A stretch of DNA of 64,000 nt, from positions 682,001 to 746,000 of the forward strand of contig NZ_CP014143.1 in assembly GCF_001750105.1 (NCBI RefSeq), in the 5' to 3' direction. This DNA is from Microbulbifer aggregans. Lineage in GTDB: Bacteria > Pseudomonadota > Gammaproteobacteria > Pseudomonadales > Cellvibrionaceae. The translations under genes and the position numbers were made by a program. Every line of letters starts with the position of its first letter. Position 1 is the first letter of the stretch. Under the pieces are notes generated by a model. The model worked only from the letters and a program-made list of their open reading frames with translations. It ran no database searches and was not told where the DNA came from. Shown here in pieces: positions 1 through 64,000 of this stretch.

Positions 1-164
1 AGGCCGCCGAGGCAGCAGAAGGCGCCATCGAAGAAAAGGCCGAGGCGCTGGAAGCGATGACAGACAGCCTCTGCCGCCAGCTGGAAGCCATCGACCAGAC
101 CGAATCAGAAGTCCATGCCGCCATTCCCCAACTGGCTGCCTACGACCTGATCAATCTCGAGTGA
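1..164 (+). CDS. C-terminal end of an unidentified coiled-coil-like protein (partial)
   Basis: The reading frame is open from the left edge and stops with TGA at 162-164. About 53 residues are visible. They are rich in Ala, Glu and Lys and look like a helical or coiled-coil tail ending in Tyr-Asp-Leu-Ile-Asn-Leu-Glu. A rho-independent terminator follows 45 bases later, which supports this as a real gene end. I do not recognise the family, and the start lies outside the window. Confidence 0.5.
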   Translation, partial: AAEAAEGAIEEKAEALEAMTDSLCRQLEAIDQTESEVHAAIPQLAAYDLINLE

Positions 165-209
165 ACTTTTTAGACCATCATATAGACCATCGGATCTTGA
201 CCCCCACTC

Positions 210-233
210 GGCCGCCCTGTGCGGCCTTTTTTT
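210..233 (+). terminator. Rho-independent terminator
   Basis: A perfect 6-bp GGCCGC/GCGGCC stem with a 5-base loop is followed by seven T. It closes the transcript of the partial gene at the left edge and insulates the lipoprotein gene downstream. Confidence 0.8.
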
Positions 234-334
234 CGTGTAATTATTTGTAATGTGTTTGTAGACTTTTTTCCTTTATTCCAAGTCTCGACATCCCTATCAT
301 TTGGCGTCTTTTTGCTTGAATGAAGGGTATAACC

Positions 335-2665
335 ATGACAATAAAAAGAACCTGGCTTGGCAGACTCGCCGTAGCAAGTGCCAGCATATTGCTTTTTGCC
401 TGTGGTGGCGGGGGAGGTAGTGGAGGCAACGACAGTGAACAGCAGCCGGAGAATCAGGCTCCCGCCGTCACTGTGAGTGCCACCAGCCTCAAAGAAGGGA
501 CTTCAATTGACATCAGTGCCACCGCAACAGACAGCGATGGCTCGATTGCCTCCTACTCCTGGGCACAAAAGTCAGGACTGACACTAACTCTAGAAAATAC
601 TGATTCGCAAACCGTTACTGTTACTGCGCCAGATATCACTGAAGACAGTACGGCCACTCTCACCATTACCGTCACGGATGATGATGGTGCGCAAGCTTCA
701 GCAGATGTAGTCGTTACCGTGCTTGCCAATATCATCAGTGTGACCCTAGAGGGCAAGGTTACCGATAACCCAGTGGCCAATGCCAACATCCTATTCACAG
801 TCGGTGAGCAGGAGTTTACGACCACTGCTGATAGCAATGGCCTTTACTCCATTGCACTCAGTGTTGATGACAGCCGCTCAGCTGATATGGTTCGTGCCGA
901 GGCAACGAGTACTGATGAGCCGCAGCTAAAGCTCGTTTCCCTAATGGGCAGCCTCTCCTCCCTGGTAACCGCTGCCGGAAGTGACGAACTGGTAACACGA
1001 GAGGAACACCTTCCGGTAAACATTACAAATCTTTCCACGGCATTGGCAGCACAAGTGGAAAAGGGTGAACCGGGCAGCATATCTTCCGACGAAGAGCTGA
1101 CAGCACGAAAGAAATTATTGAATGGTGGCGTAGTCTTCCAGCTCGCCACACTGATAAAGCTGGTGCTCGATTATTCAGACACACCAAGTGTCGACATCCC
1201 AGAAGGCATTATGGACACCTATTCTCTGGCTTCTAACCGGGAATTGGCAGCAAATCTTGCCGGAAAAATTCAGCTTGATAACACACCGGTCTATCAAACG
1301 GCCATCAATGCCATTCTTGACGACCCAGAACTGGTTGCCATTCAGCCGCAACAGGGCACAGACTGGCTGGATGATACATATTATTTTACTTCCAGCGCCG
1401 CCGTGCCGGCTCCATTCACTGAGTCTGCCACAATCCACTTCGGTTACAAGCTCGAACTTGAGCCGCAAGGAACGGGAATCCTCACTGGACGAGAAGAAAA
1501 GTCAGCTCTTTCTTGGGAGAACGGCGCCAATGGGCTATCTATCTCAGGTGCCGAATTCGTTACGGAAAACTACGAATTTGATAACAACCTTGGGACCCAG
1601 ATTCGTGTACAAACTGTAATTCAACCTCGTCAGATTCTCTGGCTCGATCACAATCAGCAAGTTGATTGGATTGCGGTTATCGGCAATAAATTTAATCGTT
1701 ACCCGGACGGCGAATATCCGTCGACTGACCCTGTTAGTTTCACCGGTGCCACAATGGCGGTTCGCGAAGCTGGTACGGAAAATGCCAAAGATATTATTCA
1801 GACGGGGTTTATTTACAGCCTTCCTGTTCCCACCATACAGGGAGAAGTCACAGACCCATCATCTTCAATTCCTTATCCCGACTTCGATATCCAAGCTGTA
1901 CAAATGATTTTCTCAGGCAGCGTGGAGACTGGAGGCAGCGCCACAATCACCAAGGACACCATTACAGGGAATGGTACACCTTCTGAGTTACAACTTGCTG
2001 CGGGTTGGTCCATCAACAGTGATGGACATTTGTTGGTTGATAATGTGCTGGGCGCATCTGCAGAGTACGTCTTCCTTGAGCGAGATGACTTGCAAACTCC
2101 GCTAACTTTCGTAATCACGAACGACGGCACCAACGAGAGATCCCTGATTGCCAACGGCTATCTGAAGGAGGCTCCGGCTTGGTCAGCCGACCGGGCAGTG
2201 GGGATGTACCGACACCCAGAAGACTTTTATACCCCTCTACAACCGTTCTGGTTCGAGGTAAATGCCGACGGCAGTGCACTGACTGTCTCGGGCTGGGATG
2301 CCAACGGGGACAACCAGCTCAGCTCGGATGAGTTTTCTCAGATGCCGGGTCTCTGGAAGATCAACACAGCTGGCAACCTGGTTATCCGCCGATATAGAGA
2401 GCTTAATGGTCCATACTGCGAACCGGCAGCTTGGGATCCCGCACAAACAGATTCCTGCCTCCTGTACCATGAAAGAGAGTGGGTCCTGCACCAAGAAATC
2501 GATAACGATAAGATTGGGCTACGCCATTACCACCGCTTCTTCTACGCCCCTTTCCGGGATCCATTAGCTAGCGCGCCAGATGACCATGAGCTCTGGTTCG
2601 CATCGATCTTTAATATCTATTTTGAAAAGATAGATGAGCGTCCATTTCCCATAGACAGCATGTGA
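335..2665 (+). CDS. Secreted lipoprotein with Ig/PKD-like domain and one EF-hand-like loop
   Basis: A 776-residue predicted lipoprotein. I chose the ATG at 335 over the in-frame ATG at 320 because a GAAGGG ribosome site sits about seven bases before it. The signal peptide ends in Leu-Phe-Ala-Cys (Cys23), followed by a Gly/Ser linker. Residues about 40-130 form a PKD/cadherin-like beta domain with a DSDG turn and a TVTDDDG strand. Residues about 135-180 resemble a carboxypeptidase-regulatory-like fold. Near residues 655-666 an EF-hand-like loop has Asp, Asn, Asp at 1, 3, 5 and Glu at 12. The large middle part is not recognised. It is probably anchored in the outer membrane and binds calcium. 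It stands alone between two terminators. No enzymatic function can be assigned. Confidence 0.85.
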   Translation: MTIKRTWLGRLAVASASILLFACGGGGGSGGNDSEQQPENQAPAVTVSATSLKEGTSIDISATATDSDGSIASYSWAQKSGLTLTLENTDSQTVTVTAPDITEDSTATLTITVTDDDGAQASADVVVTVLANIISVTLEGKVTDNPVANANILFTVGEQEFTTTADSNGLYSIALSVDDSRSADMVRAEATSTDEPQLKLVSLMGSLSSLVTAAGSDELVTREEHLPVNITNLSTALAAQVEKGEPGSISSDEELTARKKLLNGGVVFQLATLIKLVLDYSDTPSVDIPEGIMDTYSLASNRELAANLAGKIQLDNTPVYQTAINAILDDPELVAIQPQQGTDWLDDTYYFTSSAAVPAPFTESATIHFGYKLELEPQGTGILTGREEKSALSWENGANGLSISGAEFVTENYEFDNNLGTQIRVQTVIQPRQILWLDHNQQVDWIAVIGNKFNRYPDGEYPSTDPVSFTGATMAVREAGTENAKDIIQTGFIYSLPVPTIQGEVTDPSSSIPYPDFDIQAVQMIFSGSVETGGSATITKDTITGNGTPSELQLAAGWSINSDGHLLVDNVLGASAEYVFLERDDLQTPLTFVITNDGTNERSLIANGYLKEAPAWSADRAVGMYRHPEDFYTPLQPFWFEVNADGSALTVSGWDANGDNQLSSDEFSQMPGLWKINTAGNLVIRRYRELNGPYCEPAAWDPAQTDSCLLYHEREWVLHQEIDNDKIGLRHYHRFFYAPFRDPLASAPDDHELWFASIFNIYFEKIDERPFPIDSM

Positions 2666-2668
2666 TGG

Positions 2669-2696
2669 AAAAAAGGCCCACAATGTGGGCCTTTTT
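2669..2696. terminator. Terminator between convergent genes
   Basis: AAAAGGCCCACA pairs with TGTGGGCCTTTT around a two-base loop. There is an A tract on the left and a T tract on the right, so it can act on both strands. It lies directly after the lipoprotein stop and before the convergent metalloprotease gene. The roughly 200 bases between it and 2903 hold nothing else I can identify. Confidence 0.8.
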
Positions 2697-2902
2697 CATT
2701 CGGGACGAGGGTGAAAATCGCTTTCAATCAGTAATTACTTTTATTAGCTAAGTCCAGAGCCTCCAAAGTTAGGAATTTGAAAGGTTTTCACACCGCCATG
2801 AAACTCTATCTTTCGTTGTGATATTAGTTAACCAACCAGTGCGTTGTCTCAGTCAAATTTCCGGGTGAATATATTCACCCGGCATCTATGCCAGTTTTTC
2901 GT

Positions 2903-5296
2903 TCAGATCGGTGAGCCCGGCGGCATTGCTTTCAATTTTTCAGCACTCACGTCCAGCTTTCCCTGATTGAAGGCGTTAATCCGCTGCGCCTGGTGGTAAT
3001 AGTGCGCATTGTAATTCTCTGAATCGTCACCAAAGAGCTTCATAGCTCCAATCCCGTGCAGGAAGCGAGCAAGCGCCATGTTAGCGCTCGCACGGACGGC
3101 CTCCGGCGCCTGAGTATTGGCGCTGAGGGCCATGAGCTTGTGCACATAGACATGGTTCACCCGCTGGTGAATGGCGGCCTCCAGACCACTGTAGCGACCA
3201 TTTTCTAGCGCGTTCTCGGTCAGGCGCTGCAGAACGGTGCCAAAGCCTGGCAGATCGGGGAAACGGGCCGACTGCTGCAGCAGACGTGCCGCACGCTGGG
3301 GCTCGAGCAGAATATCCAGCGTATGCCCTGCTGCAGCCTCCGCAGCCGCAACCGCGTCAAAGCTGACACCGGTATAGGCGGGGAAGCTTTCACGGTTGCG
3401 CGAGTAACCGTAGGCCTTGGGTGGCAGCAGGTTCAGAACATCCTCTGGCAGGCGGAGGAACTCTGGATTCAGTGTTCCCAGCAGCGCACTGACCGCCTGC
3501 TCTTGCCGCTCAGCGGATACCAGGGAATAACTAGGGGCCGGGTCGTCGTTATCGAGGTAGTCATAGTCCAGACCACCGATCAGCTTACCCACGGCCTCGG
3601 CCTGGTAACGGTGTCCGTAATAGACCGGTACCAGGGTTTCCTCGAGGGCCGAACGTGGCGTATCAGGGCGATTGGCCGCCGTGGAGAAGTTTTCCAATGC
3701 ATGGGACCTGAGCCGGGCCATGCGTTCAAACTCCTGCAGCGGATCAGCACCGTTGTCCCATAGATGGGAGGCAGCATGGGCATTGTTGATAGTGCGTGAG
3801 TCCGGATCGGAGATAAACCGCAAGCCTTCCTCCTGGGCCAGGCTCAGCACGCTGTCGAGGTAGCTCGTTTCACTGTCGCCGCTACCGTAACCATACATGA
3901 TGGCCAGTTTGTCCCAGCGTCCAATACCGCTATCGTAAGCCTGCTCCAAATCGAGTTCGCCATCTTTCAGGGTCACCAGCGGTGCCGGGTAGTCCATGAC
4001 GGAAGCACGGTCAGCCGCACTGGCCGCAAAGTTGTGGGCCAGCCCCAGCGTGTGGCCCACTTCATGGGCGGAGAGCTGGCGGATACGGGCCAGAGCCATT
4101 TCTTTCAGCGCACTGGTATCTGCCTCATCACTGCCGAACGGCTGCAACAGGCCCTGGGCAATCAGGAAGTCCTGCCGCACTCGCAGGGAGCCCAGGGTGA
4201 CATTGCCCTTGAGGATCTCACCGGTGCGCGGGTCGGCAATGGAATAGCCGTAGGACCAACCTCTCGTAGACCGGTGTACCCAGTTGATGACGTTGTAGCG
4301 GACATCCAGGGGATCGGCATCTTCAGGCAGCAACTTCACCTGGAATGCGTTCTTGAAGCCCGCAGCCTCAAAGGCCTGATTCCACCAGCTGGCGCCCTCA
4401 ATCAGGGCACTGCGAACGGGCTCCGGCACCCCGGAATCAACGTAATAGATGATCGGTTCCACCGGCTCATCACTGCCGGACTTTTTCTCCAGGCGATGAC
4501 GATAGATCAGACGCTGATCCATCGATTCATCAATGGCCGTGGCGTAATCTCGATAGATCAGGGGGAAGTAGCCGCTGTTACTGTGGAATTTCCGCGGCTG
4601 GTAATCGTTGTCCGGCAGCTCTACCAGAGAGACATGCTGTCTCAGGGTCACCAGGGTAGGAGTCGGCACAACCTCCTGAACATAGTTGCCGGGAGAACCG
4701 CCGGCAAAAGTCAGGCTGGCTTCGAACTCGCTGTTTTTGGGAAAGTTCTTGGTGCGCGGCAGGTAAACCGCGGATTTGCCCTGATCCAGGGCGTAACTTC
4801 CCTGCCCGGTATCCTTGAGACGGCTGGCAATACCATGCTGATCGCTGAGCAGGAAAGGTGTGAGGTCCACCAGCGTACTGCCCTCGCTTTCAGCCAACAC
4901 CTCAAAGCCCCAGAGCACTGAAGAGGCAAATGCCTCCTCCACCGCACGACGCTCGGCCGAGTTCCCTGAATTCGCTCGATATCGGGTATTCAGCTGGTGC
5001 AAGAGCACCTTGTTGCCGACGCGCTCAAAGCGTACCAGCCGGGTATCACCCACCTGGTTGCGGTCCAGCCCGACCGGGTTTGACCCCAACCCCTGGGCAA
5101 GGCCAGTGAGGAGGAGCAGCTCGCGATCAAACGCGTCCACTTCCAGCAACACCCGCCCCTCGGTCTCATCCCAGTAGAAATCATGAAACCCCTCATACCG
5201 AACCATCCCGGAGGTATAGTCGGCAACACTGTCAGCCTGGACTGCTACGCTGCAAAGCGTCAGGACCAGTACCAAAAGAGTATCGCGCAAGCGCAT
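2903..5296 (-). CDS. Secreted zinc metalloprotease, DUF5117/DUF4953 type
   Basis: About 797 residues. The frame is open 18 codons further upstream, but the ATG at 5296 is followed by a clean signal peptide (MRLRDTLL... to AVQA-DS) and has AGGGG upstream, so I use it. The zinc site is HEVGHTLGLAH, with His411, Glu412, His415 and His421, the extended metzincin motif HExxHxxGxxH. The N-terminal region matches the DUF5117 style and the C-terminal region the DUF4953 style of large bacterial secreted metalloproteases. It probably acts in the periplasm or outside the cell. The substrate is unknown. It is monocistronic and convergent with the upstream lipoprotein. Confidence 0.88.
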   Translation of the reverse strand: MRLRDTLLVLVLTLCSVAVQADSVADYTSGMVRYEGFHDFYWDETEGRVLLEVDAFDRELLLLTGLAQGLGSNPVGLDRNQVGDTRLVRFERVGNKVLLHQLNTRYRANSGNSAERRAVEEAFASSVLWGFEVLAESEGSTLVDLTPFLLSDQHGIASRLKDTGQGSYALDQGKSAVYLPRTKNFPKNSEFEASLTFAGGSPGNYVQEVVPTPTLVTLRQHVSLVELPDNDYQPRKFHSNSGYFPLIYRDYATAIDESMDQRLIYRHRLEKKSGSDEPVEPIIYYVDSGVPEPVRSALIEGASWWNQAFEAAGFKNAFQVKLLPEDADPLDVRYNVINWVHRSTRGWSYGYSIADPRTGEILKGNVTLGSLRVRQDFLIAQGLLQPFGSDEADTSALKEMALARIRQLSAHEVGHTLGLAHNFAASAADRASVMDYPAPLVTLKDGELDLEQAYDSGIGRWDKLAIMYGYGSGDSETSYLDSVLSLAQEEGLRFISDPDSRTINNAHAASHLWDNGADPLQEFERMARLRSHALENFSTAANRPDTPRSALEETLVPVYYGHRYQAEAVGKLIGGLDYDYLDNDDPAPSYSLVSAERQEQAVSALLGTLNPEFLRLPEDVLNLLPPKAYGYSRNRESFPAYTGVSFDAVAAAEAAAGHTLDILLEPQRAARLLQQSARFPDLPGFGTVLQRLTENALENGRYSGLEAAIHQRVNHVYVHKLMALSANTQAPEAVRASANMALARFLHGIGAMKLFGDDSENYNAHYYHQAQRINAFNQGKLDVSAEKLKAMPPGSPI

Positions 5297-5498
5297 ACAC
5301 TGCCCCTTTGTTATCAATTTCTGCACCCGGACCAACCCGGTACCAAGCACTTTTGTAAAATCGTTCCCAAGACTACCAGTTTCCCGCTCTCAGGGCAGAC
5401 CCGTACTCGCAATCGACCGTATAAGGCGCTTCTGCCACTGCGTTCGGTGCGGCTTTGTGATTTAATCCACCTTAAAGTCCCTGGCTCCAATAAGAAGC

Positions 5499-5729
5499 AT
5501 GCAAATAGAATTCCTTACTGCGACGCTGTTCAACATCGGTGTCAATATTCTGTACACAATCCTGGCGCTGTTTATCGGTATGATCTCCCTGATCCTGATC
5601 GATAAGAAATTACTGCGACACGTGGATATCGAGGGCGAGCTCAAGAACGGCAATATCGCCGTTGCAATCTTTGCATCAACGATCCTGATCTTCGTTGCCC
5701 TGATCATCTCCTTTGGGCTGAAAGGCTGA
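5499..5729 (+). CDS. Small inner-membrane protein, DUF350-like
   Basis: 76 residues with two hydrophobic segments (about residues 10-32 and 53-74). Between them is a charged loop carrying the Gly-Asn-Ile-Ala-Val-Ala pattern typical of DUF350 (YjfL-like) proteins. It lies 11 bases before the transglutaminase-like gene and is clearly in the same operon. The biochemical role of DUF350 is unsettled. Family members often sit beside genes for peptide- or polyamine-ligating enzymes, so a membrane partner role for the next gene is an inference only. Confidence 0.78.
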   Translation: MQIEFLTATLFNIGVNILYTILALFIGMISLILIDKKLLRHVDIEGELKNGNIAVAIFASTILIFVALIISFGLKG

Positions 5730-5740
5730 CCTTCCCCACC

Positions 5741-6565
5741 ATGCGCAACTGGCTACTCCTCAGCGCAGTAACCGCCTCCCTGATCGCGCCACATCTGGCG
5801 CTGAAGATCGGTGGCTACTATGAGGATACCCATAGCCCGCCTGATGCCCTATTGGTTCAGGAATCCCTTTCTGCCATCAATACGGGCCCGGACATTCAGG
5901 ACAGCCAACGGGGGGTGGTAAGAGTTCAGGGAAGCAACCAGCCGCTGACGGAGAATTTCCTGCACCGGGCCGTCTCAGCACGGAGCGAGCAGGACAGCGC
6001 TTACGTATCCATATGGCACTGGCAGGGTGTGCGCGATGCGACGGCCTCTGCCCGGGGGCTGGATCAGAAGCATCATTTTGCCAACAGTTACCTGGTGGGC
6101 TTCCAGCCCTTCAAGACCCGGGAACTCTGGGTGCCACTTTATACCCTCGCCACCCGTAAGGAGTATCAGTACGACCACCTGCAGTATTCCGGGCTGGCCG
6201 ATATCTGGCAGACCTCACGCCAGGCCTTTTTCCAGAAGCGCGGCGATTGTGAGGACCACGCCATCCTGCTGGCAGATTGGCTGATCAACCTCGGCGTCGA
6301 TGCACGCGTGGCAATGGGCAGCTACAACGGCGAGGGTCATGCCTGGGTGGTGGCGATAGTCAATAATCAGGAGTACTTACTGGAAGCCACCAGTAAAAGG
6401 CGAGAGAGCAGCTGGCAGGCCATGCCGTTGGCCGCACTGGCAGAAGGCTACGAAGTGGAATTCCAGTTTAACCGCCACTTCTTCTGGGCCAAGCGCAGCA
6501 AAGAGGCCACCAGAAAGTACCGGGGTAGTCACTGGATCAAGAAGTCACAGTTTATCCGCGGATAA
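5741..6565 (+). CDS. Transglutaminase-like cysteine peptidase, membrane-anchored or secreted
   Basis: 274 residues with an N-terminal hydrophobic signal or anchor (about residues 3-22). The transglutaminase-core triad is visible: Cys in RGDCEDHAILLADWL, His in GEGHAWVVAI, and an acidic residue in YLLEATS. The order Cys-His-Glu/Asp and the spacing fit the transglutaminase-like superfamily (papain-like fold) rather than an animal-type crosslinking enzyme. Most bacterial members of this type are peptidases or amidases. It is translated with the DUF350 gene just upstream. Predicted to act at the periplasmic face on an unknown substrate. Confidence 0.82.
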   Translation: MRNWLLLSAVTASLIAPHLALKIGGYYEDTHSPPDALLVQESLSAINTGPDIQDSQRGVVRVQGSNQPLTENFLHRAVSARSEQDSAYVSIWHWQGVRDATASARGLDQKHHFANSYLVGFQPFKTRELWVPLYTLATRKEYQYDHLQYSGLADIWQTSRQAFFQKRGDCEDHAILLADWLINLGVDARVAMGSYNGEGHAWVVAIVNNQEYLLEATSKRRESSWQAMPLAALAEGYEVEFQFNRHFFWAKRSKEATRKYRGSHWIKKSQFIRG

Positions 6566-6690
6566 GGTCGCCAGCTCCATTGACCTTTCCGTTTTACTTC
6601 AGGAGCAACCTCAAACTAACCGCCTTTGACAGGTATATCGAGAGGTTCGCCGATGGAGAGGGACCGGCTGAAGGTCCCCTCCCATCATTT

Positions 6691-6942
6691 CTACTCGGTC
6701 ACAGATACCTCAGTTCCTTTAAGCGGCAAGCCGTCGACCGTTAGCGTTTCCCCAGAATCAGCGCGGTCGATCTCGATTTCCTCAAGCTCCAACTGGTAAG
6801 TTCGGGTCACCGTCGTCGAGCCACCACCGCCACTGCCACCACTGCCGGAGGATTCACCTCCACCACCTCCACCGCCACCACATGCGGAGAGAGCTACAGC
6901 GCACAGTATTACCAGTCCAATTCGTATAGTTATGAAAGCCAC
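6691..6942 (-). CDS. Small Gly-rich lipoprotein coupled to the S8 protease
   Basis: 83 residues starting at a GTG. The ribosome site AAGGAGG (6950-6956) overlaps the stop codon of the upstream protease gene, so translation is probably coupled. The lipobox is Leu18-Ser-Ala-Cys21, followed by a run of eight Gly and a Gly/Ser linker. The last 40 residues are acidic (ELEEIEIDRADSGETL) and may be the functional part. There are no known domains. Its position 12 bases after the protease suggests a partner, tether or inhibitor of the protease, which is inference. Confidence 0.75.
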   Translation of the reverse strand: MAFITIRIGLVILCAVALSACGGGGGGGGESSGSGGSGGGGSTTVTRTYQLELEEIEIDRADSGETLTVDGLPLKGTEVSVTE

Positions 6943-6954
6943 TGTTATGCCTCC

Positions 6955-9900
6955 TTACTGTGCAAGATCATAGGCGATGATGAACTCATGCTCACCTGCG
7001 GAGAGCTCCAGAGGGTCGCCTGTAATGTTCAGGACCAGGCGTCCATCATCCATATCGTAATTTCCCTCTCCAAGCAGTAGATCTCCGCTATCGACAGAGC
7101 CGTCCCGGTTCACATTCAAATACCAACGGACCCTTTCCACTCGGACACTTTCATCCCCCGTACCGGAAGCCTTGAATGTAATGCTGCCCAGCGTCGTCTG
7201 AAGGTTGGTTGTCAACTGGAAGACCTGCAGCACTACATCCTGATCACCCTTGGTCGCGCTTGATTGTTCAAGTGATAGCGAGGTTGCTGTCACACTCGCA
7301 TCAAGGGTATCCCAGTAGTTCGGATCCAGAGGCTTGGAATCCTCTTCGTCAGCAACCCCATCGCCATCATCATCTGTATCCGCGTTATTGCCGATACCAT
7401 CACCGTCAGTATCGACAGTCTCATCCGGATCAAAAGGCAGGTCGTCGTTGGCATCGTCAACACCATCATTGTCATCGTCGGGATCTGCATTGTTTCCGAT
7501 GCCGTCACTGTCACTGTCAGCGGATTCGCTCGGATCAAGGGGGAAGAGATCTTCAGAATCCTCAACACCATCATTATCATCGTCTGGATCCGAGTTATCT
7601 CCAACACCATCGCCATCGAAATCCCGAATTTCAGTAGGGTTAGTTGGAAACACGTCAATCGCATCTGACGCTCCATCCCCATCCAAGTCCATCAACTCTG
7701 CAGAGCCAGACCCCAGCATAAAGGCTCCATTGATGGTATTTACCATGGAATTACCACTGCTATCAGCTAGGCTAATTCGCAAATTAGCCTTGGTTGCAGT
7801 GCTGAAATCTGGCAAATTTGCGATGTAGTAATTTCCACTAGCTTCCAAGGCTAATGGTTCCCATGATCCATCCTCGAGTCCGATTTCAGCACTAACGACT
7901 TCTAGCGGCATTGATGATTCCGCTAGGAAACCAAGCTCAGCAGAAGCCTGGGCATAGCTCACTACAGCTCCTGCCTCTCTCAACTCCAGCACTTTGATCC
8001 TTGGAGTCTGCATAGAGTCAAGATTGGCGAGCGTAAGGTCTACCTGCGACCGATATTCTTCACCTAGTAAGAATGTGGGATAGTCGTACTGTATTGCTAA
8101 TTCAGCGCACCCTGCACTTGAATAAAGCACGGGATTACTCCCGCTTAGCGGGCCGGATGAATAGGTTTGACCAGTATCTACACAAGACGCAATGTAATTA
8201 ATATCATTTTGGAAATGGTTACCCCACGAGTCCCTCACAGCAAGGAGAGGATAACGATTCCAGTCAGGCTTTAGGTATAAAGCCCCGTTTTCATTTCTTA
8301 ACAATGCAGCCCAATATCGAACACCACTACCAAGGGGAATGAGACCATGCGGTCTTTCTAATATTTCGCTCACTCGATTCTGATCAGAATCGCTTCTACG
8401 AAGCTTTCTATAGCGTTCAGAAGAGAGCGAAAATTCCGATGTCATGGCTCGGTTATAAAAATCCGGAGTCCTCACGTCAAAACTTGGAAAAATGGTTGAG
8501 CTGAGAAAATCCGACTCATTGCCATTCAGGGTTATCCGAATGGGACCTGCATGCCTCTCAGGGGTACCAGCACCGGTAATCCAGCCATTTTCCTCATATG
8601 CGAAAACCCAGTTAATGAGATCGTATTCCTGGCCAGTAAGTTCAGGCAGGTTGATCAGTAATTCGACTCCAGGAGTTGGGGAAACTGTGAAATCTAAATG
8701 TTGCAACACTCCTGCTGTATCAGATTTTAGAACATACATTTTTTGGTCTGCAGGAGAGCGTTCCGGCTCCTTGAACAATCCTAAATACTGGACCCTGAAG
8801 TTGTCTGAAAAACCTGATAGGTTGACCATCGGACGATTAGTGCCCCAGACACCATGGGGCCACAAGACAACCTCCGGCCGATCTACATGACTCACTCGCA
8901 TCATCTGCTCTTTAAAATCAAGAGGCTTACCCTCATGATCCATCGGCCGATTGATCGTGTACATATTTGTTTCTGGATCAACTACTACCGGCCCGAGCTC
9001 AGCACGCACTCCTTCCAAGGCAAATACATTGTCAGAGGGATGATTCCACTCCATGAAAAGCCCTGTCACGGGCTCATCCCTAACCGGGACATACAGCGCC
9101 GCCTCTTCACTTTGGTAAGAATCTATATAGGCATTGTACTCATGACTACTATCAAAGAACTTACCCCAGTAATTCCAATAGTAACCAACCCAAGGTGTAA
9201 CCTTTTCTTGAATTTTTAGCATCTCAGCTCTATGAAACGCGATCGGCACTGAAACTGATTCACCCCCCGCAGAAACAAGCAAATCAGAACTATACGGCTG
9301 CTCAAGTTCAGCAGGAATTGCCACCTGATCAAGATTTATAGTCACCGTCTGTACTGATACAGACTCCTCCCCTTCAGCCACAAACACATTGCCCGGCGCA
9401 TGTTCAATCGTGACGCCCGCGGGGAAACTCCCCTGCTCTGAAATGGAGAACTCACGTTCGCCCGAAAGGCTACGCAGAGTGAGAGAGCGATCCTTAACCG
9501 ATCCAGTGACTTGGCCTGCATAACCAAGATATAGTGTTGGGGGGCTAACCAGATAGGCCGCATTTGCTGCAGAAGTGACCTGTAGCTGCCCGTTGCCGAC
9601 CGCTTCTACTGGTCCATTGGCGGCAGCCGCATGATTAACAAGCAACGCCTTGATTTCTGCGGAGGAAAGCTCGGGATATAGCTGCCGCAATAGGGCTGCA
9701 GCACCAGCAACATGAGGCGCTGCCACAGAAGTGCCAGCATAAAAACCATAGGTACCATCAAGGTCAGTTGTCTCAACGTTAACACCCGGCGCCGCGATTT
9801 CCGGCTTGACGGACGTAACTCCCATGTCAGCGTCATAAGCGAACAATCCGCGCGAACTCCAGGATGGCACATCTCCATTAACGTCCACCGCTCCGACCGT

Positions 9901-10974
9901 GATGACATCATTAGCTGAACCTGGAGCGGTGATAGTGTTCAAACCATAGTCGCCCTCATTTCCAGCCGCAACAACCACAATAACCCCCGCTCTCATGGCG
10001 ATGTCAGCAGCTCTGGAAACGCTCGAAGTACTGCCGCTCCATGATGTTCCCAAGCTCAAATTCATTACATCGACTGCATCATCAGTCTGCGGGTCGCCAT
10101 CTGGATCGGTTGCCCGTTCGATCGCCGCGATAATGTCACTCTCGTATCCCCAGCCATCAGCATCAAGCGCTTTATACGCTAGAAGTTTTGCGTCTGGGGC
10201 AACCCCCGTTATAGTGCCGCTGGCTGCAGCAACCCCGGCAACGGCAGTCCCATGGAAGTGGTCATCCATGGGATCGGTATCATTATTTACAAAATCGTAA
10301 CCGCCGATCACTTTGCATGATGGGCCCAAACAGCCACCGAGATCAGGATGCGTATAATCGATACCAGTATCGATGATCGCTATCGTTATGCCGACACCAG
10401 TGACAGCCTGATTTTTTGCGTCCTGCATAGCCCAAACTTCTGGAGCACCAACCTGCTGAACACTGACGTCGCCCAAGGCCTTCACTCTCTGGTCCAGAGT
10501 CACGGAGAGAACATCCGGTGATGAGACTATTTTTTGGAAATCAGCAGCACGGATCTGAGCAGAGACCCCATTTGCAACCCGGGAAAAGCGCCTACTAGAC
10601 GCCGTAATCAGCTTTTTCTGCTTAAGGTCATTGATTATCTGGGTTTGCTTTGCCTCAATACGGCGCCGCGCATCGCTCACAGCGGAAACTTTTGTCTTTC
10701 GGCTGGCCCCCTGCATCCTGTCACCTTCAAATACTGAAAGTGCTGGCTTATCCTTAAAGTGGATAATCACTCGGACTTCTTCATTCGGCTGATAGTCACT
10801 TAGACGCTTTGGAGACTGCTTTGTACCAGAAGCCTCTGTGACGCTCCCAATTGATCCCGGACTCTTGCGCTCTTCGACACCGCCACCCGGCGCAGAATCT
10901 GGCGCAGCGGATACTGGAATCAGCCATAACAGCTTTATCGAAAAAACGGTCATAACAGCCAATTTTCTGATCAT
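6955..10974 (-). CDS. Large secreted subtilisin-family (S8) protease with thrombospondin type 3 repeats
   Basis: 1339 residues. A signal peptide (to about Ala24) precedes an I9-type propeptide (about 65-165). The S8 catalytic domain shows Asp202 (IIDTGIDYTHPDL), His241 (FHGTAVAGV), oxyanion Asn339 (AAGNEG) and Ser416 (GTSVAAPHVAGAA). A long middle region of about 650 residues is beta-rich and unassigned. Near residues 1130-1245 there are about four calcium-binding thrombospondin type 3 repeats (DxDGDGxxDxxD), encoded around 7330-7680. A final beta-sandwich-like domain of about 90 residues ends the protein. It is likely an extracellular, calcium-stabilised protease. It forms an operon with the small lipoprotein downstream. 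Confidence 0.92.
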   Translation of the reverse strand: MIRKLAVMTVFSIKLLWLIPVSAAPDSAPGGGVEERKSPGSIGSVTEASGTKQSPKRLSDYQPNEEVRVIIHFKDKPALSVFEGDRMQGASRKTKVSAVSDARRRIEAKQTQIINDLKQKKLITASSRRFSRVANGVSAQIRAADFQKIVSSPDVLSVTLDQRVKALGDVSVQQVGAPEVWAMQDAKNQAVTGVGITIAIIDTGIDYTHPDLGGCLGPSCKVIGGYDFVNNDTDPMDDHFHGTAVAGVAAASGTITGVAPDAKLLAYKALDADGWGYESDIIAAIERATDPDGDPQTDDAVDVMNLSLGTSWSGSTSSVSRAADIAMRAGVIVVVAAGNEGDYGLNTITAPGSANDVITVGAVDVNGDVPSWSSRGLFAYDADMGVTSVKPEIAAPGVNVETTDLDGTYGFYAGTSVAAPHVAGAAALLRQLYPELSSAEIKALLVNHAAAANGPVEAVGNGQLQVTSAANAAYLVSPPTLYLGYAGQVTGSVKDRSLTLRSLSGEREFSISEQGSFPAGVTIEHAPGNVFVAEGEESVSVQTVTINLDQVAIPAELEQPYSSDLLVSAGGESVSVPIAFHRAEMLKIQEKVTPWVGYYWNYWGKFFDSSHEYNAYIDSYQSEEAALYVPVRDEPVTGLFMEWNHPSDNVFALEGVRAELGPVVVDPETNMYTINRPMDHEGKPLDFKEQMMRVSHVDRPEVVLWPHGVWGTNRPMVNLSGFSDNFRVQYLGLFKEPERSPADQKMYVLKSDTAGVLQHLDFTVSPTPGVELLINLPELTGQEYDLINWVFAYEENGWITGAGTPERHAGPIRITLNGNESDFLSSTIFPSFDVRTPDFYNRAMTSEFSLSSERYRKLRRSDSDQNRVSEILERPHGLIPLGSGVRYWAALLRNENGALYLKPDWNRYPLLAVRDSWGNHFQNDINYIASCVDTGQTYSSGPLSGSNPVLYSSAGCAELAIQYDYPTFLLGEEYRSQVDLTLANLDSMQTPRIKVLELREAGAVVSYAQASAELGFLAESSMPLEVVSAEIGLEDGSWEPLALEASGNYYIANLPDFSTATKANLRISLADSSGNSMVNTINGAFMLGSGSAELMDLDGDGASDAIDVFPTNPTEIRDFDGDGVGDNSDPDDDNDGVEDSEDLFPLDPSESADSDSDGIGNNADPDDDNDGVDDANDDLPFDPDETVDTDGDGIGNNADTDDDGDGVADEEDSKPLDPNYWDTLDASVTATSLSLEQSSATKGDQDVVLQVFQLTTNLQTTLGSITFKASGTGDESVRVERVRWYLNVNRDGSVDSGDLLLGEGNYDMDDGRLVLNITGDPLELSAGEHEFIIAYDLAQ

Positions 10975-11283
10975 AACCCCACAGCCTTCTTATCTTTTTA
11001 TCTAAAAATGAGTGGCACATCCCCAAAACTAATCGAGATTACTACAACTTTGCTTATACCCCTAAAATTAGTTTGTGATTCATCTCGCATCCTATTTCTA
11101 CAAATGATGCTTTAGGCGCCTAAATTTTCCACCATCTTCGCCCCAACCAGGCATGGGCAATAATTGCCATTTTGCCCTCACCCACCGATCAAAAAATTGG
11201 ACCGATGTTGGCTTTGCGTTTCAGTTAAAGCGCACTATGGATTTAGATCAGTGTACTCCCGCAGGTAACTGGGAAGAGGAAAT
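10975..11283. other. Intergenic region upstream of the S8 protease
   Basis: This AT-richer region contains no credible gene. It must carry the promoter of the protease operon, but no clear -35/-10 pair stands out. Two similar segments on the minus strand, TAATTTTAGGGG (11059-11070) and TTAGTTTTGGGG (11021-11032), lie 38 bases apart and could be a paired regulatory site. Confidence 0.3.
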
Positions 11284-11312
11284 CAAAAAAGCCGGCACCC
11301 AAGGGTGCCGGC
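11284..11312 (-). terminator. Terminator of the TonB-dependent receptor gene
   Basis: Read on the minus strand, a perfect 10-bp GCCGGCACCC/GGGTGCCGGC stem with a two-base loop is followed by six T. It sits 30 bases beyond the receptor stop codon. Confidence 0.88.
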
Positions 11313-11342
11313 CAAGCTACGACCATCAACGAGGAGAGATGA

Positions 11343-13979
11343 TTAGAATTTTGCCGAGACTCCGGCAAAGATACGGCGGCCGAATTGGTGAACATCACCC
11401 GGCAATCCCTGCTCACCCCACTCGATGGATTGCTCCTCATCGGTGAGATTCAACAGGTTCATGACGAGCGATACATTGTCCGTCAGCTGGTAGGAGAGGT
11501 TGGCGTCCAACTGTCCGTAGCCATCGCGATACTGATCCAGTTCATTGCGCCTGGTACCGGTGTAGTAGCGCGAGCGATAGTTGTAGGCCAGACGCGCGGA
11601 TACGCCATAGTCCTCATAGTACGCAGTGAGGTTATAGGTATCCTTGGAGTTGGCCGGCAATTGCTTTTCGATACCAGCTGCCCGCTCTTCCTCCGTCTCC
11701 AGCATATCGGCATCGGAGTATGTGTAGTTCGCCAGCACACCAAAACCGTTGCCAAAGTCATGCTGTAAGTTCAGCTCTATACCCTGATTGACCCCGCCGA
11801 TGCCATTAACAGGGATGGTGATGCGGTAATATCCCGGCCCATCCTCGCCGATGAGGTCCTCCCCAACGTCGGCAGTATCGATGTAAGTGTCGATATCCTT
11901 GTAGAAGTAGGCAACGGATACGATCGAAGACTCGGTGAAGTAGTATTCAGTCGAGAGGTCATACTGGGTGGCGCGATAGGGCTCAAGATCTGGGTTACCA
12001 CCACTGCCGAAACCATCATACCCTGGCACCCAGATACTGTTGGCAAAGCCTCGGGTCATCTTCAAGTTGTCGTAATCCGGACGTGACAGGACCTTGGCTG
12101 CAGCGAAGCGCATCACCACATCATCGCTGATGTCGTAAGCCAGGTTCATGCTTGGCAACACATTATCGTAATCGTTATCGATCTCTGCTGGTGTCATGGT
12201 CCAGGTATCGGGATTCCAGGAAACCGGCTTGAAGAGCTGGAAGCCAATACTGGTACCGGTGGTCTTGGCATAGCGCAGGCCGACATTACCGTGAAGATTT
12301 TCGTAGTCGAAATTGCCCTGAACATAGGCGCTCGTAACCTGCTCCTGGAGTTCGAAGCTGTAATCCGGACGATAGTTTGAGCGATAAGTAGGAGTAGCCT
12401 CGGTCCAGTCCTTCCAGTTTGCATAGTTGAATTCAAACAGCCCCTGCTGCGAGTCGCTGGACCCCTTGAAGTCACCGGCTACGGCACCATTCGCATAGTT
12501 ATCAAGTGTGGTGATCCAGGGGTCGAGGAATACAATCCAGACGTCTTTGTGGAGGTTGGAGTCCTTGTTGTGATCACGATACTTAGCGCCAATGTCGACG
12601 GAGGTGAACCACTGGTTGTCCAGCTCCAGGTTCAGGTCAACCTGTGCATAGTTCTCTTTCTCGGAGTTATCGAAGATATTCCGATGGGTGTACATCGTAG
12701 CGTAGTCGGATGGAGCAACTGCACTGTTGAAGGCATAGGTAGGCTCACCGCGCAGATCGAATGAGGCATCGGTACTGGCCTCGAATTCAATCTGGTCGTC
12801 GAGGATATCACCTTTAGCAGCTGTAGTTCCCAACTGTGCCATCAGCGTATAGCCGACACCCTCGTATTCGAGTTTCAGATTATGCGCCCGGGTCTCGTAA
12901 CCACCGGTATTGTTATTGGTGCTGTACCAGGATTCCTCCAGTTCACGTCCACTGTTGGCGTCCGCGGAAAGAGAGCCAGCCACAAGTACGCCATCAACCA
13001 TCACCGGGTTTTCAACACCGGCACCAGCTGATGCGCCTAAGGTACGGACGCCGTTGGTGATCGACTGGTTCATCCGATCCACCTGCGAGAACAGGTTGGT
13101 GAACTCGATATTCAGGCTATCACTGGCCTGCCACTCGAAGTTGGCGGTAGTCGTCGACAGGTCCTTTTCAGAGCGGTAGCGGGTCGATCGAATATTATTC
13201 GGCAAGTAATACTGCAGGTTCCCATCTGCATCATTAACTGGCTGGTAACCCTGATAGCCGAGGCCATTTGTATCCCGCTGGATACGGTTATCCTTGCGCA
13301 CATAGCCCAGATTGAAACCAAAATCCCCAGCTTCATTTTTCCAGTTATAGAAGCCGGAGAGCGACGGGCTATTTTCGCCGCTCGCTTCCTGGTACATATT
13401 CTTCACTGAGAAGGCGATGTGGTTGGATTCAGTTTCAAGTGGGGAGCGCGTCTTGACGATCACTGTGCCGCCAACGGAGCCCTCTTCAATCTTTGCCTGA
13501 GCGGACTTGTGTACCTCGAGCGTGTCAATCAGCTCTGAGGGCAGCAGCGAGTAATTGAAACTGCGGCTGGGAGGGTTGAGCACGCTCGCCGAAGCTTCGG
13601 CCGTCGCCACATGCTGACCGTTGAATAAGGTCATATTGAGGTGCGGTGCTGTGCCGCGGATGCTGACACGGTCAGCCTCGCCTTCAGACTTCTCTACCGA
13701 TACACCCGCCACCCGCTGCAGTGCGTCCGCAACGGTCTGGTCAGGGAACTTGCCCACGTCCTCGGCGGAAATGGCGTCCACCATGGCATCCGCGTTGCGC
13801 TTGATATCGAGGCTTTTCTTTACCGAGCCCCGGTAACCAGTAACTTCGACTTCCTCGATTGCCTCGCCGGAAGGCGCAGTGGAGGCATTAGTTTGCGCAA
13901 ACGCCGGCAGGGCGGCCAGCGTACCGATGGTTAACAGGGAATAATTTGCGAGACGAATCGCACGTTGCAGTTTGTTCAT
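11343..13979 (-). CDS. TonB-dependent outer-membrane receptor
   Basis: 878 residues. A signal peptide (to about ALPAFA-Q) is followed by a TonB-box-like EEVEVTGYRGS segment near residue 42 and a plug domain (about 55-180) with the DALQRVAGVSVEK and VSIRGT motifs. The long barrel ends in the Tyr/Phe-rich last strand GRRIFAGVSAKF with a terminal Phe, as expected for BamA recognition. The plug type (sequence around ISAEDVGKFPDQTVADAL) is common in marine and polysaccharide- or peptide-using Proteobacteria, where such receptors import oligosaccharides or other large ligands. The substrate cannot be assigned, since no sugar enzyme is adjacent. It has its own promoter and terminator. Confidence 0.93.
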   Translation of the reverse strand: MNKLQRAIRLANYSLLTIGTLAALPAFAQTNASTAPSGEAIEEVEVTGYRGSVKKSLDIKRNADAMVDAISAEDVGKFPDQTVADALQRVAGVSVEKSEGEADRVSIRGTAPHLNMTLFNGQHVATAEASASVLNPPSRSFNYSLLPSELIDTLEVHKSAQAKIEEGSVGGTVIVKTRSPLETESNHIAFSVKNMYQEASGENSPSLSGFYNWKNEAGDFGFNLGYVRKDNRIQRDTNGLGYQGYQPVNDADGNLQYYLPNNIRSTRYRSEKDLSTTTANFEWQASDSLNIEFTNLFSQVDRMNQSITNGVRTLGASAGAGVENPVMVDGVLVAGSLSADANSGRELEESWYSTNNNTGGYETRAHNLKLEYEGVGYTLMAQLGTTAAKGDILDDQIEFEASTDASFDLRGEPTYAFNSAVAPSDYATMYTHRNIFDNSEKENYAQVDLNLELDNQWFTSVDIGAKYRDHNKDSNLHKDVWIVFLDPWITTLDNYANGAVAGDFKGSSDSQQGLFEFNYANWKDWTEATPTYRSNYRPDYSFELQEQVTSAYVQGNFDYENLHGNVGLRYAKTTGTSIGFQLFKPVSWNPDTWTMTPAEIDNDYDNVLPSMNLAYDISDDVVMRFAAAKVLSRPDYDNLKMTRGFANSIWVPGYDGFGSGGNPDLEPYRATQYDLSTEYYFTESSIVSVAYFYKDIDTYIDTADVGEDLIGEDGPGYYRITIPVNGIGGVNQGIELNLQHDFGNGFGVLANYTYSDADMLETEEERAAGIEKQLPANSKDTYNLTAYYEDYGVSARLAYNYRSRYYTGTRRNELDQYRDGYGQLDANLSYQLTDNVSLVMNLLNLTDEEQSIEWGEQGLPGDVHQFGRRIFAGVSAKF

Positions 13980-14042
13980 GGACTACTCCGCTTTTTATGT
14001 AGTTTTGCGAGGGCAGCCGAACTAATCCGCCCGGAGCAAAAT

Positions 14043-14071
14043 AAACTATTCCTCAATATTCGCGCAGTCAA
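14043..14071 (-). promoter_or_regulatory. Candidate sigma-70 promoter of the TonB-dependent receptor gene
   Basis: On the minus strand a TTGACT -35 hexamer (14066-14071) is separated by exactly 17 bases from TAGTTT (14043-14048). It would give a 5' leader of about 55 bases before the ATG at 13979. The -35 is a 5/6 match and the -10 is weak. Confidence 0.4.
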
Positions 14072-14213
14072 GAATTATTCATTCTATGGCGCCAAAGGAG
14101 AATAATTTGTCGTGCTTTTCATCAAATTGGCAGTTTTAGCAGGGGGCGCCGGGTCGTCATGGAAAGGAATGATTACCATCCAGAGCATCCACCGCATCGC
14201 CCGCAGGACTGAG

Positions 14214-14467
14214 CCGGCAGGTCGGTACAGATTCCTCCCTGCACCAACCTTCGAATAAGTGCCCTCAACACTCTTGAGCCCCGGAGACCAGAGAGAATCT
14301 GTACGACCGGCGGGAGCGACAAAGGCCCAGGTTGGCCAATGGCTACCGCGGCTTGAAGTGAGGTTCGATCATCGGCTCTTTGGACTGCCCTGCCTGACAG
14401 CCTCTGGCATCGCCCTTCGCTAGCGGAAGGGCGGACAACGCAGGTGGGGCCTTCTAGCCACACCTGC
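14214..14467. repeat. Cluster of inverted repeats in a non-coding block
   Basis: Three nested or adjacent inverted repeats occur here. A 14-15 bp pair with one bulge is built on GGTCGGTACAGATTC (14220-14234) and GAATCTGTACGACC (14294-14308). A perfect 8-bp hairpin CGCCCTTC/GAAGGGCG lies at 14411-14433. A 7-bp GCAGGTG/CACCTGC hairpin lies at 14440-14467. None has a T tract. The block from 14080 to 14491 has no convincing gene. It may be the non-coding remnant of a mobile element or a structured RNA; I cannot decide. Confidence 0.4.
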
Positions 14468-14491
14468 AGCCAGCATAAAGGCATTGGACTC

Positions 14492-16033
14492 TTATTCAGG
14501 GCAGGCGCTGAAGCGCAAGCGGAACGCATCCGCAACCACGGTGCCATCTGTTCCATTGTTCGAGAGTGCTACTTCGAGATCTTGCCCTGCCAAGAGTGAG
14601 ATTTGACCCAGACTATTCCAGCTACTTCCCGCAGCACTCTGGTCAATCACGAACGACTGCGCACCGCCTGAAACAATGACAGTCACCGGTGTCTGGGTAG
14701 CCTGGTCGCGAGACGCGGGATGGTATTCCATCAGCTCCCAGACGCCGGCTCCCGGGGCAGAAAACTGATAGCTGGCTACCAGCTCACCTTTCTGGGCATT
14801 GCCGTCCGTCAAGTAGTCGGCACCATAGTGCTTCTTGCCCCTTGAATCCGTCTGCCAGCTACCGCTCACGTTCATAGCAGTATCAGCATTATCGATGATG
14901 ATGTCGTCGGCCTCTGGAATGGTACAAGCACCGCTGCCATTGCTGGCATACCAGGAGGTCACGTAATTGAAAATCTCATCAATCAACGTGTACCAGCTCG
15001 ACGAACTTCTGGCATAGCCATTACTGAGAATGCCGATCGCAACATCCTGATCCGGAACGTACATCAGGATACTGCTGTAACCCGAAAGCGTGCCCGTATG
15101 GCCAAAGTGTAGATAGCCATACGTCGCTTCAGACCAGATCCGAGTGGTGAGGCCATAGCTACTATTCCTGAGGGAAGGGGCAGTCATCATTTCGGTCAGT
15201 TCTGATGGTAGGAAATTGGCACCGTAAACGGAGCGACCGAATGCGGCCAACTGCTCTGCCGGAGCGACCATCGCCCCTGCCGCGCCGATCCCGCTCTTGT
15301 GGAATTCATAGGCACGATCATTCTCGGCAAGTCCGACTATCTTCTGTTGGGGGTTACTCCAGTCATCCAGAAACAGACCCGGCAGCTGCAGGGGAACCGA
15401 TACCATCTGGTCGACCGCGGCCGAGAGAGACAATCCGGTCTTTGCTTCGATCAGCATACCCAGAATATAAGTCCCGGTATTCGAATAGTTGTAAGCAGTG
15501 CCTGGTGCAGCCAGCGCACCGCCGTCGATCGCATATTGCACGATCTCTGAGGAATCCCAGATCCGGTAGGGGTCGTCCAGAGCCAGGCTCCAGAAGTTAT
15601 TGCTGCCATTGATGTGGTCGTAGACACCCGCGGAGTGATTCAGGAGCTGGCGAATGGTCATGACATCGCCGTAGGGGAGCCCAGGAATAAATAGATGATC
15701 GATCAATCTGTCATCGATATTGAGATAACCCTGCTCCTGTAGCTTAAGCACCATTGCGCCAGTAAATACTTTGCTGATACTCGCAATGCGAAACTGATCA
15801 GCAGCAGATACCGGACTGCCTGTCAGGGTGTTACCTACCCCTGCCCCGGCAAAGACTGTTCCCTGGTCGGGAGTTGCCACGCCAACTGCCACACCGGGCA
15901 CCCCCTTCAATCGGGAAAATTCTCTCTCCAGTGTGCTCTGTAGCCCACTTTGAAATTCATTGGCACTCGTAACGCCAGCGGTAAAAACAAAAGCAATAAC
16001 GGTGAATAGCCTGAGGGAAAATAATGTTCTCAT
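14492..16033 (-). CDS. Serine hydrolase, beta-lactamase class C/DD-peptidase fold, with golvesin-like C-terminal domain
   Basis: 513 residues with a signal peptide cleaved near residue 24. The penicillin-binding fold motifs are all present: Ser85-Ile-Ser-Lys88 (SxxK), Tyr183-Ser-Asn185 (YxN) and His312-Thr-Gly314 (KTG equivalent). This fits the class C beta-lactamase/esterase/peptidase family (PF00144). After about residue 375 a separate beta domain of roughly 125 residues ends in VVADAFRLRFS, the hallmark of golvesin C-terminal-like domains found on secreted enzymes. It is therefore likely an exported esterase or peptidase rather than a true beta-lactamase. It is divergent from the second serine hydrolase at 16.7 kb. 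Confidence 0.85.
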   Translation of the reverse strand: MRTLFSLRLFTVIAFVFTAGVTSANEFQSGLQSTLEREFSRLKGVPGVAVGVATPDQGTVFAGAGVGNTLTGSPVSAADQFRIASISKVFTGAMVLKLQEQGYLNIDDRLIDHLFIPGLPYGDVMTIRQLLNHSAGVYDHINGSNNFWSLALDDPYRIWDSSEIVQYAIDGGALAAPGTAYNYSNTGTYILGMLIEAKTGLSLSAAVDQMVSVPLQLPGLFLDDWSNPQQKIVGLAENDRAYEFHKSGIGAAGAMVAPAEQLAAFGRSVYGANFLPSELTEMMTAPSLRNSSYGLTTRIWSEATYGYLHFGHTGTLSGYSSILMYVPDQDVAIGILSNGYARSSSSWYTLIDEIFNYVTSWYASNGSGACTIPEADDIIIDNADTAMNVSGSWQTDSRGKKHYGADYLTDGNAQKGELVASYQFSAPGAGVWELMEYHPASRDQATQTPVTVIVSGGAQSFVIDQSAAGSSWNSLGQISLLAGQDLEVALSNNGTDGTVVADAFRLRFSACPE

Positions 16034-16657
16034 GATGACTGCACTCTCATTGGTTATCGTTGGTTGCTATAACGAGTAGTGCAAAGACAGTCTGGCAGCG
16101 CGCTCAAACCCCATAAAGGCTTACCCGGGAAGCATACTGGCGCGTTGCCACTTTGCGATGGACCAGTGGGGAATTTGAACGGACATGCTGAAGCGAGCCG
16201 GCAAAATAACTCAGCAATCCGGGAATGACACTGGCTCAGGCAGGGTACCCGGTTGTCACCAAAAGACAGTGATGGGAACTATCGGGTGCAGCGATGGGCA
16301 GTCAGGAACAACACATGAACGGCAATCTCTATCTAGGAAAAAGTGCCGCTTCAACAGCGGATGGAGCACCGAGACAGACAGATGAATAAGTAACTCCAGC
16401 TCTTGCTGAGAGCTACGCCCATATAGTGATGCAGAGGCTGCGAATAATACCTTTTACAGGAGAAATGAAACCAGCATGTGGTTTGGTGGGCGATATCTTG
16501 CCACGACAATATTTACAGCTGTCGCGACGTAGCCGGATGCGGCCTGTTCCTGGCAAGCGGCCAACTTGGGTATTGGGTGTTGCCCTCACGGTATGCGGTT
16601 TGTTTTGCCCATGGTGGCTCGATATGATCAGCCGACAACTCAAAAAAGGTGCAGACT
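16034..16657. other. Long intergenic region between two divergent serine hydrolases
   Basis: About 620 bases without a credible gene. Short open frames on both strands (for example 16185-16385 and 16426-16767, plus strand) have no ribosome site, no family resemblance and atypical composition. It presumably holds the two divergent promoters. I see no terminator, tRNA or clear repeat. Confidence 0.35.
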
Positions 16658-17938
16658 GTGAATATACGCCGTTTTCTACTGCTGCTACTCTGTTCTGGGG
16701 GGCCAATGGCGGCCACGGCCGATTGTGTCTCACCAGCGCCCCAAGACAGATGCAAATCAATCATTGAGTGGTTGGCCGGTGCCGGCAACCAATACCCGAC
16801 CCTGACCGCCGTCATGGCCAACCCGGAGCCCTACCGAGTCCAGATTCTCTATACCCAGGTCGACCGAGACCAGGACAACCAGCCCGTACTCCGTGAGTAC
16901 CACTACGGACTGGATCCAAACCGTTACTTCTACCCCGCGAGCACGGTAAAACTGCCCATCTCGCTACTAGCGCTAGAGTGGCTGGCGGAGCAGAAGATTG
17001 ACGGCTTGACCTCCGGGACTGCCATGCTGACTGATGCGGCCACGCCGTTCCAGACTGCGGCACACCAGGACACTTCCGCTGAGAGTGGAATCCCAAGCAT
17101 CGCGCATTACATAAAGAAAATTCTTTTGGTCAGTGATAACGATGCCAGCAACCGCCTGTATGAATTGCTCGGCCAGGACTACATCCATCAGAAGCTGGCG
17201 GAGAAAGGGCTGACGCATACGCTGATCAATCACCGACTCAGCACGCGGATGTCAGAGAAAGAAAATCGCCACTACAACCCGATTCGCTTTGTCGATGCCG
17301 GGGGGGATATCCTACTGTCATTACCGGCACGACACAGTGAAAACCAATATATCAATACCGCGCGCCCCAAGTTAGGGAAGGCCTATATCTCCGCAGGTGA
17401 ACGCATCGAATCACCGATGGATTTTACAACCAAGAACCGCCTGACTCTCACGGATCTCAATGGCGTCATCAAACGGCTGATCTTTCCACAGCTGTTTCCT
17501 CCACAACAGCGATTCAATCTGCGCCCGGAAGATCGCGCGCTGGTTTTACGCTATATGTCGATTCTGCCGCCAGAAAGTATCAGCCCGCGATACGCCCCGA
17601 AAGAGTATCCAGACAATTATTCAAAGTTTCTGATGTTTGGGGGAGAACCCCGAGAAGTTCCCGGGCATATCAGGCTTTTCAACAAAACCGGTTGGGCCTA
17701 TGGGCATGTCATCGATGCCGCTTATATCGTCGACCTTGAGAACGAGGTGGAGTTTTTCCTCTCGGCAGTGATCTATGCCAATGAGAACGACACCCTGAAT
17801 GATGACGAATACCAGATTGACGAGATCGCTAAACCCTTTTTACGCGAGCTGGGCAGCTTCATCTATCAACACGAACTGAAACGCAAGCGCCCGGCAGAGC
17901 CCGATTTCACTGCAATCCGGCAGGCTACCGGATCGTAG
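16658..17938 (+). CDS. Exported class A beta-lactamase-like serine hydrolase
   Basis: About 426 residues. I prefer the GTG at 16658 to the in-frame GTG at 16649 because AAGGTG lies six bases before it. A signal peptide (to about ATA-DC) is followed by Ser95-Thr-Val-Lys98 (SxxK), Ser159-Asp-Asn161 (SDN) and Lys-Thr-Gly near residue 343. These are the class A motifs in the right order. The Glu166-x-x-Leu-Asn deacylation motif of real class A beta-lactamases is not evident, and the protein is over 100 residues longer than those enzymes. It is more likely a cell-wall or ester hydrolase of that fold. It has its own terminator. Confidence 0.82.
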   Translation: MNIRRFLLLLLCSGGPMAATADCVSPAPQDRCKSIIEWLAGAGNQYPTLTAVMANPEPYRVQILYTQVDRDQDNQPVLREYHYGLDPNRYFYPASTVKLPISLLALEWLAEQKIDGLTSGTAMLTDAATPFQTAAHQDTSAESGIPSIAHYIKKILLVSDNDASNRLYELLGQDYIHQKLAEKGLTHTLINHRLSTRMSEKENRHYNPIRFVDAGGDILLSLPARHSENQYINTARPKLGKAYISAGERIESPMDFTTKNRLTLTDLNGVIKRLIFPQLFPPQQRFNLRPEDRALVLRYMSILPPESISPRYAPKEYPDNYSKFLMFGGEPREVPGHIRLFNKTGWAYGHVIDAAYIVDLENEVEFFLSAVIYANENDTLNDDEYQIDEIAKPFLRELGSFIYQHELKRKRPAEPDFTAIRQATGS

Positions 17939-17961
17939 CGTCACCGTTCTCGATCAACAGC

Positions 17962-17992
17962 AAAAAAAACCGGCCACAGCGCCGGTTTTTTT
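17962..17992. terminator. Terminator between convergent genes
   Basis: AAAACCGGC and GCCGGTTTT flank a six-base loop, with an A tract before and a T tract after, so it can work in both directions. It serves the serine hydrolase gene (plus) and possibly the DsrE gene (minus). Confidence 0.85.
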
Positions 17993-18074
17993 AGTCCTGC
18001 CTCCTGGAAACTCGCAGGTGCTCTAGCGCGAGGGCTCCAGGACCGGGACACCAACAAAATGAGCAGAGCAAAGA

Positions 18075-18632
18075 CTAGAAAGGATTCACCGTATAACCCT
18101 GCTGCTGTAGCAGTGCATGGGCTGTCATGGCAGAAAGCGCCACCTCGACATTCGGGAAGAGGTCTTCGGCGTCAATTTCGTGGTAGGCGGCAGATTGCCC
18201 ACAGATAATCACACGAACATTGTTTTCCGCCAGCTTGGCAAGCAGCGGCGCATTAGGGTTAACGCCGCCAAACTTTTCCTTGTATGCAGCCTCGTTCAAA
18301 AGATCAAAGCCCGCCTTTCCGTGCACCACCAGTGCCAACTGAATCTGTTTCGGATCGATACCGGCCCGTGCTTGCATATTGAGGAATCGAGCCAGACTTT
18401 CGAACTTGCGGTTTGCTTTTTCCTGACCGCCTGCTTCGGCCGCATCGAAAGCGACCTTGAAGCTCTCCTGGCCAGAAAGCGGCCTGGTCTGTTTTATATT
18501 CGCTACAGGTCCATAACCCTCGATCACCGGACCAGTCGAGAACTCGGCAGCATTCACGGACATCGCAAAGCCGGCCAACAACGCCAGGGCCGAGCGACAT
18601 ATCATTGTCAGGGTGGGTATTCCGGGTCGCAT
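18075..18632 (-). CDS. Periplasmic DsrE/DsrF-like protein
   Basis: 185 residues. The ATG at 18632 has GAGGAAATC directly before it. A hydrophobic signal peptide ends near VNA-AE. The C-terminal two thirds match the DsrE-like fold: KIQLALVVHG-like beta strand, LLAKLAENNVRVIICGQS containing the single conserved Cys, and an ALSAMTAHALLQQQGY tail. Exported DsrE proteins of this size are widespread in Gammaproteobacteria and are of uncertain function. A sulfur-transfer role through the Cys in ICGQS is possible but not shown. It appears monocistronic. Confidence 0.82.
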   Translation of the reverse strand: MRPGIPTLTMICRSALALLAGFAMSVNAAEFSTGPVIEGYGPVANIKQTRPLSGQESFKVAFDAAEAGGQEKANRKFESLARFLNMQARAGIDPKQIQLALVVHGKAGFDLLNEAAYKEKFGGVNPNAPLLAKLAENNVRVIICGQSAAYHEIDAEDLFPNVEVALSAMTAHALLQQQGYTVNPF

Positions 18633-18728
18633 GATTTCCTCACTGCATTATTGTTATTGCCACGCGGGCATCGTCCAGCAAGACTAACCGCTCAGTTGCC
18701 GTAGCGCCACTACCCGAAAATCAGCCTG

Positions 18729-19193
18729 TCAACGACGATTAAATTCATAGAAACGCGCTTCAATATCCCCTGCCACTTCCCTGTACCCCTTAACACGTAG
18801 CAACTCGACCACGCACTCCGCAGTACAGAGACCCCCCTGAAGCTGGTTTCTTCTCAGCTGATAATTAGAGGAACTTTCTGGTTGCAAGCTGACTCTCGGG
18901 GCTGTTTTCAGGTAAGGCGTGCGATTGAAAATCTTGCGCGCCTCCTGCCAGGTTCCGTCCAGCAGGATAAAGTTATCGAATGCGGTTGGATCGAGAGGCT
19001 GCGGATCGGATTCTTCAGCTGGATAAACCAATGCTGCAGAGCCGGTTGCCACAAGTTTCTTTAGTTCGACATCGGGCTGTTTGCGCTCCCAAATTACACG
19101 CCGTACCAGCGACGCTCCGGCAGTTATGGCTATTGCACCAGTATTCGTGGGGCGATGAAGTTCGCGTTCATGGGTGAGGAGATAGATCTTCAC
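18729..19193 (-). CDS. DTW-domain tRNA-uridine aminocarboxypropyltransferase
   Basis: 154 residues from a GTG start. The DTW signature lies in FILLDGTWQEARKIFNR, and the family core LTHERELHRPTNTG and the QLRRNQLQGGLCTAECVVELL helix are present. DTW proteins transfer the 3-amino-3-carboxypropyl group of SAM to uridine in tRNA (acp3U). This member is shorter than E. coli TapT (YfiP) and lacks its N-terminal Cys-rich zinc motif, so it belongs to a compact subgroup. The target position is inferred, not visible. No upstream in-frame ATG is available, so the short N-terminus is probably genuine. Confidence 0.85.
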   Translation of the reverse strand: MKIYLLTHERELHRPTNTGAIAITAGASLVRRVIWERKQPDVELKKLVATGSAALVYPAEESDPQPLDPTAFDNFILLDGTWQEARKIFNRTPYLKTAPRVSLQPESSSNYQLRRNQLQGGLCTAECVVELLRVKGYREVAGDIEARFYEFNRR

Positions 19194-19244
19194 TGAAATT
19201 GCTCGCGGTTACGGAGAGCAAGGGAAGCGATTGTAAGTTTACAC

Positions 19245-20255
19245 CTACTTGTGCAGCGCTCTGGCCACATCCAGCATCCGGTTGGCAAAGCCCCACTCGT
19301 TATCGAACCAGATCAGGACCTTCACCAACTTACCACCAGCGACGCGCGTCTGGCTGGCATCGACAGTGCCGGAACGGGGATCGTGGTTGTAGTCGCAGGA
19401 AGCGAGGGGCTCTTCCGTGTAACCGAGCACACCCGCAAAGTCGCTGTCCGCCGCTTTTGCCAGCACCGCGTTGACCTCGGCCTGGGTGACATCCCGATGC
19501 AACTGCACGGAGAGATCAATCGCGGAGACATTAACCGTAGGCACGCGCATGGCCTGAGCCTCGAAGCGCCCGCCGAGTTCCGGAAGGATGCGCTCGATAC
19601 CGCGGGCGAGCCCGGTATCCACGGGAATGATGGAAGTGACCGCGGAGCGGGTCTTACGCAGGTCGGTGTGGTGGTAGGCATCACTCACCGGCTGGTCATT
19701 CATGGCCGAGTGGATGGTGGTAATCACACCGGCATCGATGCCGAAAGCTCTATCCAGCGCGGCGATAACGGGCACGCTGCAGTTGGTGGTACAGGAAGCT
19801 GCAGAGACAATGGTCTCCTCACCTGTCAGCACATGGTCGTTGACGCCGTGGACGATGGTGGCATCCACATCGCGGCTGGCGGGCTGGGAGAAGAGCACCT
19901 TTTTGGCCCCGGCCTGCAAGTGTAATTCTGCCCGCTTCCGCTCGGTAAAGCTGCCTGTGCACTCCAGAACGATGTCCACTCGCTCTCTGGACCAGTCCAG
20001 CTCCTCGAGCTGCTCGAAGTGGGTGATGGCAATCCGGTCGCCGTTGACGATCAGCGTGTCGTCTTCGCTGGACACCTCACCGCCAAAACGGCCATGCACG
20101 GAATCGTACTTGGTCAGGTGGGCAATGGTGGCGCAGTCGGCCAGCTCGTTGATGGCAACGATCTGTAGCTTGTCCCGCGCACCTGACTCATAGAGCGCGC
20201 GCAGGACGGAGCGGCCGATGCGGCCATAGCCGTTGATGGCAAGTCTGATGGTCAT
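19245..20255 (-). CDS. epd: D-erythrose-4-phosphate dehydrogenase
   Basis: 336 residues of the GAPDH superfamily. The NAD-binding [15 protein letters not shown] motif opens the protein. The catalytic Cys155 lies in AASCTTNC, and [24 protein letters not shown] with [13 protein letters not shown] matches Epd rather than glycolytic GAPDH. Epd oxidises erythrose 4-phosphate to 4-phosphoerythronate, the first step of the DXP-dependent pyridoxal phosphate pathway. It lies downstream of transketolase on the same strand, as in many Gammaproteobacteria, which supports the assignment. A glyceraldehyde-3-phosphate dehydrogenase activity cannot be excluded from sequence alone. Confidence 0.9.
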
Positions 20256-20302
20256 TGCGTATCGGCCAGCTTCGGCATTACATCTTGGCTCCAGATCCTG
20301 AA

Positions 20303-20367
20303 TCCCGGCCTGTGCCGGGATGACGACTCAATATAGTGAGGTTGCATCACGCTGGCATGAGCCGGCG
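20303..20367. repeat. REP-like palindromic pair between tkt and epd
   Basis: Two short palindromes, TCCCGGC/GCCGGGA (20303-20320) and CGCTGGC/GCCGGCG (20350-20367, one G-T mismatch), lie about 30 bases apart in a context ending in TGACGAC and GTCCAGAAT. They resemble the extragenic palindromes at 26.5 kb and 54.7 kb. Confidence 0.5.
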
Positions 20368-20385
20368 TCCAGAATCAACGGTGGT

Positions 20386-22389
20386 TTACTTCAACAGTTT
20401 TTCGACAGAAGCGACGACGTTGTCGACGGTAAAGCCGAACTCCTTCATCAGCTCGCCACCCGGCGCGGACTCACCGAAGCTGCTCATGCCAATGATGTCG
20501 CCATCGAAGCCGACAAACTTGTACCAGTAATCGCGGTGTGCCGCCTCGACCGCTACGCGTGCACGGACGTTAGAGGGCAGCACGGATTCACGGTAGGCCT
20601 CGTCCTGCTCCATAAACGCCTCGGCGCAGGGCATGGAGACCACGCGGATCTTGCGATCGGAGAGCTGCTTCTTCGCTTCAACAGCCAGTTCCACTTCAGA
20701 GCCGGTGGCGATGATGATCGCTTCTGGTGCACCTTCGCAGTCCGCCAGCACATAGCCACCGCGCTCGATCTGCTGCAGCTGTGCATCGTTACGCGCCTGC
20801 GGGGCCAAGCCCTGGCGGCTGAAGATCAGGGCTGCGGGGCCATCGGCACGGGCAACGGCCATTTTCCAGCTCACTGCAGATTCGGTGGCATCACAGGGAC
20901 GCCAGGTGTGCAGGTTGGGCGTGGAGCGCAGGGCTGTCAGCTGCTCGACTGGCTGGTGGGTAGGGCCGTCCTCGCCCAGGCCGATGGAGTCGTGGGTGTA
21001 AACGAAGATGACGCGCTGCTTCATCAGTGCCGCCATGCGCACTGCGTTGCGGGCGTACTCCATAAACATCAGGAAGGTAGCACCGTAGGGGACAAAGCCG
21101 CCGTGCAGGGCGATGCCGTTCATGATGGCGCTCATACCGAATTCGCGCACACCGTAGTAGACGTAGTTGCCGGATGCGTCCTCTTTGGTCACGCCTTTGG
21201 AGTCGGACCAGATGGTGAGGTTGGAGCCGGCCAGGTCAGCGGAGCCGCCGAGGAATTCCGGCAGCAGCGGGCCGTACGCATTCAGGGAATTCTGGCTGGC
21301 CTTACGGGAGGCGACCTTCTCCGCATCCTGCTGGCACTGCTTGATGTACTGGTCCGCTTTGGCAAGGAAGTCGCCCGGCAGCTCGCCGCTCATGCGGCGT
21401 TCGAACTCTGCCGCCAGCTCCGGGAACTCCTCCTGGTAGTCGGCGAAGATATCGCGCCACTCTTCTTCCTGCGCCTCACCTTTGCCACGGGCATTCCAGC
21501 CTTCGTAGATCTCTACCGGGACTTCGAAAGGCGCGTAGTTCCAGTTGATGGTTTCACGTACCAAAGCGATTTCGTCCTCGCCCAGCGGTGCGCCGTGACA
21601 CTCCTCGCGGCCCTGCTTGTTCGGGGAACCGAAACCGATCACGGTCTTGCAGCAGATCAGGGTGGGCTTTTCGCTCTCGGCGCGGGCCTCTTCGATGGCA
21701 GCCTTAATGGCGGCAGAGTCATGCCCGTCCACTCCGGCAATTACGTGCCAGCCGTAGGACTCGAATCGCTTGGGCGTGTCATCGGTGAACCAGCCCTGCA
21801 CTTCACCATCAATGGAGATGCCGTTGTCGTCATAGAAGGCGATCAGCTTGCCGAGGCCCAGGGTTCCAGCCAGGGAACAGGCTTCATGGGAAATGCCCTC
21901 CATCAGGCAGCCATCACCCAGGAAGCAGTAGGTGTGGTGATCCACCAGCTCGTAGCCGGGGCGGTTGAACTGCGCCGCCATTACCTTCTCTGCCAGTGCC
22001 ATACCAACAGCATTGGTGATGCCCTGACCCAACGGACCGGTCGTGGTCTCAACGCCGGGCGCGTAGCCGTATTCCGGGTGGCCCGGAGTCTTGGAGTGCA
22101 GCTGACGGAAGTTTTTCAGCTCTTCGATCGGCAGATCGTAGCCGGTCAGGTGCAACAGAGAGTAGAGCAGCATGGAGCCGTGACCATTGGACAGCACGAA
22201 GCGGTCGCGGTCGGCCCAATCCGGATTGGCCGGATTGTGCTTCAGGTAGTCGTTCCAGAGGACTTCAGCAATATCCGCCATGCCCATGGGGGCGCCGGGG
22301 TGGCCACTGTTGGCTTTCTGCACGGCATCCATGGACAGGGCGCGAACGGCATTGGCCAGCTCGGTGCGAGACGGGGTACGGGAGGTCAT
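20386..22389 (-). CDS. tkt: Transketolase
   Basis: 667 residues from the ATG at 22389 ([24 protein letters not shown]). The open frame extends 58 codons further, but those residues are Arg/Pro-rich and unlike transketolase. Thiamine diphosphate motifs are present: [36 protein letters not shown], the GDG...D/N cofactor motif [18 protein letters not shown] with [10 protein letters not shown], and the Pyr-domain [23 protein letters not shown] and [18 protein letters not shown]. It exchanges two-carbon units in the pentose phosphate pathway and makes the erythrose 4-phosphate used by Epd downstream. It is divergent from the sahR-metK block. Confidence 0.96.
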
Positions 22390-22610
22390 AAGGCTCAACT
22401 CTCTGGGGTCTGTTTGCGGGGCCAGGCTCTTCCTGAAGATAGGCCACGGCTGCGTTTTCGCTGCCGGCGGCCGGTCAGGGTTGGACCTGCGGTCTCGAAA
22501 AAGGAGGCGTATTTTCCCGCAATCGCCGCTGCCACGCAAAGGGCAGCGGCGCTTTATGGCCATTTGGACGCAACAAAGTCGCCTCCAGTGCCGGCCTCAC
22601 AAAACGATAC

Positions 22611-22638
22611 AGCTGCATCAAAAGTTTTTTATGCAGCT
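22611..22638. promoter_or_regulatory. Upstream palindromic operator of the sahR region
   Basis: Arms AGCTGCATCAAAA and TTTTTATGCAGCT flank a central GT; 12 of 13 positions pair. The core ATCAAAAGTTTTTTAT is nearly the same as in the next palindrome, with which it overlaps by three bases. It is inferred to be an autoregulatory site for the ArsR-type regulator encoded at 22688. Confidence 0.6.
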
Positions 22639-22661
22639 ATATCAAAAGTTTTTGATATAGC
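22636..22661. promoter_or_regulatory. Perfect palindromic operator overlapping the sahR promoter
   Basis: Arms GCTATATCAAAA and TTTTGATATAGC pair perfectly across 12 bp with a two-base GT centre. The right arm contains the -35 hexamer TTGATA of the putative sahR promoter, so binding would block transcription. The centre is 24 bp from that of the upstream copy, about two helical turns. Confidence 0.7.
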
Positions 22662-22680
22662 GGACAACCGCTGCTAGACT
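22652..22680 (+). promoter_or_regulatory. Putative sigma-70 promoter of sahR
   Basis: TTGATA (22652-22657) and TAGACT (22675-22680) are separated by 17 bases. Transcription would begin about seven bases later, at or next to the ATG at 22688, which suggests a leaderless message. Confidence 0.5.
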
Positions 22681-22687
22681 CCCCGCC

Positions 22688-23671
22688 ATGTCATCATCCC
22701 AGGCTACCCACGCAACGCCGGACACCCAGTCTGGCGACCAGATCCCGCAACTGGCCTCGCGCCTGAAGGCGGCGGGGGATCCTTTGCGCCTGGAGATTCT
22801 GCGGCTGCTGAGCCAGGACTCCTACAGCGTGCTGGAACTGTGCCGGATCTTTGACCTGCGCCAGCCGGCGCTGAGCCACCACCTCAAGGTGCTGGCCCAG
22901 GCAGGCCTGGTGAGTAAACGGCGCGAGGGTAACAACCTGTTCTACCGTCGCAGTGGCGACGGCCTGGAACCGCTGTTTACCAGCCTCGATAGCCTGCCGC
23001 TGCCCGAAGCGCGAGCAGGTGCGGTGGCGGAGATCGCCACTGAGCGGGCGGAGGCATCGCGGCGCTTCTTTGCCGATTACGGCAACCGCTTCCGGGAACA
23101 GCAGGAACTGATCGCCGGCTATGAAGTGTACGGCCCGCAGGTCGCGCAGTTGCTGCGACCGGGCAAAAGCGCCCTGGAGGTGGGACCGGGCGAGGGTGAG
23201 TTTCTCGCCGAGCTGGCACCGCGCTTCGACACCGTGACGGCGCTGGACCTGTCCTCCGCCATGCTGGAGCGAGCACAGCAATTCGCCAGCGACAACACCC
23301 TGGGCAATATCGAATTCCTGCACGGCGATACCCGGGAAGCGGCCTCACGTCCCGGCAGTGCGGACAGCGTGGTGGTCAACATGGTGTTGCATCACACGCC
23401 GGAGCCGGAACAGATCTTTCGGGATCTGTCAGCAGCGTTAAAGCCCGGGGGGCAGCTGCTGGTGGCAGAACTTCAGGCCCACGAGCAGGACTGGGCCCGC
23501 GACGCCTGTGGAGACCTGTGGCTGGGTTTTGCGCCGGAGCAACTTTCCAGCTGGTCCGAACAAGCAGGGCTCGAAAACGGGCGCAGCATCTACAGCGCCC
23601 TGCGCAACGGCTTTCAGATCCAGATCCGGGAATTCCTGAAACCAGAAACCACATCTTCGCGCAGTGCGTAA
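22688..23671 (+). CDS. sahR: ArsR-family regulator fused to a SAM-dependent methyltransferase domain (SahR-like)
   Basis: 327 residues. Residues about 20-95 form an ArsR winged helix (LEILRLLSQDSYSVLELC...LSHHLKVLAQAGLVSKRREGNNLFY). Residues about 145-300 form a class I methyltransferase fold with SAM-binding motif I ALEVGPGEGEF and the acidic end of strand 2 ALDLS. This fused architecture next to metK-ahcY-metF is that of SahR, a regulator of S-adenosylhomocysteine recycling described in Proteobacteria. The methyltransferase domain probably senses SAH/SAM rather than methylating. It heads the metK-ahcY-metF block and two palindromes lie at its promoter. There is no ribosome site before the ATG. 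Confidence 0.85.
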   Translation: MSSSQATHATPDTQSGDQIPQLASRLKAAGDPLRLEILRLLSQDSYSVLELCRIFDLRQPALSHHLKVLAQAGLVSKRREGNNLFYRRSGDGLEPLFTSLDSLPLPEARAGAVAEIATERAEASRRFFADYGNRFREQQELIAGYEVYGPQVAQLLRPGKSALEVGPGEGEFLAELAPRFDTVTALDLSSAMLERAQQFASDNTLGNIEFLHGDTREAASRPGSADSVVVNMVLHHTPEPEQIFRDLSAALKPGGQLLVAELQAHEQDWARDACGDLWLGFAPEQLSSWSEQAGLENGRSIYSALRNGFQIQIREFLKPETTSSRSA

Positions 23672-23805
23672 TCGCTGATAGCGACTATTTTTTTAGACCG
23701 GCATAAGCCGGAAAACTGACATAAAGACTGACCCGATCGACATTTATAACACCGCCGACTGCGGGATAAATGGAGCGCCGCGGCGACATCAATGGAGACC
23801 ACCTC

Positions 23806-25026
23806 ATGAGTGAATACCGACTGTTTACCTCGGAGTCCGTGTCCGAAGGCCACCCCGACAAAATCGCTGACCAGATTTCCGATGCGGTACTGGACGCACT
23901 GCTGGCCCGGGACAAGCATGCCCGCGTGGCCTGTGAAACCCTGGTGAAAACCGGCATCGCCGTCATCGCCGGTGAAATTTCCACGTCCGCCTGGGTGGAT
24001 CTGGAAGACCTGGTGCGCAAAGTCATCACCGATATCGGCTACACGTCTTCCGACGTCGGCTACGACGGTGAGACCTGCGGCGTGATCAATGTGATCGGCA
24101 AGCAGTCCATGGATATTGCCCAGGGTGTCGACCGTGCCAAACCGGAAGACCAGGGTGCGGGTGACCAGGGCCTGATGTTCGGCTATGCCACCGACGAAAC
24201 ACCGACTTTCATGCCGGCACCGATCTACTATGCGCACCGACTGGTGGAGCGCCAAGCGGAAGCGCGCAAATCCGGCCTGCTGCCATGGCTGCGCCCTGAC
24301 GCCAAGAGCCAGGTCACCTTCCGCTACGACGACCAGGGCAAGCCCTGCGCCATCGACGCCGTGGTACTGTCCACCCAGCACAACCCGGATGTGTCCGAAG
24401 CGGACCTGCGCGAGGCAGTGCTGGAGCTGATCGTGCACCACACCCTGCCCGCCGAATGGCTCCATGCGGATACCAAGTACCACATCAACCCCACCGGCAA
24501 GTTCGTCATCGGCGGTCCGGTCGGCGACTGTGGCCTTACCGGTCGCAAGATCATCGTGGATACCTATGGTGGCTCCGCCCGACACGGCGGCGGCGCCTTC
24601 TCCGGCAAGGACCCATCAAAGGTTGACCGCTCCGCGGCCTACGCGGGTCGTTACGTGGCGAAAAATATCGTCGCTGCGGGCCTGGCCAATCGCTGCGAGA
24701 TCCAGGTTTCCTATGCCATCGGTGTCGCGGAGCCGACTTCTGTCTCCATCAACACGTTCGGCACCGGCAAGGTGAGCGAAGAGAAGCTGATTGAACTGGT
24801 GCGTGAGCACTTCGACCTGCGCCCCTATGCCATCTCCCGCGCTCTCGACCTGCTGCACCCGATGTACCAGCTGACCGCGGCCTATGGTCATTTCGGTCGC
24901 GAGCCGTTCGAGCACACCTACGAGTGGACCGACAGCAATGGTGAAAAGCGCAGTGAGACATTCACCGCCTTCCCGTGGGAAAAGACCGACAAGGCGGAAG
25001 CGCTGCGCGCGCACGCTGATCTGTAA
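23806..25026 (+). CDS. metK: S-adenosylmethionine synthase
   Basis: 406 residues from the ATG at 23806, which has GGAGA upstream; the frame is open 12 codons earlier but without family resemblance. Signature motifs are clear: [22 protein letters not shown] at the N-terminus, [15 protein letters not shown], and the Gly-rich [23 protein letters not shown] loop. It makes SAM from methionine and ATP. It is slightly longer than the 384-residue E. coli enzyme owing to insertions in the middle, as seen in the Pseudomonas type. It is followed by ahcY and metF, forming the activated-methyl cycle. Confidence 0.97.
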
Positions 25027-25049
25027 TCGCCAAAAAACCAGAAACTCAC

Positions 25050-25068
25050 GCGCAGGCCCTGCCTGCGC
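25050..25068 (+). promoter_or_regulatory. Hairpin between metK and ahcY
   Basis: A perfect 8-bp stem GCGCAGGC/GCCTGCGC with a CCT loop is followed by AATAAAAAA. The tail is A-rich, not T-rich, so it is not a standard terminator. It lies 24 bases before the ahcY start and may tune relative expression or mRNA stability. Confidence 0.4.
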
Positions 25069-25092
25069 AATAAAAAACGAACAAGGTTTGTA

Positions 25093-26478
25093 ATGAATCA
25101 AATGAGCACTGAATTCAAGGACTTCAAGGTCGCCGACATCAACCTGGCCGACTGGGGGCGCCGCGAGATCGAAATCGCCGAAGGTGAGATGCCGGCGCTG
25201 ATGGCGCTGCGGGAGAAATATCACGCCGAGCAGCCGCTGGCTGGCGCCCGCATCATGGGCTGCATCCATATGACCATCCAGACCGCGGTGCTGATCGAAA
25301 CGCTGGTGGCACTGGGTGCCGAAGTGCGCTGGTCTTCCTGCAACATTTTCTCCACCCAGGACCACGCCGCCGCGGCCATCGCCGCCCGCGGCATCCCGGT
25401 CTTTGCCTGGAAGGGTGAAACCGAGGAGGAATACGAGTGGTGCCTCGAGCGCACCGTCGGTGCTGACGTAGCCGGCTGGCAGCCGAATATGATTCTCGAC
25501 GACGGTGGCGACCTGACCGAGCTGCTGCACCGGAAGTACGTGGAGATCCTCGACCAGTGCCACGGCATCAGCGAAGAGACCACCACCGGCGTACACCGCC
25601 TGCAGGACATGCTGCGTGAGGGCACACTGAAAGTGCCGGCGATCAACGTCAACGACTCCGTCACCAAGAGCAAGAACGACAACAAGTACGGCTGCCGTCA
25701 CAGCCTGAACGACGCCATCAAGCGCGCCACCGACCACCTGCTGTCCGGCAAGAAGGCGCTGGTGATTGGCTATGGTGACGTGGGCAAGGGGTCCGCCGCC
25801 TCTCTGCGCCAGGAAGGCATGATTGTGAAGGTCTCCGAAGTCGACCCGATCTGCGCCATGCAGGCCTGCATGGACGGCTTCGAGCTGGTTTCCCCCTATA
25901 TCGACGGCCTCAACACCGGCAAGGCGGAATCCATCAACAAAGACCTGCTGGCCAATACCGACCTGATCGTGACCACCACCGGCAACACCAATGTGTGTGA
26001 TGCCCATATGCTGACTGCACTGAAAAGCGGTGCCGTGGTGTGCAATATCGGCCACTTCGACAACGAGATCGATACCGCCTATATGCGCAAACACTGGGAA
26101 TGGCAGGAAGTGAAGCCGCAGGTGCACAAGATCGTGCGCAACTCAGAAACCAACGATCACCTGCTGCTGCTGTCTGAAGGCCGCCTGGTGAACCTGGGTA
26201 ACGCCACCGGTCACCCGAGCCGCATCATGGACGGCTCCTTCGCCAACCAGGTTCTGGCACAGATTCACCTGTATCAGGAGAAGTTCGCCGAGTTGCCGGC
26301 AGACCAGAAAGTTTCCGCACTGTACGTCAAAGTGCTGCCGAAAAAACTGGACGAGGAAGTTGCCCGCTACATGGTAGAAGGTTTCGACGGCGTCATTACT
26401 CGCATGACCGATGACCAGGCCAAATACATTGGCGTTTCCGTGGACGGCCCTTACAAGCCCGAGAGTTACAAGTACTGA
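25093..26478 (+). CDS. ahcY: Adenosylhomocysteinase
   Basis: 461 residues. The substrate domain contains [21 protein letters not shown] and [17 protein letters not shown]. The NAD-binding motif is [23 protein letters not shown]. The C-terminus [10 protein letters not shown] carries the conserved Lys and Tyr that contact NAD in the partner subunit. The enzyme hydrolyses SAH to homocysteine and adenosine, removing the product inhibitor of methyltransferases. Its place after metK and before metF matches the SahR-regulated arrangement. Confidence 0.97.
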
Positions 26479-26490
26479 TTGCCCCGCGAC

Positions 26491-26574
26491 TGGATGCCGG
26501 CTCACGCCGGCATGACGATGCTGGTAAAGGTCGTCATTCCGCCAAACCGGCACGCCGGGATGGGCGGAATCCAG
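26491..26574. repeat. REP-like palindromes between ahcY and metF
   Basis: ATGCCGGC/GCCGGCAT (26494-26513) is followed by a second, larger inverted structure bounded by GTCATTCCGCC (26532-26542) and GGCGGAATCCAG (26563-26574). The flanks CTGGATGCCGG and TCATTCCG are typical of bacterial extragenic palindromes. Related copies lie at 20.3 and 54.7 kb. It may stabilise or attenuate the transcript. Confidence 0.6.
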
Positions 26575-26599
26575 CCCCTCGAGGACTGGACGATTTACC

Positions 26600-27433
26600 A
26601 TGACAAATAATACCCGCATCAGCTTCGAGTTTTTCCCGCCCAAGACGCCAGAGGGCCGGGAGAAGCTGTACAAGACCCGCGAGACTCTGCAGGAATTTCA
26701 GCCGGCGTTCTTCTCCGTCACCTACGGTGCCGGCGGTACTACCCGCGAGACCACCGCTGATATCGTCACGAATCTGCGCCGCGACGGCATCTCCATTGCC
26801 CCGCACCTCTCATTTGGTGGTGATGATGAAGAAACCGTACTCGCACTGCTGGACCGCTACCAGGAAGCGGGCGTGGATCGCATTGTCGCCCTGCGCGGCG
26901 ATATGCCCTCCGGCATGGGCGCGGTGGCACAGTTGGTATACGCCAATGAGCTGGTGGCCTTTATCCGCCGCCATACCGGCGATCAATTCCACCTCGAAGT
27001 CGCTGCCTACCCGGAAATTCACCCCGAAGCGGAGCATTACGATGCTGATATCGGCTATCTGAAAGGGAAGTTCGATGCGGGCGCCAACAGTGCGCTGACT
27101 CAGTATTTCTACAACCCGGATGCGTATTTCTACTTCTTGGACCAGTGTGAAAAGGCCGGCATCGACGCACCGATCTATCCGGGCATCATGCCGATCACCA
27201 ACTTCACCAACCTCGCGCGGTTCTCAAAGAACTGCGGAGCAGAGATTCCCCGCTGGCTGCGCCGGCGCATGGAGAGCTTCAGCAATCCGGAAGATACCCG
27301 CAAGCTTGGGCTGGAAGTGGTAACTGACCTGTGCGAAACGCTGCTCGAAGGCGGTGCGCCAGGACTGCATTTCTATACCATGAATCAGGTGGATCCCACC
27401 GCTGAGATTCTACGCTCGCTCAGTCTCGACTGA
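26600..27433 (+). CDS. metF: 5,10-methylenetetrahydrofolate reductase
   Basis: 277 residues. The TIM-barrel flavoprotein opens with ISFEFFPPKTPEG, whose Glu is catalytic. FSVTYGAGGTTRE and IVALRGDMP are the other family signatures. It reduces methylene-THF to methyl-THF, the methyl donor for remaking methionine from the homocysteine released by AhcY. It is last in the block. The stop overlaps by 14 bases the end of the convergent OmpA-family lipoprotein gene. Confidence 0.95.
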   Translation: MTNNTRISFEFFPPKTPEGREKLYKTRETLQEFQPAFFSVTYGAGGTTRETTADIVTNLRRDGISIAPHLSFGGDDEETVLALLDRYQEAGVDRIVALRGDMPSGMGAVAQLVYANELVAFIRRHTGDQFHLEVAAYPEIHPEAEHYDADIGYLKGKFDAGANSALTQYFYNPDAYFYFLDQCEKAGIDAPIYPGIMPITNFTNLARFSKNCGAEIPRWLRRRMESFSNPEDTRKLGLEVVTDLCETLLEGGAPGLHFYTMNQVDPTAEILRSLSLD

Positions 27434-28019
27434 GCTGCTCACCGCTGGTGCCGGAGCCTCTCTGCTCCGGGACCATCCCCCGCTGGACTTTGACTGGTTC
27501 AGCACCTCCTTTTTCAACACGAACCACCAGCCGCCGATTTTTCTCCTGTCCATGGGGCGTGCTGTTATCAGCAATGGGGACCGTATCGCCAAACCCCTCG
27601 GCAACAACACGCTCAGACTCGATACCGCGGTCGACGAGGAAGTTTTTCACCCACTCCGCCCGCCACTGAGACAAGCGCTGGTTTTTTTCTGGCTCCCCTT
27701 CGCTGTCAGTGTGCCCCTCAATCACAATGGTTACCGACGGAAAGTCCCGCAGGATCACCAGCAGCGCCTCGACATCACCGATGGTTTCCATGTTTGGCGT
27801 TGAACCACCGGGCTCAAAATCCACGGTCAGCAGAAACTCGTTTTCCTCTGAGCCACCGCGCAGGTAGCGCACCACGGCATCGCCAAAGGTGAGTGACTGT
27901 TCACCCTGGCCACGATCCGCTTCCGGGGGAGTCAGGGCATATTTCTTGTGGGGATCATCGTAGCAAGCAGCCAGCAACAGGCTGATGATGAGCAGGAGCG
28001 AACAGCGACTTGGCACCAT
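27420..28019 (-). CDS. OmpA-family peptidoglycan-binding lipoprotein
   Basis: About 199 residues from the ATG at 28019; the frame is open 32 codons upstream, but this start gives a clean signal with lipobox Leu16-Ala-Ala-Cys19 and has GGGAGA upstream. The C-terminal OmpA domain (about 75-180) shows IVIEGHTDSEGEPEKNQRLSQWRAEWVKNFLV and the NRRLVVRV end, which bind meso-diaminopimelate. It probably tethers outer membrane to cell wall, like Pal/YiaD proteins. It converges on metF with overlapping ends and no terminator between them. Confidence 0.88.
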   Translation of the reverse strand: MVPSRCSLLLIISLLLAACYDDPHKKYALTPPEADRGQGEQSLTFGDAVVRYLRGGSEENEFLLTVDFEPGGSTPNMETIGDVEALLVILRDFPSVTIVIEGHTDSEGEPEKNQRLSQWRAEWVKNFLVDRGIESERVVAEGFGDTVPIADNSTPHGQEKNRRLVVRVEKGGAEPVKVQRGMVPEQRGSGTSGEQLSRD

Positions 28020-28160
28020 AACCGGGATCTCCCGTGGTGGCTTTGTTCGGGTGGCGTTGCAATCATTGTAGATCACACACGGAGAAATGCCCGCGCGCTG
28101 AGTTGCCAGAGGCAACAGGAACTGAGGTGTCCAGGCAGGGAGGTAGGGCCGATCAGCGAC

Positions 28161-28823
28161 TCAGAGGTGATCCAGCACCGCCAGCATATCCTTTACCACG
28201 ATGGCTCCCTGCTCCTCGAGCTGTCCCACCCGGCGGGGATGATTGCTGAAACCCACAACCGGCATCCCCGCAGCCACAGCCGCTTTCACTCCGGCGATGG
28301 AATCCTCCACCACCAGGCAGTGCTGGGGTTCGACATTCATCGACTGCGCCGCGTGCAGGAACAGGTCCGGCCAGGGTTTGCCGCGGCCGACATCATCGAC
28401 ACTGAAGATGCGGCCATCGAAATAATCATAGAGACCCGTGCGGTTCAGGGTCAGGCGCATCTTGTCATGGGAGCCCGAAGAGGCGACGCAGCTGCGCAGG
28501 TTCAACTGCAGCAGGTGATCGAGCAGGTCTTCGATCCCCACCACGGGCTCCAGCTCCTCGTGAAATGCCTCGCGTATGCGTCGCTCGGTGTTGCTGAAAT
28601 AGTTGTCCGGCAGCGGGCCGCCATAGCGCGTTTCGATTTCCAGCAGGCAATCTTTGGCCGGACGACCGCTGAACTGTTCATCCAGCTCTTCCGCGGTGGT
28701 CTGCATACCGAGCTTGTTCATTTCCTCGGCCAGAATACGGCAGACGATTGTCTCGCTGTCTACCAGTACCCCATCACAGTCGAAAATCACCAATTGCGTC
28801 GCGAACATTTCAGCCTCACTCAT
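28161..28823 (-). CDS. HAD-superfamily phosphatase, beta-phosphoglucomutase-like
   Basis: 220 residues. HAD motif I is FDCDGVLVDSE (Asp15 nucleophile, Asp17). Motif II lies in SCVASSGSHDK, motif III in GRGKPWPDLFLHAA and motif IV in CLVVEDSIAGVKAA. The four-helix cap after motif I is of the C1 type, as in sugar-phosphate phosphatases and YieH-like enzymes. The substrate is not predictable. The ATG directly follows the stop of the small membrane protein gene, so the two are co-translated. An alternative ATG at 28808 has a better GAGG ribosome site. Confidence 0.88.
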   Translation of the reverse strand: MSEAEMFATQLVIFDCDGVLVDSETIVCRILAEEMNKLGMQTTAEELDEQFSGRPAKDCLLEIETRYGGPLPDNYFSNTERRIREAFHEELEPVVGIEDLLDHLLQLNLRSCVASSGSHDKMRLTLNRTGLYDYFDGRIFSVDDVGRGKPWPDLFLHAAQSMNVEPQHCLVVEDSIAGVKAAVAAGMPVVGFSNHPRRVGQLEEQGAIVVKDMLAVLDHL

Positions 28824-29189
28824 TCAGCTGGCGGAGAGCAGCAGCAACCCCAGCAGTACACCGACCGCCCCACTGATCCGCAGGAAATTCTCGCTGCCGT
28901 GTGCGATCTTGATCGCCAGTGCCTTACTGCGTTCGAAGCCGATAAACAGCATATAGGCACCGGCCAGCACCAGCAGAACACCGAGCGCGTTGAAGAGGAT
29001 ATTCCACGCACGGGTATCAGCGATCAGCAACAGGATAAGGCCGACCACGATACGGCCCCAGGCGGACACCGCATAGCCGGTTTCATTGAGCCGCTCGCTC
29101 AGATTTCTGGCCAGATGCGGCTGCACAATGACGGCGATAGAAAGCCCCAGAATTGCCAAGCCAAGCAACCACAAAATCAACTTCACCAT
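28824..29189 (-). CDS. Small hydrophobic inner-membrane protein
   Basis: 121 residues, with four probable membrane helices (about 3-23, 45-60, 66-86, 103-120). The ATG is preceded by GGGAGA. It sits between rsmE and the HAD gene on the same strand. I do not recognise a characterised family. The short loops and a basic Arg/Lys patch before the third and fourth helices are the only other visible traits. Confidence 0.72.
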   Translation of the reverse strand: MVKLILWLLGLAILGLSIAVIVQPHLARNLSERLNETGYAVSAWGRIVVGLILLLIADTRAWNILFNALGVLLVLAGAYMLFIGFERSKALAIKIAHGSENFLRISGAVGVLLGLLLLSAS

Positions 29190-29255
29190 TGTTCTCTCCC
29201 TGAGATGGATGAGTGTGTAGAGTCCGGATCCAACCGAACGGCTTCGCGCCGCAGG

Positions 29256-29993
29256 TCAGAGGTCGCCCCATTGATACTGCAACACGGAAAGAGCTGCAAC
29301 CGGCGCGGTCTCGGTGCGCAATACGCGCGGGCCCAGCCGCAGTGGAGCAAAATCCCTTTGCAGCGCTGCCTCGATTTCTGTCGCAGACAGACCACCCTCC
29401 GGACCGACCAGCAACAGTACCGACTCCGGGCGACCGCGCTCGGCCTCCAGTTGGCGTAGACTCACCTCGGTTCGGTGGTGCAGTACCAGCTTGAAGTCCT
29501 CCCCGCCTGCCTCTTCCAGGAACTGCGGCAACTTGCGCGGCTCCAACACCTCGGGTACCCGGTTGCGCGCACACTGCTCACAGGCACTGATAGCAATCTG
29601 CCGCCAGTGACCCAATTTTTTCTGTAACCGCTCGCCGCTCAGCTTTACCTCACAGCGCTCGGTAAATAGCGGCTGGATGCGCGCCACCCCCAGCTCGGTG
29701 GCCTTCTGAATCACCCAGTCGAAACGGTCGCCGCGGGAAATCCCGATCGCCAATGTCAGCGCCAGCGACGACTCGCGATTCTCATCACGAAAAGCCCCCA
29801 CGCGAACACGCGCACGCTTGCCGGCCCCCACCAGTTCAGCCTCATATTCACCCCCGCGGCCATCAAACAACACCAGCGGGCGGCCCGCCTGCAGGCGCAG
29901 AACTTTTACCAGGTGGCGGCTGGCATTTTCGTCCAGTTCGACTTCACTGGACCCAGACAGGGGCTCGGGGGAATAGATACGCGGGACGCGCAT
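29256..29993 (-). CDS. rsmE: 16S rRNA (uracil(1498)-N(3))-methyltransferase
   Basis: 245 residues of the SPOUT class. The N-terminal PUA-like domain contains ASRHLVKVLRLQAG. The SPOUT domain has GDRFDWVIQKATELGVARIQPLFTERC, LVGPEGGLSATEIEAA and the C-terminal knot LRLGPRVLRTETAPVAALSVLQY. It methylates N3 of U1498 in helix 44 of 16S rRNA using SAM. It lies upstream of the small membrane protein and HAD genes, 66 bases away, on the same strand. Confidence 0.95.
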   Translation of the reverse strand: MRVPRIYSPEPLSGSSEVELDENASRHLVKVLRLQAGRPLVLFDGRGGEYEAELVGAGKRARVRVGAFRDENRESSLALTLAIGISRGDRFDWVIQKATELGVARIQPLFTERCEVKLSGERLQKKLGHWRQIAISACEQCARNRVPEVLEPRKLPQFLEEAGGEDFKLVLHHRTEVSLRQLEAERGRPESVLLLVGPEGGLSATEIEAALQRDFAPLRLGPRVLRTETAPVAALSVLQYQWGDL

Positions 29994-30029
29994 TGCCGAC
30001 AGTTCCTCAGCAGGGAAAGGGGAAAGACG

Positions 30030-30056
30030 AAAACGCCGACTCAGGGTCGGCGTTTT
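30030..30056 (-). terminator. Terminator of the RND efflux operon
   Basis: AAAACGCCGAC and GTCGGCGTTTT pair perfectly over 11 bp with a five-base loop. Read on the minus strand the stem ends in TTTT followed by CGTCTTTCC. It separates the RND operon from rsmE. Confidence 0.85.
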
Positions 30057-30072
30057 CTTTCAGGCTGGTAGT

Positions 30073-33000
30073 TTAGGCTTTTTCGAGGCTCACCGACAAT
30101 TCCGGGTCGGTGCCGCGCCGGCGATGGGCCCTGGCGCGCAGCACTTCAATCACCTTATACAGGTTCGGCACCAGCAGCAGCGTCACCGCGGTGGCGAACA
30201 GAACACCGAAGGCCAGGCTGACCACCATGGGAATCAGGAACTGCGCCTGGATCGAGCGCTCGAACATGATCGGCACCAGCCCCACAAAGGTGGTGATGGA
30301 GGTCAGGATAATCGGGCGGAAACGATCCCGTCCGGCCTGAACTACCGCATCCATGACGGCCATGCCCTCAGCACGCAGCTGGTTGATCCGATCCATCAGT
30401 ACCAGGTTGTCGTTCACCACCACGCCCGCGGCGGCCAGGAAACCCAGCATCGACATGATGCTGATGTCGTAACCCAGCAACAGGTGGCCGACGATGGCAC
30501 CGAAGAAGCCGAAAGGCACCGCAGTGAGGATCAGCAGCGGCTGCGAGTAACTGCGGAAGGCAATCGCCAGCAACGCGTAAATGGTGAACAGGGACAACAC
30601 GAAGAAGGCCAGGATCGAACTGCTGAACTCCTCTTCTTCCTGCATCTCACCCGCGGTTTGCAGCTTGAAGCCACTGAACTGCTGCTCCCAGCCAGGCACC
30701 TGCTTCTCGCGCAGTTCCTTGAGGATTTCGTGCGCCGACGCCGCCCCCGGTGTCAGTTCCGCAGTAATGCGCACGGTGCGCTCGCGGTCGTGACGACGAA
30801 TGGTGGTATAGCCGGGTACGTACACCGCATCGGCCACTGCGCTGAAGGGCACCTCGCCCTCGTTGGTGCGAATACGGATACGGTCGATCTGTTCTTCACT
30901 GGCCCGCTCTTCCTCGGGATAGCGCACCATGACCCGCACATCCTCGCGACCGCGGGGAATACGCTGCACTTCCTCGCCGTAGAAGCCCTGGCGCACCTGC
31001 TTGGCCACGTCGGCAAGGCCGATGCCCATATTGGTCGCATGGGGTTTCAGCTGGATCTCGATATCCTGACGGGCGCTGACCAGGTTGTCGCGCACGTCAT
31101 AAACGCCAGCGAATCCATCCAGCGCTTCCTTGACCGCATCGGCAGCAGCGCGCAGCTCGGCCATGTTGCCGGAAGAAGTACTCAGGTTCAGGGACATACC
31201 CGAGCCACCATCATTGATGGTGTGCTGGATGCGCATCTCCTCGATACTGGCCGGCAATTCACCGACATACTCCCGCCAGCGCAGCGCCAGCGTCTCAGAG
31301 GTGACATCCCGCTGCTCGCCATCCTTCAGCTGCAACAGCACCGTCACGTTACCGCGCCACAGGAAAGCCATGGTGTTTTCGACGAACGGCTCACCGCCAT
31401 TCTGCTCCAGCATTTCCGGATCGGCAGCCAGGCGCTCCGCGGCACCCTCAAACTGCTCCATCACCCGTTTGGCTTCCTCAAAGGACTCGCCCGGGGCCAT
31501 GGTGGTACGCAATTCCAGCAGGTCCGAGGGGACTTTGGGCGAGAAAGCGGAGCCGATGTAACCACCCTTAAAGACTGCAATCGACAGGAACAGCGCCATC
31601 ACGAAAATCATTACCGTGGCGCGGCTGTTGGTCAGGGACTTCTCCAGCAAGGGCAGGTAATACTTGTCGCCGGCGTCCTTCATGGCTCCGGCAAATTTTG
31701 CCCGCAGGCTCTGCAGTCGCATACCAATGCCGGAGGTGGCCTGCTTTTCCGGTTTCATGTTCACCAGATGCGCGGGCAGGATCAGCAGGGATTCCACCAG
31801 CGAGAAGAGCAGACACAACAGCACCACCACCGGCAGTGCCAGCATCATCTGTGAGGTGACGCCCGGCAGGAACAGCATGGGCACGAAGAACACCATGGTC
31901 GACACCACGGCAAAAATCACCGGTGCCGAGACCTGTTTGACGCCCTGTTCCGCCGCTTCCAGACCGGTTACCCCTCGGTCATGGGCAGCGTGCACGGCTT
32001 CCCCGACGATGATGGCATCATCTACGACGATACCCAGAATCAGCAGGAAGGCGAACAGAGACAGCATGTTCAGGGTTACGCCGGTGATGGGCAGCAACCA
32101 GAAGGCGCCCATAAAGGCGGTGGCAATACCGACCGTCACCCACATGGCCAGCGCCGGACGCAGGAACAGCATCAGCAGCACAAACACCAGCGCGAGACCA
32201 CCCAGGGCATTACCGGCCAGCAATTCCATCCGCCCCTCATAGGCCTTGGAAAAATCAAACCAGATTTCGAACTGCATGCCCGGCGGCAACTGCTCGCGGG
32301 CCTCGGCCATAAATTTCTTGATGTGCTCCGCAGTGGCTACCACGTCCAGCGGCTCACCCTGCATCACCCGCAGGTTCATGGCGGGCTTGCCGTTAAAGCG
32401 GATGATTGAGCCTTCTTCCTCGAAGCCGTCATTGATGTCCGCTACATCGCCGAGCAACAACCGCGTGCCATCACCGCGGCTCACCACCGGGATCTGGGCA
32501 AAATCCGCAGCCGTGTAGGCCTGGCCGCGGGTTTGCACCTGAATGTCACCCCGATCAGAGCGCACCATGCCGGCGGGCAGATCCAGAGAAGAACGGCGTA
32601 CCGCATTGGCAACATCATCGAAGCTCAGGTTATAGCGGCGCAGATCCACCTCTGAAACCTCGATCGAGACCTCATCGGCTCGGTCACCCCAGACATCCAC
32701 ACGGCGAACGCCGGGTTGCAGCATGAGCTTGTCGCGCAGATCCAGCGCCGTGTCTTTGAGCACGTGGGGAGAGACGGGACCGCCGATGGCGATCATCATC
32801 ATCTGCTGTTCCCACTCCTGCAGCGCGACTACCGGCCGCTCAATATCCGCCGGGAAGGTGTTGATACTGTCGACCTGCACCTTGATGTCGTTCAGCAGGC
32901 GCAGCTCATCGTAGCCATCCACTGCCTGCACGCGCACAGAACTGCGCCCGCGACTGGACCAGGAATTCACTTCCTTGATGCCCTTCACCTCGGAAATGGC

Positions 33001-33210
33001 CTGCTCTACCCGCTGGGTAACCTGCTGCTCCACCTCCGCAGGGCCGGCACCCCGGTAGCTGATATCGACCATCACGATGCCCGGATTCAGGGTCGGGAAA
33101 ACCTCACGGCCGATATGGGAAATACCAAACAAACCACCGATGAGAATCATGATCATCAGCAGGTTGGCGGCCTTACTGTTACGGACGAACCACCCGATAA
33201 TGCCCTGCAT
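30073..33210 (-). CDS. RND-family efflux permease (AcrB/HAE1-like)
   Basis: 1045 residues, the usual size for an inner-membrane RND pump with twelve helices. The TM4 proton-relay pair is visible in ILGIVVDDAIIVGEAVHA. FVPMLFLPGVTSQMM, VVNDNLVLMDRINQLRAEG and RFRPIILTSITTFVGLVPIM are the other family motifs. It starts two bases after the adaptor gene stops, so the two form one unit. No outer-membrane channel gene is adjacent, so it would use a TolC-like protein encoded elsewhere. The substrate is unknown; the sequence is closer to the HAE1/multidrug group than to heavy-metal CusA types. Confidence 0.94.
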   Translation of the reverse strand: MQGIIGWFVRNSKAANLLMIMILIGGLFGISHIGREVFPTLNPGIVMVDISYRGAGPAEVEQQVTQRVEQAISEVKGIKEVNSWSSRGRSSVRVQAVDGYDELRLLNDIKVQVDSINTFPADIERPVVALQEWEQQMMMIAIGGPVSPHVLKDTALDLRDKLMLQPGVRRVDVWGDRADEVSIEVSEVDLRRYNLSFDDVANAVRRSSLDLPAGMVRSDRGDIQVQTRGQAYTAADFAQIPVVSRGDGTRLLLGDVADINDGFEEEGSIIRFNGKPAMNLRVMQGEPLDVVATAEHIKKFMAEAREQLPPGMQFEIWFDFSKAYEGRMELLAGNALGGLALVFVLLMLFLRPALAMWVTVGIATAFMGAFWLLPITGVTLNMLSLFAFLLILGIVVDDAIIVGEAVHAAHDRGVTGLEAAEQGVKQVSAPVIFAVVSTMVFFVPMLFLPGVTSQMMLALPVVVLLCLLFSLVESLLILPAHLVNMKPEKQATSGIGMRLQSLRAKFAGAMKDAGDKYYLPLLEKSLTNSRATVMIFVMALFLSIAVFKGGYIGSAFSPKVPSDLLELRTTMAPGESFEEAKRVMEQFEGAAERLAADPEMLEQNGGEPFVENTMAFLWRGNVTVLLQLKDGEQRDVTSETLALRWREYVGELPASIEEMRIQHTINDGGSGMSLNLSTSSGNMAELRAAADAVKEALDGFAGVYDVRDNLVSARQDIEIQLKPHATNMGIGLADVAKQVRQGFYGEEVQRIPRGREDVRVMVRYPEEERASEEQIDRIRIRTNEGEVPFSAVADAVYVPGYTTIRRHDRERTVRITAELTPGAASAHEILKELREKQVPGWEQQFSGFKLQTAGEMQEEEEFSSSILAFFVLSLFTIYALLAIAFRSYSQPLLILTAVPFGFFGAIVGHLLLGYDISIMSMLGFLAAAGVVVNDNLVLMDRINQLRAEGMAVMDAVVQAGRDRFRPIILTSITTFVGLVPIMFERSIQAQFLIPMVVSLAFGVLFATAVTLLLVPNLYKVIEVLRARAHRRRGTDPELSVSLEKA

Positions 33211-33212
33211 AA

Positions 33213-34460
33213 TCAGCGCGCCCCCTGCGCGGCACCGCCAGCATCGGCGGTCACAGTCTCATCAGAGGCCGGCTCCTCGCTCACCTTGTCATCCCCAAGG
33301 ATCAGACCGGCCGGCTTTTCATTCAGCGGGTTGGCGGTGATCACCATCCCCTCGCGGGAGAAACCGAGGCTGGACACGACTACGCGCTCACCCGGGTCCA
33401 CATCACCGCGTACCCAGACATCCTCACCTACAGCCTGCAGCAGCTCGACGGTCTTGAAGCGCAACTTGTTCTCCGCGTCCAGTACCAGCAGGTGGTTCCC
33501 CTCGTGCAGTGCCTGGCGGGGCAGGCGCGCTACATCGTCAAAAGTCTTGCCGGCAATGTCCGCTTCCACAAACAGGCCGTTTACCAGTGGCGCCTCGCCT
33601 TCATAAGGGTTCTGTACCTGTGCCACGGCATAAACGAAGCGGCTGTTCGGGTCGATATTGGCCTCTGTACGCACCAGCTGGCCACGCCACTCACGCTTCT
33701 GGCCGGCAATCTGCGCGCTCAGGCGCACCGCCGGGCCATTCTCGATGGACTGCCCCAGGGGCAGCTCCAGCAATGCCAGCTGGCGGTCGGTCAGGGGCAG
33801 TCGCACCTCGGCGATACCAGTGCTGTGGATTTTCGCCAGTTTGGTGCCCGGAGTGATGTACTGGCCCAGATCCACATAGGTCTCCACCACGCGGCCTGCG
33901 AATGGGGTCTTGACCCGTGTGCGCTCCAGATCCAGCTTGGCCTGGTCGCGGTCGGCACGGGCCGCAGCCACGGCGGCCTCAGCGGCAGCCAGCTGCGGCT
34001 TGCGCAGGAACAGGGCGTTGGCCTCCTCAGAACCCAGATCGCGCCACTCGCGCTTGGCCTGCTTGGCGCGACCCTGCTCCTGGGCCAGTGTGGCCTTGGC
34101 GTTCGCCAGCTGGGACTCGGCGCGGGTCAGCTGGTGACGGTAATCCGCAGATTCGATCTGCAGCAGGGACTGGTCCGCCTGGAAGAAGCCTCCCGGTACA
34201 AAAGCGCCATCGACCTTTTCGATCGCACCGCCGACCCGGGCCACCACCTCGATCTCATGGCGTGCGCGCACGGTACCCTGGCTCGGCACCAGCAGGGTCT
34301 CACGACCCGGCTTGGCATACAGGACATCTGCCGTCGGCGGCACTACCGGCTCAGCAACTTTTTCCTTCGGTTTTGGCGCCAACAGGGTCACCAGCGCGAT
34401 TGCGGCCACACCGACAACAACAACGATGCCGAAAAACTTATTCTTCTTGGAAATTTTCAC
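33213..34460 (-). CDS. RND efflux periplasmic adaptor (membrane fusion protein)
   Basis: 415 residues from a GTG with GAGGG upstream. An N-terminal membrane anchor (about 9-28) is followed by a lipoyl half-motif (EVVARVGGAIEKVDGAFVPGGFFQ), a coiled-coil hairpin (about 105-175, many Ala, Gln, Lys, Glu), the second lipoyl half (TRVKTPFAGRVVETYVDLGQYITPG) and a beta-barrel domain. The C-terminal 25 residues are acidic and Ala-rich. It links the permease to an outer-membrane channel. A possible promoter TTGATC-17-TGGATA lies just upstream. Confidence 0.93.
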   Translation of the reverse strand: MKISKKNKFFGIVVVVGVAAIALVTLLAPKPKEKVAEPVVPPTADVLYAKPGRETLLVPSQGTVRARHEIEVVARVGGAIEKVDGAFVPGGFFQADQSLLQIESADYRHQLTRAESQLANAKATLAQEQGRAKQAKREWRDLGSEEANALFLRKPQLAAAEAAVAAARADRDQAKLDLERTRVKTPFAGRVVETYVDLGQYITPGTKLAKIHSTGIAEVRLPLTDRQLALLELPLGQSIENGPAVRLSAQIAGQKREWRGQLVRTEANIDPNSRFVYAVAQVQNPYEGEAPLVNGLFVEADIAGKTFDDVARLPRQALHEGNHLLVLDAENKLRFKTVELLQAVGEDVWVRGDVDPGERVVVSSLGFSREGMVITANPLNEKPAGLILGDDKVSEEPASDETVTADAGGAAQGAR

Positions 34461-34704
34461 AGATACCCTCTATCCAGAAGCGGATCCAAAAGTGATCAAA
34501 TTTTGACTAGTTGCGCATTCTACTGGAGTTCAGCAACAAATGAACTGCTTTCCGCTGCAAGTCGTCGCAGGGGATTGCAGTTCGCCGCAAACCTTTCTCA
34601 CAGGGCCTCGCTCCCGCATAATGCCGCTCCTGAATTCACCGGCGGCGCCATCCACAGTCGCCGGGCAAGATGTACTCTCCGCAGAACGGATGTAAGAAAA
34701 TAAA

Positions 34705-37053
34705 ATGCTGGATATCAACGCCCGAATCGCCGAAGAACTCAACGTTCGCCCGCAGCAGGTCTCAGCCACCGTCGCCCTGCTGGACGAAGGAGCCACAGTC
34801 CCGTTTATCGCCCGCTACCGGAAAGAAGTCACCGGCGCCCTGGACGACACACAGCTGCGTACCCTGGAAGAGCGCCTGCGTTACCTGCGGGAAATGGAAG
34901 AGCGCCGCGCGGCCATCCTGAAAAGCATCGACGAGCAGGGCAAACTTACCCCGGAGCTGGCGGAACAGATCAACGCTGCCGAGACCAAGAACCGGCTGGA
35001 AGACCTCTACCTGCCTTACAAGCCCAAGCGTCGCACCAAGGGCCAGATCGCCATCGAGGCCGGCCTGGAACCGCTCGCCGACGCCCTCTTTAACGATCCC
35101 GGCCTGAATCCCGAAGAGGAAGCGCAGCAGTACCTGAATACCGACAACGAGGACGCGTCCCTGCACGTCAAGGACATCAAGGCTGCTCTCGACGGTGCGA
35201 AGTTCATCCTGATGGAACGCTTTGCTGAAGACGCAGAGTTGCTCGGTAAGTTGCGCGATTTCCTCAAGCGCGACGGGCAGGTCAAATCCCGTGTACTGGA
35301 CGGCAAGGAAGAGGAAGGGGCCAAATTCCGCGATTACTTCGAATACGCCGAGGACTGGTCCAAGGTCCCGTCCCACCGCGCCCTGGCCATCTTCCGTGGC
35401 CGCAACGAAGGCGTGCTGGCCATCAGCATCGGCCTCGAGGGTGACGAGGAGCGCCCGGCCACCGCAGGCCATCCCTGCGAGAGCATGATTGCCAAACATG
35501 TCGACATCAGCGATCAGGGGCGTCCGGCTGACAAGTGGCTGGCGGAAGTGGTGCGCTGGACCTGGCGCATCAAGCTGCTCACCACCCTGGAGACCGACCT
35601 GATGGGCGAGCTCCGTGAGAAGGCCGAGGAAGAAGCCATCAAGGTCTTCTCCCGCAACCTGAAAGACCTGCTGCTGGCCGCACCCGCCGGCCAGAAAGCC
35701 ACTATCGGCCTGGACCCGGGCCTGCGTACCGGGGTGAAAGTGGCGGTGGTCGACGCGACCGGCAAGGTGCTGGATCACACTGCCATTTATCCCAACCCGC
35801 CGCAGAACCGCACCGCTGAGTCTGCGGCCGTCATTGCCGCGCTGTGCACCAAGTACGATGTGGGCCTGATCGCGATCGGCAACGGCACCGCCAGCCGCGA
35901 GACCGACAAGTTCGTTGGCGATACGCTCAAACACTTCAAGCTCAGCGCGCAGAAAGTGATGGTGAACGAGGCCGGCGCCTCCGTGTACTCGGCTTCCGAG
36001 TTTGCCGCCCGTGAATTCCCGGACCTGGACGTGACCATCCGCGGCGCGATCTCCATCGCCCGCCGCCTGCAGGACCCGCTGGCAGAACTGGTGAAGATCG
36101 AGCCCAAGTCCATCGGTGTCGGCCAGTACCAGCACGATGTCTCCCAGACCCAGCTGGCCCGCTCCCTGGACGCCGTGGTGGAAGACTGTGTGAACGGCGT
36201 TGGTGCCGAGCTGAATTCAGCCTCCGCACCGCTGCTGGCGCGGGTATCCGGCCTCAGCAACTCCATCGCTGCCAATATCGTCACCTATCGCGACCAGAAC
36301 GGCGCATTCAAGAGCCGCGCCCAACTGAAGGAAGTGCCGCGCCTGGGGCCCAAGGCTTTCGAGCAGGCCGCCGGCTTCCTGCGCATCAACAACGGTGAGA
36401 ACCCGCTGGACAAGTCAGGTGTGCACCCGGAAGCCTACGTGGTGGTTAAGCGCATCGCCGAGAAGAACGGTCGCGAGATCAACAGCCTGATCGGCGACTC
36501 AGCCTTCCTGCGCAAGCTGAACCCGGCGGACTACACCGATGAAAAATTTGGTGTGCCCACCGTTACCGACATCATCGCCGAGCTGGAGAAGCCCGGCCGC
36601 GACCCGCGCCCGGAATTCCGCACCGCCAAATTCGAAGAGGGTGTCGAGGAGATCAAGGATCTGCGCCCCGGCATGATCCTCGAGGGCACCGCCACCAACG
36701 TCACCAATTTCGGCGCCTTCGTGGATATCGGCGTGCATCAGGACGGCCTGGTACACATCTCCGCGCTGTCGGACAAGTTCGTCAAGGACCCACACGAAGT
36801 CATCAAGGCCGGCGACATCGTCAAGGTCAAAGTGATGGAAGTGGATGTGGCGCGCAAGCGTATCGGCCTGTCCATGCGCCTGTCCGACGAACCGGGCGAG
36901 CAGGGCAGTGGCGGCGTCAAGAAAGGTGATCACCGCGAGAGCCGCCAAGCCCAGCGCCACAACAACCGCAACCGCCAGCAACAGGGCGGCCAGGGTGGTG
37001 GCCGCGGCAGCATGGGCGACCTGCTGGCGGCGGCAATGAAAAACAAGAAGTGA
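34705..37053 (+). CDS. tex: Tex-like RNA-binding transcription accessory protein
   Basis: 782 residues with the full Tex architecture: Tex N-terminal helical domain ([33 protein letters not shown]), YqgF/RNase H-like domain ([18 protein letters not shown]), helix-hairpin-helix domains ([11 protein letters not shown] to [11 protein letters not shown]) and a C-terminal S1 RNA-binding domain (about 655-725; [29 protein letters not shown]). A basic Gln/Arg/Gly-rich tail of about 45 residues follows, and is longer than in most homologues. Tex is a conserved cytoplasmic nucleic-acid-binding protein tied to transcription. It is monocistronic. Confidence 0.96.
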
Positions 37054-37061
37054 CCGACAGG

Positions 37062-37087
37062 GGGCGATCGAGAGATCGCCCTTTTTT
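37062..37087 (+). terminator. Terminator of tex
   Basis: GGGCGATC/GATCGCCC, a perfect 8-bp stem with a GAGA tetraloop, is followed by six T, directly downstream of the tex stop codon. Confidence 0.92.
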
Positions 37088-37157
37088 GTACTCGTCGCAC
37101 GCCGACAGCGCCCTGATTTAACCACTCAGCGATAACCGCAAATCAGAGCCAATACCG

Positions 37158-38084
37158 ATGCACGATCAATCTCGCCGCCAATTTCTCAGCATGCTAACGG
37201 CTGCAAGCGCAGGTGCTCTCCTTCCTGTCGCTCAGAGTTTCGCGGTAGAGCAAGAACCCTGGTTCAGGATCTCTCTCGCCCAGTGGTCCCTGCACCGCGC
37301 CTTTCAAAATCGGACAGCCAACCCGCAAGACTTTCCCCGCCTGGCGAGGCGATTATTCGATATCGATGGTGTGGAGTACGTCAACCAATTCTACTCAGAC
37401 AACTACAGCGCCGCACTGACCCGTAAACTGCAACAGCAGGCGGATGGCGAAGGCGTACAGAGCCTATTGATCATGGTTGACGGTGAGGGGGATATCGGTG
37501 CGGAAACCGATGCGGCGCGCAAGCAGACCGTAGCGCGACACCAGCGCTGGGCAGAAATGGCAAAAGAACTCGACTGCCATTCGATACGCGTCAACGCGCA
37601 CAGTCACGGCAGCTACGACGAACAGATGAAGAAGGCCGCCGACGGCCTGCACCTGCTGGGCGAATACTGTGAAGGACTCGGACTCAACGTATTGGTAGAG
37701 AACCACGGCGGACTGTCATCCAACGGCGAGTGGCTCTCCGGCGTCATGCGGCTCGCCGACCACCCGCGTGTGGGCACGCTGCCAGATTTTGGCAACTTCC
37801 ATATCGATCGCGAGAATGGCCTCACCTACGATCGCTACCGCGGTGTCCGCGAGCTGATGCCCTGGGCCAAGGCCATCAGCGCCAAGAGCTACGACTTCGA
37901 TGAAAATGGAGAAGCCGTGCAGACCGACTTCCAGCGCATGCTGGACATCGTCCGCACGGCCGGTTATCGCGGTTGGGTTGGGATCGAATATGAGGGTAAC
38001 CGGCTGAGCGAGATCGAGGGAATCGAAAAAACTCTGGCATTACTGCAGCGGATGCAGCGCGGCGGCCAAAACCGATTTTTATAG
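37158..38084 (+). CDS. Tat-exported TIM-barrel protein, sugar phosphate isomerase/epimerase-like
   Basis: 308 residues. The N-terminus carries a twin-arginine signal (QSRRQFLSMLTAASAGALL), so the folded protein is exported. The mature part matches the xylose-isomerase-like TIM barrel (AP endonuclease 2 superfamily): ISLAQWSLHRAF, VEYVNQFYSDNY, LNVLVENHGGLSSNG (metal Glu), LPDFGNFHI (metal Asp/His) and WVGIEYEG (metal Glu). The expected metal ligands are all present. The substrate is unknown; exported members of this family usually act on sugars or sugar derivatives. Confidence 0.86.
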   Translation: MHDQSRRQFLSMLTAASAGALLPVAQSFAVEQEPWFRISLAQWSLHRAFQNRTANPQDFPRLARRLFDIDGVEYVNQFYSDNYSAALTRKLQQQADGEGVQSLLIMVDGEGDIGAETDAARKQTVARHQRWAEMAKELDCHSIRVNAHSHGSYDEQMKKAADGLHLLGEYCEGLGLNVLVENHGGLSSNGEWLSGVMRLADHPRVGTLPDFGNFHIDRENGLTYDRYRGVRELMPWAKAISAKSYDFDENGEAVQTDFQRMLDIVRTAGYRGWVGIEYEGNRLSEIEGIEKTLALLQRMQRGGQNRFL

Positions 38085-38162
38085 GAATTTCTCAAGGAAT
38101 TGAACGAGGGCGCCTGCAAAAGCCGCACCCAACTGAAAGCAGAACCCCGATCTAGCGGTTAG

Positions 38163-39164
38163 TCACTTACACCGCGCTCGGTATGTACTAGGCGCCTCAC
38201 CAAACCATTCCCGGAACGCGCGCGTAAAAGCGCCCGCATCGGAGTAGCCAAGCATAAAGGCTATCTCCGTCACGCTTGGGCTATCCTCCCGAAGATATTG
38301 CTGAGCGAGATCTATGCGGGTTTCCTTCAATAACTGGCGGAATGTCGTTCCATTTTGGGTCAGTTTCCGATGCAGGGTTCGAGTCGGGCAATCGACCGCC
38401 TCCGCAATTTTTTCCAACGCCAGAACCCCAGTTGGCAACTGTCGCTGAATCTCCAAACGCACTTTGGTCACGATATCCGCCTCGTGCCGAGATGCCATGG
38501 CTCGGGCAAGCAGGGCATCATGGCGCTCAAGAATTCCGGAATGTGCTGTTGGCAATCTCTGTTCAGCAAGCTCCCGGCGGATATAGACAGCGTCGCAGGG
38601 CGCATCGAACTGAACATCCACACCAAAATAGTCATCCCAGACAGACCGATCCACGGGTGCAGGCCGGGACATAGATACTGAAGCGGGCACGAAAGATTCG
38701 CCGTATTGCAGACGACATAAGCGCACTAACCCTGCAAGAGTCGAGTCCATCTGAATCCACTTGAATGAGCAGTCCCCACTGCGCTGGTAGATCAAACCGA
38801 CTCGATCACCTTCGCCGGCAAAACGTGCATCCAGATCATCGATCAAAAGACGACAGTAGTTTTCACTGATCTGAAAACCCGCAAGCAGTGTCGGAATGGC
38901 CATCCAGGCATGCCCCAGGATATGGAGATGACTTGGGTGCATGACTGAGCCCGAACGAATACCTACGGCTTCATCATCAATTTCCTCAAGCACTTTGCCG
39001 ATAATGCCGTAGTAAACCTCCACCGAAATATGCGCATCCACAGGCAGCTCCAGCTCAGGACGGTATAGCGAGGCCGGTATGAAGGTGCGGGGATCAATGC
39101 GATAGCTCTCGATTACTCGCCAAACAAGACCAAGCAGCGCGGCATTGACTGATAACGTTTTCAT
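38163..39164 (-). CDS. AraC-family transcriptional regulator
   Basis: 333 residues. The N-terminal 200 residues match the arabinose-binding-like sensor domain of OruR/ArgR-type AraC regulators (PF12625). The C-terminal 95 residues hold the double helix-turn-helix: ALEKIAEAVDCPTRTLHRKL...GTTFRQLLKETRIDLAQQYLR and the second helix pair SVTEIAFMLGYSDAGAFTRAFREWFG. It is convergent with the Tat-exported TIM-barrel gene and divergent from the secreted protein at 39.4 kb, either of which could be a target, but no operator was recognised. Confidence 0.92.
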   Translation of the reverse strand: MKTLSVNAALLGLVWRVIESYRIDPRTFIPASLYRPELELPVDAHISVEVYYGIIGKVLEEIDDEAVGIRSGSVMHPSHLHILGHAWMAIPTLLAGFQISENYCRLLIDDLDARFAGEGDRVGLIYQRSGDCSFKWIQMDSTLAGLVRLCRLQYGESFVPASVSMSRPAPVDRSVWDDYFGVDVQFDAPCDAVYIRRELAEQRLPTAHSGILERHDALLARAMASRHEADIVTKVRLEIQRQLPTGVLALEKIAEAVDCPTRTLHRKLTQNGTTFRQLLKETRIDLAQQYLREDSPSVTEIAFMLGYSDAGAFTRAFREWFGEAPSTYRARCK

Positions 39165-39405
39165 ATTTTCTTTACTGCCGGTGAGTGGCCGAATTCATCA
39201 ACACCCTGGCCACCACTGCACAGCGCCGAAGATATTTCTCTCATAACCTTTATCTCTGTCGAGACTGGAAATAAAGCATCTACTTAATATGCCGACAATT
39301 GGCTCGACAACCAAGGACTACAGAAGGAATACAGACAAAATAGATGACCAGTCTGGGGAAAGGAGTCCAACCAATAATAATGAAACCCACAAACAGGAGG
39401 TCTCT

Positions 39406-40041
39406 GTGACCAACACAAAACGCAATGGTTTTCGCGGTCTTGTGTTTCTTGCCTCAATCATCACGATGATGAGCATGAACGTCGCCTACGCGAACAAATC
39501 AGAAAAACATAACTTACTGGAACTCATGAAGCACTCTGAGTCAATTCTCGTTGGCACGGTAAAAGACAAAGAGGATGGATTCCAGAATGGCCTGCCCTTT
39601 ACTGAAATCACTATCAAGGTGGGACAGAACATCAAGGGTGACAAAGGTGAGGAATATAGTTTCCGCCAGTTCGGTTTGATCAAACCGAAACCTACCGGTG
39701 ATGGGCGTATCAACATGATGGTCACCCCCGCTGGCTGGCCCACATACAGTGTCGGTGAGAACGTTCTGCTTTTTTTGCACGCCCCCGCCTCTAAAACCGG
39801 GTTTCAGACCACTGCCGGCCTCACCCAGGGCAAATTCCTGATTCGCGCCAACAACATCAGCAATGGCCTCAATAACGACGAGCTGTTCGCCGGCATCAAA
39901 TTCAATCGCTCACTGAAAAAGAACCACCAGGATCTGGTCAACCAGCCAGGCGGTGCCTATGCAGCGCAAGACTTCCTGTCTTTGGTCCGAACTGCAGTGG
40001 AAGAAAAATGGATCGAAAATGGAGTAATGACCAATGAATAA
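39406..40041 (+). CDS. Secreted protein of unknown function paired with a matrixin-type protease
   Basis: 211 residues. I place the start at the GTG at 39406 because a perfect AGGAGG lies five bases before it and it gives a proper signal peptide (LVFLASIITMMSMNVAYA-NK). The frame is open further upstream without a good start. The mature protein has ESILVGTVKD, TEITIKVGQNIKGDKGEEY and SVGENVLLFLHAP, a pattern I associate with small secreted proteins encoded next to bacterial matrixins. The gene's end overlaps the protease ATG by eight bases, so the pair is translationally coupled. A chaperone, inhibitor or substrate role is inference. Confidence 0.8.
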   Translation: MTNTKRNGFRGLVFLASIITMMSMNVAYANKSEKHNLLELMKHSESILVGTVKDKEDGFQNGLPFTEITIKVGQNIKGDKGEEYSFRQFGLIKPKPTGDGRINMMVTPAGWPTYSVGENVLLFLHAPASKTGFQTTAGLTQGKFLIRANNISNGLNNDELFAGIKFNRSLKKNHQDLVNQPGGAYAAQDFLSLVRTAVEEKWIENGVMTNE

Positions 40042-42595
40042 TTCCAAGAAAACATTCCTCCAATCAGCACTCGCCGCAAGCATCCTGTCAGCAACTGCTT
40101 CCACCATGGCTTACGGTCCGCTCTATGTATACGACTACGAAAAAGGCACGCCCTATCGCTGGGATGTGAGCTCGCCGGTCAAGGTCTATACCGATGGCGG
40201 CAACTATGCATCAGGGACGGTGAATTTGTACGTAAGCACACCGGAGACCTGTAACGAGGATGGAAACTGGCAGTGCGGCTACGTTGAAGAGCTGTATGTC
40301 GAGTTCACCAACGAGCAGGGCGTGGAGCGTATCCGGGATGCACTGGCGTCGTGGTCCAACGTTCCCACCTCCAGCTTCCAGGCCGAAGTAGCCGGCAGCT
40401 TTGCCGATATCGGCATCGGCGGGGGTGATGGGGATATTACCGGCGCGGCCGAGGAATTCAGCACAGACGGCAACGGTAACGTGATTCATGAAATCATCGG
40501 CACCGTGAACAACGGTGGCATCCATGTCATGTTCGACGAAACCGGCTCTGTCATGCGCGACGTCATGGGCGCACCCAGTGGTGTACTCGGCATTGCCTCA
40601 CCCGAATGGGCCGATGAGGAAACCGGTGTCATCACAGAAGGCTGGGCAGTCATGGGCGGGGCCAGCACCTATTACAATGACACCGACCTAAAACAGATGA
40701 GTGGTGTTATCACCCATGAGCTGGGTCACTCTTTCAACCTGGCGCATACGCAGACCAACGGTCATCTCATCATGTACAGCGGCTACGGTGCGCTGACCGC
40801 AGGGCCCCGGGACTGTTCTGCGCACCCTCTGACCGGCGGCGAATACCGTTTGCCGTTCCCGCAGGAATCTGCACCGACAACTACCGATATCTCGGTCATG
40901 TATCCGTATATCAACACCAACCCGGAAAGCAGTGGCGCCACCGGCGGTCAGCAGGCAACAGCCTCGACCAGGGAGGATTACGCAGCGATATCCTCAATCT
41001 ATCCCGCCAGCAGCTTTACTGCCGAGACCGGCACGATCAAGGGCAAGGTCAATTACGCCTTCAGCAAGGAGGGTATTATTGGGCTGAATATTGTTGCTCG
41101 TAATATCGACAACCCCTGGCAAGATGCCATTACCGCAATGACCGGGGATTGGAATGACGGTCATCCTGATGCTGCACAGGGTACCGGCGAGTATGTACTG
41201 CAAGGTCTCACCCCGGGGGCGAGCTATGTAGTCCACATCGAAAAGATTTTCGCCGGTGGTTTCCCGACACCTCAGGTTGGCTTGCCCGGACCGTCGGAGT
41301 ATTACAACGGCAACGGCGAGAGTGATGATGCCGTGCAGGATGACGCCTGCGCCTATACACCTGTAGTTGCCGGTGCCGGCCAGGTTGTGGAGAACATCGA
41401 TATCCAGATGAATGGCATGAAGGACACGCCGCAACTCATTACCTACCCGGCCCCCAATGCCACTGAAATCACTGCAAACGGCCAGTTCATGGGTGGTGAC
41501 ATCATCAACTGGTATGGGCAGGCACTGAGCTGGATCCACAACGACGGCAATGACGAATACACCATCCTGGAGATGGGCGGCATTGCCGTCAGCGATAATG
41601 GCTCTGTTGTCGCCGGACGCGTGGCCCAGAACAATTCCTACCTCCCGGCGCGCTATACGAAGGGCCGCGGTATCGAAGTGCTCCCCAGTGCTGGCAATAG
41701 TGGCTGCGACCAGGGTGGCGGGATACTTGAAACGTATTCCAACTTCGCCATTTCCCCGGATGGCCGCACCATGGGGGGGTTCCTCTGGAACTGCGATAAC
41801 TCCGCAGAGTACGACAACTTCCAGGTCTCCGCAGCCACCTACGATGAAGAGAACGGCTGGACGATCCTCGATAGCCACAAGGACAACAATAGCTCGCGCA
41901 TCAACGCACTCTCCAACACTGGTATCGCCGTCGGCTGGGAATCCGATTCTTCTTCTGGCTTGTGGCAGGGGCGAGTTTGGAAAGACGGTCAGGAGATCAA
42001 CTTGAAGGAGGCCGCACCAGCCGGTGTCCAGTTCGTTGGAGAGGCCACCGCAGTGAGCACAGATGGCACCTGGGTCTCCGGCATCGATGCCTATGACGCC
42101 GAATGGAGACCTGATCAGTACGTGTACAATACCCAGACTGGGGATTTTACGCTACTGAATATCCGCGAAGCCTGCCCCTGGTGGGACTGGTTCTGCTTCG
42201 GTGAGAAGGCCTTCAATCCCTACGACATTGCCGACGATGGCACCCTGGTTGGCGCCATTGGCACCGCGGCTGGCGCCGGAGCAATGATTGTGTCGGAAGC
42301 TCTGGGTGGCGAGCACAGGCTGGGTGACCTCCTGCGAGGCCAGGGTGTGATCAATGCAGCGGACCTCGAAGTTGCATCTACTGCAACCGGGATTTCCACA
42401 AACGGCAAACACATCGTGGGCTGGGCAGCTCTGGAGAATGCCTTTGGCTCATTCAAACTCACACTGGATCAGCTGTTTGTGTGCAAAAACGAAAAAACAC
42501 TCAAGGTTGGTTACCCTGAAGGGGTCTCCGCTCAATTGAAGACCGGCGCTACTCTGGGTATGTGTGAAGCTGACTTACCGAAGCAGTACAAGTAA
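40034..42595 (+). CDS. Secreted matrixin-like metzincin protease with C-terminal repeat domain
   Basis: 853 residues with a signal peptide (to about MAYG). The zinc site is His228-Glu-Leu-Gly-His232-Ser-Phe-Asn-Leu-Ala-His238, the metzincin spacing with Asn in place of the usual Gly. A Met-turn candidate is TTDISVMYPYI about 65 residues later. After residue 330 a transthyretin/CarbopepD-like region follows (GTIKGKVNY...GLNIVARNI). From about residue 480 there are repeats with ISPDGRTMGG, VSTDGTWVSG and ISTNGKHIVGWA cores, like HAF-type repeats of extracellular proteins. It is predicted to be exported and to cleave extracellular protein. It is co-translated with the preceding gene and followed by a strong terminator. 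Confidence 0.87.
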   Translation: MNNSKKTFLQSALAASILSATASTMAYGPLYVYDYEKGTPYRWDVSSPVKVYTDGGNYASGTVNLYVSTPETCNEDGNWQCGYVEELYVEFTNEQGVERIRDALASWSNVPTSSFQAEVAGSFADIGIGGGDGDITGAAEEFSTDGNGNVIHEIIGTVNNGGIHVMFDETGSVMRDVMGAPSGVLGIASPEWADEETGVITEGWAVMGGASTYYNDTDLKQMSGVITHELGHSFNLAHTQTNGHLIMYSGYGALTAGPRDCSAHPLTGGEYRLPFPQESAPTTTDISVMYPYINTNPESSGATGGQQATASTREDYAAISSIYPASSFTAETGTIKGKVNYAFSKEGIIGLNIVARNIDNPWQDAITAMTGDWNDGHPDAAQGTGEYVLQGLTPGASYVVHIEKIFAGGFPTPQVGLPGPSEYYNGNGESDDAVQDDACAYTPVVAGAGQVVENIDIQMNGMKDTPQLITYPAPNATEITANGQFMGGDIINWYGQALSWIHNDGNDEYTILEMGGIAVSDNGSVVAGRVAQNNSYLPARYTKGRGIEVLPSAGNSGCDQGGGILETYSNFAISPDGRTMGGFLWNCDNSAEYDNFQVSAATYDEENGWTILDSHKDNNSSRINALSNTGIAVGWESDSSSGLWQGRVWKDGQEINLKEAAPAGVQFVGEATAVSTDGTWVSGIDAYDAEWRPDQYVYNTQTGDFTLLNIREACPWWDWFCFGEKAFNPYDIADDGTLVGAIGTAAGAGAMIVSEALGGEHRLGDLLRGQGVINAADLEVASTATGISTNGKHIVGWAALENAFGSFKLTLDQLFVCKNEKTLKVGYPEGVSAQLKTGATLGMCEADLPKQYK

Positions 42596-42617
42596 AGAAA
42601 ACCCATTCTTTACTGAC

Positions 42618-42646
42618 AAAAAAGGTGGCCATTGGCCACCTTTTTT
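42618..42646. terminator. Terminator between convergent genes
   Basis: GGTGGCC/GGCCACC with an ATT loop is flanked by six A before and six T after, so it should stop transcription from both sides: the matrixin unit and the PaiB/VOC operon. Confidence 0.9.
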
Positions 42647-42739
42647 ATTGCTCCACAAAAATCTGGATTTGCCGCAGAGAAAGTAAACGCATCCATTAGT
42701 CTCTCTTTGCGCCACGCAATCATTTACTTTGCTTTCTGA

Positions 42740-43120
42740 TCAGGGCATCCGGTGAAGAGCACAGATCTTGTTCCCGGCCGGATCACGCAGATAGGCGAGA
42801 TACAGTTTCATGCCCGCTCCTTCGCGTATGCCGGGCGGATCCTCACAGGCTGCTCCACCATTGGCCAGTCCTGCCTCATGCCAGGCGTCAGCAGCTTCGG
42901 GATTCTCTACAGAAAAACCGATCGTGCTGCCATTGCCATGAGAGGCCGGCTCTCCATCAATGGGCTTGGTGAGCGCAAAAACGCCGTCTTTGCCAAAATA
43001 GAAACAGCGCCCCTTGTCATCGATCACACCGGGCTTATAGCCCAGCTTTTCCAGGATCGCGTCATAAAATTTCTTCGATTGCTCGATATCATTAGCACCG
43101 ATCATCACGTGACTAAACAT
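42740..43120 (-). CDS. VOC-family (glyoxalase/bleomycin-resistance fold) protein
   Basis: 126 residues. The paired beta-alpha-beta-beta-beta modules of the vicinal oxygen chelate fold are visible: MFSHVMIGANDIEQSKKFYDAILEKLGY at the start and YLAYLRDPAGNKICALHR at the end, where Asp-Pro-x-Gly-Asn is characteristic. Conserved His and Glu positions for metal are only partly present, so catalysis is uncertain. Its ATG overlaps the stop of the PaiB-like gene by eight bases (ATGTTTAG). Confidence 0.88.
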   Translation of the reverse strand: MFSHVMIGANDIEQSKKFYDAILEKLGYKPGVIDDKGRCFYFGKDGVFALTKPIDGEPASHGNGSTIGFSVENPEAADAWHEAGLANGGAACEDPPGIREGAGMKLYLAYLRDPAGNKICALHRMP

Positions 43121-43697
43121 TGTACTTCTCCATTACTTCAGCCAATTCATTGGAACCCAGCTCCTTCAACTGGGAAATAACTCCCTGCCGATCTTCCGCC
43201 GAGCGATTCTGACTCAACTTATAGGTACACTGGACCTCAGATATGTTGATTTCAACCCCCATAATCGCCCCGAGCATCAGTTCTTCGTAGTCCCCACGCC
43301 ATTCTTGCCCGATCGCGCCTTCATATTTTTGAGACAGCCTATCAACCACTTGCTTTAACCTTTCTCTGCAATCAAACACCAGGGCACGCCCGTAGATGTG
43401 TACGGCCTGATAATTCCATGTGGGCACACCAGGCTTCTCATACCAGCTTGGGGAGATGTAGCCATGATGCCCCTGTAGCGTCACCAGTACTTCCTGCCCA
43501 TGCAAGTCAGTGCACTGAGGATTGGACCGAGCCAGATGGCCAAGCAGTATTGCCCGCTCTTCCGAGAGCAAGAACGGCATGTGCGTGGAGGTCAAGCGGC
43601 CCGCCACAGAAGAAATCAGTTGCCCAAACCCGTGCTTCTCGACAAATGCGTAGATTTCTTCTTGATCAGTGATCTCGAAGGCTGTCGGGATATACAT
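43113..43697 (-). CDS. FMN-binding negative transcriptional regulator, PaiB-like
   Basis: 194 residues of the PaiB family: MYIPTAFEITDQEEIYAFVEKHGFGQLIS, THMPFLL, GHLARSNPQ, PSWYEKPGVPTWNYQAVHIYGRA and the C-terminal GAIMGVEINISEVQCTYKLSQNRS are the family blocks. The fold is a flavin-reductase-like split barrel that binds FMN. In Bacillus PaiB represses sporulation and protease genes; in Gammaproteobacteria the role is not defined. It is co-translated with the VOC gene. Confidence 0.9.
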   Translation of the reverse strand: MYIPTAFEITDQEEIYAFVEKHGFGQLISSVAGRLTSTHMPFLLSEERAILLGHLARSNPQCTDLHGQEVLVTLQGHHGYISPSWYEKPGVPTWNYQAVHIYGRALVFDCRERLKQVVDRLSQKYEGAIGQEWRGDYEELMLGAIMGVEINISEVQCTYKLSQNRSAEDRQGVISQLKELGSNELAEVMEKYNV

Positions 43698-43753
43698 TGG
43701 CCACCCTTGTGTCTAAATTCCAGCTAATTGCAATCTGCAACGAGTAGCAAGGG

Positions 43754-45484
43754 CTAGGATACAGGCGAAGCCTCTTTGGGCGTGCTGCCTGTACTCCTCT
43801 CCTTTCTCGTGTTGGCATAGCCAGAAAAGACTCTCTTTAATAACGGCACACCCTGTCGCCAGCCGAGCACAGCCTGGGCAGCAACCACACCGCCATACAT
43901 GGCCCCAGCCACACCACAGCTCATGATGTCCTGTCCGGTCAGGTACAGCCCCTTGATCCGGGTCTTGGGCCTCAGCCAGCTCTGACTGAAGCGGCCGGGA
44001 GTATGATCCAGTCCGTAAATCTCGCCCTGTTCGTAAAAGCAGAAATGGCGGGTCGAAAGCGGGGTAGAGAGCTCGTAGTAATCAATCTGGCCGCGCAATT
44101 GCGGGAAATGCCTGTAGAGATGTTCCAGCAAGCGCTGACTGTACGACTCCTTGAGTGCGTCATAATCAGTACCCCGCTTGCCCCATGGCTTGCCCTCCCA
44201 CTGCTCGAACCACTCGTAGGGACCGGGCGCAACGATCTCGATGGTCGCACGATCGGGATAGCGCTCGATGAATGTCGGATCCTTGGCCGAAGGAAAGGAA
44301 ATATATACCAGCGGGATCTCCGATTCGGGATCGCCCATGAACTTTCGGATATCGCCGCTATAGTCAGTGCTCGGATAGAGCCAGTAATTCGTTTTTGGCA
44401 ACCCCAGCTCTTCGGCAGTCTTTCGCAGACCGATATACAAACAGAGATGGGCCATGGACGGCTTTACGGATTGCAGGTCGCGGTGGTAACCGGCATGCTC
44501 CACTGCACTTTCCGGTAATAGCTTTTCAAAGGTGTTGAAGACGCCTGTATTCGAAATCACCGTCGGAGCAGTAATCTCGGTACCGTCCTTCATGCGCACA
44601 CCACAGGCCCGGTTACCCTCCATGAGGATGGTATCCACTTCGGCATAGGTGAAGACCTCTCCCCCGGCTGACTGTATGCCGGGGATTATCGTGGCAGCGA
44701 TCTGACTGGCGCCACCGATCGGATAATAGCCCCCATATAAATAGTGCTTCACGATCAGCGCATGAATGATAAAACTGCCCTCTTTGGGCGGCATTCCGTT
44801 GTCACCCCACTGACCGGTCAAAGCGGCGATCAGCCGCTCATTATCAGTCAGCTCACGCAAGGCCTCGTAGGTAGTCTTGTTCAGATATGCGGGGAGACGC
44901 CAATTTTTCCAGGCTGAAAGCAGTGGCGCAAACCAGCCCGGCAATAGTTTTTCCAGAGTCAGAATCCGCATCGCTTTTCCGACCGAGGCCACTCGATCCA
45001 GATAACGCTCCAGCGTTTTCTGTTCTCCGGGAAAATGCTCAAGCATGCCCGCAATAAATTCGTCACGACCTGCGCGCAGGTCATACTGATTGTCGCCGAT
45101 ACAGAGACGGTCATAAGTACTGTCCATCGGCGCCCATTGCAGCTGGCCACCGGAGAGGAAGTCGAACAACCTGCGGGTCATCGTCGGGTGCGCGCCCACA
45201 TCCCCGATGTAATGCACCCCCACATCCCACTCATAGCCATTGCGCTCATAGGCGTGGGTAAAGCCACCAGCCGTATAATGCTGCTCCAACACCAGAACCT
45301 TCTTCCCGGCCGCACTGAGCAGCGCAGCCGTTGTCAGGCCACCAATACCGGAGCCTATTACGATGGCATCATAGGGGCCGTCCAGGCGATTTGAGCGATA
45401 ACGCCTTCCTATGCGTGTAGAGGCGCCACGACGGGGGAGAGAGGTATGAGTCTCACGATCGGACATTTGGGCTTCTCTTGTCAT
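43754..45484 (-). CDS. FAD-dependent oxidoreductase, retinol saturase/carotenoid isomerase-like
   Basis: About 576 residues from the ATG at 45484, which has GGAGGG seven bases upstream; the frame is open 14 codons further. The FAD-binding Rossmann motif is AIVIGSGIGGLTTAALLSAAGKKVLVLEQH, followed by the family block YTAGGFTHAYERNGYEWDVGVHYIGD. The C-terminal GLYLTGQDIMSCGVAGAMYGG motif is typical of the CrtI/CrtISO/RetSat family. These enzymes desaturate, isomerise or saturate polyenes or related lipids. No carotenoid genes are adjacent, so the substrate is open. The N-terminal 35 residues are basic and poorly conserved-looking. Confidence 0.88.
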   Translation of the reverse strand: MTREAQMSDRETHTSLPRRGASTRIGRRYRSNRLDGPYDAIVIGSGIGGLTTAALLSAAGKKVLVLEQHYTAGGFTHAYERNGYEWDVGVHYIGDVGAHPTMTRRLFDFLSGGQLQWAPMDSTYDRLCIGDNQYDLRAGRDEFIAGMLEHFPGEQKTLERYLDRVASVGKAMRILTLEKLLPGWFAPLLSAWKNWRLPAYLNKTTYEALRELTDNERLIAALTGQWGDNGMPPKEGSFIIHALIVKHYLYGGYYPIGGASQIAATIIPGIQSAGGEVFTYAEVDTILMEGNRACGVRMKDGTEITAPTVISNTGVFNTFEKLLPESAVEHAGYHRDLQSVKPSMAHLCLYIGLRKTAEELGLPKTNYWLYPSTDYSGDIRKFMGDPESEIPLVYISFPSAKDPTFIERYPDRATIEIVAPGPYEWFEQWEGKPWGKRGTDYDALKESYSQRLLEHLYRHFPQLRGQIDYYELSTPLSTRHFCFYEQGEIYGLDHTPGRFSQSWLRPKTRIKGLYLTGQDIMSCGVAGAMYGGVVAAQAVLGWRQGVPLLKRVFSGYANTRKERSTGSTPKEASPVS

Positions 45485-45600
45485 TATTCTGCCCTCCACT
45501 CTAGTGACAGCTTGGGGCATACGCAATTACCAGTCCGCGCCAAAGCCTTGACCTTGGCTACACTTCCCTTCTCGGTTTTACCCTGATCAAGGAGGGGAAT

Positions 45601-46023
45601 GTGAAGGTACTCTACACGGCAGTTGCCACAGCGACCGAAGGCCGTGATGGCAGGGCCAGGTCCGATGATAGAAGACTGGAAGTTGAACTGAGTGTGCCCG
45701 AGGAAATGGGCGGCGATGGCGGTACAGGCACCAATCCTGAGCAGATGTTTGCTGCCGGCTACGCGGCCTGTTTTATCGGGGCGATGAAGTTCGTGGCCGA
45801 CAAGGAGAATATCGATGTACCTGAAGATGTCAGCGTGTGTGCCAAAGTGGGCATCGGTCCCAAGGACAAAGGCTTCGGGCTCGACATCGACCTCCACATC
45901 GAGCTACCGGGTATGAACAAGGGCGATGCAGAAAAGATCGCCAACCGCGCCCACGAAGAGGTCTGCCCCTATTCCAATGCGACTCGCGGCAATGTGGATG
46001 TGCGACTGCACATCAACTGCTGA
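45601..46023 (+). CDS. ohr: Organic hydroperoxide resistance protein (Ohr, OsmC family)
   Basis: 140 residues from a GTG preceded by AGGAGGGG. The two redox cysteines of Ohr are present: peroxidatic Cys57 in GYAACFIGAMKF and resolving Cys122 in EEVCPYSNATRGNVDV. An extra Cys80 is in an exposed strand. Ohr reduces organic and lipid hydroperoxides using lipoylated proteins. OhrR, the usual MarR-type repressor, is not encoded next door. It is divergent from the FAD oxidoreductase gene and convergent with hutG. Confidence 0.93.
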   Translation: MKVLYTAVATATEGRDGRARSDDRRLEVELSVPEEMGGDGGTGTNPEQMFAAGYAACFIGAMKFVADKENIDVPEDVSVCAKVGIGPKDKGFGLDIDLHIELPGMNKGDAEKIANRAHEEVCPYSNATRGNVDVRLHINC

Positions 46024-46090
46024 CGCAGCTCCACAAGGCCTCCCCCAGACCTATGGAGTAGAGCCAGGCGGGTGAAACCCCGGCCTGGTC

Positions 46091-47047
46091 TCAGCGCCCC
46101 GTCACTTCATTGGCGACCTGGAAGCCTATCCGTGCAGCCGTTCGCGCACCGTGGTCCTCGATATCGAAGTACGGATTGAACTCGGCCAAATCGGCCAGAC
46201 AGACCTTGCCGGATTGCAGCACCGTATCCAGCAACGGCTCGAGCAACTCCAACGGTACACCGCGCGCGGCCGGGGCGCTGACTGCGGGCATGACAGCCGC
46301 CGGCAACACATCCAGACAGATGGTGAGATAGACGAAATCCACTCCGCCGATAAAGTCGGCGATGCGCTCCCGCGCCTTTTCCAGCGCCCAGGGCGTGATT
46401 TCGCGGTCGCGGATGACTTTTGCCCCGAGCTCATCGGCCCGGTTGTAGAGTGCCGGTGTATTGGCGGCATCGGATGCCCCGACGCAGAGATAGTTGAACG
46501 GCTTGCCGTTGATCTCACACTGTTCGGCAATCTGATAAAACGGTGTACCCGATGAGCCCTTCGGCTTTGGCAGGCGCAGGTCCAGGTGGGCATCGAAGTT
46601 AATAATGCCCAGCGTTTTCTCCCGCTGCTGCTCGCGCATCCAGCGGGCGACACCCTGGTAGCTGCCAAAGGCAATTTCGTGGCCACCGCCCAGCACCAGA
46701 GGAAAGTGCCCGTCGCTCAGCAGTTCGGTCACCCTTGCCCCCAGTAATGACTGGGCCGATTCCAGGTCTTCTTTCTCCACCCGCACATTGCCGGCATCAT
46801 AGAGCGGCGTATCGAAGGTGGCAGGCAGGTTGGCCATCGCCATCCGCAAGATGCGCGGGCCCTTGGCGGCACCGATGCGGCCTTTGTTGCGGCGTACGCC
46901 CTCGTCGGAGGCAAACCCGAGGATCGCCAGACCCGGGGCGCTGTCGAGTTGCAGCGGTGTGATGCGCTGGTGCCAGCGCTCGCCAGCCTTACCGTCTTCG
47001 CGATCGGTGCGGCCGCTCCACAGGCGCATATCAGCCAGCTGTAACAT
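46091..47047 (-). CDS. hutG: Formimidoylglutamase
   Basis: 318 residues of the arginase/ureohydrolase fold. I use the ATG at 47047, which has GGAGG five bases before it, rather than a TTG four codons earlier. Manganese-site motifs are LVLGGGHEIAFGSYQG and INFDAHLDLR. The third motif reads TICLDVLPAAVMPAVSAP: Cys244 occupies the place where many ureohydrolases have the first Asp of DxD, while Asp246 is kept. It hydrolyses N-formimino-glutamate to glutamate and formamide, the last step of the hut pathway. Its start overlaps the hutI end by 17 bases. Confidence 0.92.
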   Translation of the reverse strand: MLQLADMRLWSGRTDREDGKAGERWHQRITPLQLDSAPGLAILGFASDEGVRRNKGRIGAAKGPRILRMAMANLPATFDTPLYDAGNVRVEKEDLESAQSLLGARVTELLSDGHFPLVLGGGHEIAFGSYQGVARWMREQQREKTLGIINFDAHLDLRLPKPKGSSGTPFYQIAEQCEINGKPFNYLCVGASDAANTPALYNRADELGAKVIRDREITPWALEKARERIADFIGGVDFVYLTICLDVLPAAVMPAVSAPAARGVPLELLEPLLDTVLQSGKVCLADLAEFNPYFDIEDHGARTAARIGFQVANEVTGR

Positions 47048-48260
47048 GTCTGCCTCCAAAGTAGATCTGGGCCGGTTTCAGGGCGCCGAATTCGTAAGCC
47101 AACTGGTCGGGCGTCTCCATCGGCCAGAGCACCATGTCTGCCCGCAGTCCCGCCCTCAAAACACCGCGGGAGCAGCACAAGCCCAGTGCACGGGCCGCCG
47201 AGCGGGTCACCCCCGCGAGTGCCTCCGCCGGGGTCAAGCCGAACAGATTACAGCCCATGTTCATCATCAGGCGCAGGGAGGCGATGGGGCAGCTGCCCGG
47301 ATTGAGATCCGTGGACAGCGCCATGCAGACGCCCGACGCCCGCAGTGATTCCACCGGCGGCACCTGGGTTTCTTTCAGCGTGTAGAAGGCGCCTGGCAAC
47401 AATACGGCCACGGTGCCGTTATCAGCCATCGCAGCCACATCCAGATTGCTGATGTATTCGACATGGTCCACGGACAGCGCACCCGCCTTGGCCGCCATCG
47501 CAGTGGCACCGCTGCGGCTCAGCTGTTCGGCATGCGCCTTCACCGGCAGATCCAGCTCCTTTGCCCGCTGGATGACCCGTTGGCACTGCTCCACGGAAAA
47601 GGCGATGGACTCGCAGAACATGTCCACCGCATCTGCCAGTTGTTCTTTCGCTACCGCCGGCAGAATCTCTTCGCACACCAGATCGATGTACTCGTCCGGG
47701 CGGCCGTCGTATTCCGGTGGCAATGCGTGGGCCGCGAGGCAGGTGGTAACGATATCCACCGGGTAGTGCTGGGCAAGGCGACGCGCGGTGCGCAGCTGTT
47801 TGAGCTCCGTATCCAGATCGAGGCCATAGCCCGATTTGACCTCTACTGTGGTGACGCCCTCAGACAACAGTGCCTGCAGGCGCGGCTCCGCCGCCTGGTA
47901 CAACTGCTCGGCGCTGGCCGCGCGGGTGGCACGCACAGTGGACAGGATGCCGCCGCCAGAGCGGGCGACTTCCTCGTAGCTTTCACCACCCAGACGACGG
48001 GCAAACTCGGATGCCCGATGGCCGCCGTATACCAGATGGGTATGGCAGTCGATCAGGCCCGGGGTAATCCAGCAGCCCTCACCATCGACGGTTTCATCAG
48101 CGGCGCAGTCCGGCAGCTCCTGTCGAGGCCCGATCCAGACAATACGCCCGCCGGTTACGGCGATCGCAACATCCTCTACAGCGCCATAACCGCCGGGGAT
48201 CGACGGATCCATGGTGGCGGCATTGGCATTCGTAATCAGCAGATCACAGCGTTCAGTCAT
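47031..48260 (-). CDS. hutI: Imidazolonepropionase
   Basis: 409 residues from the ATG at 48260; ten extra upstream codons are Arg-rich and unlikely. Amidohydrolase metal motifs are GLIDCHTHLVYGGHRASEFARRLGG, VEVKSGYGLDL, VKAHAEQLSRSGATAMAAKAGALSVDHVEY and ALSTDLNPGSCPI. It hydrolyses imidazolone-5-propionate to formiminoglutamate. It is the first gene of the leftward hutIG operon and divergent from hutC. The stop overlaps the hutG start. Confidence 0.95.
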   Translation of the reverse strand: MTERCDLLITNANAATMDPSIPGGYGAVEDVAIAVTGGRIVWIGPRQELPDCAADETVDGEGCWITPGLIDCHTHLVYGGHRASEFARRLGGESYEEVARSGGGILSTVRATRAASAEQLYQAAEPRLQALLSEGVTTVEVKSGYGLDLDTELKQLRTARRLAQHYPVDIVTTCLAAHALPPEYDGRPDEYIDLVCEEILPAVAKEQLADAVDMFCESIAFSVEQCQRVIQRAKELDLPVKAHAEQLSRSGATAMAAKAGALSVDHVEYISNLDVAAMADNGTVAVLLPGAFYTLKETQVPPVESLRASGVCMALSTDLNPGSCPIASLRLMMNMGCNLFGLTPAEALAGVTRSAARALGLCCSRGVLRAGLRADMVLWPMETPDQLAYEFGALKPAQIYFGGRHVTAG

Positions 48261-48416
48261 GGGTTCTCTATTTCCCCGGCGTTTCCGCACAAGAGGTCTT
48301 CGGCCTCAGGGCGGCGCGTTTTTCCTTTTTGTAACCATAGACGCTCGACCCGTTGTCGAGCGGAATTATCGGGCGCGAAGTGGGCTGGCGATCCCGACCA
48401 CCTTGCCCTACCAATT

Positions 48417-48468
48417 AGGGCGACCTGCAAGGGCAACCAGCTTGGGCGACCGGCCAGGGCGACACGCG
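48417..48468. repeat. 13-bp tandem repeat in the hut control region
   Basis: Four consecutive imperfect units begin at 48417, 48430, 48443 and 48456, each starting AGGGCGACC or a one-base variant, with consensus WGGGCRACCNGCN. The spacing is exactly 13 bases throughout. Confidence 0.7.
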
Positions 48469-48541
48469 ACCGCAATCGCGGATGACGTTCACGCCCCTGC
48501 CTTGACACCACCAGCCGGTGGCAACATAGTAGCCGCAATAT

Positions 48542-48553
48542 TTGTATATACAA
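48542..48553. promoter_or_regulatory. Putative HutC operator
   Basis: TTGTATATACAA is a perfect 12-bp palindrome containing TGTA-N2-TACA, the core reported for HutC of Pseudomonas. A degenerate second copy, CATATACAAC, follows at 48555-48564. It lies 37 bases before the hutC ATG, well placed for autorepression and for control of hutI. Confidence 0.75.
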
Positions 48554-48589
48554 GCATATACAACTCAGGGTGAGACTCTACAGAAGTCC

Positions 48590-49360
48590 ATGAATACTGC
48601 AAGAAAGCCATTAGCCGGCGGCGAGCCCTCTGCTCAAGGCGACAAAGCTTCAGGCCCGGGGAACGAACCCCGTTACGCGGCCATCAAGCGTCATATCCGC
48701 GATCGTATCGAGCACGGGGACTGGCCGGTGAATACCCGCGTCCCGTCGGAAAACCAGCTCGCCGAGGAGTTCCGGGTCAGCCGCATGACCGCAAGGCGGG
48801 CACTGAGCGAGCTGACTGACGAAGGCGTATTGGTGCGTTCCCAGGGCCTGGGGACTTTTGTCGCCGAGCCCACCCCGGCGGGCTCTCTGCTGGAGATCCG
48901 CAATATCGCCGACGAGGTCTCCGCCCGCGGCCACAGCTACAGCAGCCGTATCCTGTGCCTGGAGGAAACCACCACATCACCCACTGTCAGCCGCGCCCTT
49001 GGCCTGACCGAGGGCGCGCCGGTGTACCACTCCCGCATCGTGCACTGCGACAACAACCTGCCGATTCAATGGGAGGAGCGCTACACCAACCCGGCGCTGG
49101 CTCCCGCGTACCTGCAGCAGGACTTCTCTGTTTCGACCCCCAATGCCTACCTGTCTGCGGTGGCACCGCTGACTGAAGTAGACACCACTGTGGAGGCCAT
49201 CGCTGCAGATGAAGAGATCGCCCGCGCGCTGGAAATGACAGCCGGTGACGCCTGTCTGCAGATCTGGCGGCGCACCATGAGCAGCAGCGGCGTGGTCAGC
49301 TTTGCCCGCCTGGTGCATCCGGGTAACCGCTACCGGCTCGGGGCCCAGTTGAGATTCTGA
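48590..49360 (+). CDS. hutC: GntR-family repressor of histidine utilisation
   Basis: 256 residues from the ATG at 48590; an upstream in-frame TTG at 48542 lies inside the operator and is rejected. The N-terminal winged helix is PRYAAIKRHIRDRIEHGDWP...PSENQLAEEFRVSRMTARRALSELTDEGVLVRSQGLGTFV. The C-terminal UTRA domain senses the ligand, expected to be urocanate. HutC normally represses the hut genes until urocanate accumulates. The N-terminal 25 residues are an unusual Gly/Ala/Pro-rich extension. It is the first gene of hutCUH. Confidence 0.94.
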   Translation: MNTARKPLAGGEPSAQGDKASGPGNEPRYAAIKRHIRDRIEHGDWPVNTRVPSENQLAEEFRVSRMTARRALSELTDEGVLVRSQGLGTFVAEPTPAGSLLEIRNIADEVSARGHSYSSRILCLEETTTSPTVSRALGLTEGAPVYHSRIVHCDNNLPIQWEERYTNPALAPAYLQQDFSVSTPNAYLSAVAPLTEVDTTVEAIAADEEIARALEMTAGDACLQIWRRTMSSSGVVSFARLVHPGNRYRLGAQLRF

Positions 49361-49376
49361 TTTAAGAAATTGTTAC

Positions 49377-49392
49377 TCCGGCAGATGCCGGA
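49377..49392. repeat. Small palindrome between hutC and hutU
   Basis: TCCGGC/GCCGGA with an AGAT loop, similar to the core of the REP-like palindromes elsewhere in the window. There is no T tract. It may reduce or stabilise the transcript between hutC and hutU. Confidence 0.35.
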
Positions 49393-49437
49393 ACCACATG
49401 AACATGAATACGACCGAACGTTATTGCGAGGTGAACC

Positions 49438-51114
49438 ATGACAACCGATAAACGCCACGACCCCAGCCGCAAAATCGCTGCACCCACCGGCAGTAAGCTG
49501 AATGCCAAAAGCTGGCTCACTGAAGCGCCCTTGCGCATGCTGATGAACAACCTGCACCCCGACGTCGCAGAACGGCCTGAGGACCTGGTGGTTTACGGTG
49601 GTATCGGCCGTGCCGCTCGCGACTGGGAATGCTACGACAAGATCGTCGAAGTGCTGAAGCGTCTCGAAGACGACGAAACCCTGCTGGTACAGTCCGGCAA
49701 GCCGGTGGGCGTGTTCAAAACCCACGCCGATGCCCCGCGCGTGCTTATTGCCAACTCCAACCTGGTGCCACACTGGGCAACCTGGGAACACTTCAACGAG
49801 CTGGATAAAAAGGGCCTGGCCATGTACGGCCAGATGACTGCCGGCTCCTGGATCTATATCGGCTCCCAGGGCATCGTCCAGGGCACCTATGAAACCTTTG
49901 CCGCGGTAGCCCGCAAGCATTTCGCTGGCGAGGCAAAAGGAAAGTGGGTTCTCACCGGCGGACTCGGCGGCATGGGCGGCGCCCAGCCACTGGCGGCGAC
50001 CATGGCCGGCTTCTGCATGATCGCCGTGGAGTGTGACGAAACCCGCATCGACTTCCGCCTGCGCACCGGCTACGTGGACAAGAAAGCCACCAGCCTCGAC
50101 GAAGCGCTGGAGATCATCAACGCGGCGATGGAAAAAGGTGAAGCCATCTCCGTCGGCCTGCTCGGCAACGCCGCCGACGTTTTCCCGGAGATCGTCGAGC
50201 GCGGTATCCAGCCCGATGTGGTCACCGACCAGACGTCTGCCCATGATCCGCTGAATGGATACCTGCCCAAGGGCTGGACCATGGAGCAGGCCGCCGAGAT
50301 GCGCAAGCAGGACGAGGCCCTGGTAGTGAAGGAAGCCAAGAAATCCATGGCGATCCAGGTACAGGCCATGCTGGACCTGCAGGAGCGCGGTGCCGCCACT
50401 CTCGATTACGGCAACAACATCCGTCAGATGGCGCTCGAGGAAGGGGTAGAAAACGCCTTCGATTTCCCCGGATTTGTACCGGCCTATATTCGCCCGCTGT
50501 TCTGTGAAGGCATCGGCCCCTTCCGCTGGGCCGCGCTGTCCGGCAATCCGGAAGATATCTACAAGACCGACGCCAAGGTAAAGGAGCTGATTCCGGACAA
50601 TCCGCAGCTGCACAACTGGCTCGATATGGCGCGTGAGCGCATTCAGTTCCAGGGCCTGCCGGCGCGTATCTGCTGGGTCGGCCTGAAGGACCGCGCGCGC
50701 CTGGCGCTGGCCTTTAACGAAATGGTCGCCAATGGCGAGCTGGAAGCGCCGGTAGTGATCGGCCGCGATCATCTCGATTCCGGTTCCGTGGCGAGCCCCA
50801 ACCGCGAGACCGAGTCGATGATGGACGGTTCCGATGCGGTATCCGACTGGCCGCTGCTCAACGCGCTGCTGAATACCGCTTCCGGCGCTACCTGGGTATC
50901 CCTGCACCACGGCGGTGGCGTGGGTATGGGCTTCAGCCAGCACTCCGGCGTGGTCATCGTCTGCGACGGTACCGAAGCGGCGAAAAAACGCATCGAGCGC
51001 GTGCTGTGGAACGACCCGGCCACGGGCGTAATGCGTCATGCCGATGCGGGCTACGACATCGCCAAGAACTGCGCGCGTGAGCAGGATCTGGACCTGCCGA
51101 TGCTGAAAGACTGA
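49438..51114 (+). CDS. hutU: Urocanate hydratase
   Basis: 558 residues. GCGAGGTG lies before the ATG. The tightly bound NAD site is in the [25 protein letters not shown] segment ([16 protein letters not shown]), and the active-site Cys block is in [22 protein letters not shown]. The C-terminal [18 protein letters not shown] is family-typical. It converts urocanate to imidazolonepropionate. It lies between hutC and hutH on the plus strand. Confidence 0.97.
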
Positions 51115-51123
51115 CAGACAACA

Positions 51124-51153
51124 TTTCACGGCTACTGCGCGTGCGCCGTGAAA
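51124..51153 (+). promoter_or_regulatory. Hairpin in the hutU-hutH spacer
   Basis: A perfect 9-bp stem TTTCACGGC/GCCGTGAAA encloses a 12-base loop, ten bases after the hutU stop. No T tract follows. The hutH ribosome site is weak, so the hairpin could matter for hutH expression. Confidence 0.45.
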
Positions 51154-51197
51154 CGCTTTCTGACGAAATTTTCGATTACATTTTCGGTGAAAAATTT

Positions 51198-52748
51198 ATG
51201 TACAAACTGGAAATCAACCCCGGTCAGTTGAGCCTGGCAGAACTGCGTCGAGTGGCACGTGAGCCGGTTCAGCTCTCTCTGGCAAAAGATGCCTACCCGG
51301 CCATCGAGGCCTCGGCGAAAACCGTTGCCCAGGTGCTGAGCGAAGGCCGTACCGTCTACGGCATCAATACCGGTTTCGGCCTGCTAGCCAACACCCGTAT
51401 TGAAAAAGATGACCTGGAAAACCTGCAGCGCGCCATCGTACTTTCCCATGCGGCGGGCACCGGCAACTTTATGAGTGAGGCCACCGTGCGCCTGCTGATG
51501 GTGCTGAAGATCAATTCTCTCGCACGCGGTTTTTCCGGTGTGCGCCCGCTGGTGATCGAGGCGCTAATGCAACTGGTCAATGCCGGAGTGTTCCCGGCCA
51601 TTCCGGAAAAGGGTTCCGTCGGCGCATCCGGTGACCTGGCACCTCTGGCGCATATGAGCGTCGTGTTGCTGGGTGAAGGTGAAGTATTCATCGATGGCAA
51701 GCGCAAGCCCGCCCATGAGGGTCTGAAAAAAGCCGGCCTAGAACCCATCGTGCTCGCCCCCAAAGAGGGACTCGCACTGCTGAACGGTACCCAGGCATCC
51801 ACGGCATTCGCCCTGCTCGGACTGTTTGCCGCCGAGGACCTGTTTGCCGGCGGCATCGTCACCGGCGCACTGACCCTGGAGGCCGCCAAGGGCTCGCGTC
51901 GGCCCTTTGACGACCGCATTCACGCGGTACGTGGTCAGAAGGCCCAGCGCGAAGTGGCCGAGAGTTTCCGCGACCTGCTGGGTGACAGCAGCCAGATCGG
52001 CGAGTCGCACCAGTTCTGTGAGAAAGTGCAGGATCCCTACTCCCTGCGCTGCCAACCACAGGTAATGGGTGCCTGCCTGCAGCAAATCCGCTTCGCGGCC
52101 GAGGTATTGCTGGCAGAAGCGAACGGTGTTTCCGACAACCCGCTGGTCTTTACCGACGAGGAAAACCCGGAAAATTCCGACATTATTTCCGGTGGCAACT
52201 TCCACGCAGAGCCGGTCGCCATGGTGGCCGACAACCTGGCACTGGCGCTGGCAGAAATCGGTTCGCTGTCCGAGCGGCGCATGGCGCTGCTGATCGACAC
52301 CAACCTGTCCGGGCTGCCGCCCTTCCTGGTGGAAAATGGTGGCGTGAACTCCGGCTTTATGATCGCGCAGGTCACCTCCGCGGCACTGGCGAGCGAAAAC
52401 AAATCCCTGGCCCATCCAGCCAGCGTTGACTCGCTGCCCACCAGCGCCAACCAGGAAGACCATGTCTCCATGGCCACATTTGCCGGCCGTCGCCTGCGGG
52501 ACATGGCCGACAACACCTGCGGCATTCTCGCGGTGGAATTGCTGGCCGCCTGTCAGGGGATGGACTTCCGTGCGCCGCTGAAGAGTACGGACAAGCTTGA
52601 AGAGGCAAAGGGCAAGCTGCGCGAGCGTGTCTCCTTCTATGACAAGGACCGCTATTTTGCGCCGGACATCGAGGAGGCCAAGCAGCTGCTGGCCAGCGCG
52701 GTGTATCGCGATTTCCTGCCTGCAGAAATCCTTCCCAGCGCCAGCTGA
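51198..52748 (+). CDS. hutH: Histidine ammonia-lyase
   Basis: 516 residues from the ATG at 51198. The frame is open 19 codons further upstream, but those residues are not family-like and overlap the spacer hairpin region. The MIO prosthetic group forms from Ala143-Ser-Gly145 in [16 protein letters not shown]. Other hallmarks are [38 protein letters not shown] and [11 protein letters not shown]. It deaminates histidine to trans-urocanate, the inducer sensed by HutC, and starts the pathway. Last gene of hutCUH. Confidence 0.97.
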
Positions 52749-52760
52749 TCTACTGCCATT

Positions 52761-52786
52761 CCCACCCCGGTCCGAGCCGGGGTGGG
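52761..52786. terminator. Strong GC-rich hairpin after hutH, possible terminator
   Basis: CCCACCCCGG/CCGGGGTGGG, a perfect 10-bp stem with a six-base loop, begins 12 bases after the hutH stop. It lacks the T tract of a classical terminator, so it may mark rho-dependent ends or protect the 3' end. Confidence 0.5.
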
Positions 52787-52973
52787 ATCTCCGCTCCCGC
52801 CACCTTACCCTTTTCCCCTGTTGAGTGACGGCGCGGAAAGAGCGCTCCAATGGCTCCGGTACAGTTAGTGGAGCCTATTGCGAAGCTGCCTCCCCAATAA
52901 AAAAGGAAAAATGCGCCAGAACTGCTAGGCTGAAAGTAGACGTTGTACCCGCCGAAAGGCGTGGAGGTCACTT

Positions 52974-53288
52974 ATGAAACCGTTGCCCCGCACCCTGTGG
53001 GGGTTTGGGTCTGCACTGGCTCTTGCTGCTTCGCTGGCATCCTCTGGATGCGCAGAGTCCGGCTACTCCTCCAATTCCAGCAGTGGCTATTACCGAGTCG
53101 GTGGCCGCTACTATCACTGCCATCCGGGTGGTGTCTGTCACAACGCCCGTCATGCGAATTACTACTTCGTGGGCGGTGTCTATCGACCCCGTCCGGGCCA
53201 TTACCACCATCGGCCACCGCACTACCATCGACCACCCCATCACCACGTAAGGCCCCGGCCACTGCCGGCCCGACCGAGACCCCGTTGA
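52974..53288 (+). CDS. Small exported Tyr/His/Pro/Arg-rich protein
   Basis: 104 residues with GGAGG six bases before the ATG. An N-terminal signal (about 1-25) ends in LASSGC26; the -3 residue is Ser rather than Leu, so lipidation is doubtful. The mature part has YYRVGGRYYHCHPGGVCHNARHANYYFVGGVYRP, then a His/Pro/Arg-rich tail with HHRPPHYHRPPHHH-like runs. The two Cys and many His could bind metal. A related small Tyr/His/Arg-rich lipoprotein follows 93 bases downstream. No characterised family is recognised. Confidence 0.72.
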   Translation: MKPLPRTLWGFGSALALAASLASSGCAESGYSSNSSSGYYRVGGRYYHCHPGGVCHNARHANYYFVGGVYRPRPGHYHHRPPHYHRPPHHHVRPRPLPARPRPR

Positions 53289-53381
53289 GGCAGTCATGCC
53301 CTCAATAAAACCCTGGCGAGCGACACCCCGGTGCCGCAGGGAATGCCGTGATCCGAGGAAACACCAACCGGAGATAACGTC

Positions 53382-53726
53382 ATGAACAGAACCCTGAAGA
53401 CCGGGCTGATCGCAGTAACGGTCTGTACCGCACTGACCCTGGGGGCCTGCGCCTCTGATGGGTACTACTCTGGAGGTTACTACTCCAGCTATCCCTATTA
53501 TTCGCGTCCCTATGTCTATCCATCCAGCGGGGCCTACCTCTACTATTCATCGCCGCGCTACTATCGGTATTACAATCATCCCCGCTATCGACACTATTAC
53601 CGGCATGATCATCGCTATCGCGGACATCGGCACTACCGCGGTCATCACCGCTACCATGGCCGTCCGGGTTACCGCCCAGGTCGACCGGCACATCGTCCAA
53701 GTGGAGCCCATCGTCCTCGGCGCTAA
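53382..53726 (+). CDS. Small Tyr/His/Arg-rich lipoprotein
   Basis: 114 residues with CCGGAG before the ATG. The lipobox is Leu20-Gly-Ala-Cys23. The mature 92 residues are about one quarter Tyr, with very many Arg, His, Ser and Gly and almost no acidic residues, which makes the protein strongly basic. It resembles in style the preceding gene and may be a diverged tandem relative, though their tails share composition rather than clear alignment. Such low-complexity lipoproteins may coat the cell wall or bind polyanions; this is inference. Confidence 0.72.
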   Translation: MNRTLKTGLIAVTVCTALTLGACASDGYYSGGYYSSYPYYSRPYVYPSSGAYLYYSSPRYYRYYNHPRYRHYYRHDHRYRGHRHYRGHHRYHGRPGYRPGRPAHRPSGAHRPRR

Positions 53727-53791
53727 CAGCGGCAGTCCGGCGCGGCTCGGCAGCAGCTCGGGGAACTCCTGATCGTGCCGAAAGTGCCGCG

Positions 53792-53807
53792 TCATACCTT
53801 GGTCATA
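53792..53807. promoter_or_regulatory. 16-bp motif upstream of the 3-hydroxybutyrate dehydrogenase gene
   Basis: TCATACCTTGGTCATA lies about 100 bases before the SDR start. The same 16 bases occur at 59293-59308 upstream of the TetR-led operon. The centre ACC-TT-GGT is a dyad. It is a candidate binding site for the CrbR-like regulator encoded at 54747 (inference). Confidence 0.5.
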
Positions 53808-53853
53808 CAGACCACCCTCCGTACCGCTGCTAGGATTTTTCAAAAATGAGCAC

Positions 53854-53882
53854 GGAAGCTCCGCGCATAGCGCGGGGCTTCC
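53854..53882. repeat. Hairpin upstream of the SDR gene
   Basis: GGAAGCTCCGCGC and GCGCGGGGCTTCC pair over 13 positions with one G-T mismatch and an ATA loop, ending 22 bases before the proposed start. It could act in the 5' leader of the SDR message, or terminate read-through from the lipoproteins despite lacking a T tract. Confidence 0.45.
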
Positions 53883-53904
53883 ACACTAGCCGCGGGGGGT
53901 GCAA

Positions 53905-54693
53905 GTGCAGCGGAATTCAGATCAACCCATTCTGGTAACCGGATCCACTAGTGGTATCGGTCTCGCCATCGCCAGGCGTATGGCCGAGGCCGGACATCCG
54001 GTCATGCTTCACGGCCTCGCTACTGCAAGCGAGGGCGCAGCGCTCGTGGAGGAATTCCAGCAGCGCTACCAAGTGTCATGTGGCTTCAGCAGCGCCGACA
54101 TCAGTACTGATGAGGGTTGCTCCCAGCTCGTCGCCGACAGCAGAGAGGCGCTGGGGCATCCTGCCGTTCTGGTTAACAATGCGGGGGTCCAGTTCACCGC
54201 CCCGGCCCACGAGTTCCCCAGCGATCAGTGGCAGCGCATCCTGTCCATCAACCTGAGCTCCGCCTTTTTCCTGAGCAGGGAGTTACTGCCGAACATGCGC
54301 GAGAGCGGCTGGGGCAGGATCATCAACATCTCCTCCGTACATGGTCTCGTCGCCTCGGAAAACAAGGCTGCCTACTGTGCAGCGAAACATGGGCTTATCG
54401 GACTGACAAAAGTGATGGCTCTGGAGAATGCGGATTGCGGAATAACCGTGAATGCCATCTGCCCGGGCTGGGTGGAGACACCACTGATACAGCCGCAGAT
54501 CGAACGCATCGCACAGGAAGAATCCATTGACATGGAGCAGGCCCGGAAGCGTCTTGTTGGTGCCAAGCAACCACTGGCCCAGACCACCAAGCCGGACGCC
54601 ATCGGATCACTGGTGCACTACCTATGTGCTGAACACGCAGCGACGATCACCGGCGCTTCGCTGCCTGTGGACGGGGGCTGGACCGCGCAGTAG
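53905..54693 (+). CDS. Short-chain dehydrogenase, 3-hydroxybutyrate dehydrogenase-like
   Basis: 262 residues from the GTG at 53905 (GGGGGG five bases upstream); a GTG two codons earlier is also possible. SDR motifs are TGSTSGIG (cofactor), VNNAGVQ, the catalytic Ser in INISSVHG, and Tyr-Cys-Ala-Ala-Lys. The segment VNAICPGWVETPLIQPQIERIA and the acidic/His cofactor-end residues are typical of NAD-dependent D-3-hydroxybutyrate dehydrogenase (BdhA). It would oxidise 3-hydroxybutyrate to acetoacetate. It lies just upstream of the response regulator gene. Confidence 0.85.
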   Translation: MQRNSDQPILVTGSTSGIGLAIARRMAEAGHPVMLHGLATASEGAALVEEFQQRYQVSCGFSSADISTDEGCSQLVADSREALGHPAVLVNNAGVQFTAPAHEFPSDQWQRILSINLSSAFFLSRELLPNMRESGWGRIINISSVHGLVASENKAAYCAAKHGLIGLTKVMALENADCGITVNAICPGWVETPLIQPQIERIAQEESIDMEQARKRLVGAKQPLAQTTKPDAIGSLVHYLCAEHAATITGASLPVDGGWTAQ

Positions 54694-54700
54694 CATGAAC

Positions 54701-54723
54701 GGATGCCGGTATCGCCGGCATCC
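54701..54723. repeat. REP-like palindrome between SDR and response regulator genes
   Basis: GGATGCCGG/CCGGCATCC, a perfect 9-bp stem with a five-base loop. It shares the GGATGCCGG sequence with the palindromes at 26.5 kb. Confidence 0.55.
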
Positions 54724-54746
54724 ATTCATCACCCTAGAAGCGCGAC

Positions 54747-55367
54747 GTGAACTACAAACTGCTGATTGCCGACGATCATCCCCTCTACCGCGAAGCATTG
54801 GCCACCACGGTGAGCGCCAAGCTGCCGGACTGCGACCTGCTGCAGAGTGAAGACCTCGCCTCCACCCTTTCCCGACTCGATGAGCATGAAATCGACCTGC
54901 TGCTTCTGGATCTGAATATGCCCGGTAGTGAAGGCTTTAATGGCCTGGCTCAGATCCGCAACAGCTTTCCCGCAGTACCGGTAGTCGTGGTCTCCGGCAG
55001 CGATAAAAACAGCGTGATCCGTCAGGCAGCCGGCTTCGGCGCCAGCGGCTTTCTCTCTAAGACGGCCCGCCCCGAGGAAATCACCGACTGCATTCAGCGT
55101 GTGCTCGATGGAGAAGAGTATTTCAGTGCAGAAGCGCTGGAAGAGGAGGCGGAGAGCGAACTGGCTGAACGACTGGCACGGCTGACACCACAGCAGTTAC
55201 GCATTTTCCAGATGATCGCTCAGGGCCTGCTGAACAAGCAGATCGCTTTTGAGCTGGATATCACCGAGCCCACGGTCAAGAGTCATGTCACCGCGATCCT
55301 GCGCAAGCTGGAACTCCGCGACCGTAAGCAGCTGATCCGCGAGGCCCAGGCGCTGACGCAGCTCTGA
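54747..55367 (+). CDS. NarL/LuxR-family response regulator, CrbR/ErdR-like
   Basis: 206 residues from a GTG. The receiver domain has acidic pocket Asp9-Asp10, phosphoacceptor Asp55 (LLLLDLNMPG) and Lys in FLSKTA. The C-terminal LuxR helix-turn-helix (about 140-205) is LTPQQLRIFQMIAQGLLNKQIAFELDITEPTVKSHVTAILRKLELRDRKQ. Regulators of this length and kind pair with the SSS-PAS-kinase hybrids (CrbS/MxtR) to control acetate and short-chain acid use in Pseudomonas and Vibrio. A kinase of just that architecture lies at 61.7 kb. The pairing is inference from family and proximity. Confidence 0.85.
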   Translation: MNYKLLIADDHPLYREALATTVSAKLPDCDLLQSEDLASTLSRLDEHEIDLLLLDLNMPGSEGFNGLAQIRNSFPAVPVVVVSGSDKNSVIRQAAGFGASGFLSKTARPEEITDCIQRVLDGEEYFSAEALEEEAESELAERLARLTPQQLRIFQMIAQGLLNKQIAFELDITEPTVKSHVTAILRKLELRDRKQLIREAQALTQL

Positions 55368-55449
55368 GCCTGCGGCAAGCCAGGCGGAAACTCGCAGCCG
55401 CAATGCCGTTACGGCAGGCAAGCCCCCCTGTCATGCCCCTAACCGGGGT

Positions 55450-55830
55450 TCAGCACTGAAATAGCACCAGCGCATCGCCTTCACAGATCAGTCGTCCACC
55501 CGCACCGGTGCAGCGGGTTTCCAGGTTGACCAGCGCCTTGTCATCGCGCAGGCGGGTCACGGTGACCGTCGCCGTGAGAGGCTCGTCTACCTGTGCGGGA
55601 GCATGGAATTGCATGTGCTGCTTCAGGTAGTTGGTGCCGTGTCCGGGTAATTCCTCACCCAGCAGGTAGGAAAACAGCCCGGCGATCAGGGGTTCGGGTA
55701 CTTCCGGCCATTCAGCTGCGATATGCGCCAGCTGGCACCAGTCCCGCAGGGCCTGCCGGTCAAAACTGCGGGTCACGGACGCACTGTCGTCGATGCGCAG
55801 GGCATCGAAACGGGACAGGTTCTTGTTCAT
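55450..55830 (-). CDS. Hotdog-fold MaoC-like protein (acyl-CoA hydratase/thioesterase-like)
   Basis: 126 residues from the ATG at 55830, which overlaps the stop of the next hotdog gene by four bases (ATGA). The fold is suggested by AEWPEVPEPLIAGLFSYLLGEELPGHGTNYLKQHMQFHAPAQVDEPLTATVTVTRLRDDKALVNLETRC. The catalytic Asp/His motif of R-hydratases is not evident, so this may be a partner subunit to the upstream MaoC protein rather than an independent enzyme. It is the last gene of the leftward acyl-CoA operon. Confidence 0.78.
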   Translation of the reverse strand: MNKNLSRFDALRIDDSASVTRSFDRQALRDWCQLAHIAAEWPEVPEPLIAGLFSYLLGEELPGHGTNYLKQHMQFHAPAQVDEPLTATVTVTRLRDDKALVNLETRCTGAGGRLICEGDALVLFQC

Positions 55831-56246
55831 CGCGGCAACTCCTCGGCAAGTGCTACGCAACAGCGGCCGTCCAGGCACAACCGCTCCTGCTGGGTAATCT
55901 GTGTCACCAGTTCCACACGACCCGGCTGCTCCGCCTCGACCAGGAGGGTGACCCTGATTGGCTGATCGGTAAAAGTGGGGGCCGGGAACTTGAGGTTCTG
56001 GGTTTGCAGCCTTGCACCCGGGTAATGCGCCTCGATCATGCCGCGCAGCACGGTAAACAACAGCATGCCGTGGGAGACAGTGGCCCCGAAGCGGGTGCTT
56101 GCAGCGTATTCCGGATCCACATGAATGGGGTTGTGGTCTCCGCTCAGGCGGGCAAAGCGGTTGAAGTCTTCCTGGGTCAGGACAAACTCCTCCTGCATTT
56201 TTTGCAGGGCCTGCCTCGGCTGCGCCTCAGTTTCTGGCTGCGTCAT
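55827..56246 (-). CDS. MaoC-family enoyl-CoA hydratase
   Basis: 139 residues. The R-hydratase signature is FARLSGDHNPIHVDPEYAASTRFGATVSHGML, with catalytic Asp and His. It hydrates enoyl-CoA to (R)-3-hydroxyacyl-CoA. Its stop overlaps the start of the second hotdog gene by four bases, and its start overlaps the end of the acyl-CoA synthetase gene by 20 bases, so the three genes are translationally linked. Confidence 0.88.
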   Translation of the reverse strand: MTQPETEAQPRQALQKMQEEFVLTQEDFNRFARLSGDHNPIHVDPEYAASTRFGATVSHGMLLFTVLRGMIEAHYPGARLQTQNLKFPAPTFTDQPIRVTLLVEAEQPGRVELVTQITQQERLCLDGRCCVALAEELPR

Positions 56247-57753
56247 CGCGTAACTCCTGCTTGATCACTTTGCCCAATGCATTGCGTGGCAACGCCGCCA
56301 GCACCTGGAATGCTTTGGGCACCTTGTAGCCTGCCAGGCGTGCCCGGCAGAACGCCCGCAGTTCATCTTCCTCCGGCGCGGGAAAATCAGATTTCAAGCC
56401 GAAGTAGGCCTTGCCAACTTCACCCCAACGCTCGTCGGGCATACCCACGACCGCGACCTCGGCAATGGCCGGATGCTGCTCCAGCACCTGCTCCACTTCC
56501 GCCGGATATACGTTCTCTCCGCCAGAGATATACATGTCCTTCCAGCGGTCGACGATGTAGTAGCAGCCATCCTCGTCACAGCGGGCCACGTCACCACTGT
56601 GCAGCCAGCCATCTTCCCGGATCGCTTCGGCAGTAGCATCCGGCCTGTTCCAGTAACCGGGGGTGACATTCGGGCCGCGGATCAGCAACTCGCCCGGCTC
56701 GCCATCGGCAACATCGTTTCCATTGCGGTCGACGATACGCACCTCGGTGAGCAACTGCGGGCGACCCACGGAGCCAATCTTGTCGAGCACCAGCGCCTCA
56801 TCGAGCAGAAATACCGTGGGGCCGGTTTCTGTCATGCCCATACCGGTGCGAATGCGAATGCCCGCATCGGCATACCGTTTTGCAACGGGCAGCGATAACG
56901 GCGCACCGCCACAGCCCCAGGAGCGCACGCGCTTGAGCCTCTCGCCATCGAACTCAGGATGATCCAGTAGCGCCTGGTACACGGCCGGCACACCGAAAAA
57001 GATGGTTGCACGGCCCTGCAGTACCTGCAGGGCCTGATTCGGATCGAAGCTGCGCGATACCAGCACGCAGCCACCCACCAGCAACACCGCTGACGAATAC
57101 AGGTTGATACCCGCGGTGTGGAACAGGGGAAGCACGTTCAACAGCACATCATCACTGGTCAGGTTGACTGCGAGGCCGATGTTGAGGTGATTCGCCAGCA
57201 TCATGCGAAACGTCTGAATCACCCCTTTCGGGCGTCCGGTGGTGCCAGAGGTGTAAAGCAGGTACCAGGGTGTGTCCGGGCTTTTTTCTGCGTGCGGCCT
57301 GAAGTCAGGCGTGCTGGCGGCAAGGTCCAAGTGGTAATCGCGCTGCCCCGCAGCGGCACCATCGAGGGCCACCAGGGTCATCGTAACCCAGCGGTTGCCC
57401 AGACTGGCCGCCACCTCAGCGAATTCGCCACCGAAGATCAACGCACGGGGATCACAGTCATCCAGCAACACTTCCAACTCCGGCTCCGCCAACCGCCAGT
57501 TGAGTGGCACCAGGATCAGGCCGGCCTTGGCACAGCCGAACAGCATGGCGAAAAATTCCGCGCGGCTGTGGCCGAGGTAAGCGAGGCGGTCGCCCTCCTG
57601 CAGGCCCCAATGCTCGCGCGCGGCCGCCGCCAGGCGCGACGCGTGTTCGTTCAGTTGGCGGTAGTCGTAGCATTCACCGCTGTCGAGGTCCTCGAGTGCC
57701 GGTCGATCCGGCGTCACCCGCGCGCGCTGCGCGAGCAGGTCGAACATTTCCAT
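56227..57753 (-). CDS. Acyl-CoA synthetase (AMP-forming)
   Basis: 508 residues from the ATG at 57753, with GGAG upstream. ANL-superfamily motifs: phosphate loop YTSGTTGRPKGV, A5 GMTETGPTVF, A7 GWLHSGDVARCDEDGCYYIVDR, A8 KDMYISGGENVYPAEVEQVL, and the A10 Lys in RNALGKVIKQEL. It activates a carboxylic acid to its CoA thioester through an acyl-AMP. The chain length is not predictable. It lies in the operon TetR, enoyl-CoA hydratase, synthetase, MaoC, hotdog. Confidence 0.93.
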   Translation of the reverse strand: MEMFDLLAQRARVTPDRPALEDLDSGECYDYRQLNEHASRLAAAAREHWGLQEGDRLAYLGHSRAEFFAMLFGCAKAGLILVPLNWRLAEPELEVLLDDCDPRALIFGGEFAEVAASLGNRWVTMTLVALDGAAAGQRDYHLDLAASTPDFRPHAEKSPDTPWYLLYTSGTTGRPKGVIQTFRMMLANHLNIGLAVNLTSDDVLLNVLPLFHTAGINLYSSAVLLVGGCVLVSRSFDPNQALQVLQGRATIFFGVPAVYQALLDHPEFDGERLKRVRSWGCGGAPLSLPVAKRYADAGIRIRTGMGMTETGPTVFLLDEALVLDKIGSVGRPQLLTEVRIVDRNGNDVADGEPGELLIRGPNVTPGYWNRPDATAEAIREDGWLHSGDVARCDEDGCYYIVDRWKDMYISGGENVYPAEVEQVLEQHPAIAEVAVVGMPDERWGEVGKAYFGLKSDFPAPEEDELRAFCRARLAGYKVPKAFQVLAALPRNALGKVIKQELRDDAARN

Positions 57754-57819
57754 GGGTGTCTCCGTTATTGTTATCTGCCTGTGGATCGCGACCACCGCGA
57801 TCTCCATGAATCATTGCCG

Positions 57820-58584
57820 TTAAGCGCGACCGAGAAAGTCGGCCATGCCTTGGTCCGCTTCCTCGCTGTCGATCAATTCCAGAAAGTGTCGCCGTTCGGC
57901 CTCCAGCGCCTCGGCCACCCGATTCACATCGGGACGCGTCAGGGCCAGGGTGTTGCGGACGCTGCCGCGCTTTGCGTCGCGCAGCCGGCGTGCCAGCTCC
58001 ATGGCTCTGCCCGACACATCGCCGTCGTCCTCCAGATACTGGACCAGCCCTAGCTGCAGGGCTTCCCTGGCCTCGATACGGCGATTGGTGAGCTGCACAT
58101 CCAGCGCCCGACCGCGACCGATGCGCTCCGGCATCAGCGCCGTCCAGCCGCCATCCGGACTGAAACCGACAGCGGTGTACCAGGGGGCGAAATGCGCGTT
58201 GGGGCCGGCCACGGCAATATCACAGGCCAGTACCAGCCCGGCCGATCCGCCGGTGACCATGCCGTGCACGGCAGCCACCGTCGGCAGTGGCAGCCGCAGC
58301 AGGTCGAGCATCGCCTCGTTCAGCTCGCCCACAAGCCGCGTGGCGTAGGCGCGCCGCTCTCCCCGGGCCACCTCGTAAAAAGCCGCCACATCACCACCGC
58401 TGGAAAAGGAGCGACCTTCAGCGCGGAGCACCAGCGCCTCCGGATTGTCATGTCGGCAACGAGTCAATGCCTCGCGCAGTTCATCCAGCAGCGGCTGAAC
58501 CAGGGCATTGTGACGCTCAGGGCGATTGAGGATGATGGTGGCGATTCCATCTTCCAGCTGATAGAGCACGTTTGCGGTGTTCAC
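57820..58584 (-). CDS. Enoyl-CoA hydratase/isomerase (crotonase fold)
   Basis: 254 residues. The oxyanion hole motifs are EGRSFSSGGDVAAFY and HGMVTGGSAGLVLACDIAVA. Instead of the usual Glu pair of enoyl-CoA hydratase, the second catalytic segment reads WYTAVGFSPDGGWTALMPERIG, where Asp may serve as base as in isomerases and some ligase-type relatives. Exact reaction uncertain. The ATG overlaps the tetR stop by four bases. Confidence 0.88.
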   Translation of the reverse strand: MNTANVLYQLEDGIATIILNRPERHNALVQPLLDELREALTRCRHDNPEALVLRAEGRSFSSGGDVAAFYEVARGERRAYATRLVGELNEAMLDLLRLPLPTVAAVHGMVTGGSAGLVLACDIAVAGPNAHFAPWYTAVGFSPDGGWTALMPERIGRGRALDVQLTNRRIEAREALQLGLVQYLEDDGDVSGRAMELARRLRDAKRGSVRNTLALTRPDVNRVAEALEAERRHFLELIDSEEADQGMADFLGRA

Positions 58585-59225
58585 CGCTTTTCCCTAGCGC
58601 CGGCGGAGGCCAGGCCATTGCGCAGCAGGTCGGAAACCGTCGCCACGATCTCATCAAAGTGCATTTCCTTTTCCCAAAGCGCATAGCGCAGGCCGAGGAA
58701 GTTCGAGATGCCCATCAGGGCCCAGACCCGTACCTCATCGTTACCCGGGCGGATTTCCCCCCGGTCCGAGGCCCCGGCCAGCATCCGGATATAGCGCTCA
58801 CCAAAGGACTCGTAATAACTGCGGTAGATAGACTCATCGACGAACTGCGCCTCCTGCAACACGCGATACAGCGCGGGGTTGTCGCGTAGATACTGGAGGA
58901 AAGCACGCAAACCCATCTCCTCAGACTCCAGGCGATCCTGTGCATCAGCAGTTTCCCGCTCCAGATGTGCGCGCAGGCGCCGCCCCATCTCCTGCACGAG
59001 TTCGCGCAAGGTCTGCTCCTTGCTGACGAAGTAGGTGTAGAAGGTGCCGGAAGCCACACCAGCCGCCCGGGTGATGTCTGCAATACCCGCGCGGTGATAA
59101 CCGAGTGAGCCAAACGTCTCCTCCGCCGCCTTGAGAATACGGGCGCGGGTTCGCTCACCACGGGCGGTCTTGGGCACGCCGGGGCCGCTACCAGCGACTG
59201 CGGGAATGGAGACGGCATCCGTCAT
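58581..59225 (-). CDS. TetR-family regulator of the acyl-CoA operon
   Basis: 214 residues. The N-terminal helix-turn-helix is TRARILKAAEETFGSLGYHRAGIADITRAAGVASGTFYTYFVSKEQTLRELV. The remainder is helical and should bind a ligand, plausibly an acyl-CoA given the operon it leads. Its stop overlaps the enoyl-CoA hydratase start, so it is the first gene of a five-gene leftward operon. The 16-bp motif lies 68 bases upstream of its ATG. Confidence 0.92.
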   Translation of the reverse strand: MTDAVSIPAVAGSGPGVPKTARGERTRARILKAAEETFGSLGYHRAGIADITRAAGVASGTFYTYFVSKEQTLRELVQEMGRRLRAHLERETADAQDRLESEEMGLRAFLQYLRDNPALYRVLQEAQFVDESIYRSYYESFGERYIRMLAGASDRGEIRPGNDEVRVWALMGISNFLGLRYALWEKEMHFDEIVATVSDLLRNGLASAGAREKR

Positions 59226-59292
59226 GGTGCTTTGCTCTCTTTATGAAACCTGAATCGGTATTCATGTTACGGAAAGTTTCGGTCGCTGAAAC

Positions 59293-59308
59293 TCATACCT
59301 TGGTCATA
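59293..59308. promoter_or_regulatory. 16-bp motif upstream of the TetR/acyl-CoA operon
   Basis: TCATACCTTGGTCATA, identical over all 16 bases to 53792-53807. On the operon's own strand it reads TATGACCAAGGTATGA and lies 68 bases before the tetR ATG. Identical copies before two units of one locus suggest a common regulator. Confidence 0.55.
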
Positions 59309-59359
59309 GCCCGGTGAGGCCTGGAGCGCGACCAGGAGCCGTGGAGTGAAGAACTGGCT

Positions 59360-59404
59360 TGGTGAGGGAGAAGGAGAGAGGGAGGGAGAGAGGGAACAGG
59401 AAGC
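59360..59404 (+). repeat. Polypurine GA-rich tract
   Basis: About 45 bases, nearly all G and A on the plus strand, with GGGAGAAGGAGAGAGGGAGG-type units, between the tetR promoter and the esterase stop codon. It may be a slippage-prone or triplex-forming tract; no gene covers it. Confidence 0.6.
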
Positions 59405-59452
59405 TACAGAAACCACCGGCGACGGATGTCGCCAGTGGCAAACGGCCGGCAA

Positions 59453-60400
59453 CTACTCCGTGAGGCCGTGCACGAACTCCGCGGTATGGCGATAGAAGCG
59501 TTCACAGTCCGCCGCCACCATGGATTCCAGATTCAGGAACGCATGGATCTGCTGGTCGAAATGCAGCAATTCCGAGCTAACCCCAGCGTCTTTCAGCTTC
59601 TCCACATAGGCGAAGCCCTCATCACGCAGGGGGCAGAATTCCGCGGTCACCATCAGGGTCTTGGGCAGGTTCGCAGTGAACTCGTCGTGCAGTGGGGAGC
59701 AGGCACGACGGTTTTCCACACCCTGAAAGTAGTTATTGAAGTACCAGCCGATTTTCTCTTTTTCCAACAGGTAACCGCGGCCATTTTCCTCGATGGACGG
59801 CAGCTGCATGGTGTAATCCAGGCTCGGGTAGACCAACACCTGTGCGACGATGTTATGGCGCTCGTGTTGCAGCAGCGCGCTGGCACTCGCACACAGAGCG
59901 CCGCCGCCGGAGTCCCCCATCAGAATCCAGCGGTCGTTGTGCTCGATACCCTTGCGCTCAAGAGCAGGGCCAATGCCGCGGACCACCGCCAGCAGGTCTT
60001 CAAGCCCCGCCGGATAGGGATTTTCCGGCGCAAGCCGATAATCCACAGAGATGACCGTGCGCTTACTGTGGTGCGCGATACGGCGGCAGATCGGATCGTA
60101 GACGCTCACGCTACCGGCCATATGGCCGCCGCCGTGGGCGTAGATGATCGCCGGGCCACCATCATTCTGCTCTGGCCGGTAAATCCGTACCGGCACGGCA
60201 AAGCGAGGGCCGGGAATAACGGTATCCATTGCCGGCATTTCCGGACCCGCCTCGACAAAGCCCCGAGTCAAATTGGCGAGGCTTTCGCGGGCATTGGTCG
60301 GGGTCGGTTCGAATCCGGCGGCCTTCAGTTTTGCCACTACTTCATTGATTGTTTCCAGCCACTGGGCCAGAGCCGGATCAAGCTGTCGCGCTTTCTGCAT
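59453..60400 (-). CDS. Alpha/beta hydrolase, hormone-sensitive-lipase-like esterase
   Basis: 315 residues. The oxyanion motif is YAHGGGHMAGS, the nucleophile is Ser in LMGDSGGGALCAS, and the acid and base follow in FCPLRDEGFAYVEKL and HFDQQIHAFLNLES. This is the HSL (bacterial family IV) pattern. It would cleave short or medium acyl esters, releasing acids that the adjacent synthetase could activate. Its start overlaps the end of the MFS gene by 23 bases. Confidence 0.92.
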   Translation of the reverse strand: MQKARQLDPALAQWLETINEVVAKLKAAGFEPTPTNARESLANLTRGFVEAGPEMPAMDTVIPGPRFAVPVRIYRPEQNDGGPAIIYAHGGGHMAGSVSVYDPICRRIAHHSKRTVISVDYRLAPENPYPAGLEDLLAVVRGIGPALERKGIEHNDRWILMGDSGGGALCASASALLQHERHNIVAQVLVYPSLDYTMQLPSIEENGRGYLLEKEKIGWYFNNYFQGVENRRACSPLHDEFTANLPKTLMVTAEFCPLRDEGFAYVEKLKDAGVSSELLHFDQQIHAFLNLESMVAADCERFYRHTAEFVHGLTE

Positions 60401-61595
60401 TGTCCGCTTCCTTTTTTACATCGTTCTCAGGCTTTTTGCCGCTCTCCGGCAGCATGAAGGAAAACACAAACAGGGAGGCAGAACAGGCCACGGCTATGTA
60501 GGCTGCAATCGCCGGCTCGCCCGTCGTGTCCGCCATCAGGCCGGCCCCATACATCAACACTGTCTCGACCCCGTAGGAAATGGACCAGAACATGGCAAAG
60601 GTCACAGTGATGCGGCCGGGGGTCATGCCCGGCAGCTCCTGCGGCAGCGTCACCAGCGCAGTCATGGGCAGGAACATGAAGAAGCCAGCGAGGGCCGCCG
60701 CGGTGTAGGCGATAACCGGGTTGCGGCTCAGCACCATCAGTGCGGCGAAGATCACCAGCGCGAGGCCCGCATAACGCAGCACCGGCAAGCGCAGCGGATA
60801 GCGGCGGGTGATCATGATCCCCGCCACGGTGCCCACCATGCCGGCGGCGATCATCACCGCCGACAGGTGGTTACTGGCCACCGCAAAACCATCGATCAGC
60901 GGGAACAGGGCAAACACGGCGATATAGCAGAACAGCACACCGCAGTAGGCGAGCGGCAGCCACCAGTTAAAACCTTCACGAATACCATCGCGCAGGCCAT
61001 ATTTCTCTTCCGGCTGGCCGTTGTTGGCCGCGCCGGACAGAGAGAAGTCCTCCGCCGAGAGCCACCAGAGCACCGCCAGGGCCACCACCATCACGCCATA
61101 GAGCGCCACCACGGACTGCCAGCTGCCCATCCAGGCGGCCAGCGCTCCGGTGGAGAGAAGCGCGATCAGGTTACCGGTATTGAAGGCTGCGGCATTGACG
61201 CCGTTGATCAGCGGACGCTCTTCCGCGGCAAAGTAATGCAGCACCACCGGATTGAAGTAGACGATAGCCAGCGCTCCACCAAGCCCCAGGGCAAGGCGCG
61301 ACCACAACCAGCCGATGTAATCGCCAGCCAGGGCACCGAAGCCGCCCGCTGCAATCAGCAGCACTGCGACGGTAAAGGCACGCTTGACTCCCAGGCGTAC
61401 CAGCAACATGGCGGCAGCGAGGTTGCCGACGATCTTGGCGATGGTGATGACGTTACTACCCCAGGTGGCATTGGCCAGTCCGGCCTCGCCGAATGAGGCC
61501 TGCACGCTGGGGGTCAGGATGGCACCGGAAACCCACGACGCTGCGAACAACGCGTAGGCAGTGAACATCAGGATTTCGAGAACGTATTTCTTCAT
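60378..61595 (-). CDS. Major facilitator superfamily transporter
   Basis: 405 residues with about twelve hydrophobic helices and a soluble Lys/Glu-rich C-terminal tail. The loop 2-3 signature appears as LVRLGVKRAF and the middle loop between helices 6 and 7 is charged (AEDFSLSGAANNGQPEEKYGLRDG). It is in the same operon as the esterase. The family subgroup is not recognised; the setting suggests uptake of an ester or organic acid. A short ACCTTGGTC match lies about 90 bases upstream, inside the end of the kinase gene. Confidence 0.88.
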   Translation of the reverse strand: MKKYVLEILMFTAYALFAASWVSGAILTPSVQASFGEAGLANATWGSNVITIAKIVGNLAAAMLLVRLGVKRAFTVAVLLIAAGGFGALAGDYIGWLWSRLALGLGGALAIVYFNPVVLHYFAAEERPLINGVNAAAFNTGNLIALLSTGALAAWMGSWQSVVALYGVMVVALAVLWWLSAEDFSLSGAANNGQPEEKYGLRDGIREGFNWWLPLAYCGVLFCYIAVFALFPLIDGFAVASNHLSAVMIAAGMVGTVAGIMITRRYPLRLPVLRYAGLALVIFAALMVLSRNPVIAYTAAALAGFFMFLPMTALVTLPQELPGMTPGRITVTFAMFWSISYGVETVLMYGAGLMADTTGEPAIAAYIAVACSASLFVFSFMLPESGKKPENDVKKEADNAESATA

Positions 61596-61678
61596 AGCAA
61601 CTTCCAGAAGGCTGCACCCGGCTCACTGTGCCGAGCATTATTATTGGTTATCACACTACCCAGTGCGGGATCGCCGCC

Positions 61679-64000
61679 CTATACGACCTTGGTCGCAGGG
61701 TCCGAGGCCCTGGACTTCTGGCGGGCCTGCAGTAGCGCTCGCAAGGCACCGGGGCGCAGGGGCTTCTGCAGGAACTGCCAGCCCGCGCGCTGGGCCCGAT
61801 TTTTCACCAGATCGGTATTTTCGGCGGAAATGATCACGCACGGTACGGTGGCACCCCATCTGGCCATCAACTCCCGCGCCAGGGCAATACCGTCGACCTC
61901 ACCGCCCAGATGGAAGTCCATGAGCAGCAGATCCGGCTGCGCCAGCTCAAGCGCCCGCTCGCGATTCGGGGCACTCGTTACCTGGCAGCCCCAGCCCCCG
62001 AGCAGCGCCTCCATGGCCTCGAGGATCGCCGGCTCATTATCGACACAGGCCACCTGCAGATTCAGGGAAGACTTTACCGCTTTCAATGGCGTCGGTGCGG
62101 CCACCCGGCGCAGCAACGGACGCGAGCGCGGTAGGCGCACGCGGAAGACACTGCCGCGACTCGGTCGCGAGGTGAGACTGATTGGGGAATCCAGCAAGCG
62201 GCAGAGACGCTCAACGGTGGCAAGCCCCAGCCCATAGCCGTGCTCCCGCTGTACTTCGCGCTCCGGGCTATCGAGTCGACAGAACTCGCGGAAGATATTC
62301 CGCTGCTGCGACTCGTCGATGCCACAGCCGGTATCCCAGACTTCCAGTGACACCCGGTCACCCCGCCCGCGGGCGACCAGCAGCACGCCGCCACTGCGCG
62401 TGTATTTGACGGCGTTATCGAGCAGGTTCTGCACCACACGACGCAGCATTTTTTCGTCGCTGTGCACCCACAGATCCGTCGGCCGGTAGCGCAGTTCGAA
62501 TCCCCGCGCCTCGGCGGCCAGACGGGCCTGGGCCACGGCATTGTCGAGTACCGGCTCCAGCGCCATGGCTTGCAGCTGTGGATGAATATCGCCCGCATCC
62601 ATCCGCGCGATCTGCAGCATGTCCGTGATCAGCTGTTCCGCTGCTGCCAGGGCAGTGTCGGCCCTGCTGAGCAGTCTGCGGCTGTCGCTGTCGAGCTCAC
62701 GGGCGCTGAGTGCATCCAGGAACAGGCGGCTGGCGTTCAGAGGCTGCACCAGGTCATGACTAGCGGCAGCAAGGAAGCGGGTCTTACCGGCACTGGCTGC
62801 ATGCAGCTCGCTGTTCAGTGTCTGCAGCTCGGTGGTCCGGGCAGCCACTTTCTGCTCCAGGGAATCCCGCACATCGGTCAGCTCGGCCAGTGCCCGCTGG
62901 TAATCCGAGACGTCGGTGTAAGTGGTTACAAACCCGCCGCCGGGCAGCGGGTTACCGCGGATTTCCAGCACCGTGCCATCGGTGCGGTGACGCTGGACCC
63001 GGTAGGCGGTGCCAGCGCGCAGGTGGTCGACCCGTTTCTGCACATGCATCTCGACGGCTCCGGGACCACATTCACCGCGGCTCGCGTTGTAGCGCACCAG
63101 CTCCGCCACCGGCTGGCCCACGTAGATCATCGAGCTGGGATAATTGAACAATTCCACGTAGCGCCGGTTCCAGGCCACCAGGTTCAGGTTGGCATCCACT
63201 ACGGAAATACCCTGGTCGATATTGTCGATACTGCTCTGCAGTAGTCCGCGACCAAACTGGTAGATGGCGCTGGCCTGCTCCAGGGTCTGCGGACTGACCT
63301 CGGCACTGTTGTGATATCGCACCAGCCGGCGGGCACTGGTGGAGCCGACAATACCCGCGAGAATTTTTTCCACCGCATCCCGGTAATCCTCGGCCGAGAC
63401 GGTTCTGGAACTGCCACCCTCGCTGGCAATACTGGCAAAAGTCCGCTCCGCCGCATCGCGTCCTACAAAGCGCGCCAACAGTTCGCGCAGGCGGATCTTG
63501 TTCACCGGTGTCTCATCGCGCTTGCTGCCCTGGGGCTGCCAGCGGTGCAGGAGCAGCGAGACAGAGACCAACAGCAGGATATTCAGGCCCAGGCCGAAGA
63601 GCGTCGTGATCGACAACGCACTCCACTGCAGCCCAAGCGCCTCTGCGACCAGGTCAGGGCTGCCCAGCGCAGCCGGTAGCGCCGACAGCGCCCACACCAG
63701 GGAACCCGCAGCGAGTCCGGCGATCACACCGGACGCCCGCAGGCGCGGCCAGTGTTTTGGCCAGCAGGCGGCAGCAATCATGGCCGGTGCAAGCTGGCCC
63801 ACCAGGGCCAGCGACAGCAAACCGAAGGTGCCGAGACGCACCCCCGCGCCTATAGCCTCGTTGACCGAAAACGCCGCCAGCATAATCAGGGCGATGATGA
63901 CCCGGCGCACGCGGCGCAGGTCCGTACCCAGCACCTGCCCCGCAGGCCTGGCCTGCAGGCGATGCAACCACCAGGGCACCACCATGGTGTTGGCGATCAT
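61679..64000 (-). CDS. Hybrid sensor histidine kinase with sodium-symporter-like N-terminus, CrbS/MxtR-like (partial at the right edge)
   Basis: 773 C-terminal residues are visible; the start lies beyond the window. The first 150 residues are the last helices of a sodium:solute symporter-type domain. A PAS domain follows (about 255-370; DNIDQGISVVDANLNLVAWNRRYVELF). The phosphoacceptor His is near residue 415 in AAASHDLVQPLNASRLF, with ATPase motifs N (RRVVQNLLDNAVKYT), G1 (DTGCGI) and G2 (GYGLGLATV). A receiver domain ends the protein with Asp near 694 (LLMDFHLGG). This is the architecture of CrbS/MxtR, which controls acetate metabolism with a LuxR-type partner; such a partner lies at 54.7 kb. 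Confidence 0.93.
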   Translation of the reverse strand: MIANTMVVPWWLHRLQARPAGQVLGTDLRRVRRVIIALIMLAAFSVNEAIGAGVRLGTFGLLSLALVGQLAPAMIAAACWPKHWPRLRASGVIAGLAAGSLVWALSALPAALGSPDLVAEALGLQWSALSITTLFGLGLNILLLVSVSLLLHRWQPQGSKRDETPVNKIRLRELLARFVGRDAAERTFASIASEGGSSRTVSAEDYRDAVEKILAGIVGSTSARRLVRYHNSAEVSPQTLEQASAIYQFGRGLLQSSIDNIDQGISVVDANLNLVAWNRRYVELFNYPSSMIYVGQPVAELVRYNASRGECGPGAVEMHVQKRVDHLRAGTAYRVQRHRTDGTVLEIRGNPLPGGGFVTTYTDVSDYQRALAELTDVRDSLEQKVAARTTELQTLNSELHAASAGKTRFLAAASHDLVQPLNASRLFLDALSARELDSDSRRLLSRADTALAAAEQLITDMLQIARMDAGDIHPQLQAMALEPVLDNAVAQARLAAEARGFELRYRPTDLWVHSDEKMLRRVVQNLLDNAVKYTRSGGVLLVARGRGDRVSLEVWDTGCGIDESQQRNIFREFCRLDSPEREVQREHGYGLGLATVERLCRLLDSPISLTSRPSRGSVFRVRLPRSRPLLRRVAAPTPLKAVKSSLNLQVACVDNEPAILEAMEALLGGWGCQVTSAPNRERALELAQPDLLLMDFHLGGEVDGIALARELMARWGATVPCVIISAENTDLVKNRAQRAGWQFLQKPLRPGALRALLQARQKSRASDPATKVV

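Follow-up and report, generated by a model that had tools for sequence, protein, structure and literature searches.

The 64-kb stretch of the Microbulbifer aggregans genome analysed here, hereafter the window, contains a 3-hydroxybutyrate dehydrogenase gene (bdh, 53899..54693, + strand) whose product scored 283.1 bits against NF009093 (cut-off 258) and 300.7 bits against TIGR01963, slightly below the cut-off of 307.05. After a 53-nt gap, bdh is followed on the same strand by a gene for a LuxR/NarL-type response regulator with Response_reg and GerE domains (54747..55367), a CrbR/ErdR paralog and our proposed operator binder, which is probably co-transcribed with bdh. On the - strand lies an acyl-CoA operon that begins with a gene for a TetR-family regulator (58581..59225, PF00440) and continues with those for an enoyl-CoA hydratase (57820..58584, PF00378, 147.6 bits), an AMP-forming acyl-CoA ligase (56227..57807, PF00501, 287.1 bits) and a MaoC-like dehydratase (55827..56246, PF01575, 86.1 bits). 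The product of its last gene (55450..55878) matched no Pfam family and is distantly MaoC-type-like (PRK08190, 61.5 bits, far below cut-off). A further unit on the - strand encodes an esterase-like alpha/beta-hydrolase (59453..60400, PF07859, 181.7 bits), an MFS transporter (60378..61595, PF07690, 80.7 bits) and a CrbS-like hybrid histidine kinase with SLC5-like, PAS, HisKA, HATPase and receiver parts (61679..64000, running on to window-equivalent 65044). A TonB receptor gene is divergent from this kinase unit.

The Pfam domains of the kinase (PAS_7, HisKA, HATPase_c and Response_reg) are those of a hybrid kinase, as in CrbS/CrbR systems. Its first 520 residues matched no Pfam family, and residues 2-519 matched PDB 10ED, the SLC5-STAC structure of CbrA, with an E value of 2e-51. 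The response regulator scored 193.9 bits against RR_TF_ErdR and did not reach the curated cut-off of 390; the second CrbR homolog of this genome, adjoining acs2, scored 253.8 bits and was also below that value. Judged from sequence, the window regulator is a paralog of CrbR, and we call it so because acs1 has no conserved operator copy upstream. The recognition-helix region of the regulator, ITEPTVKSHVTAILRK, was identical across the 33 loci read.

The sequence-only reading had reported one identical 16-bp motif upstream of two transcription units and no other copy in the window, and both observations were confirmed. The 16-mer TCATACCTTGGTCATA was found on the + strand at 53792..53807 and at 59293..59308, and these two exact copies were the only matches at up to three mismatches across the 64 kb. 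In 100 dinucleotide shuffles at the same tolerance the mean was 0.22 matches, and two matches were reached in 2 of the 100. Copy 1 (+ strand) is intergenic, 91 nt upstream of the GTG (53899) of the bdh frame, and precedes the bdh-response regulator unit; copy 2, which reads TATGACCAAGGTATGA towards the TetR-led operon on the - strand, is likewise intergenic, 67 nt upstream of the tetR ATG (59225). The two units had also been described as surrounding both signalling genes, which holds for the regulator, encoded between the copies, but not for the kinase, which lies past the second copy (61679-65044) and leaves the window. A third copy, TCATACCTTGGTCTAA, with two mismatches, is located on the far side of the kinase gene and upstream of the TonB receptor gene (window-equivalent 65284-65299, 1.3 kb past the window), and a fourth, TCATGCCTTGGTCTGA, with three mismatches, is found upstream of the acetoacetyl-CoA synthetase gene (C1:2394289-2394304).

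When a pattern was derived from the true sites, the M. aggregans genome contained four exact matches to it. The 2-mismatch matches (n=11) were treated as noise, since a reversed-pattern control gave more (n=17). Among other weak matches in this genome, those at 2998198, 1179110 and 2652412 fall within reading frames, that at 925160 overlaps the start of an apparent L28 ribosomal protein gene, and that at 3457456 (three mismatches) is intergenic, upstream of an alpha/beta-hydrolase-like frame.

In the genus promoters examined, a -10-like hexamer begins 22-24 bases past the motif. The hexamer TANNNT was present in all 36 bdh promoters, 23 nt past the motif in 17 genomes and 24 nt past it in the other 19, and at offset 23 in 29/29 distinct TonB promoter sequences and 7/7 tetR promoters; the 31 acetoacetyl-CoA synthetase sites showed either AATAAT or GATAAT at 22 (25 sites) or TANNNT at 23 (6 sites). 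For bdh, the column invariance restates the 36/36 count, since the exact word was the key by which these promoters were gathered. In the four promoters of M. aggregans, the -10 lay 27 nt from the 8-base core in each case, the core being AC-N4-GT in three of them and, at acetoacetyl-CoA synthetase, ACCAAGGC rather than ACCAAGGT. The predicted bdh core promoter (53808..53836, + strand) consists of a -35-like CAGACC (53808-53813), a 17-nt spacer and a -10 TAGGAT (53831-53836), and the tetR promoter has a -10-like TAACAT (59264..59269, - strand) 23 nt past copy 2. An ACTU-type inverted repeat thus lies directly upstream of the -35, as in CrbS/CrbR systems; the available text of the published reports places the ACTU site at positions -52 to -36, ending at -36 of acs (PMC5715377, PMC8402216).

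Over 48 genomes of the genus, the exact 16-mer was present in all 36 that carry the window's CrbR-like regulator, in each case upstream of bdh, vs 1 of the 12 that lack it. The TonB form of the site, TCATACCTTGGTCTAR, was distributed in the same manner (36/36 vs 0/12). The lone regulator-free genome with an exact 16-mer, G023, has kept the promoter near a histidine ammonia-lyase gene, and its bdh is gone. Kinase orthologs (at least 65% identity) and bdh (E<=1e-50) occur in the same 36 genomes as the regulator. The kinase threshold misses kinases, including the closer homolog of M. aggregans, and the count of second systems given below therefore rests on regulators. Since bdh and the genes for the kinase, the TonB receptor and the regulator lie close together in most of the genomes in which they were seen, their joint absence is not independent. 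Altogether, the motif is, on sequence grounds, a conserved operator whose binding is predicted.

Outside the genus, exact matches were restricted, among the matches listed, to the genus g9 (G055, G156 and G157). The regulator and kinase of G055 share 47% and 41% identity with those of the window; its TonB site reads exactly TCATACCTTGGTCTAG, and its bdh promoter carries an ACTU-like ACTAAGGT at equal distance from TACAGT. Three loci with regulators of 41-46% identity (L319, L320 and L050) gave no bdh match, and their motif matches all had at least three mismatches. Single-mismatch matches in other genera of the family, among the matches listed, resemble noise.

Acetoacetyl-CoA synthetase, whose gene was found in 48/48 genus genomes, provided the sole unlinked test. 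A site with at most two mismatches preceded this gene in 31 of the 36 regulator-bearing genomes vs none of the 12 regulator-free ones (Fisher 9e-8, uncorrected for kinship), and was absent from all shuffled upstream sequences (0/960). The five regulator-bearing genomes (5/36) with no such site before this gene were G006, G013, G024, G039 and G043. The regulator-free state requires four changes on a 47-row tree, three of them forced by well-supported branches; G044 was left out of this tree, its acetoacetyl-CoA synthetase frame being split. In the regulator-free G023 and G034 a site with three mismatches is found before the gene, and the half-site GGCATGATTG is kept there in 8/12 regulator-free genomes; because of this persistence, part of the site may serve another role.

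The similarity of the motif core to ACTU, and its identical position, would also suit a reading in which the motif is bound by the closer CrbR homolog beside acs2, so that the genes described here would belong to the known acetate regulon. Regulators of the same family could cross-bind, and a second regulator of at least 40% identity is encoded in 27 of the 36 motif-bearing genomes. However, the remaining nine (9/36) have no second regulator at that identity, and the same nine show one acs at threshold; in addition, a CrbR-like gene (45%) occurs in G023 and G034, from which the regulon is absent. The acs gene adjoining CrbR bears GACTAATGTC and GACTTATGTC, another word. A survey of acs1 in 47 genomes (G026, with no acs1 match at threshold, was excluded) revealed no conserved copy, the best match having three mismatches, in one regulator-free genome. 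We rejected this reading on the missing second regulators, the acs2 word and the lack of a site at acs1, and leave it a small chance. The expectation of the sequence-only reading that the motif would precede acs thus failed, acs1 having no conserved copy and acs2 a different word; its expectation for other short-chain-acid genes of the genome was borne out at acetoacetyl-CoA synthetase. As a separate observation, acs1 of M. aggregans is preceded by an isolated GACCAAGGT core, and the acs1 upstream regions of the 46 other genomes surveyed contained no such core.

Another explanation would be that an unlinked transcription factor binds the motif, the regulator being a mere target or passenger. 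Binding by the regulator is a prediction, and the half-site retained in regulator-free genomes is in keeping with such a factor, but the intact site and the regulator are absent together, in a pattern that takes three or more changes on the tree, and the site resembles the needs of a CrbR-type regulator family. We regard this explanation as quite improbable.

Autoregulation is frequent among tetR genes, and copy 2 lies 67 nt upstream of tetR, so that the motif could be the operator of TetR, repressing its own operon and bdh. An exact copy precedes tetR in 7/7 genomes having this gene, including G046, in which the operon is about 76 kb from bdh. On the contrary, among the matches listed, a tetR ortholog (73-100% identity) was found in only 7 of the 48 genomes, other matches being 22-38% identical, and such an ortholog is missing from 29 of the 36 genomes that carry the regulator, each of which does contain the motif. 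Moreover, the tetR promoters bear a different inverted repeat, TGAAT-N4-ATTCA, in 7/7 cases, 28 nt past the motif; in the window this putative operator of TetR itself (59251..59264, - strand) overlaps the -10 end. The repeat occurred four times in 21 named loci (413,083 bases), always at tetR promoter positions and never at bdh. With a motif not confined to tetR-encoding genomes, TetR was rejected as its binder and is a most improbable candidate. A chance repeat as the origin of the 16-mer was rejected on the window shuffles and the genus-wide conservation.

With considerable confidence, we assign the 16-mer as operator to the response regulator whose gene lies between the two copies. This regulator would activate four promoters; binding, activation and inducer are what we infer from sequence. 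This agrees with the shared operator for the local CrbR/CrbS-like pair proposed in the sequence-only reading, which was the best survivor of the tests made: the motif tracks regulator and kinase over the 48 genomes, its position is the published one of the CrbR ACTU site with a similar core, and TetR is missing from most motif-bearing genomes. According to this model, the SLC5-type hybrid kinase would sense a substrate, for which gene content makes 3-hydroxybutyrate or acetoacetate the most likely candidates. A phosphorylated regulator dimer would occupy the near-palindrome ACC-WW-GGT, which adjoins the -35 on its upstream side, and activate the bdh-regulator unit, the TetR-led acyl-CoA operon, the TonB receptor gene and acetoacetyl-CoA synthetase. 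As the regulator sits in the bdh unit, we propose that it also activates itself. TetR would probably add repression of its own operon from its separate TGAAT-N4-ATTCA site at the -10.

More tentatively, this CrbS/R-type branch may be a dedicated ketone-body system, in which 3-hydroxybutyrate or acetoacetate is perceived by the kinase's transporter domain and a regulator with a diverged ACTU operator commands a TonB receptor for uptake across the outer membrane, bdh for oxidation and acetoacetyl-CoA synthetase for CoA activation, perhaps for growth on 3-hydroxybutyrate oligomers from marine polyhydroxybutyrate. Within the titles and abstract openings searched, with most subscription-journal papers outside this scope, no SLC5-kinase system was tied to 3-hydroxybutyrate or acetoacetate use; PMC7699770 and PMC8871633 contain both terms, yet their available text makes no link between SLC5 kinases and ketone bodies. 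A paralogous CrbS/R-type system hereby gains a predicted regulon, an operator word, a promoter spacing and a testable inducer. Furthermore, a CrbR homolog and its paralog, with two operator words in one genome, constitute a natural pair for studying how sister response regulators separate their DNA sites.

Among known systems, AtoC is a sigma-54 activator and AtoS/AtoC is not known to involve an SLC5 kinase, and CbrB is a regulator of another type. According to the available text of the sources, AtoS/AtoC of E. coli is alike in its acetoacetate-induced two-component control (PMC3118216), and CbrA/CbrB of Pseudomonas in its SLC5-STAC kinase, the part matched by the Microbulbifer kinase, but the latter system serves histidine utilisation (PMC13022988, PMC8871633). 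RpuS/R of Sinorhizobium fredii, set beside ours by description only, is likewise built on an SLC5/STAC kinase and serves a short carboxylate but controls the pyruvate symporter MctP, as far as the accessible text goes (PMC9100948). The CrbS/CrbR (MxtR/ErdR) acetate system of Pseudomonas and Vibrio likewise, from the portions available, pairs an SLC5-type hybrid kinase with a LuxR-type regulator, has an imperfect inverted repeat immediately before the -35 and includes a CoA-ligase gene in its regulon (PMC5715377, PMC8402216). In contrast with that system, the Microbulbifer regulator scores well under the ErdR cut-off, the operator word is ACCTTGGT, with ACTAATGT at acs2 of the same genome, and the predicted targets are bdh, acetoacetyl-CoA synthetase, the TonB receptor gene and the acyl-CoA operon instead of acs1.

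The sequence-only reading had claimed two exact copies of the 16-mer TCATACCTTGGTCATA in the window and no third. Both copies were recovered, at 53792-53807 and 59293-59308, and none was found elsewhere in the window even with up to three mismatches. The first copy lies 5′ of bdh, the gene encoding 3-hydroxybutyrate dehydrogenase (NF009093, above cut-off), and the gene for a LuxR-type, CrbR-like response regulator (the regulator) follows 53 nt downstream of bdh. The second copy, read on the minus strand, lies 5′ of a tetR-led operon that also encodes an enoyl-CoA hydratase, an acyl-CoA ligase, a MaoC-like protein and a distant MaoC relative. Beyond it, all on the minus strand, are genes for an esterase-like protein, an MFS transporter and a CrbS-like hybrid histidine kinase. 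The kinase gene extends past the window edge; its full-length product in locus L010 has 1121 aa, with residues 2-519 matching the solved SLC5-STAC part of CbrA (PDB 10ED, E 2e-51), and Pfam gave no family within the first 520 residues.

The genome, a single contig (C1) of 3.86 Mb, contains a third site, TCATACCTTGGTCTAA (C1:747284), 5′ of a gene that encodes a TonB receptor and diverges from the kinase gene, and a fourth, TCATGCCTTGGTCTGA (C1:2394289, minus strand), 5′ of the acetoacetyl-CoA synthetase gene (TIGR01217, 971.3 bits vs a cut-off of 520.9). The ORF of this synthetase as listed starts immediately after the site, and its true start is probably further inside, because the family match begins only at residue 28. 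The motif occurs in both orientations, the tetR and synthetase copies being reversed relative to those of bdh and the TonB gene. A pattern fitted to the sites had four exact matches in the genome; at two mismatches its 11 matches were below the 17 of a reversed-pattern control.

Regarding the surroundings of bdh, histidine-utilisation genes (46091-52748) encode an arginase-family protein, a HutI-like amidohydrolase, a HutC-like GntR/UTRA regulator, urocanase and histidine ammonia-lyase (TIGR01225, above cut-off); the lyase gene is found no more than 10 kb to the left of the regulator in 11 of 21 loci from named records, which are labelled Microbulbifer and whose regulators are 74-97% identical. 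Two small His/Tyr/Arg-rich proteins (52974-53288 and 53382-53726), whose starts look signal-like and lipobox-like by eye, matched no Pfam family. A stem could be folded in 21/21 gaps between bdh and the regulator gene (54694-54746 here; gaps of L029-L049), often GCACCC/GGGTGC and otherwise CACACCC/GGGTGTG or GGATGCCGG/CCGGCATCC, a hint that an RNA hairpin ahead of the regulator gene is conserved.

Conservation was analyzed in 48 genomes of the genus. The regulator (at least 66% identity) was present in 36 and absent from 12, one of which, G007, has a completeness of only 80%. Those 36 genomes were also the ones with bdh (E≤1e-50) and the kinase (at least 65%). The exact 16-mer was found in 36/36 genomes with the regulator vs 1/12 without, and TCATACCTTGGTCTAR in 36/36 vs 0/12. 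The sole exception, G023, keeps the promoter close to the gene for histidine ammonia-lyase, and its bdh reads like a gene reduced to its first codons. The exact word was present in all 36 bdh promoters, where the preceding 20 bases are variable, and in the ten loci with the kinase and TonB genes apart from bdh, the TonB copy remains with the TonB gene. A second, outward-facing copy with 2-3 mismatches lies directly 5′ of the bdh copy at L033:9070, L034:9071, L038:9071 and L276:11934.

Since bdh, regulator, kinase and TonB genes are mostly neighbours, acetoacetyl-CoA synthetase, encoded in 48/48 genomes, provides a fair test. An upstream site within two mismatches of TCATACCTTGGTCATA or TCATACCTTGGTCTAR was found in 31/36 genomes with the regulator (all except G006, G013, G024, G039 and G043) vs 0/12 without, and in 0/960 shuffled upstream sequences. 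Fisher's test gave 9e-8 for this association, a guide value only that ignores kinship. In a phylogeny built from 47 synthetases, four changes were needed to explain the regulator-free state (11 rows), three of them forced by well-supported branches; therefore, the association is not a single event. Evidence against the association comes from the five exceptions above, from G023 and G034, which lack the regulator yet have a three-mismatch site, and from 8/12 regulator-free genomes, in which one operator half, GGCATGATTG, is retained, either as a product of decay or through a second use of that half.

The motif also precedes tetR, with an exact copy in 7/7 genomes containing this gene; in G016, tetR and bdh diverge and have a single copy in common, and the tetR operon of G046, about 76 kb from bdh, has its own. 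Among the matches listed, tetR (at least 73% identity) occurred in only 7/48 genomes, so 29 regulator-bearing genomes hold the motif without it. A dyad, TGAAT-N4-ATTCA, occurs in 7/7 tetR promoters, 28 nt past the motif and overlapping the end of the -10 element; across the 413,083 bases of the 21 named loci it occurs four times, always at a tetR promoter position. As judged from sequence, this dyad is a better candidate than the motif for TetR's own operator.

Promoter spacing was also conserved. TANNNT starts 23 nt (17) or 24 nt (19) past the motif in 36/36 bdh promoters, and 23 nt past it in 29/29 distinct TonB and 7/7 tetR promoters. At the 31 synthetase sites, AATAAT (24) or GATAAT (1) starts at 22 nt, or TANNNT at 23 nt (6). 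In all four promoters of this genome the distance from the 8-base core to the -10 element is 27 nt. The site thus abuts the -35 position, as for a class II activator. In P. fluorescens, the ACTU motif of CrbR spans -52 to -36 relative to the start of acs and is needed for activation (PMC5715377).

Bdh converts 3-hydroxybutyrate to acetoacetate and acetoacetyl-CoA synthetase forms acetoacetyl-CoA, jointly a ketone-body route. The kinase would sense 3-hydroxybutyrate or acetoacetate, and the regulator would turn on uptake and catabolism genes and, via the bdh unit, itself. 3-Hydroxybutyrate oligomers or esters would fit as cargo or substrate of the TonB receptor, esterase-like protein and MFS transporter. 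One-mismatch copies (TCATACCTTGGTCTGG twice, TCATACCTTGGTCTAT once) lie between a divergent citrate synthase gene and the succinate dehydrogenase genes in three genomes (G046:C1:1278094, L278:3095; G045:C5:274015, L279:3016, genes named from likeness to L278; G015:C1:4257000, L280:3001), and because of this adjacency the regulon may, in certain species, extend to the TCA cycle. Among the open-access titles and abstract openings listed, none linked an SLC5-kinase system to 3-hydroxybutyrate, and no open-access literature on Microbulbifer was found for this topic. Passages of PMC7699770 and PMC8871633, which contain the terms of both subjects, do not link them, and a paper on how P. putida uses (R)-1,3-butanediol (PMC13390443) does not mention CrbR, ErdR or MxtR in its main text.

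The proposal of an operator shared under the CrbR/CrbS-like pair is supported, in a refined form: a paralogous regulon with its own variant of the ACTU operator. This genome encodes a second, closer CrbR homolog beside acs2 (C1:1984692-1986560 and C1:1983858-1984475; L114, L017). Upstream of acs2 are two ACTU-like words, CGACTAATGTCTAA and CGACTTATGTCTAA, 51 nt apart, which have the core class AC-N4-GT in common with the motif but differ from it as words. The helix region of the regulator, ITEPTVKSHVTAILRK, is identical in the 33 loci examined, whereas the CrbR homolog has VTEATVKAHLTALFRK. A second regulator of at least 40% identity is missing from nine of the 36 motif-bearing genomes, and these nine show one acs only at the search threshold. 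In G055, from another genus of the family, a bdh-regulator-kinase-TonB cluster (41-57% identity) has an exact TCATACCTTGGTCTAG as its TonB site and an ACTU-like core, ACTAAGGT, 27 nt ahead of TACAGT in its bdh promoter. Together these sites form a bridge between both words, in support of a single family of sites.
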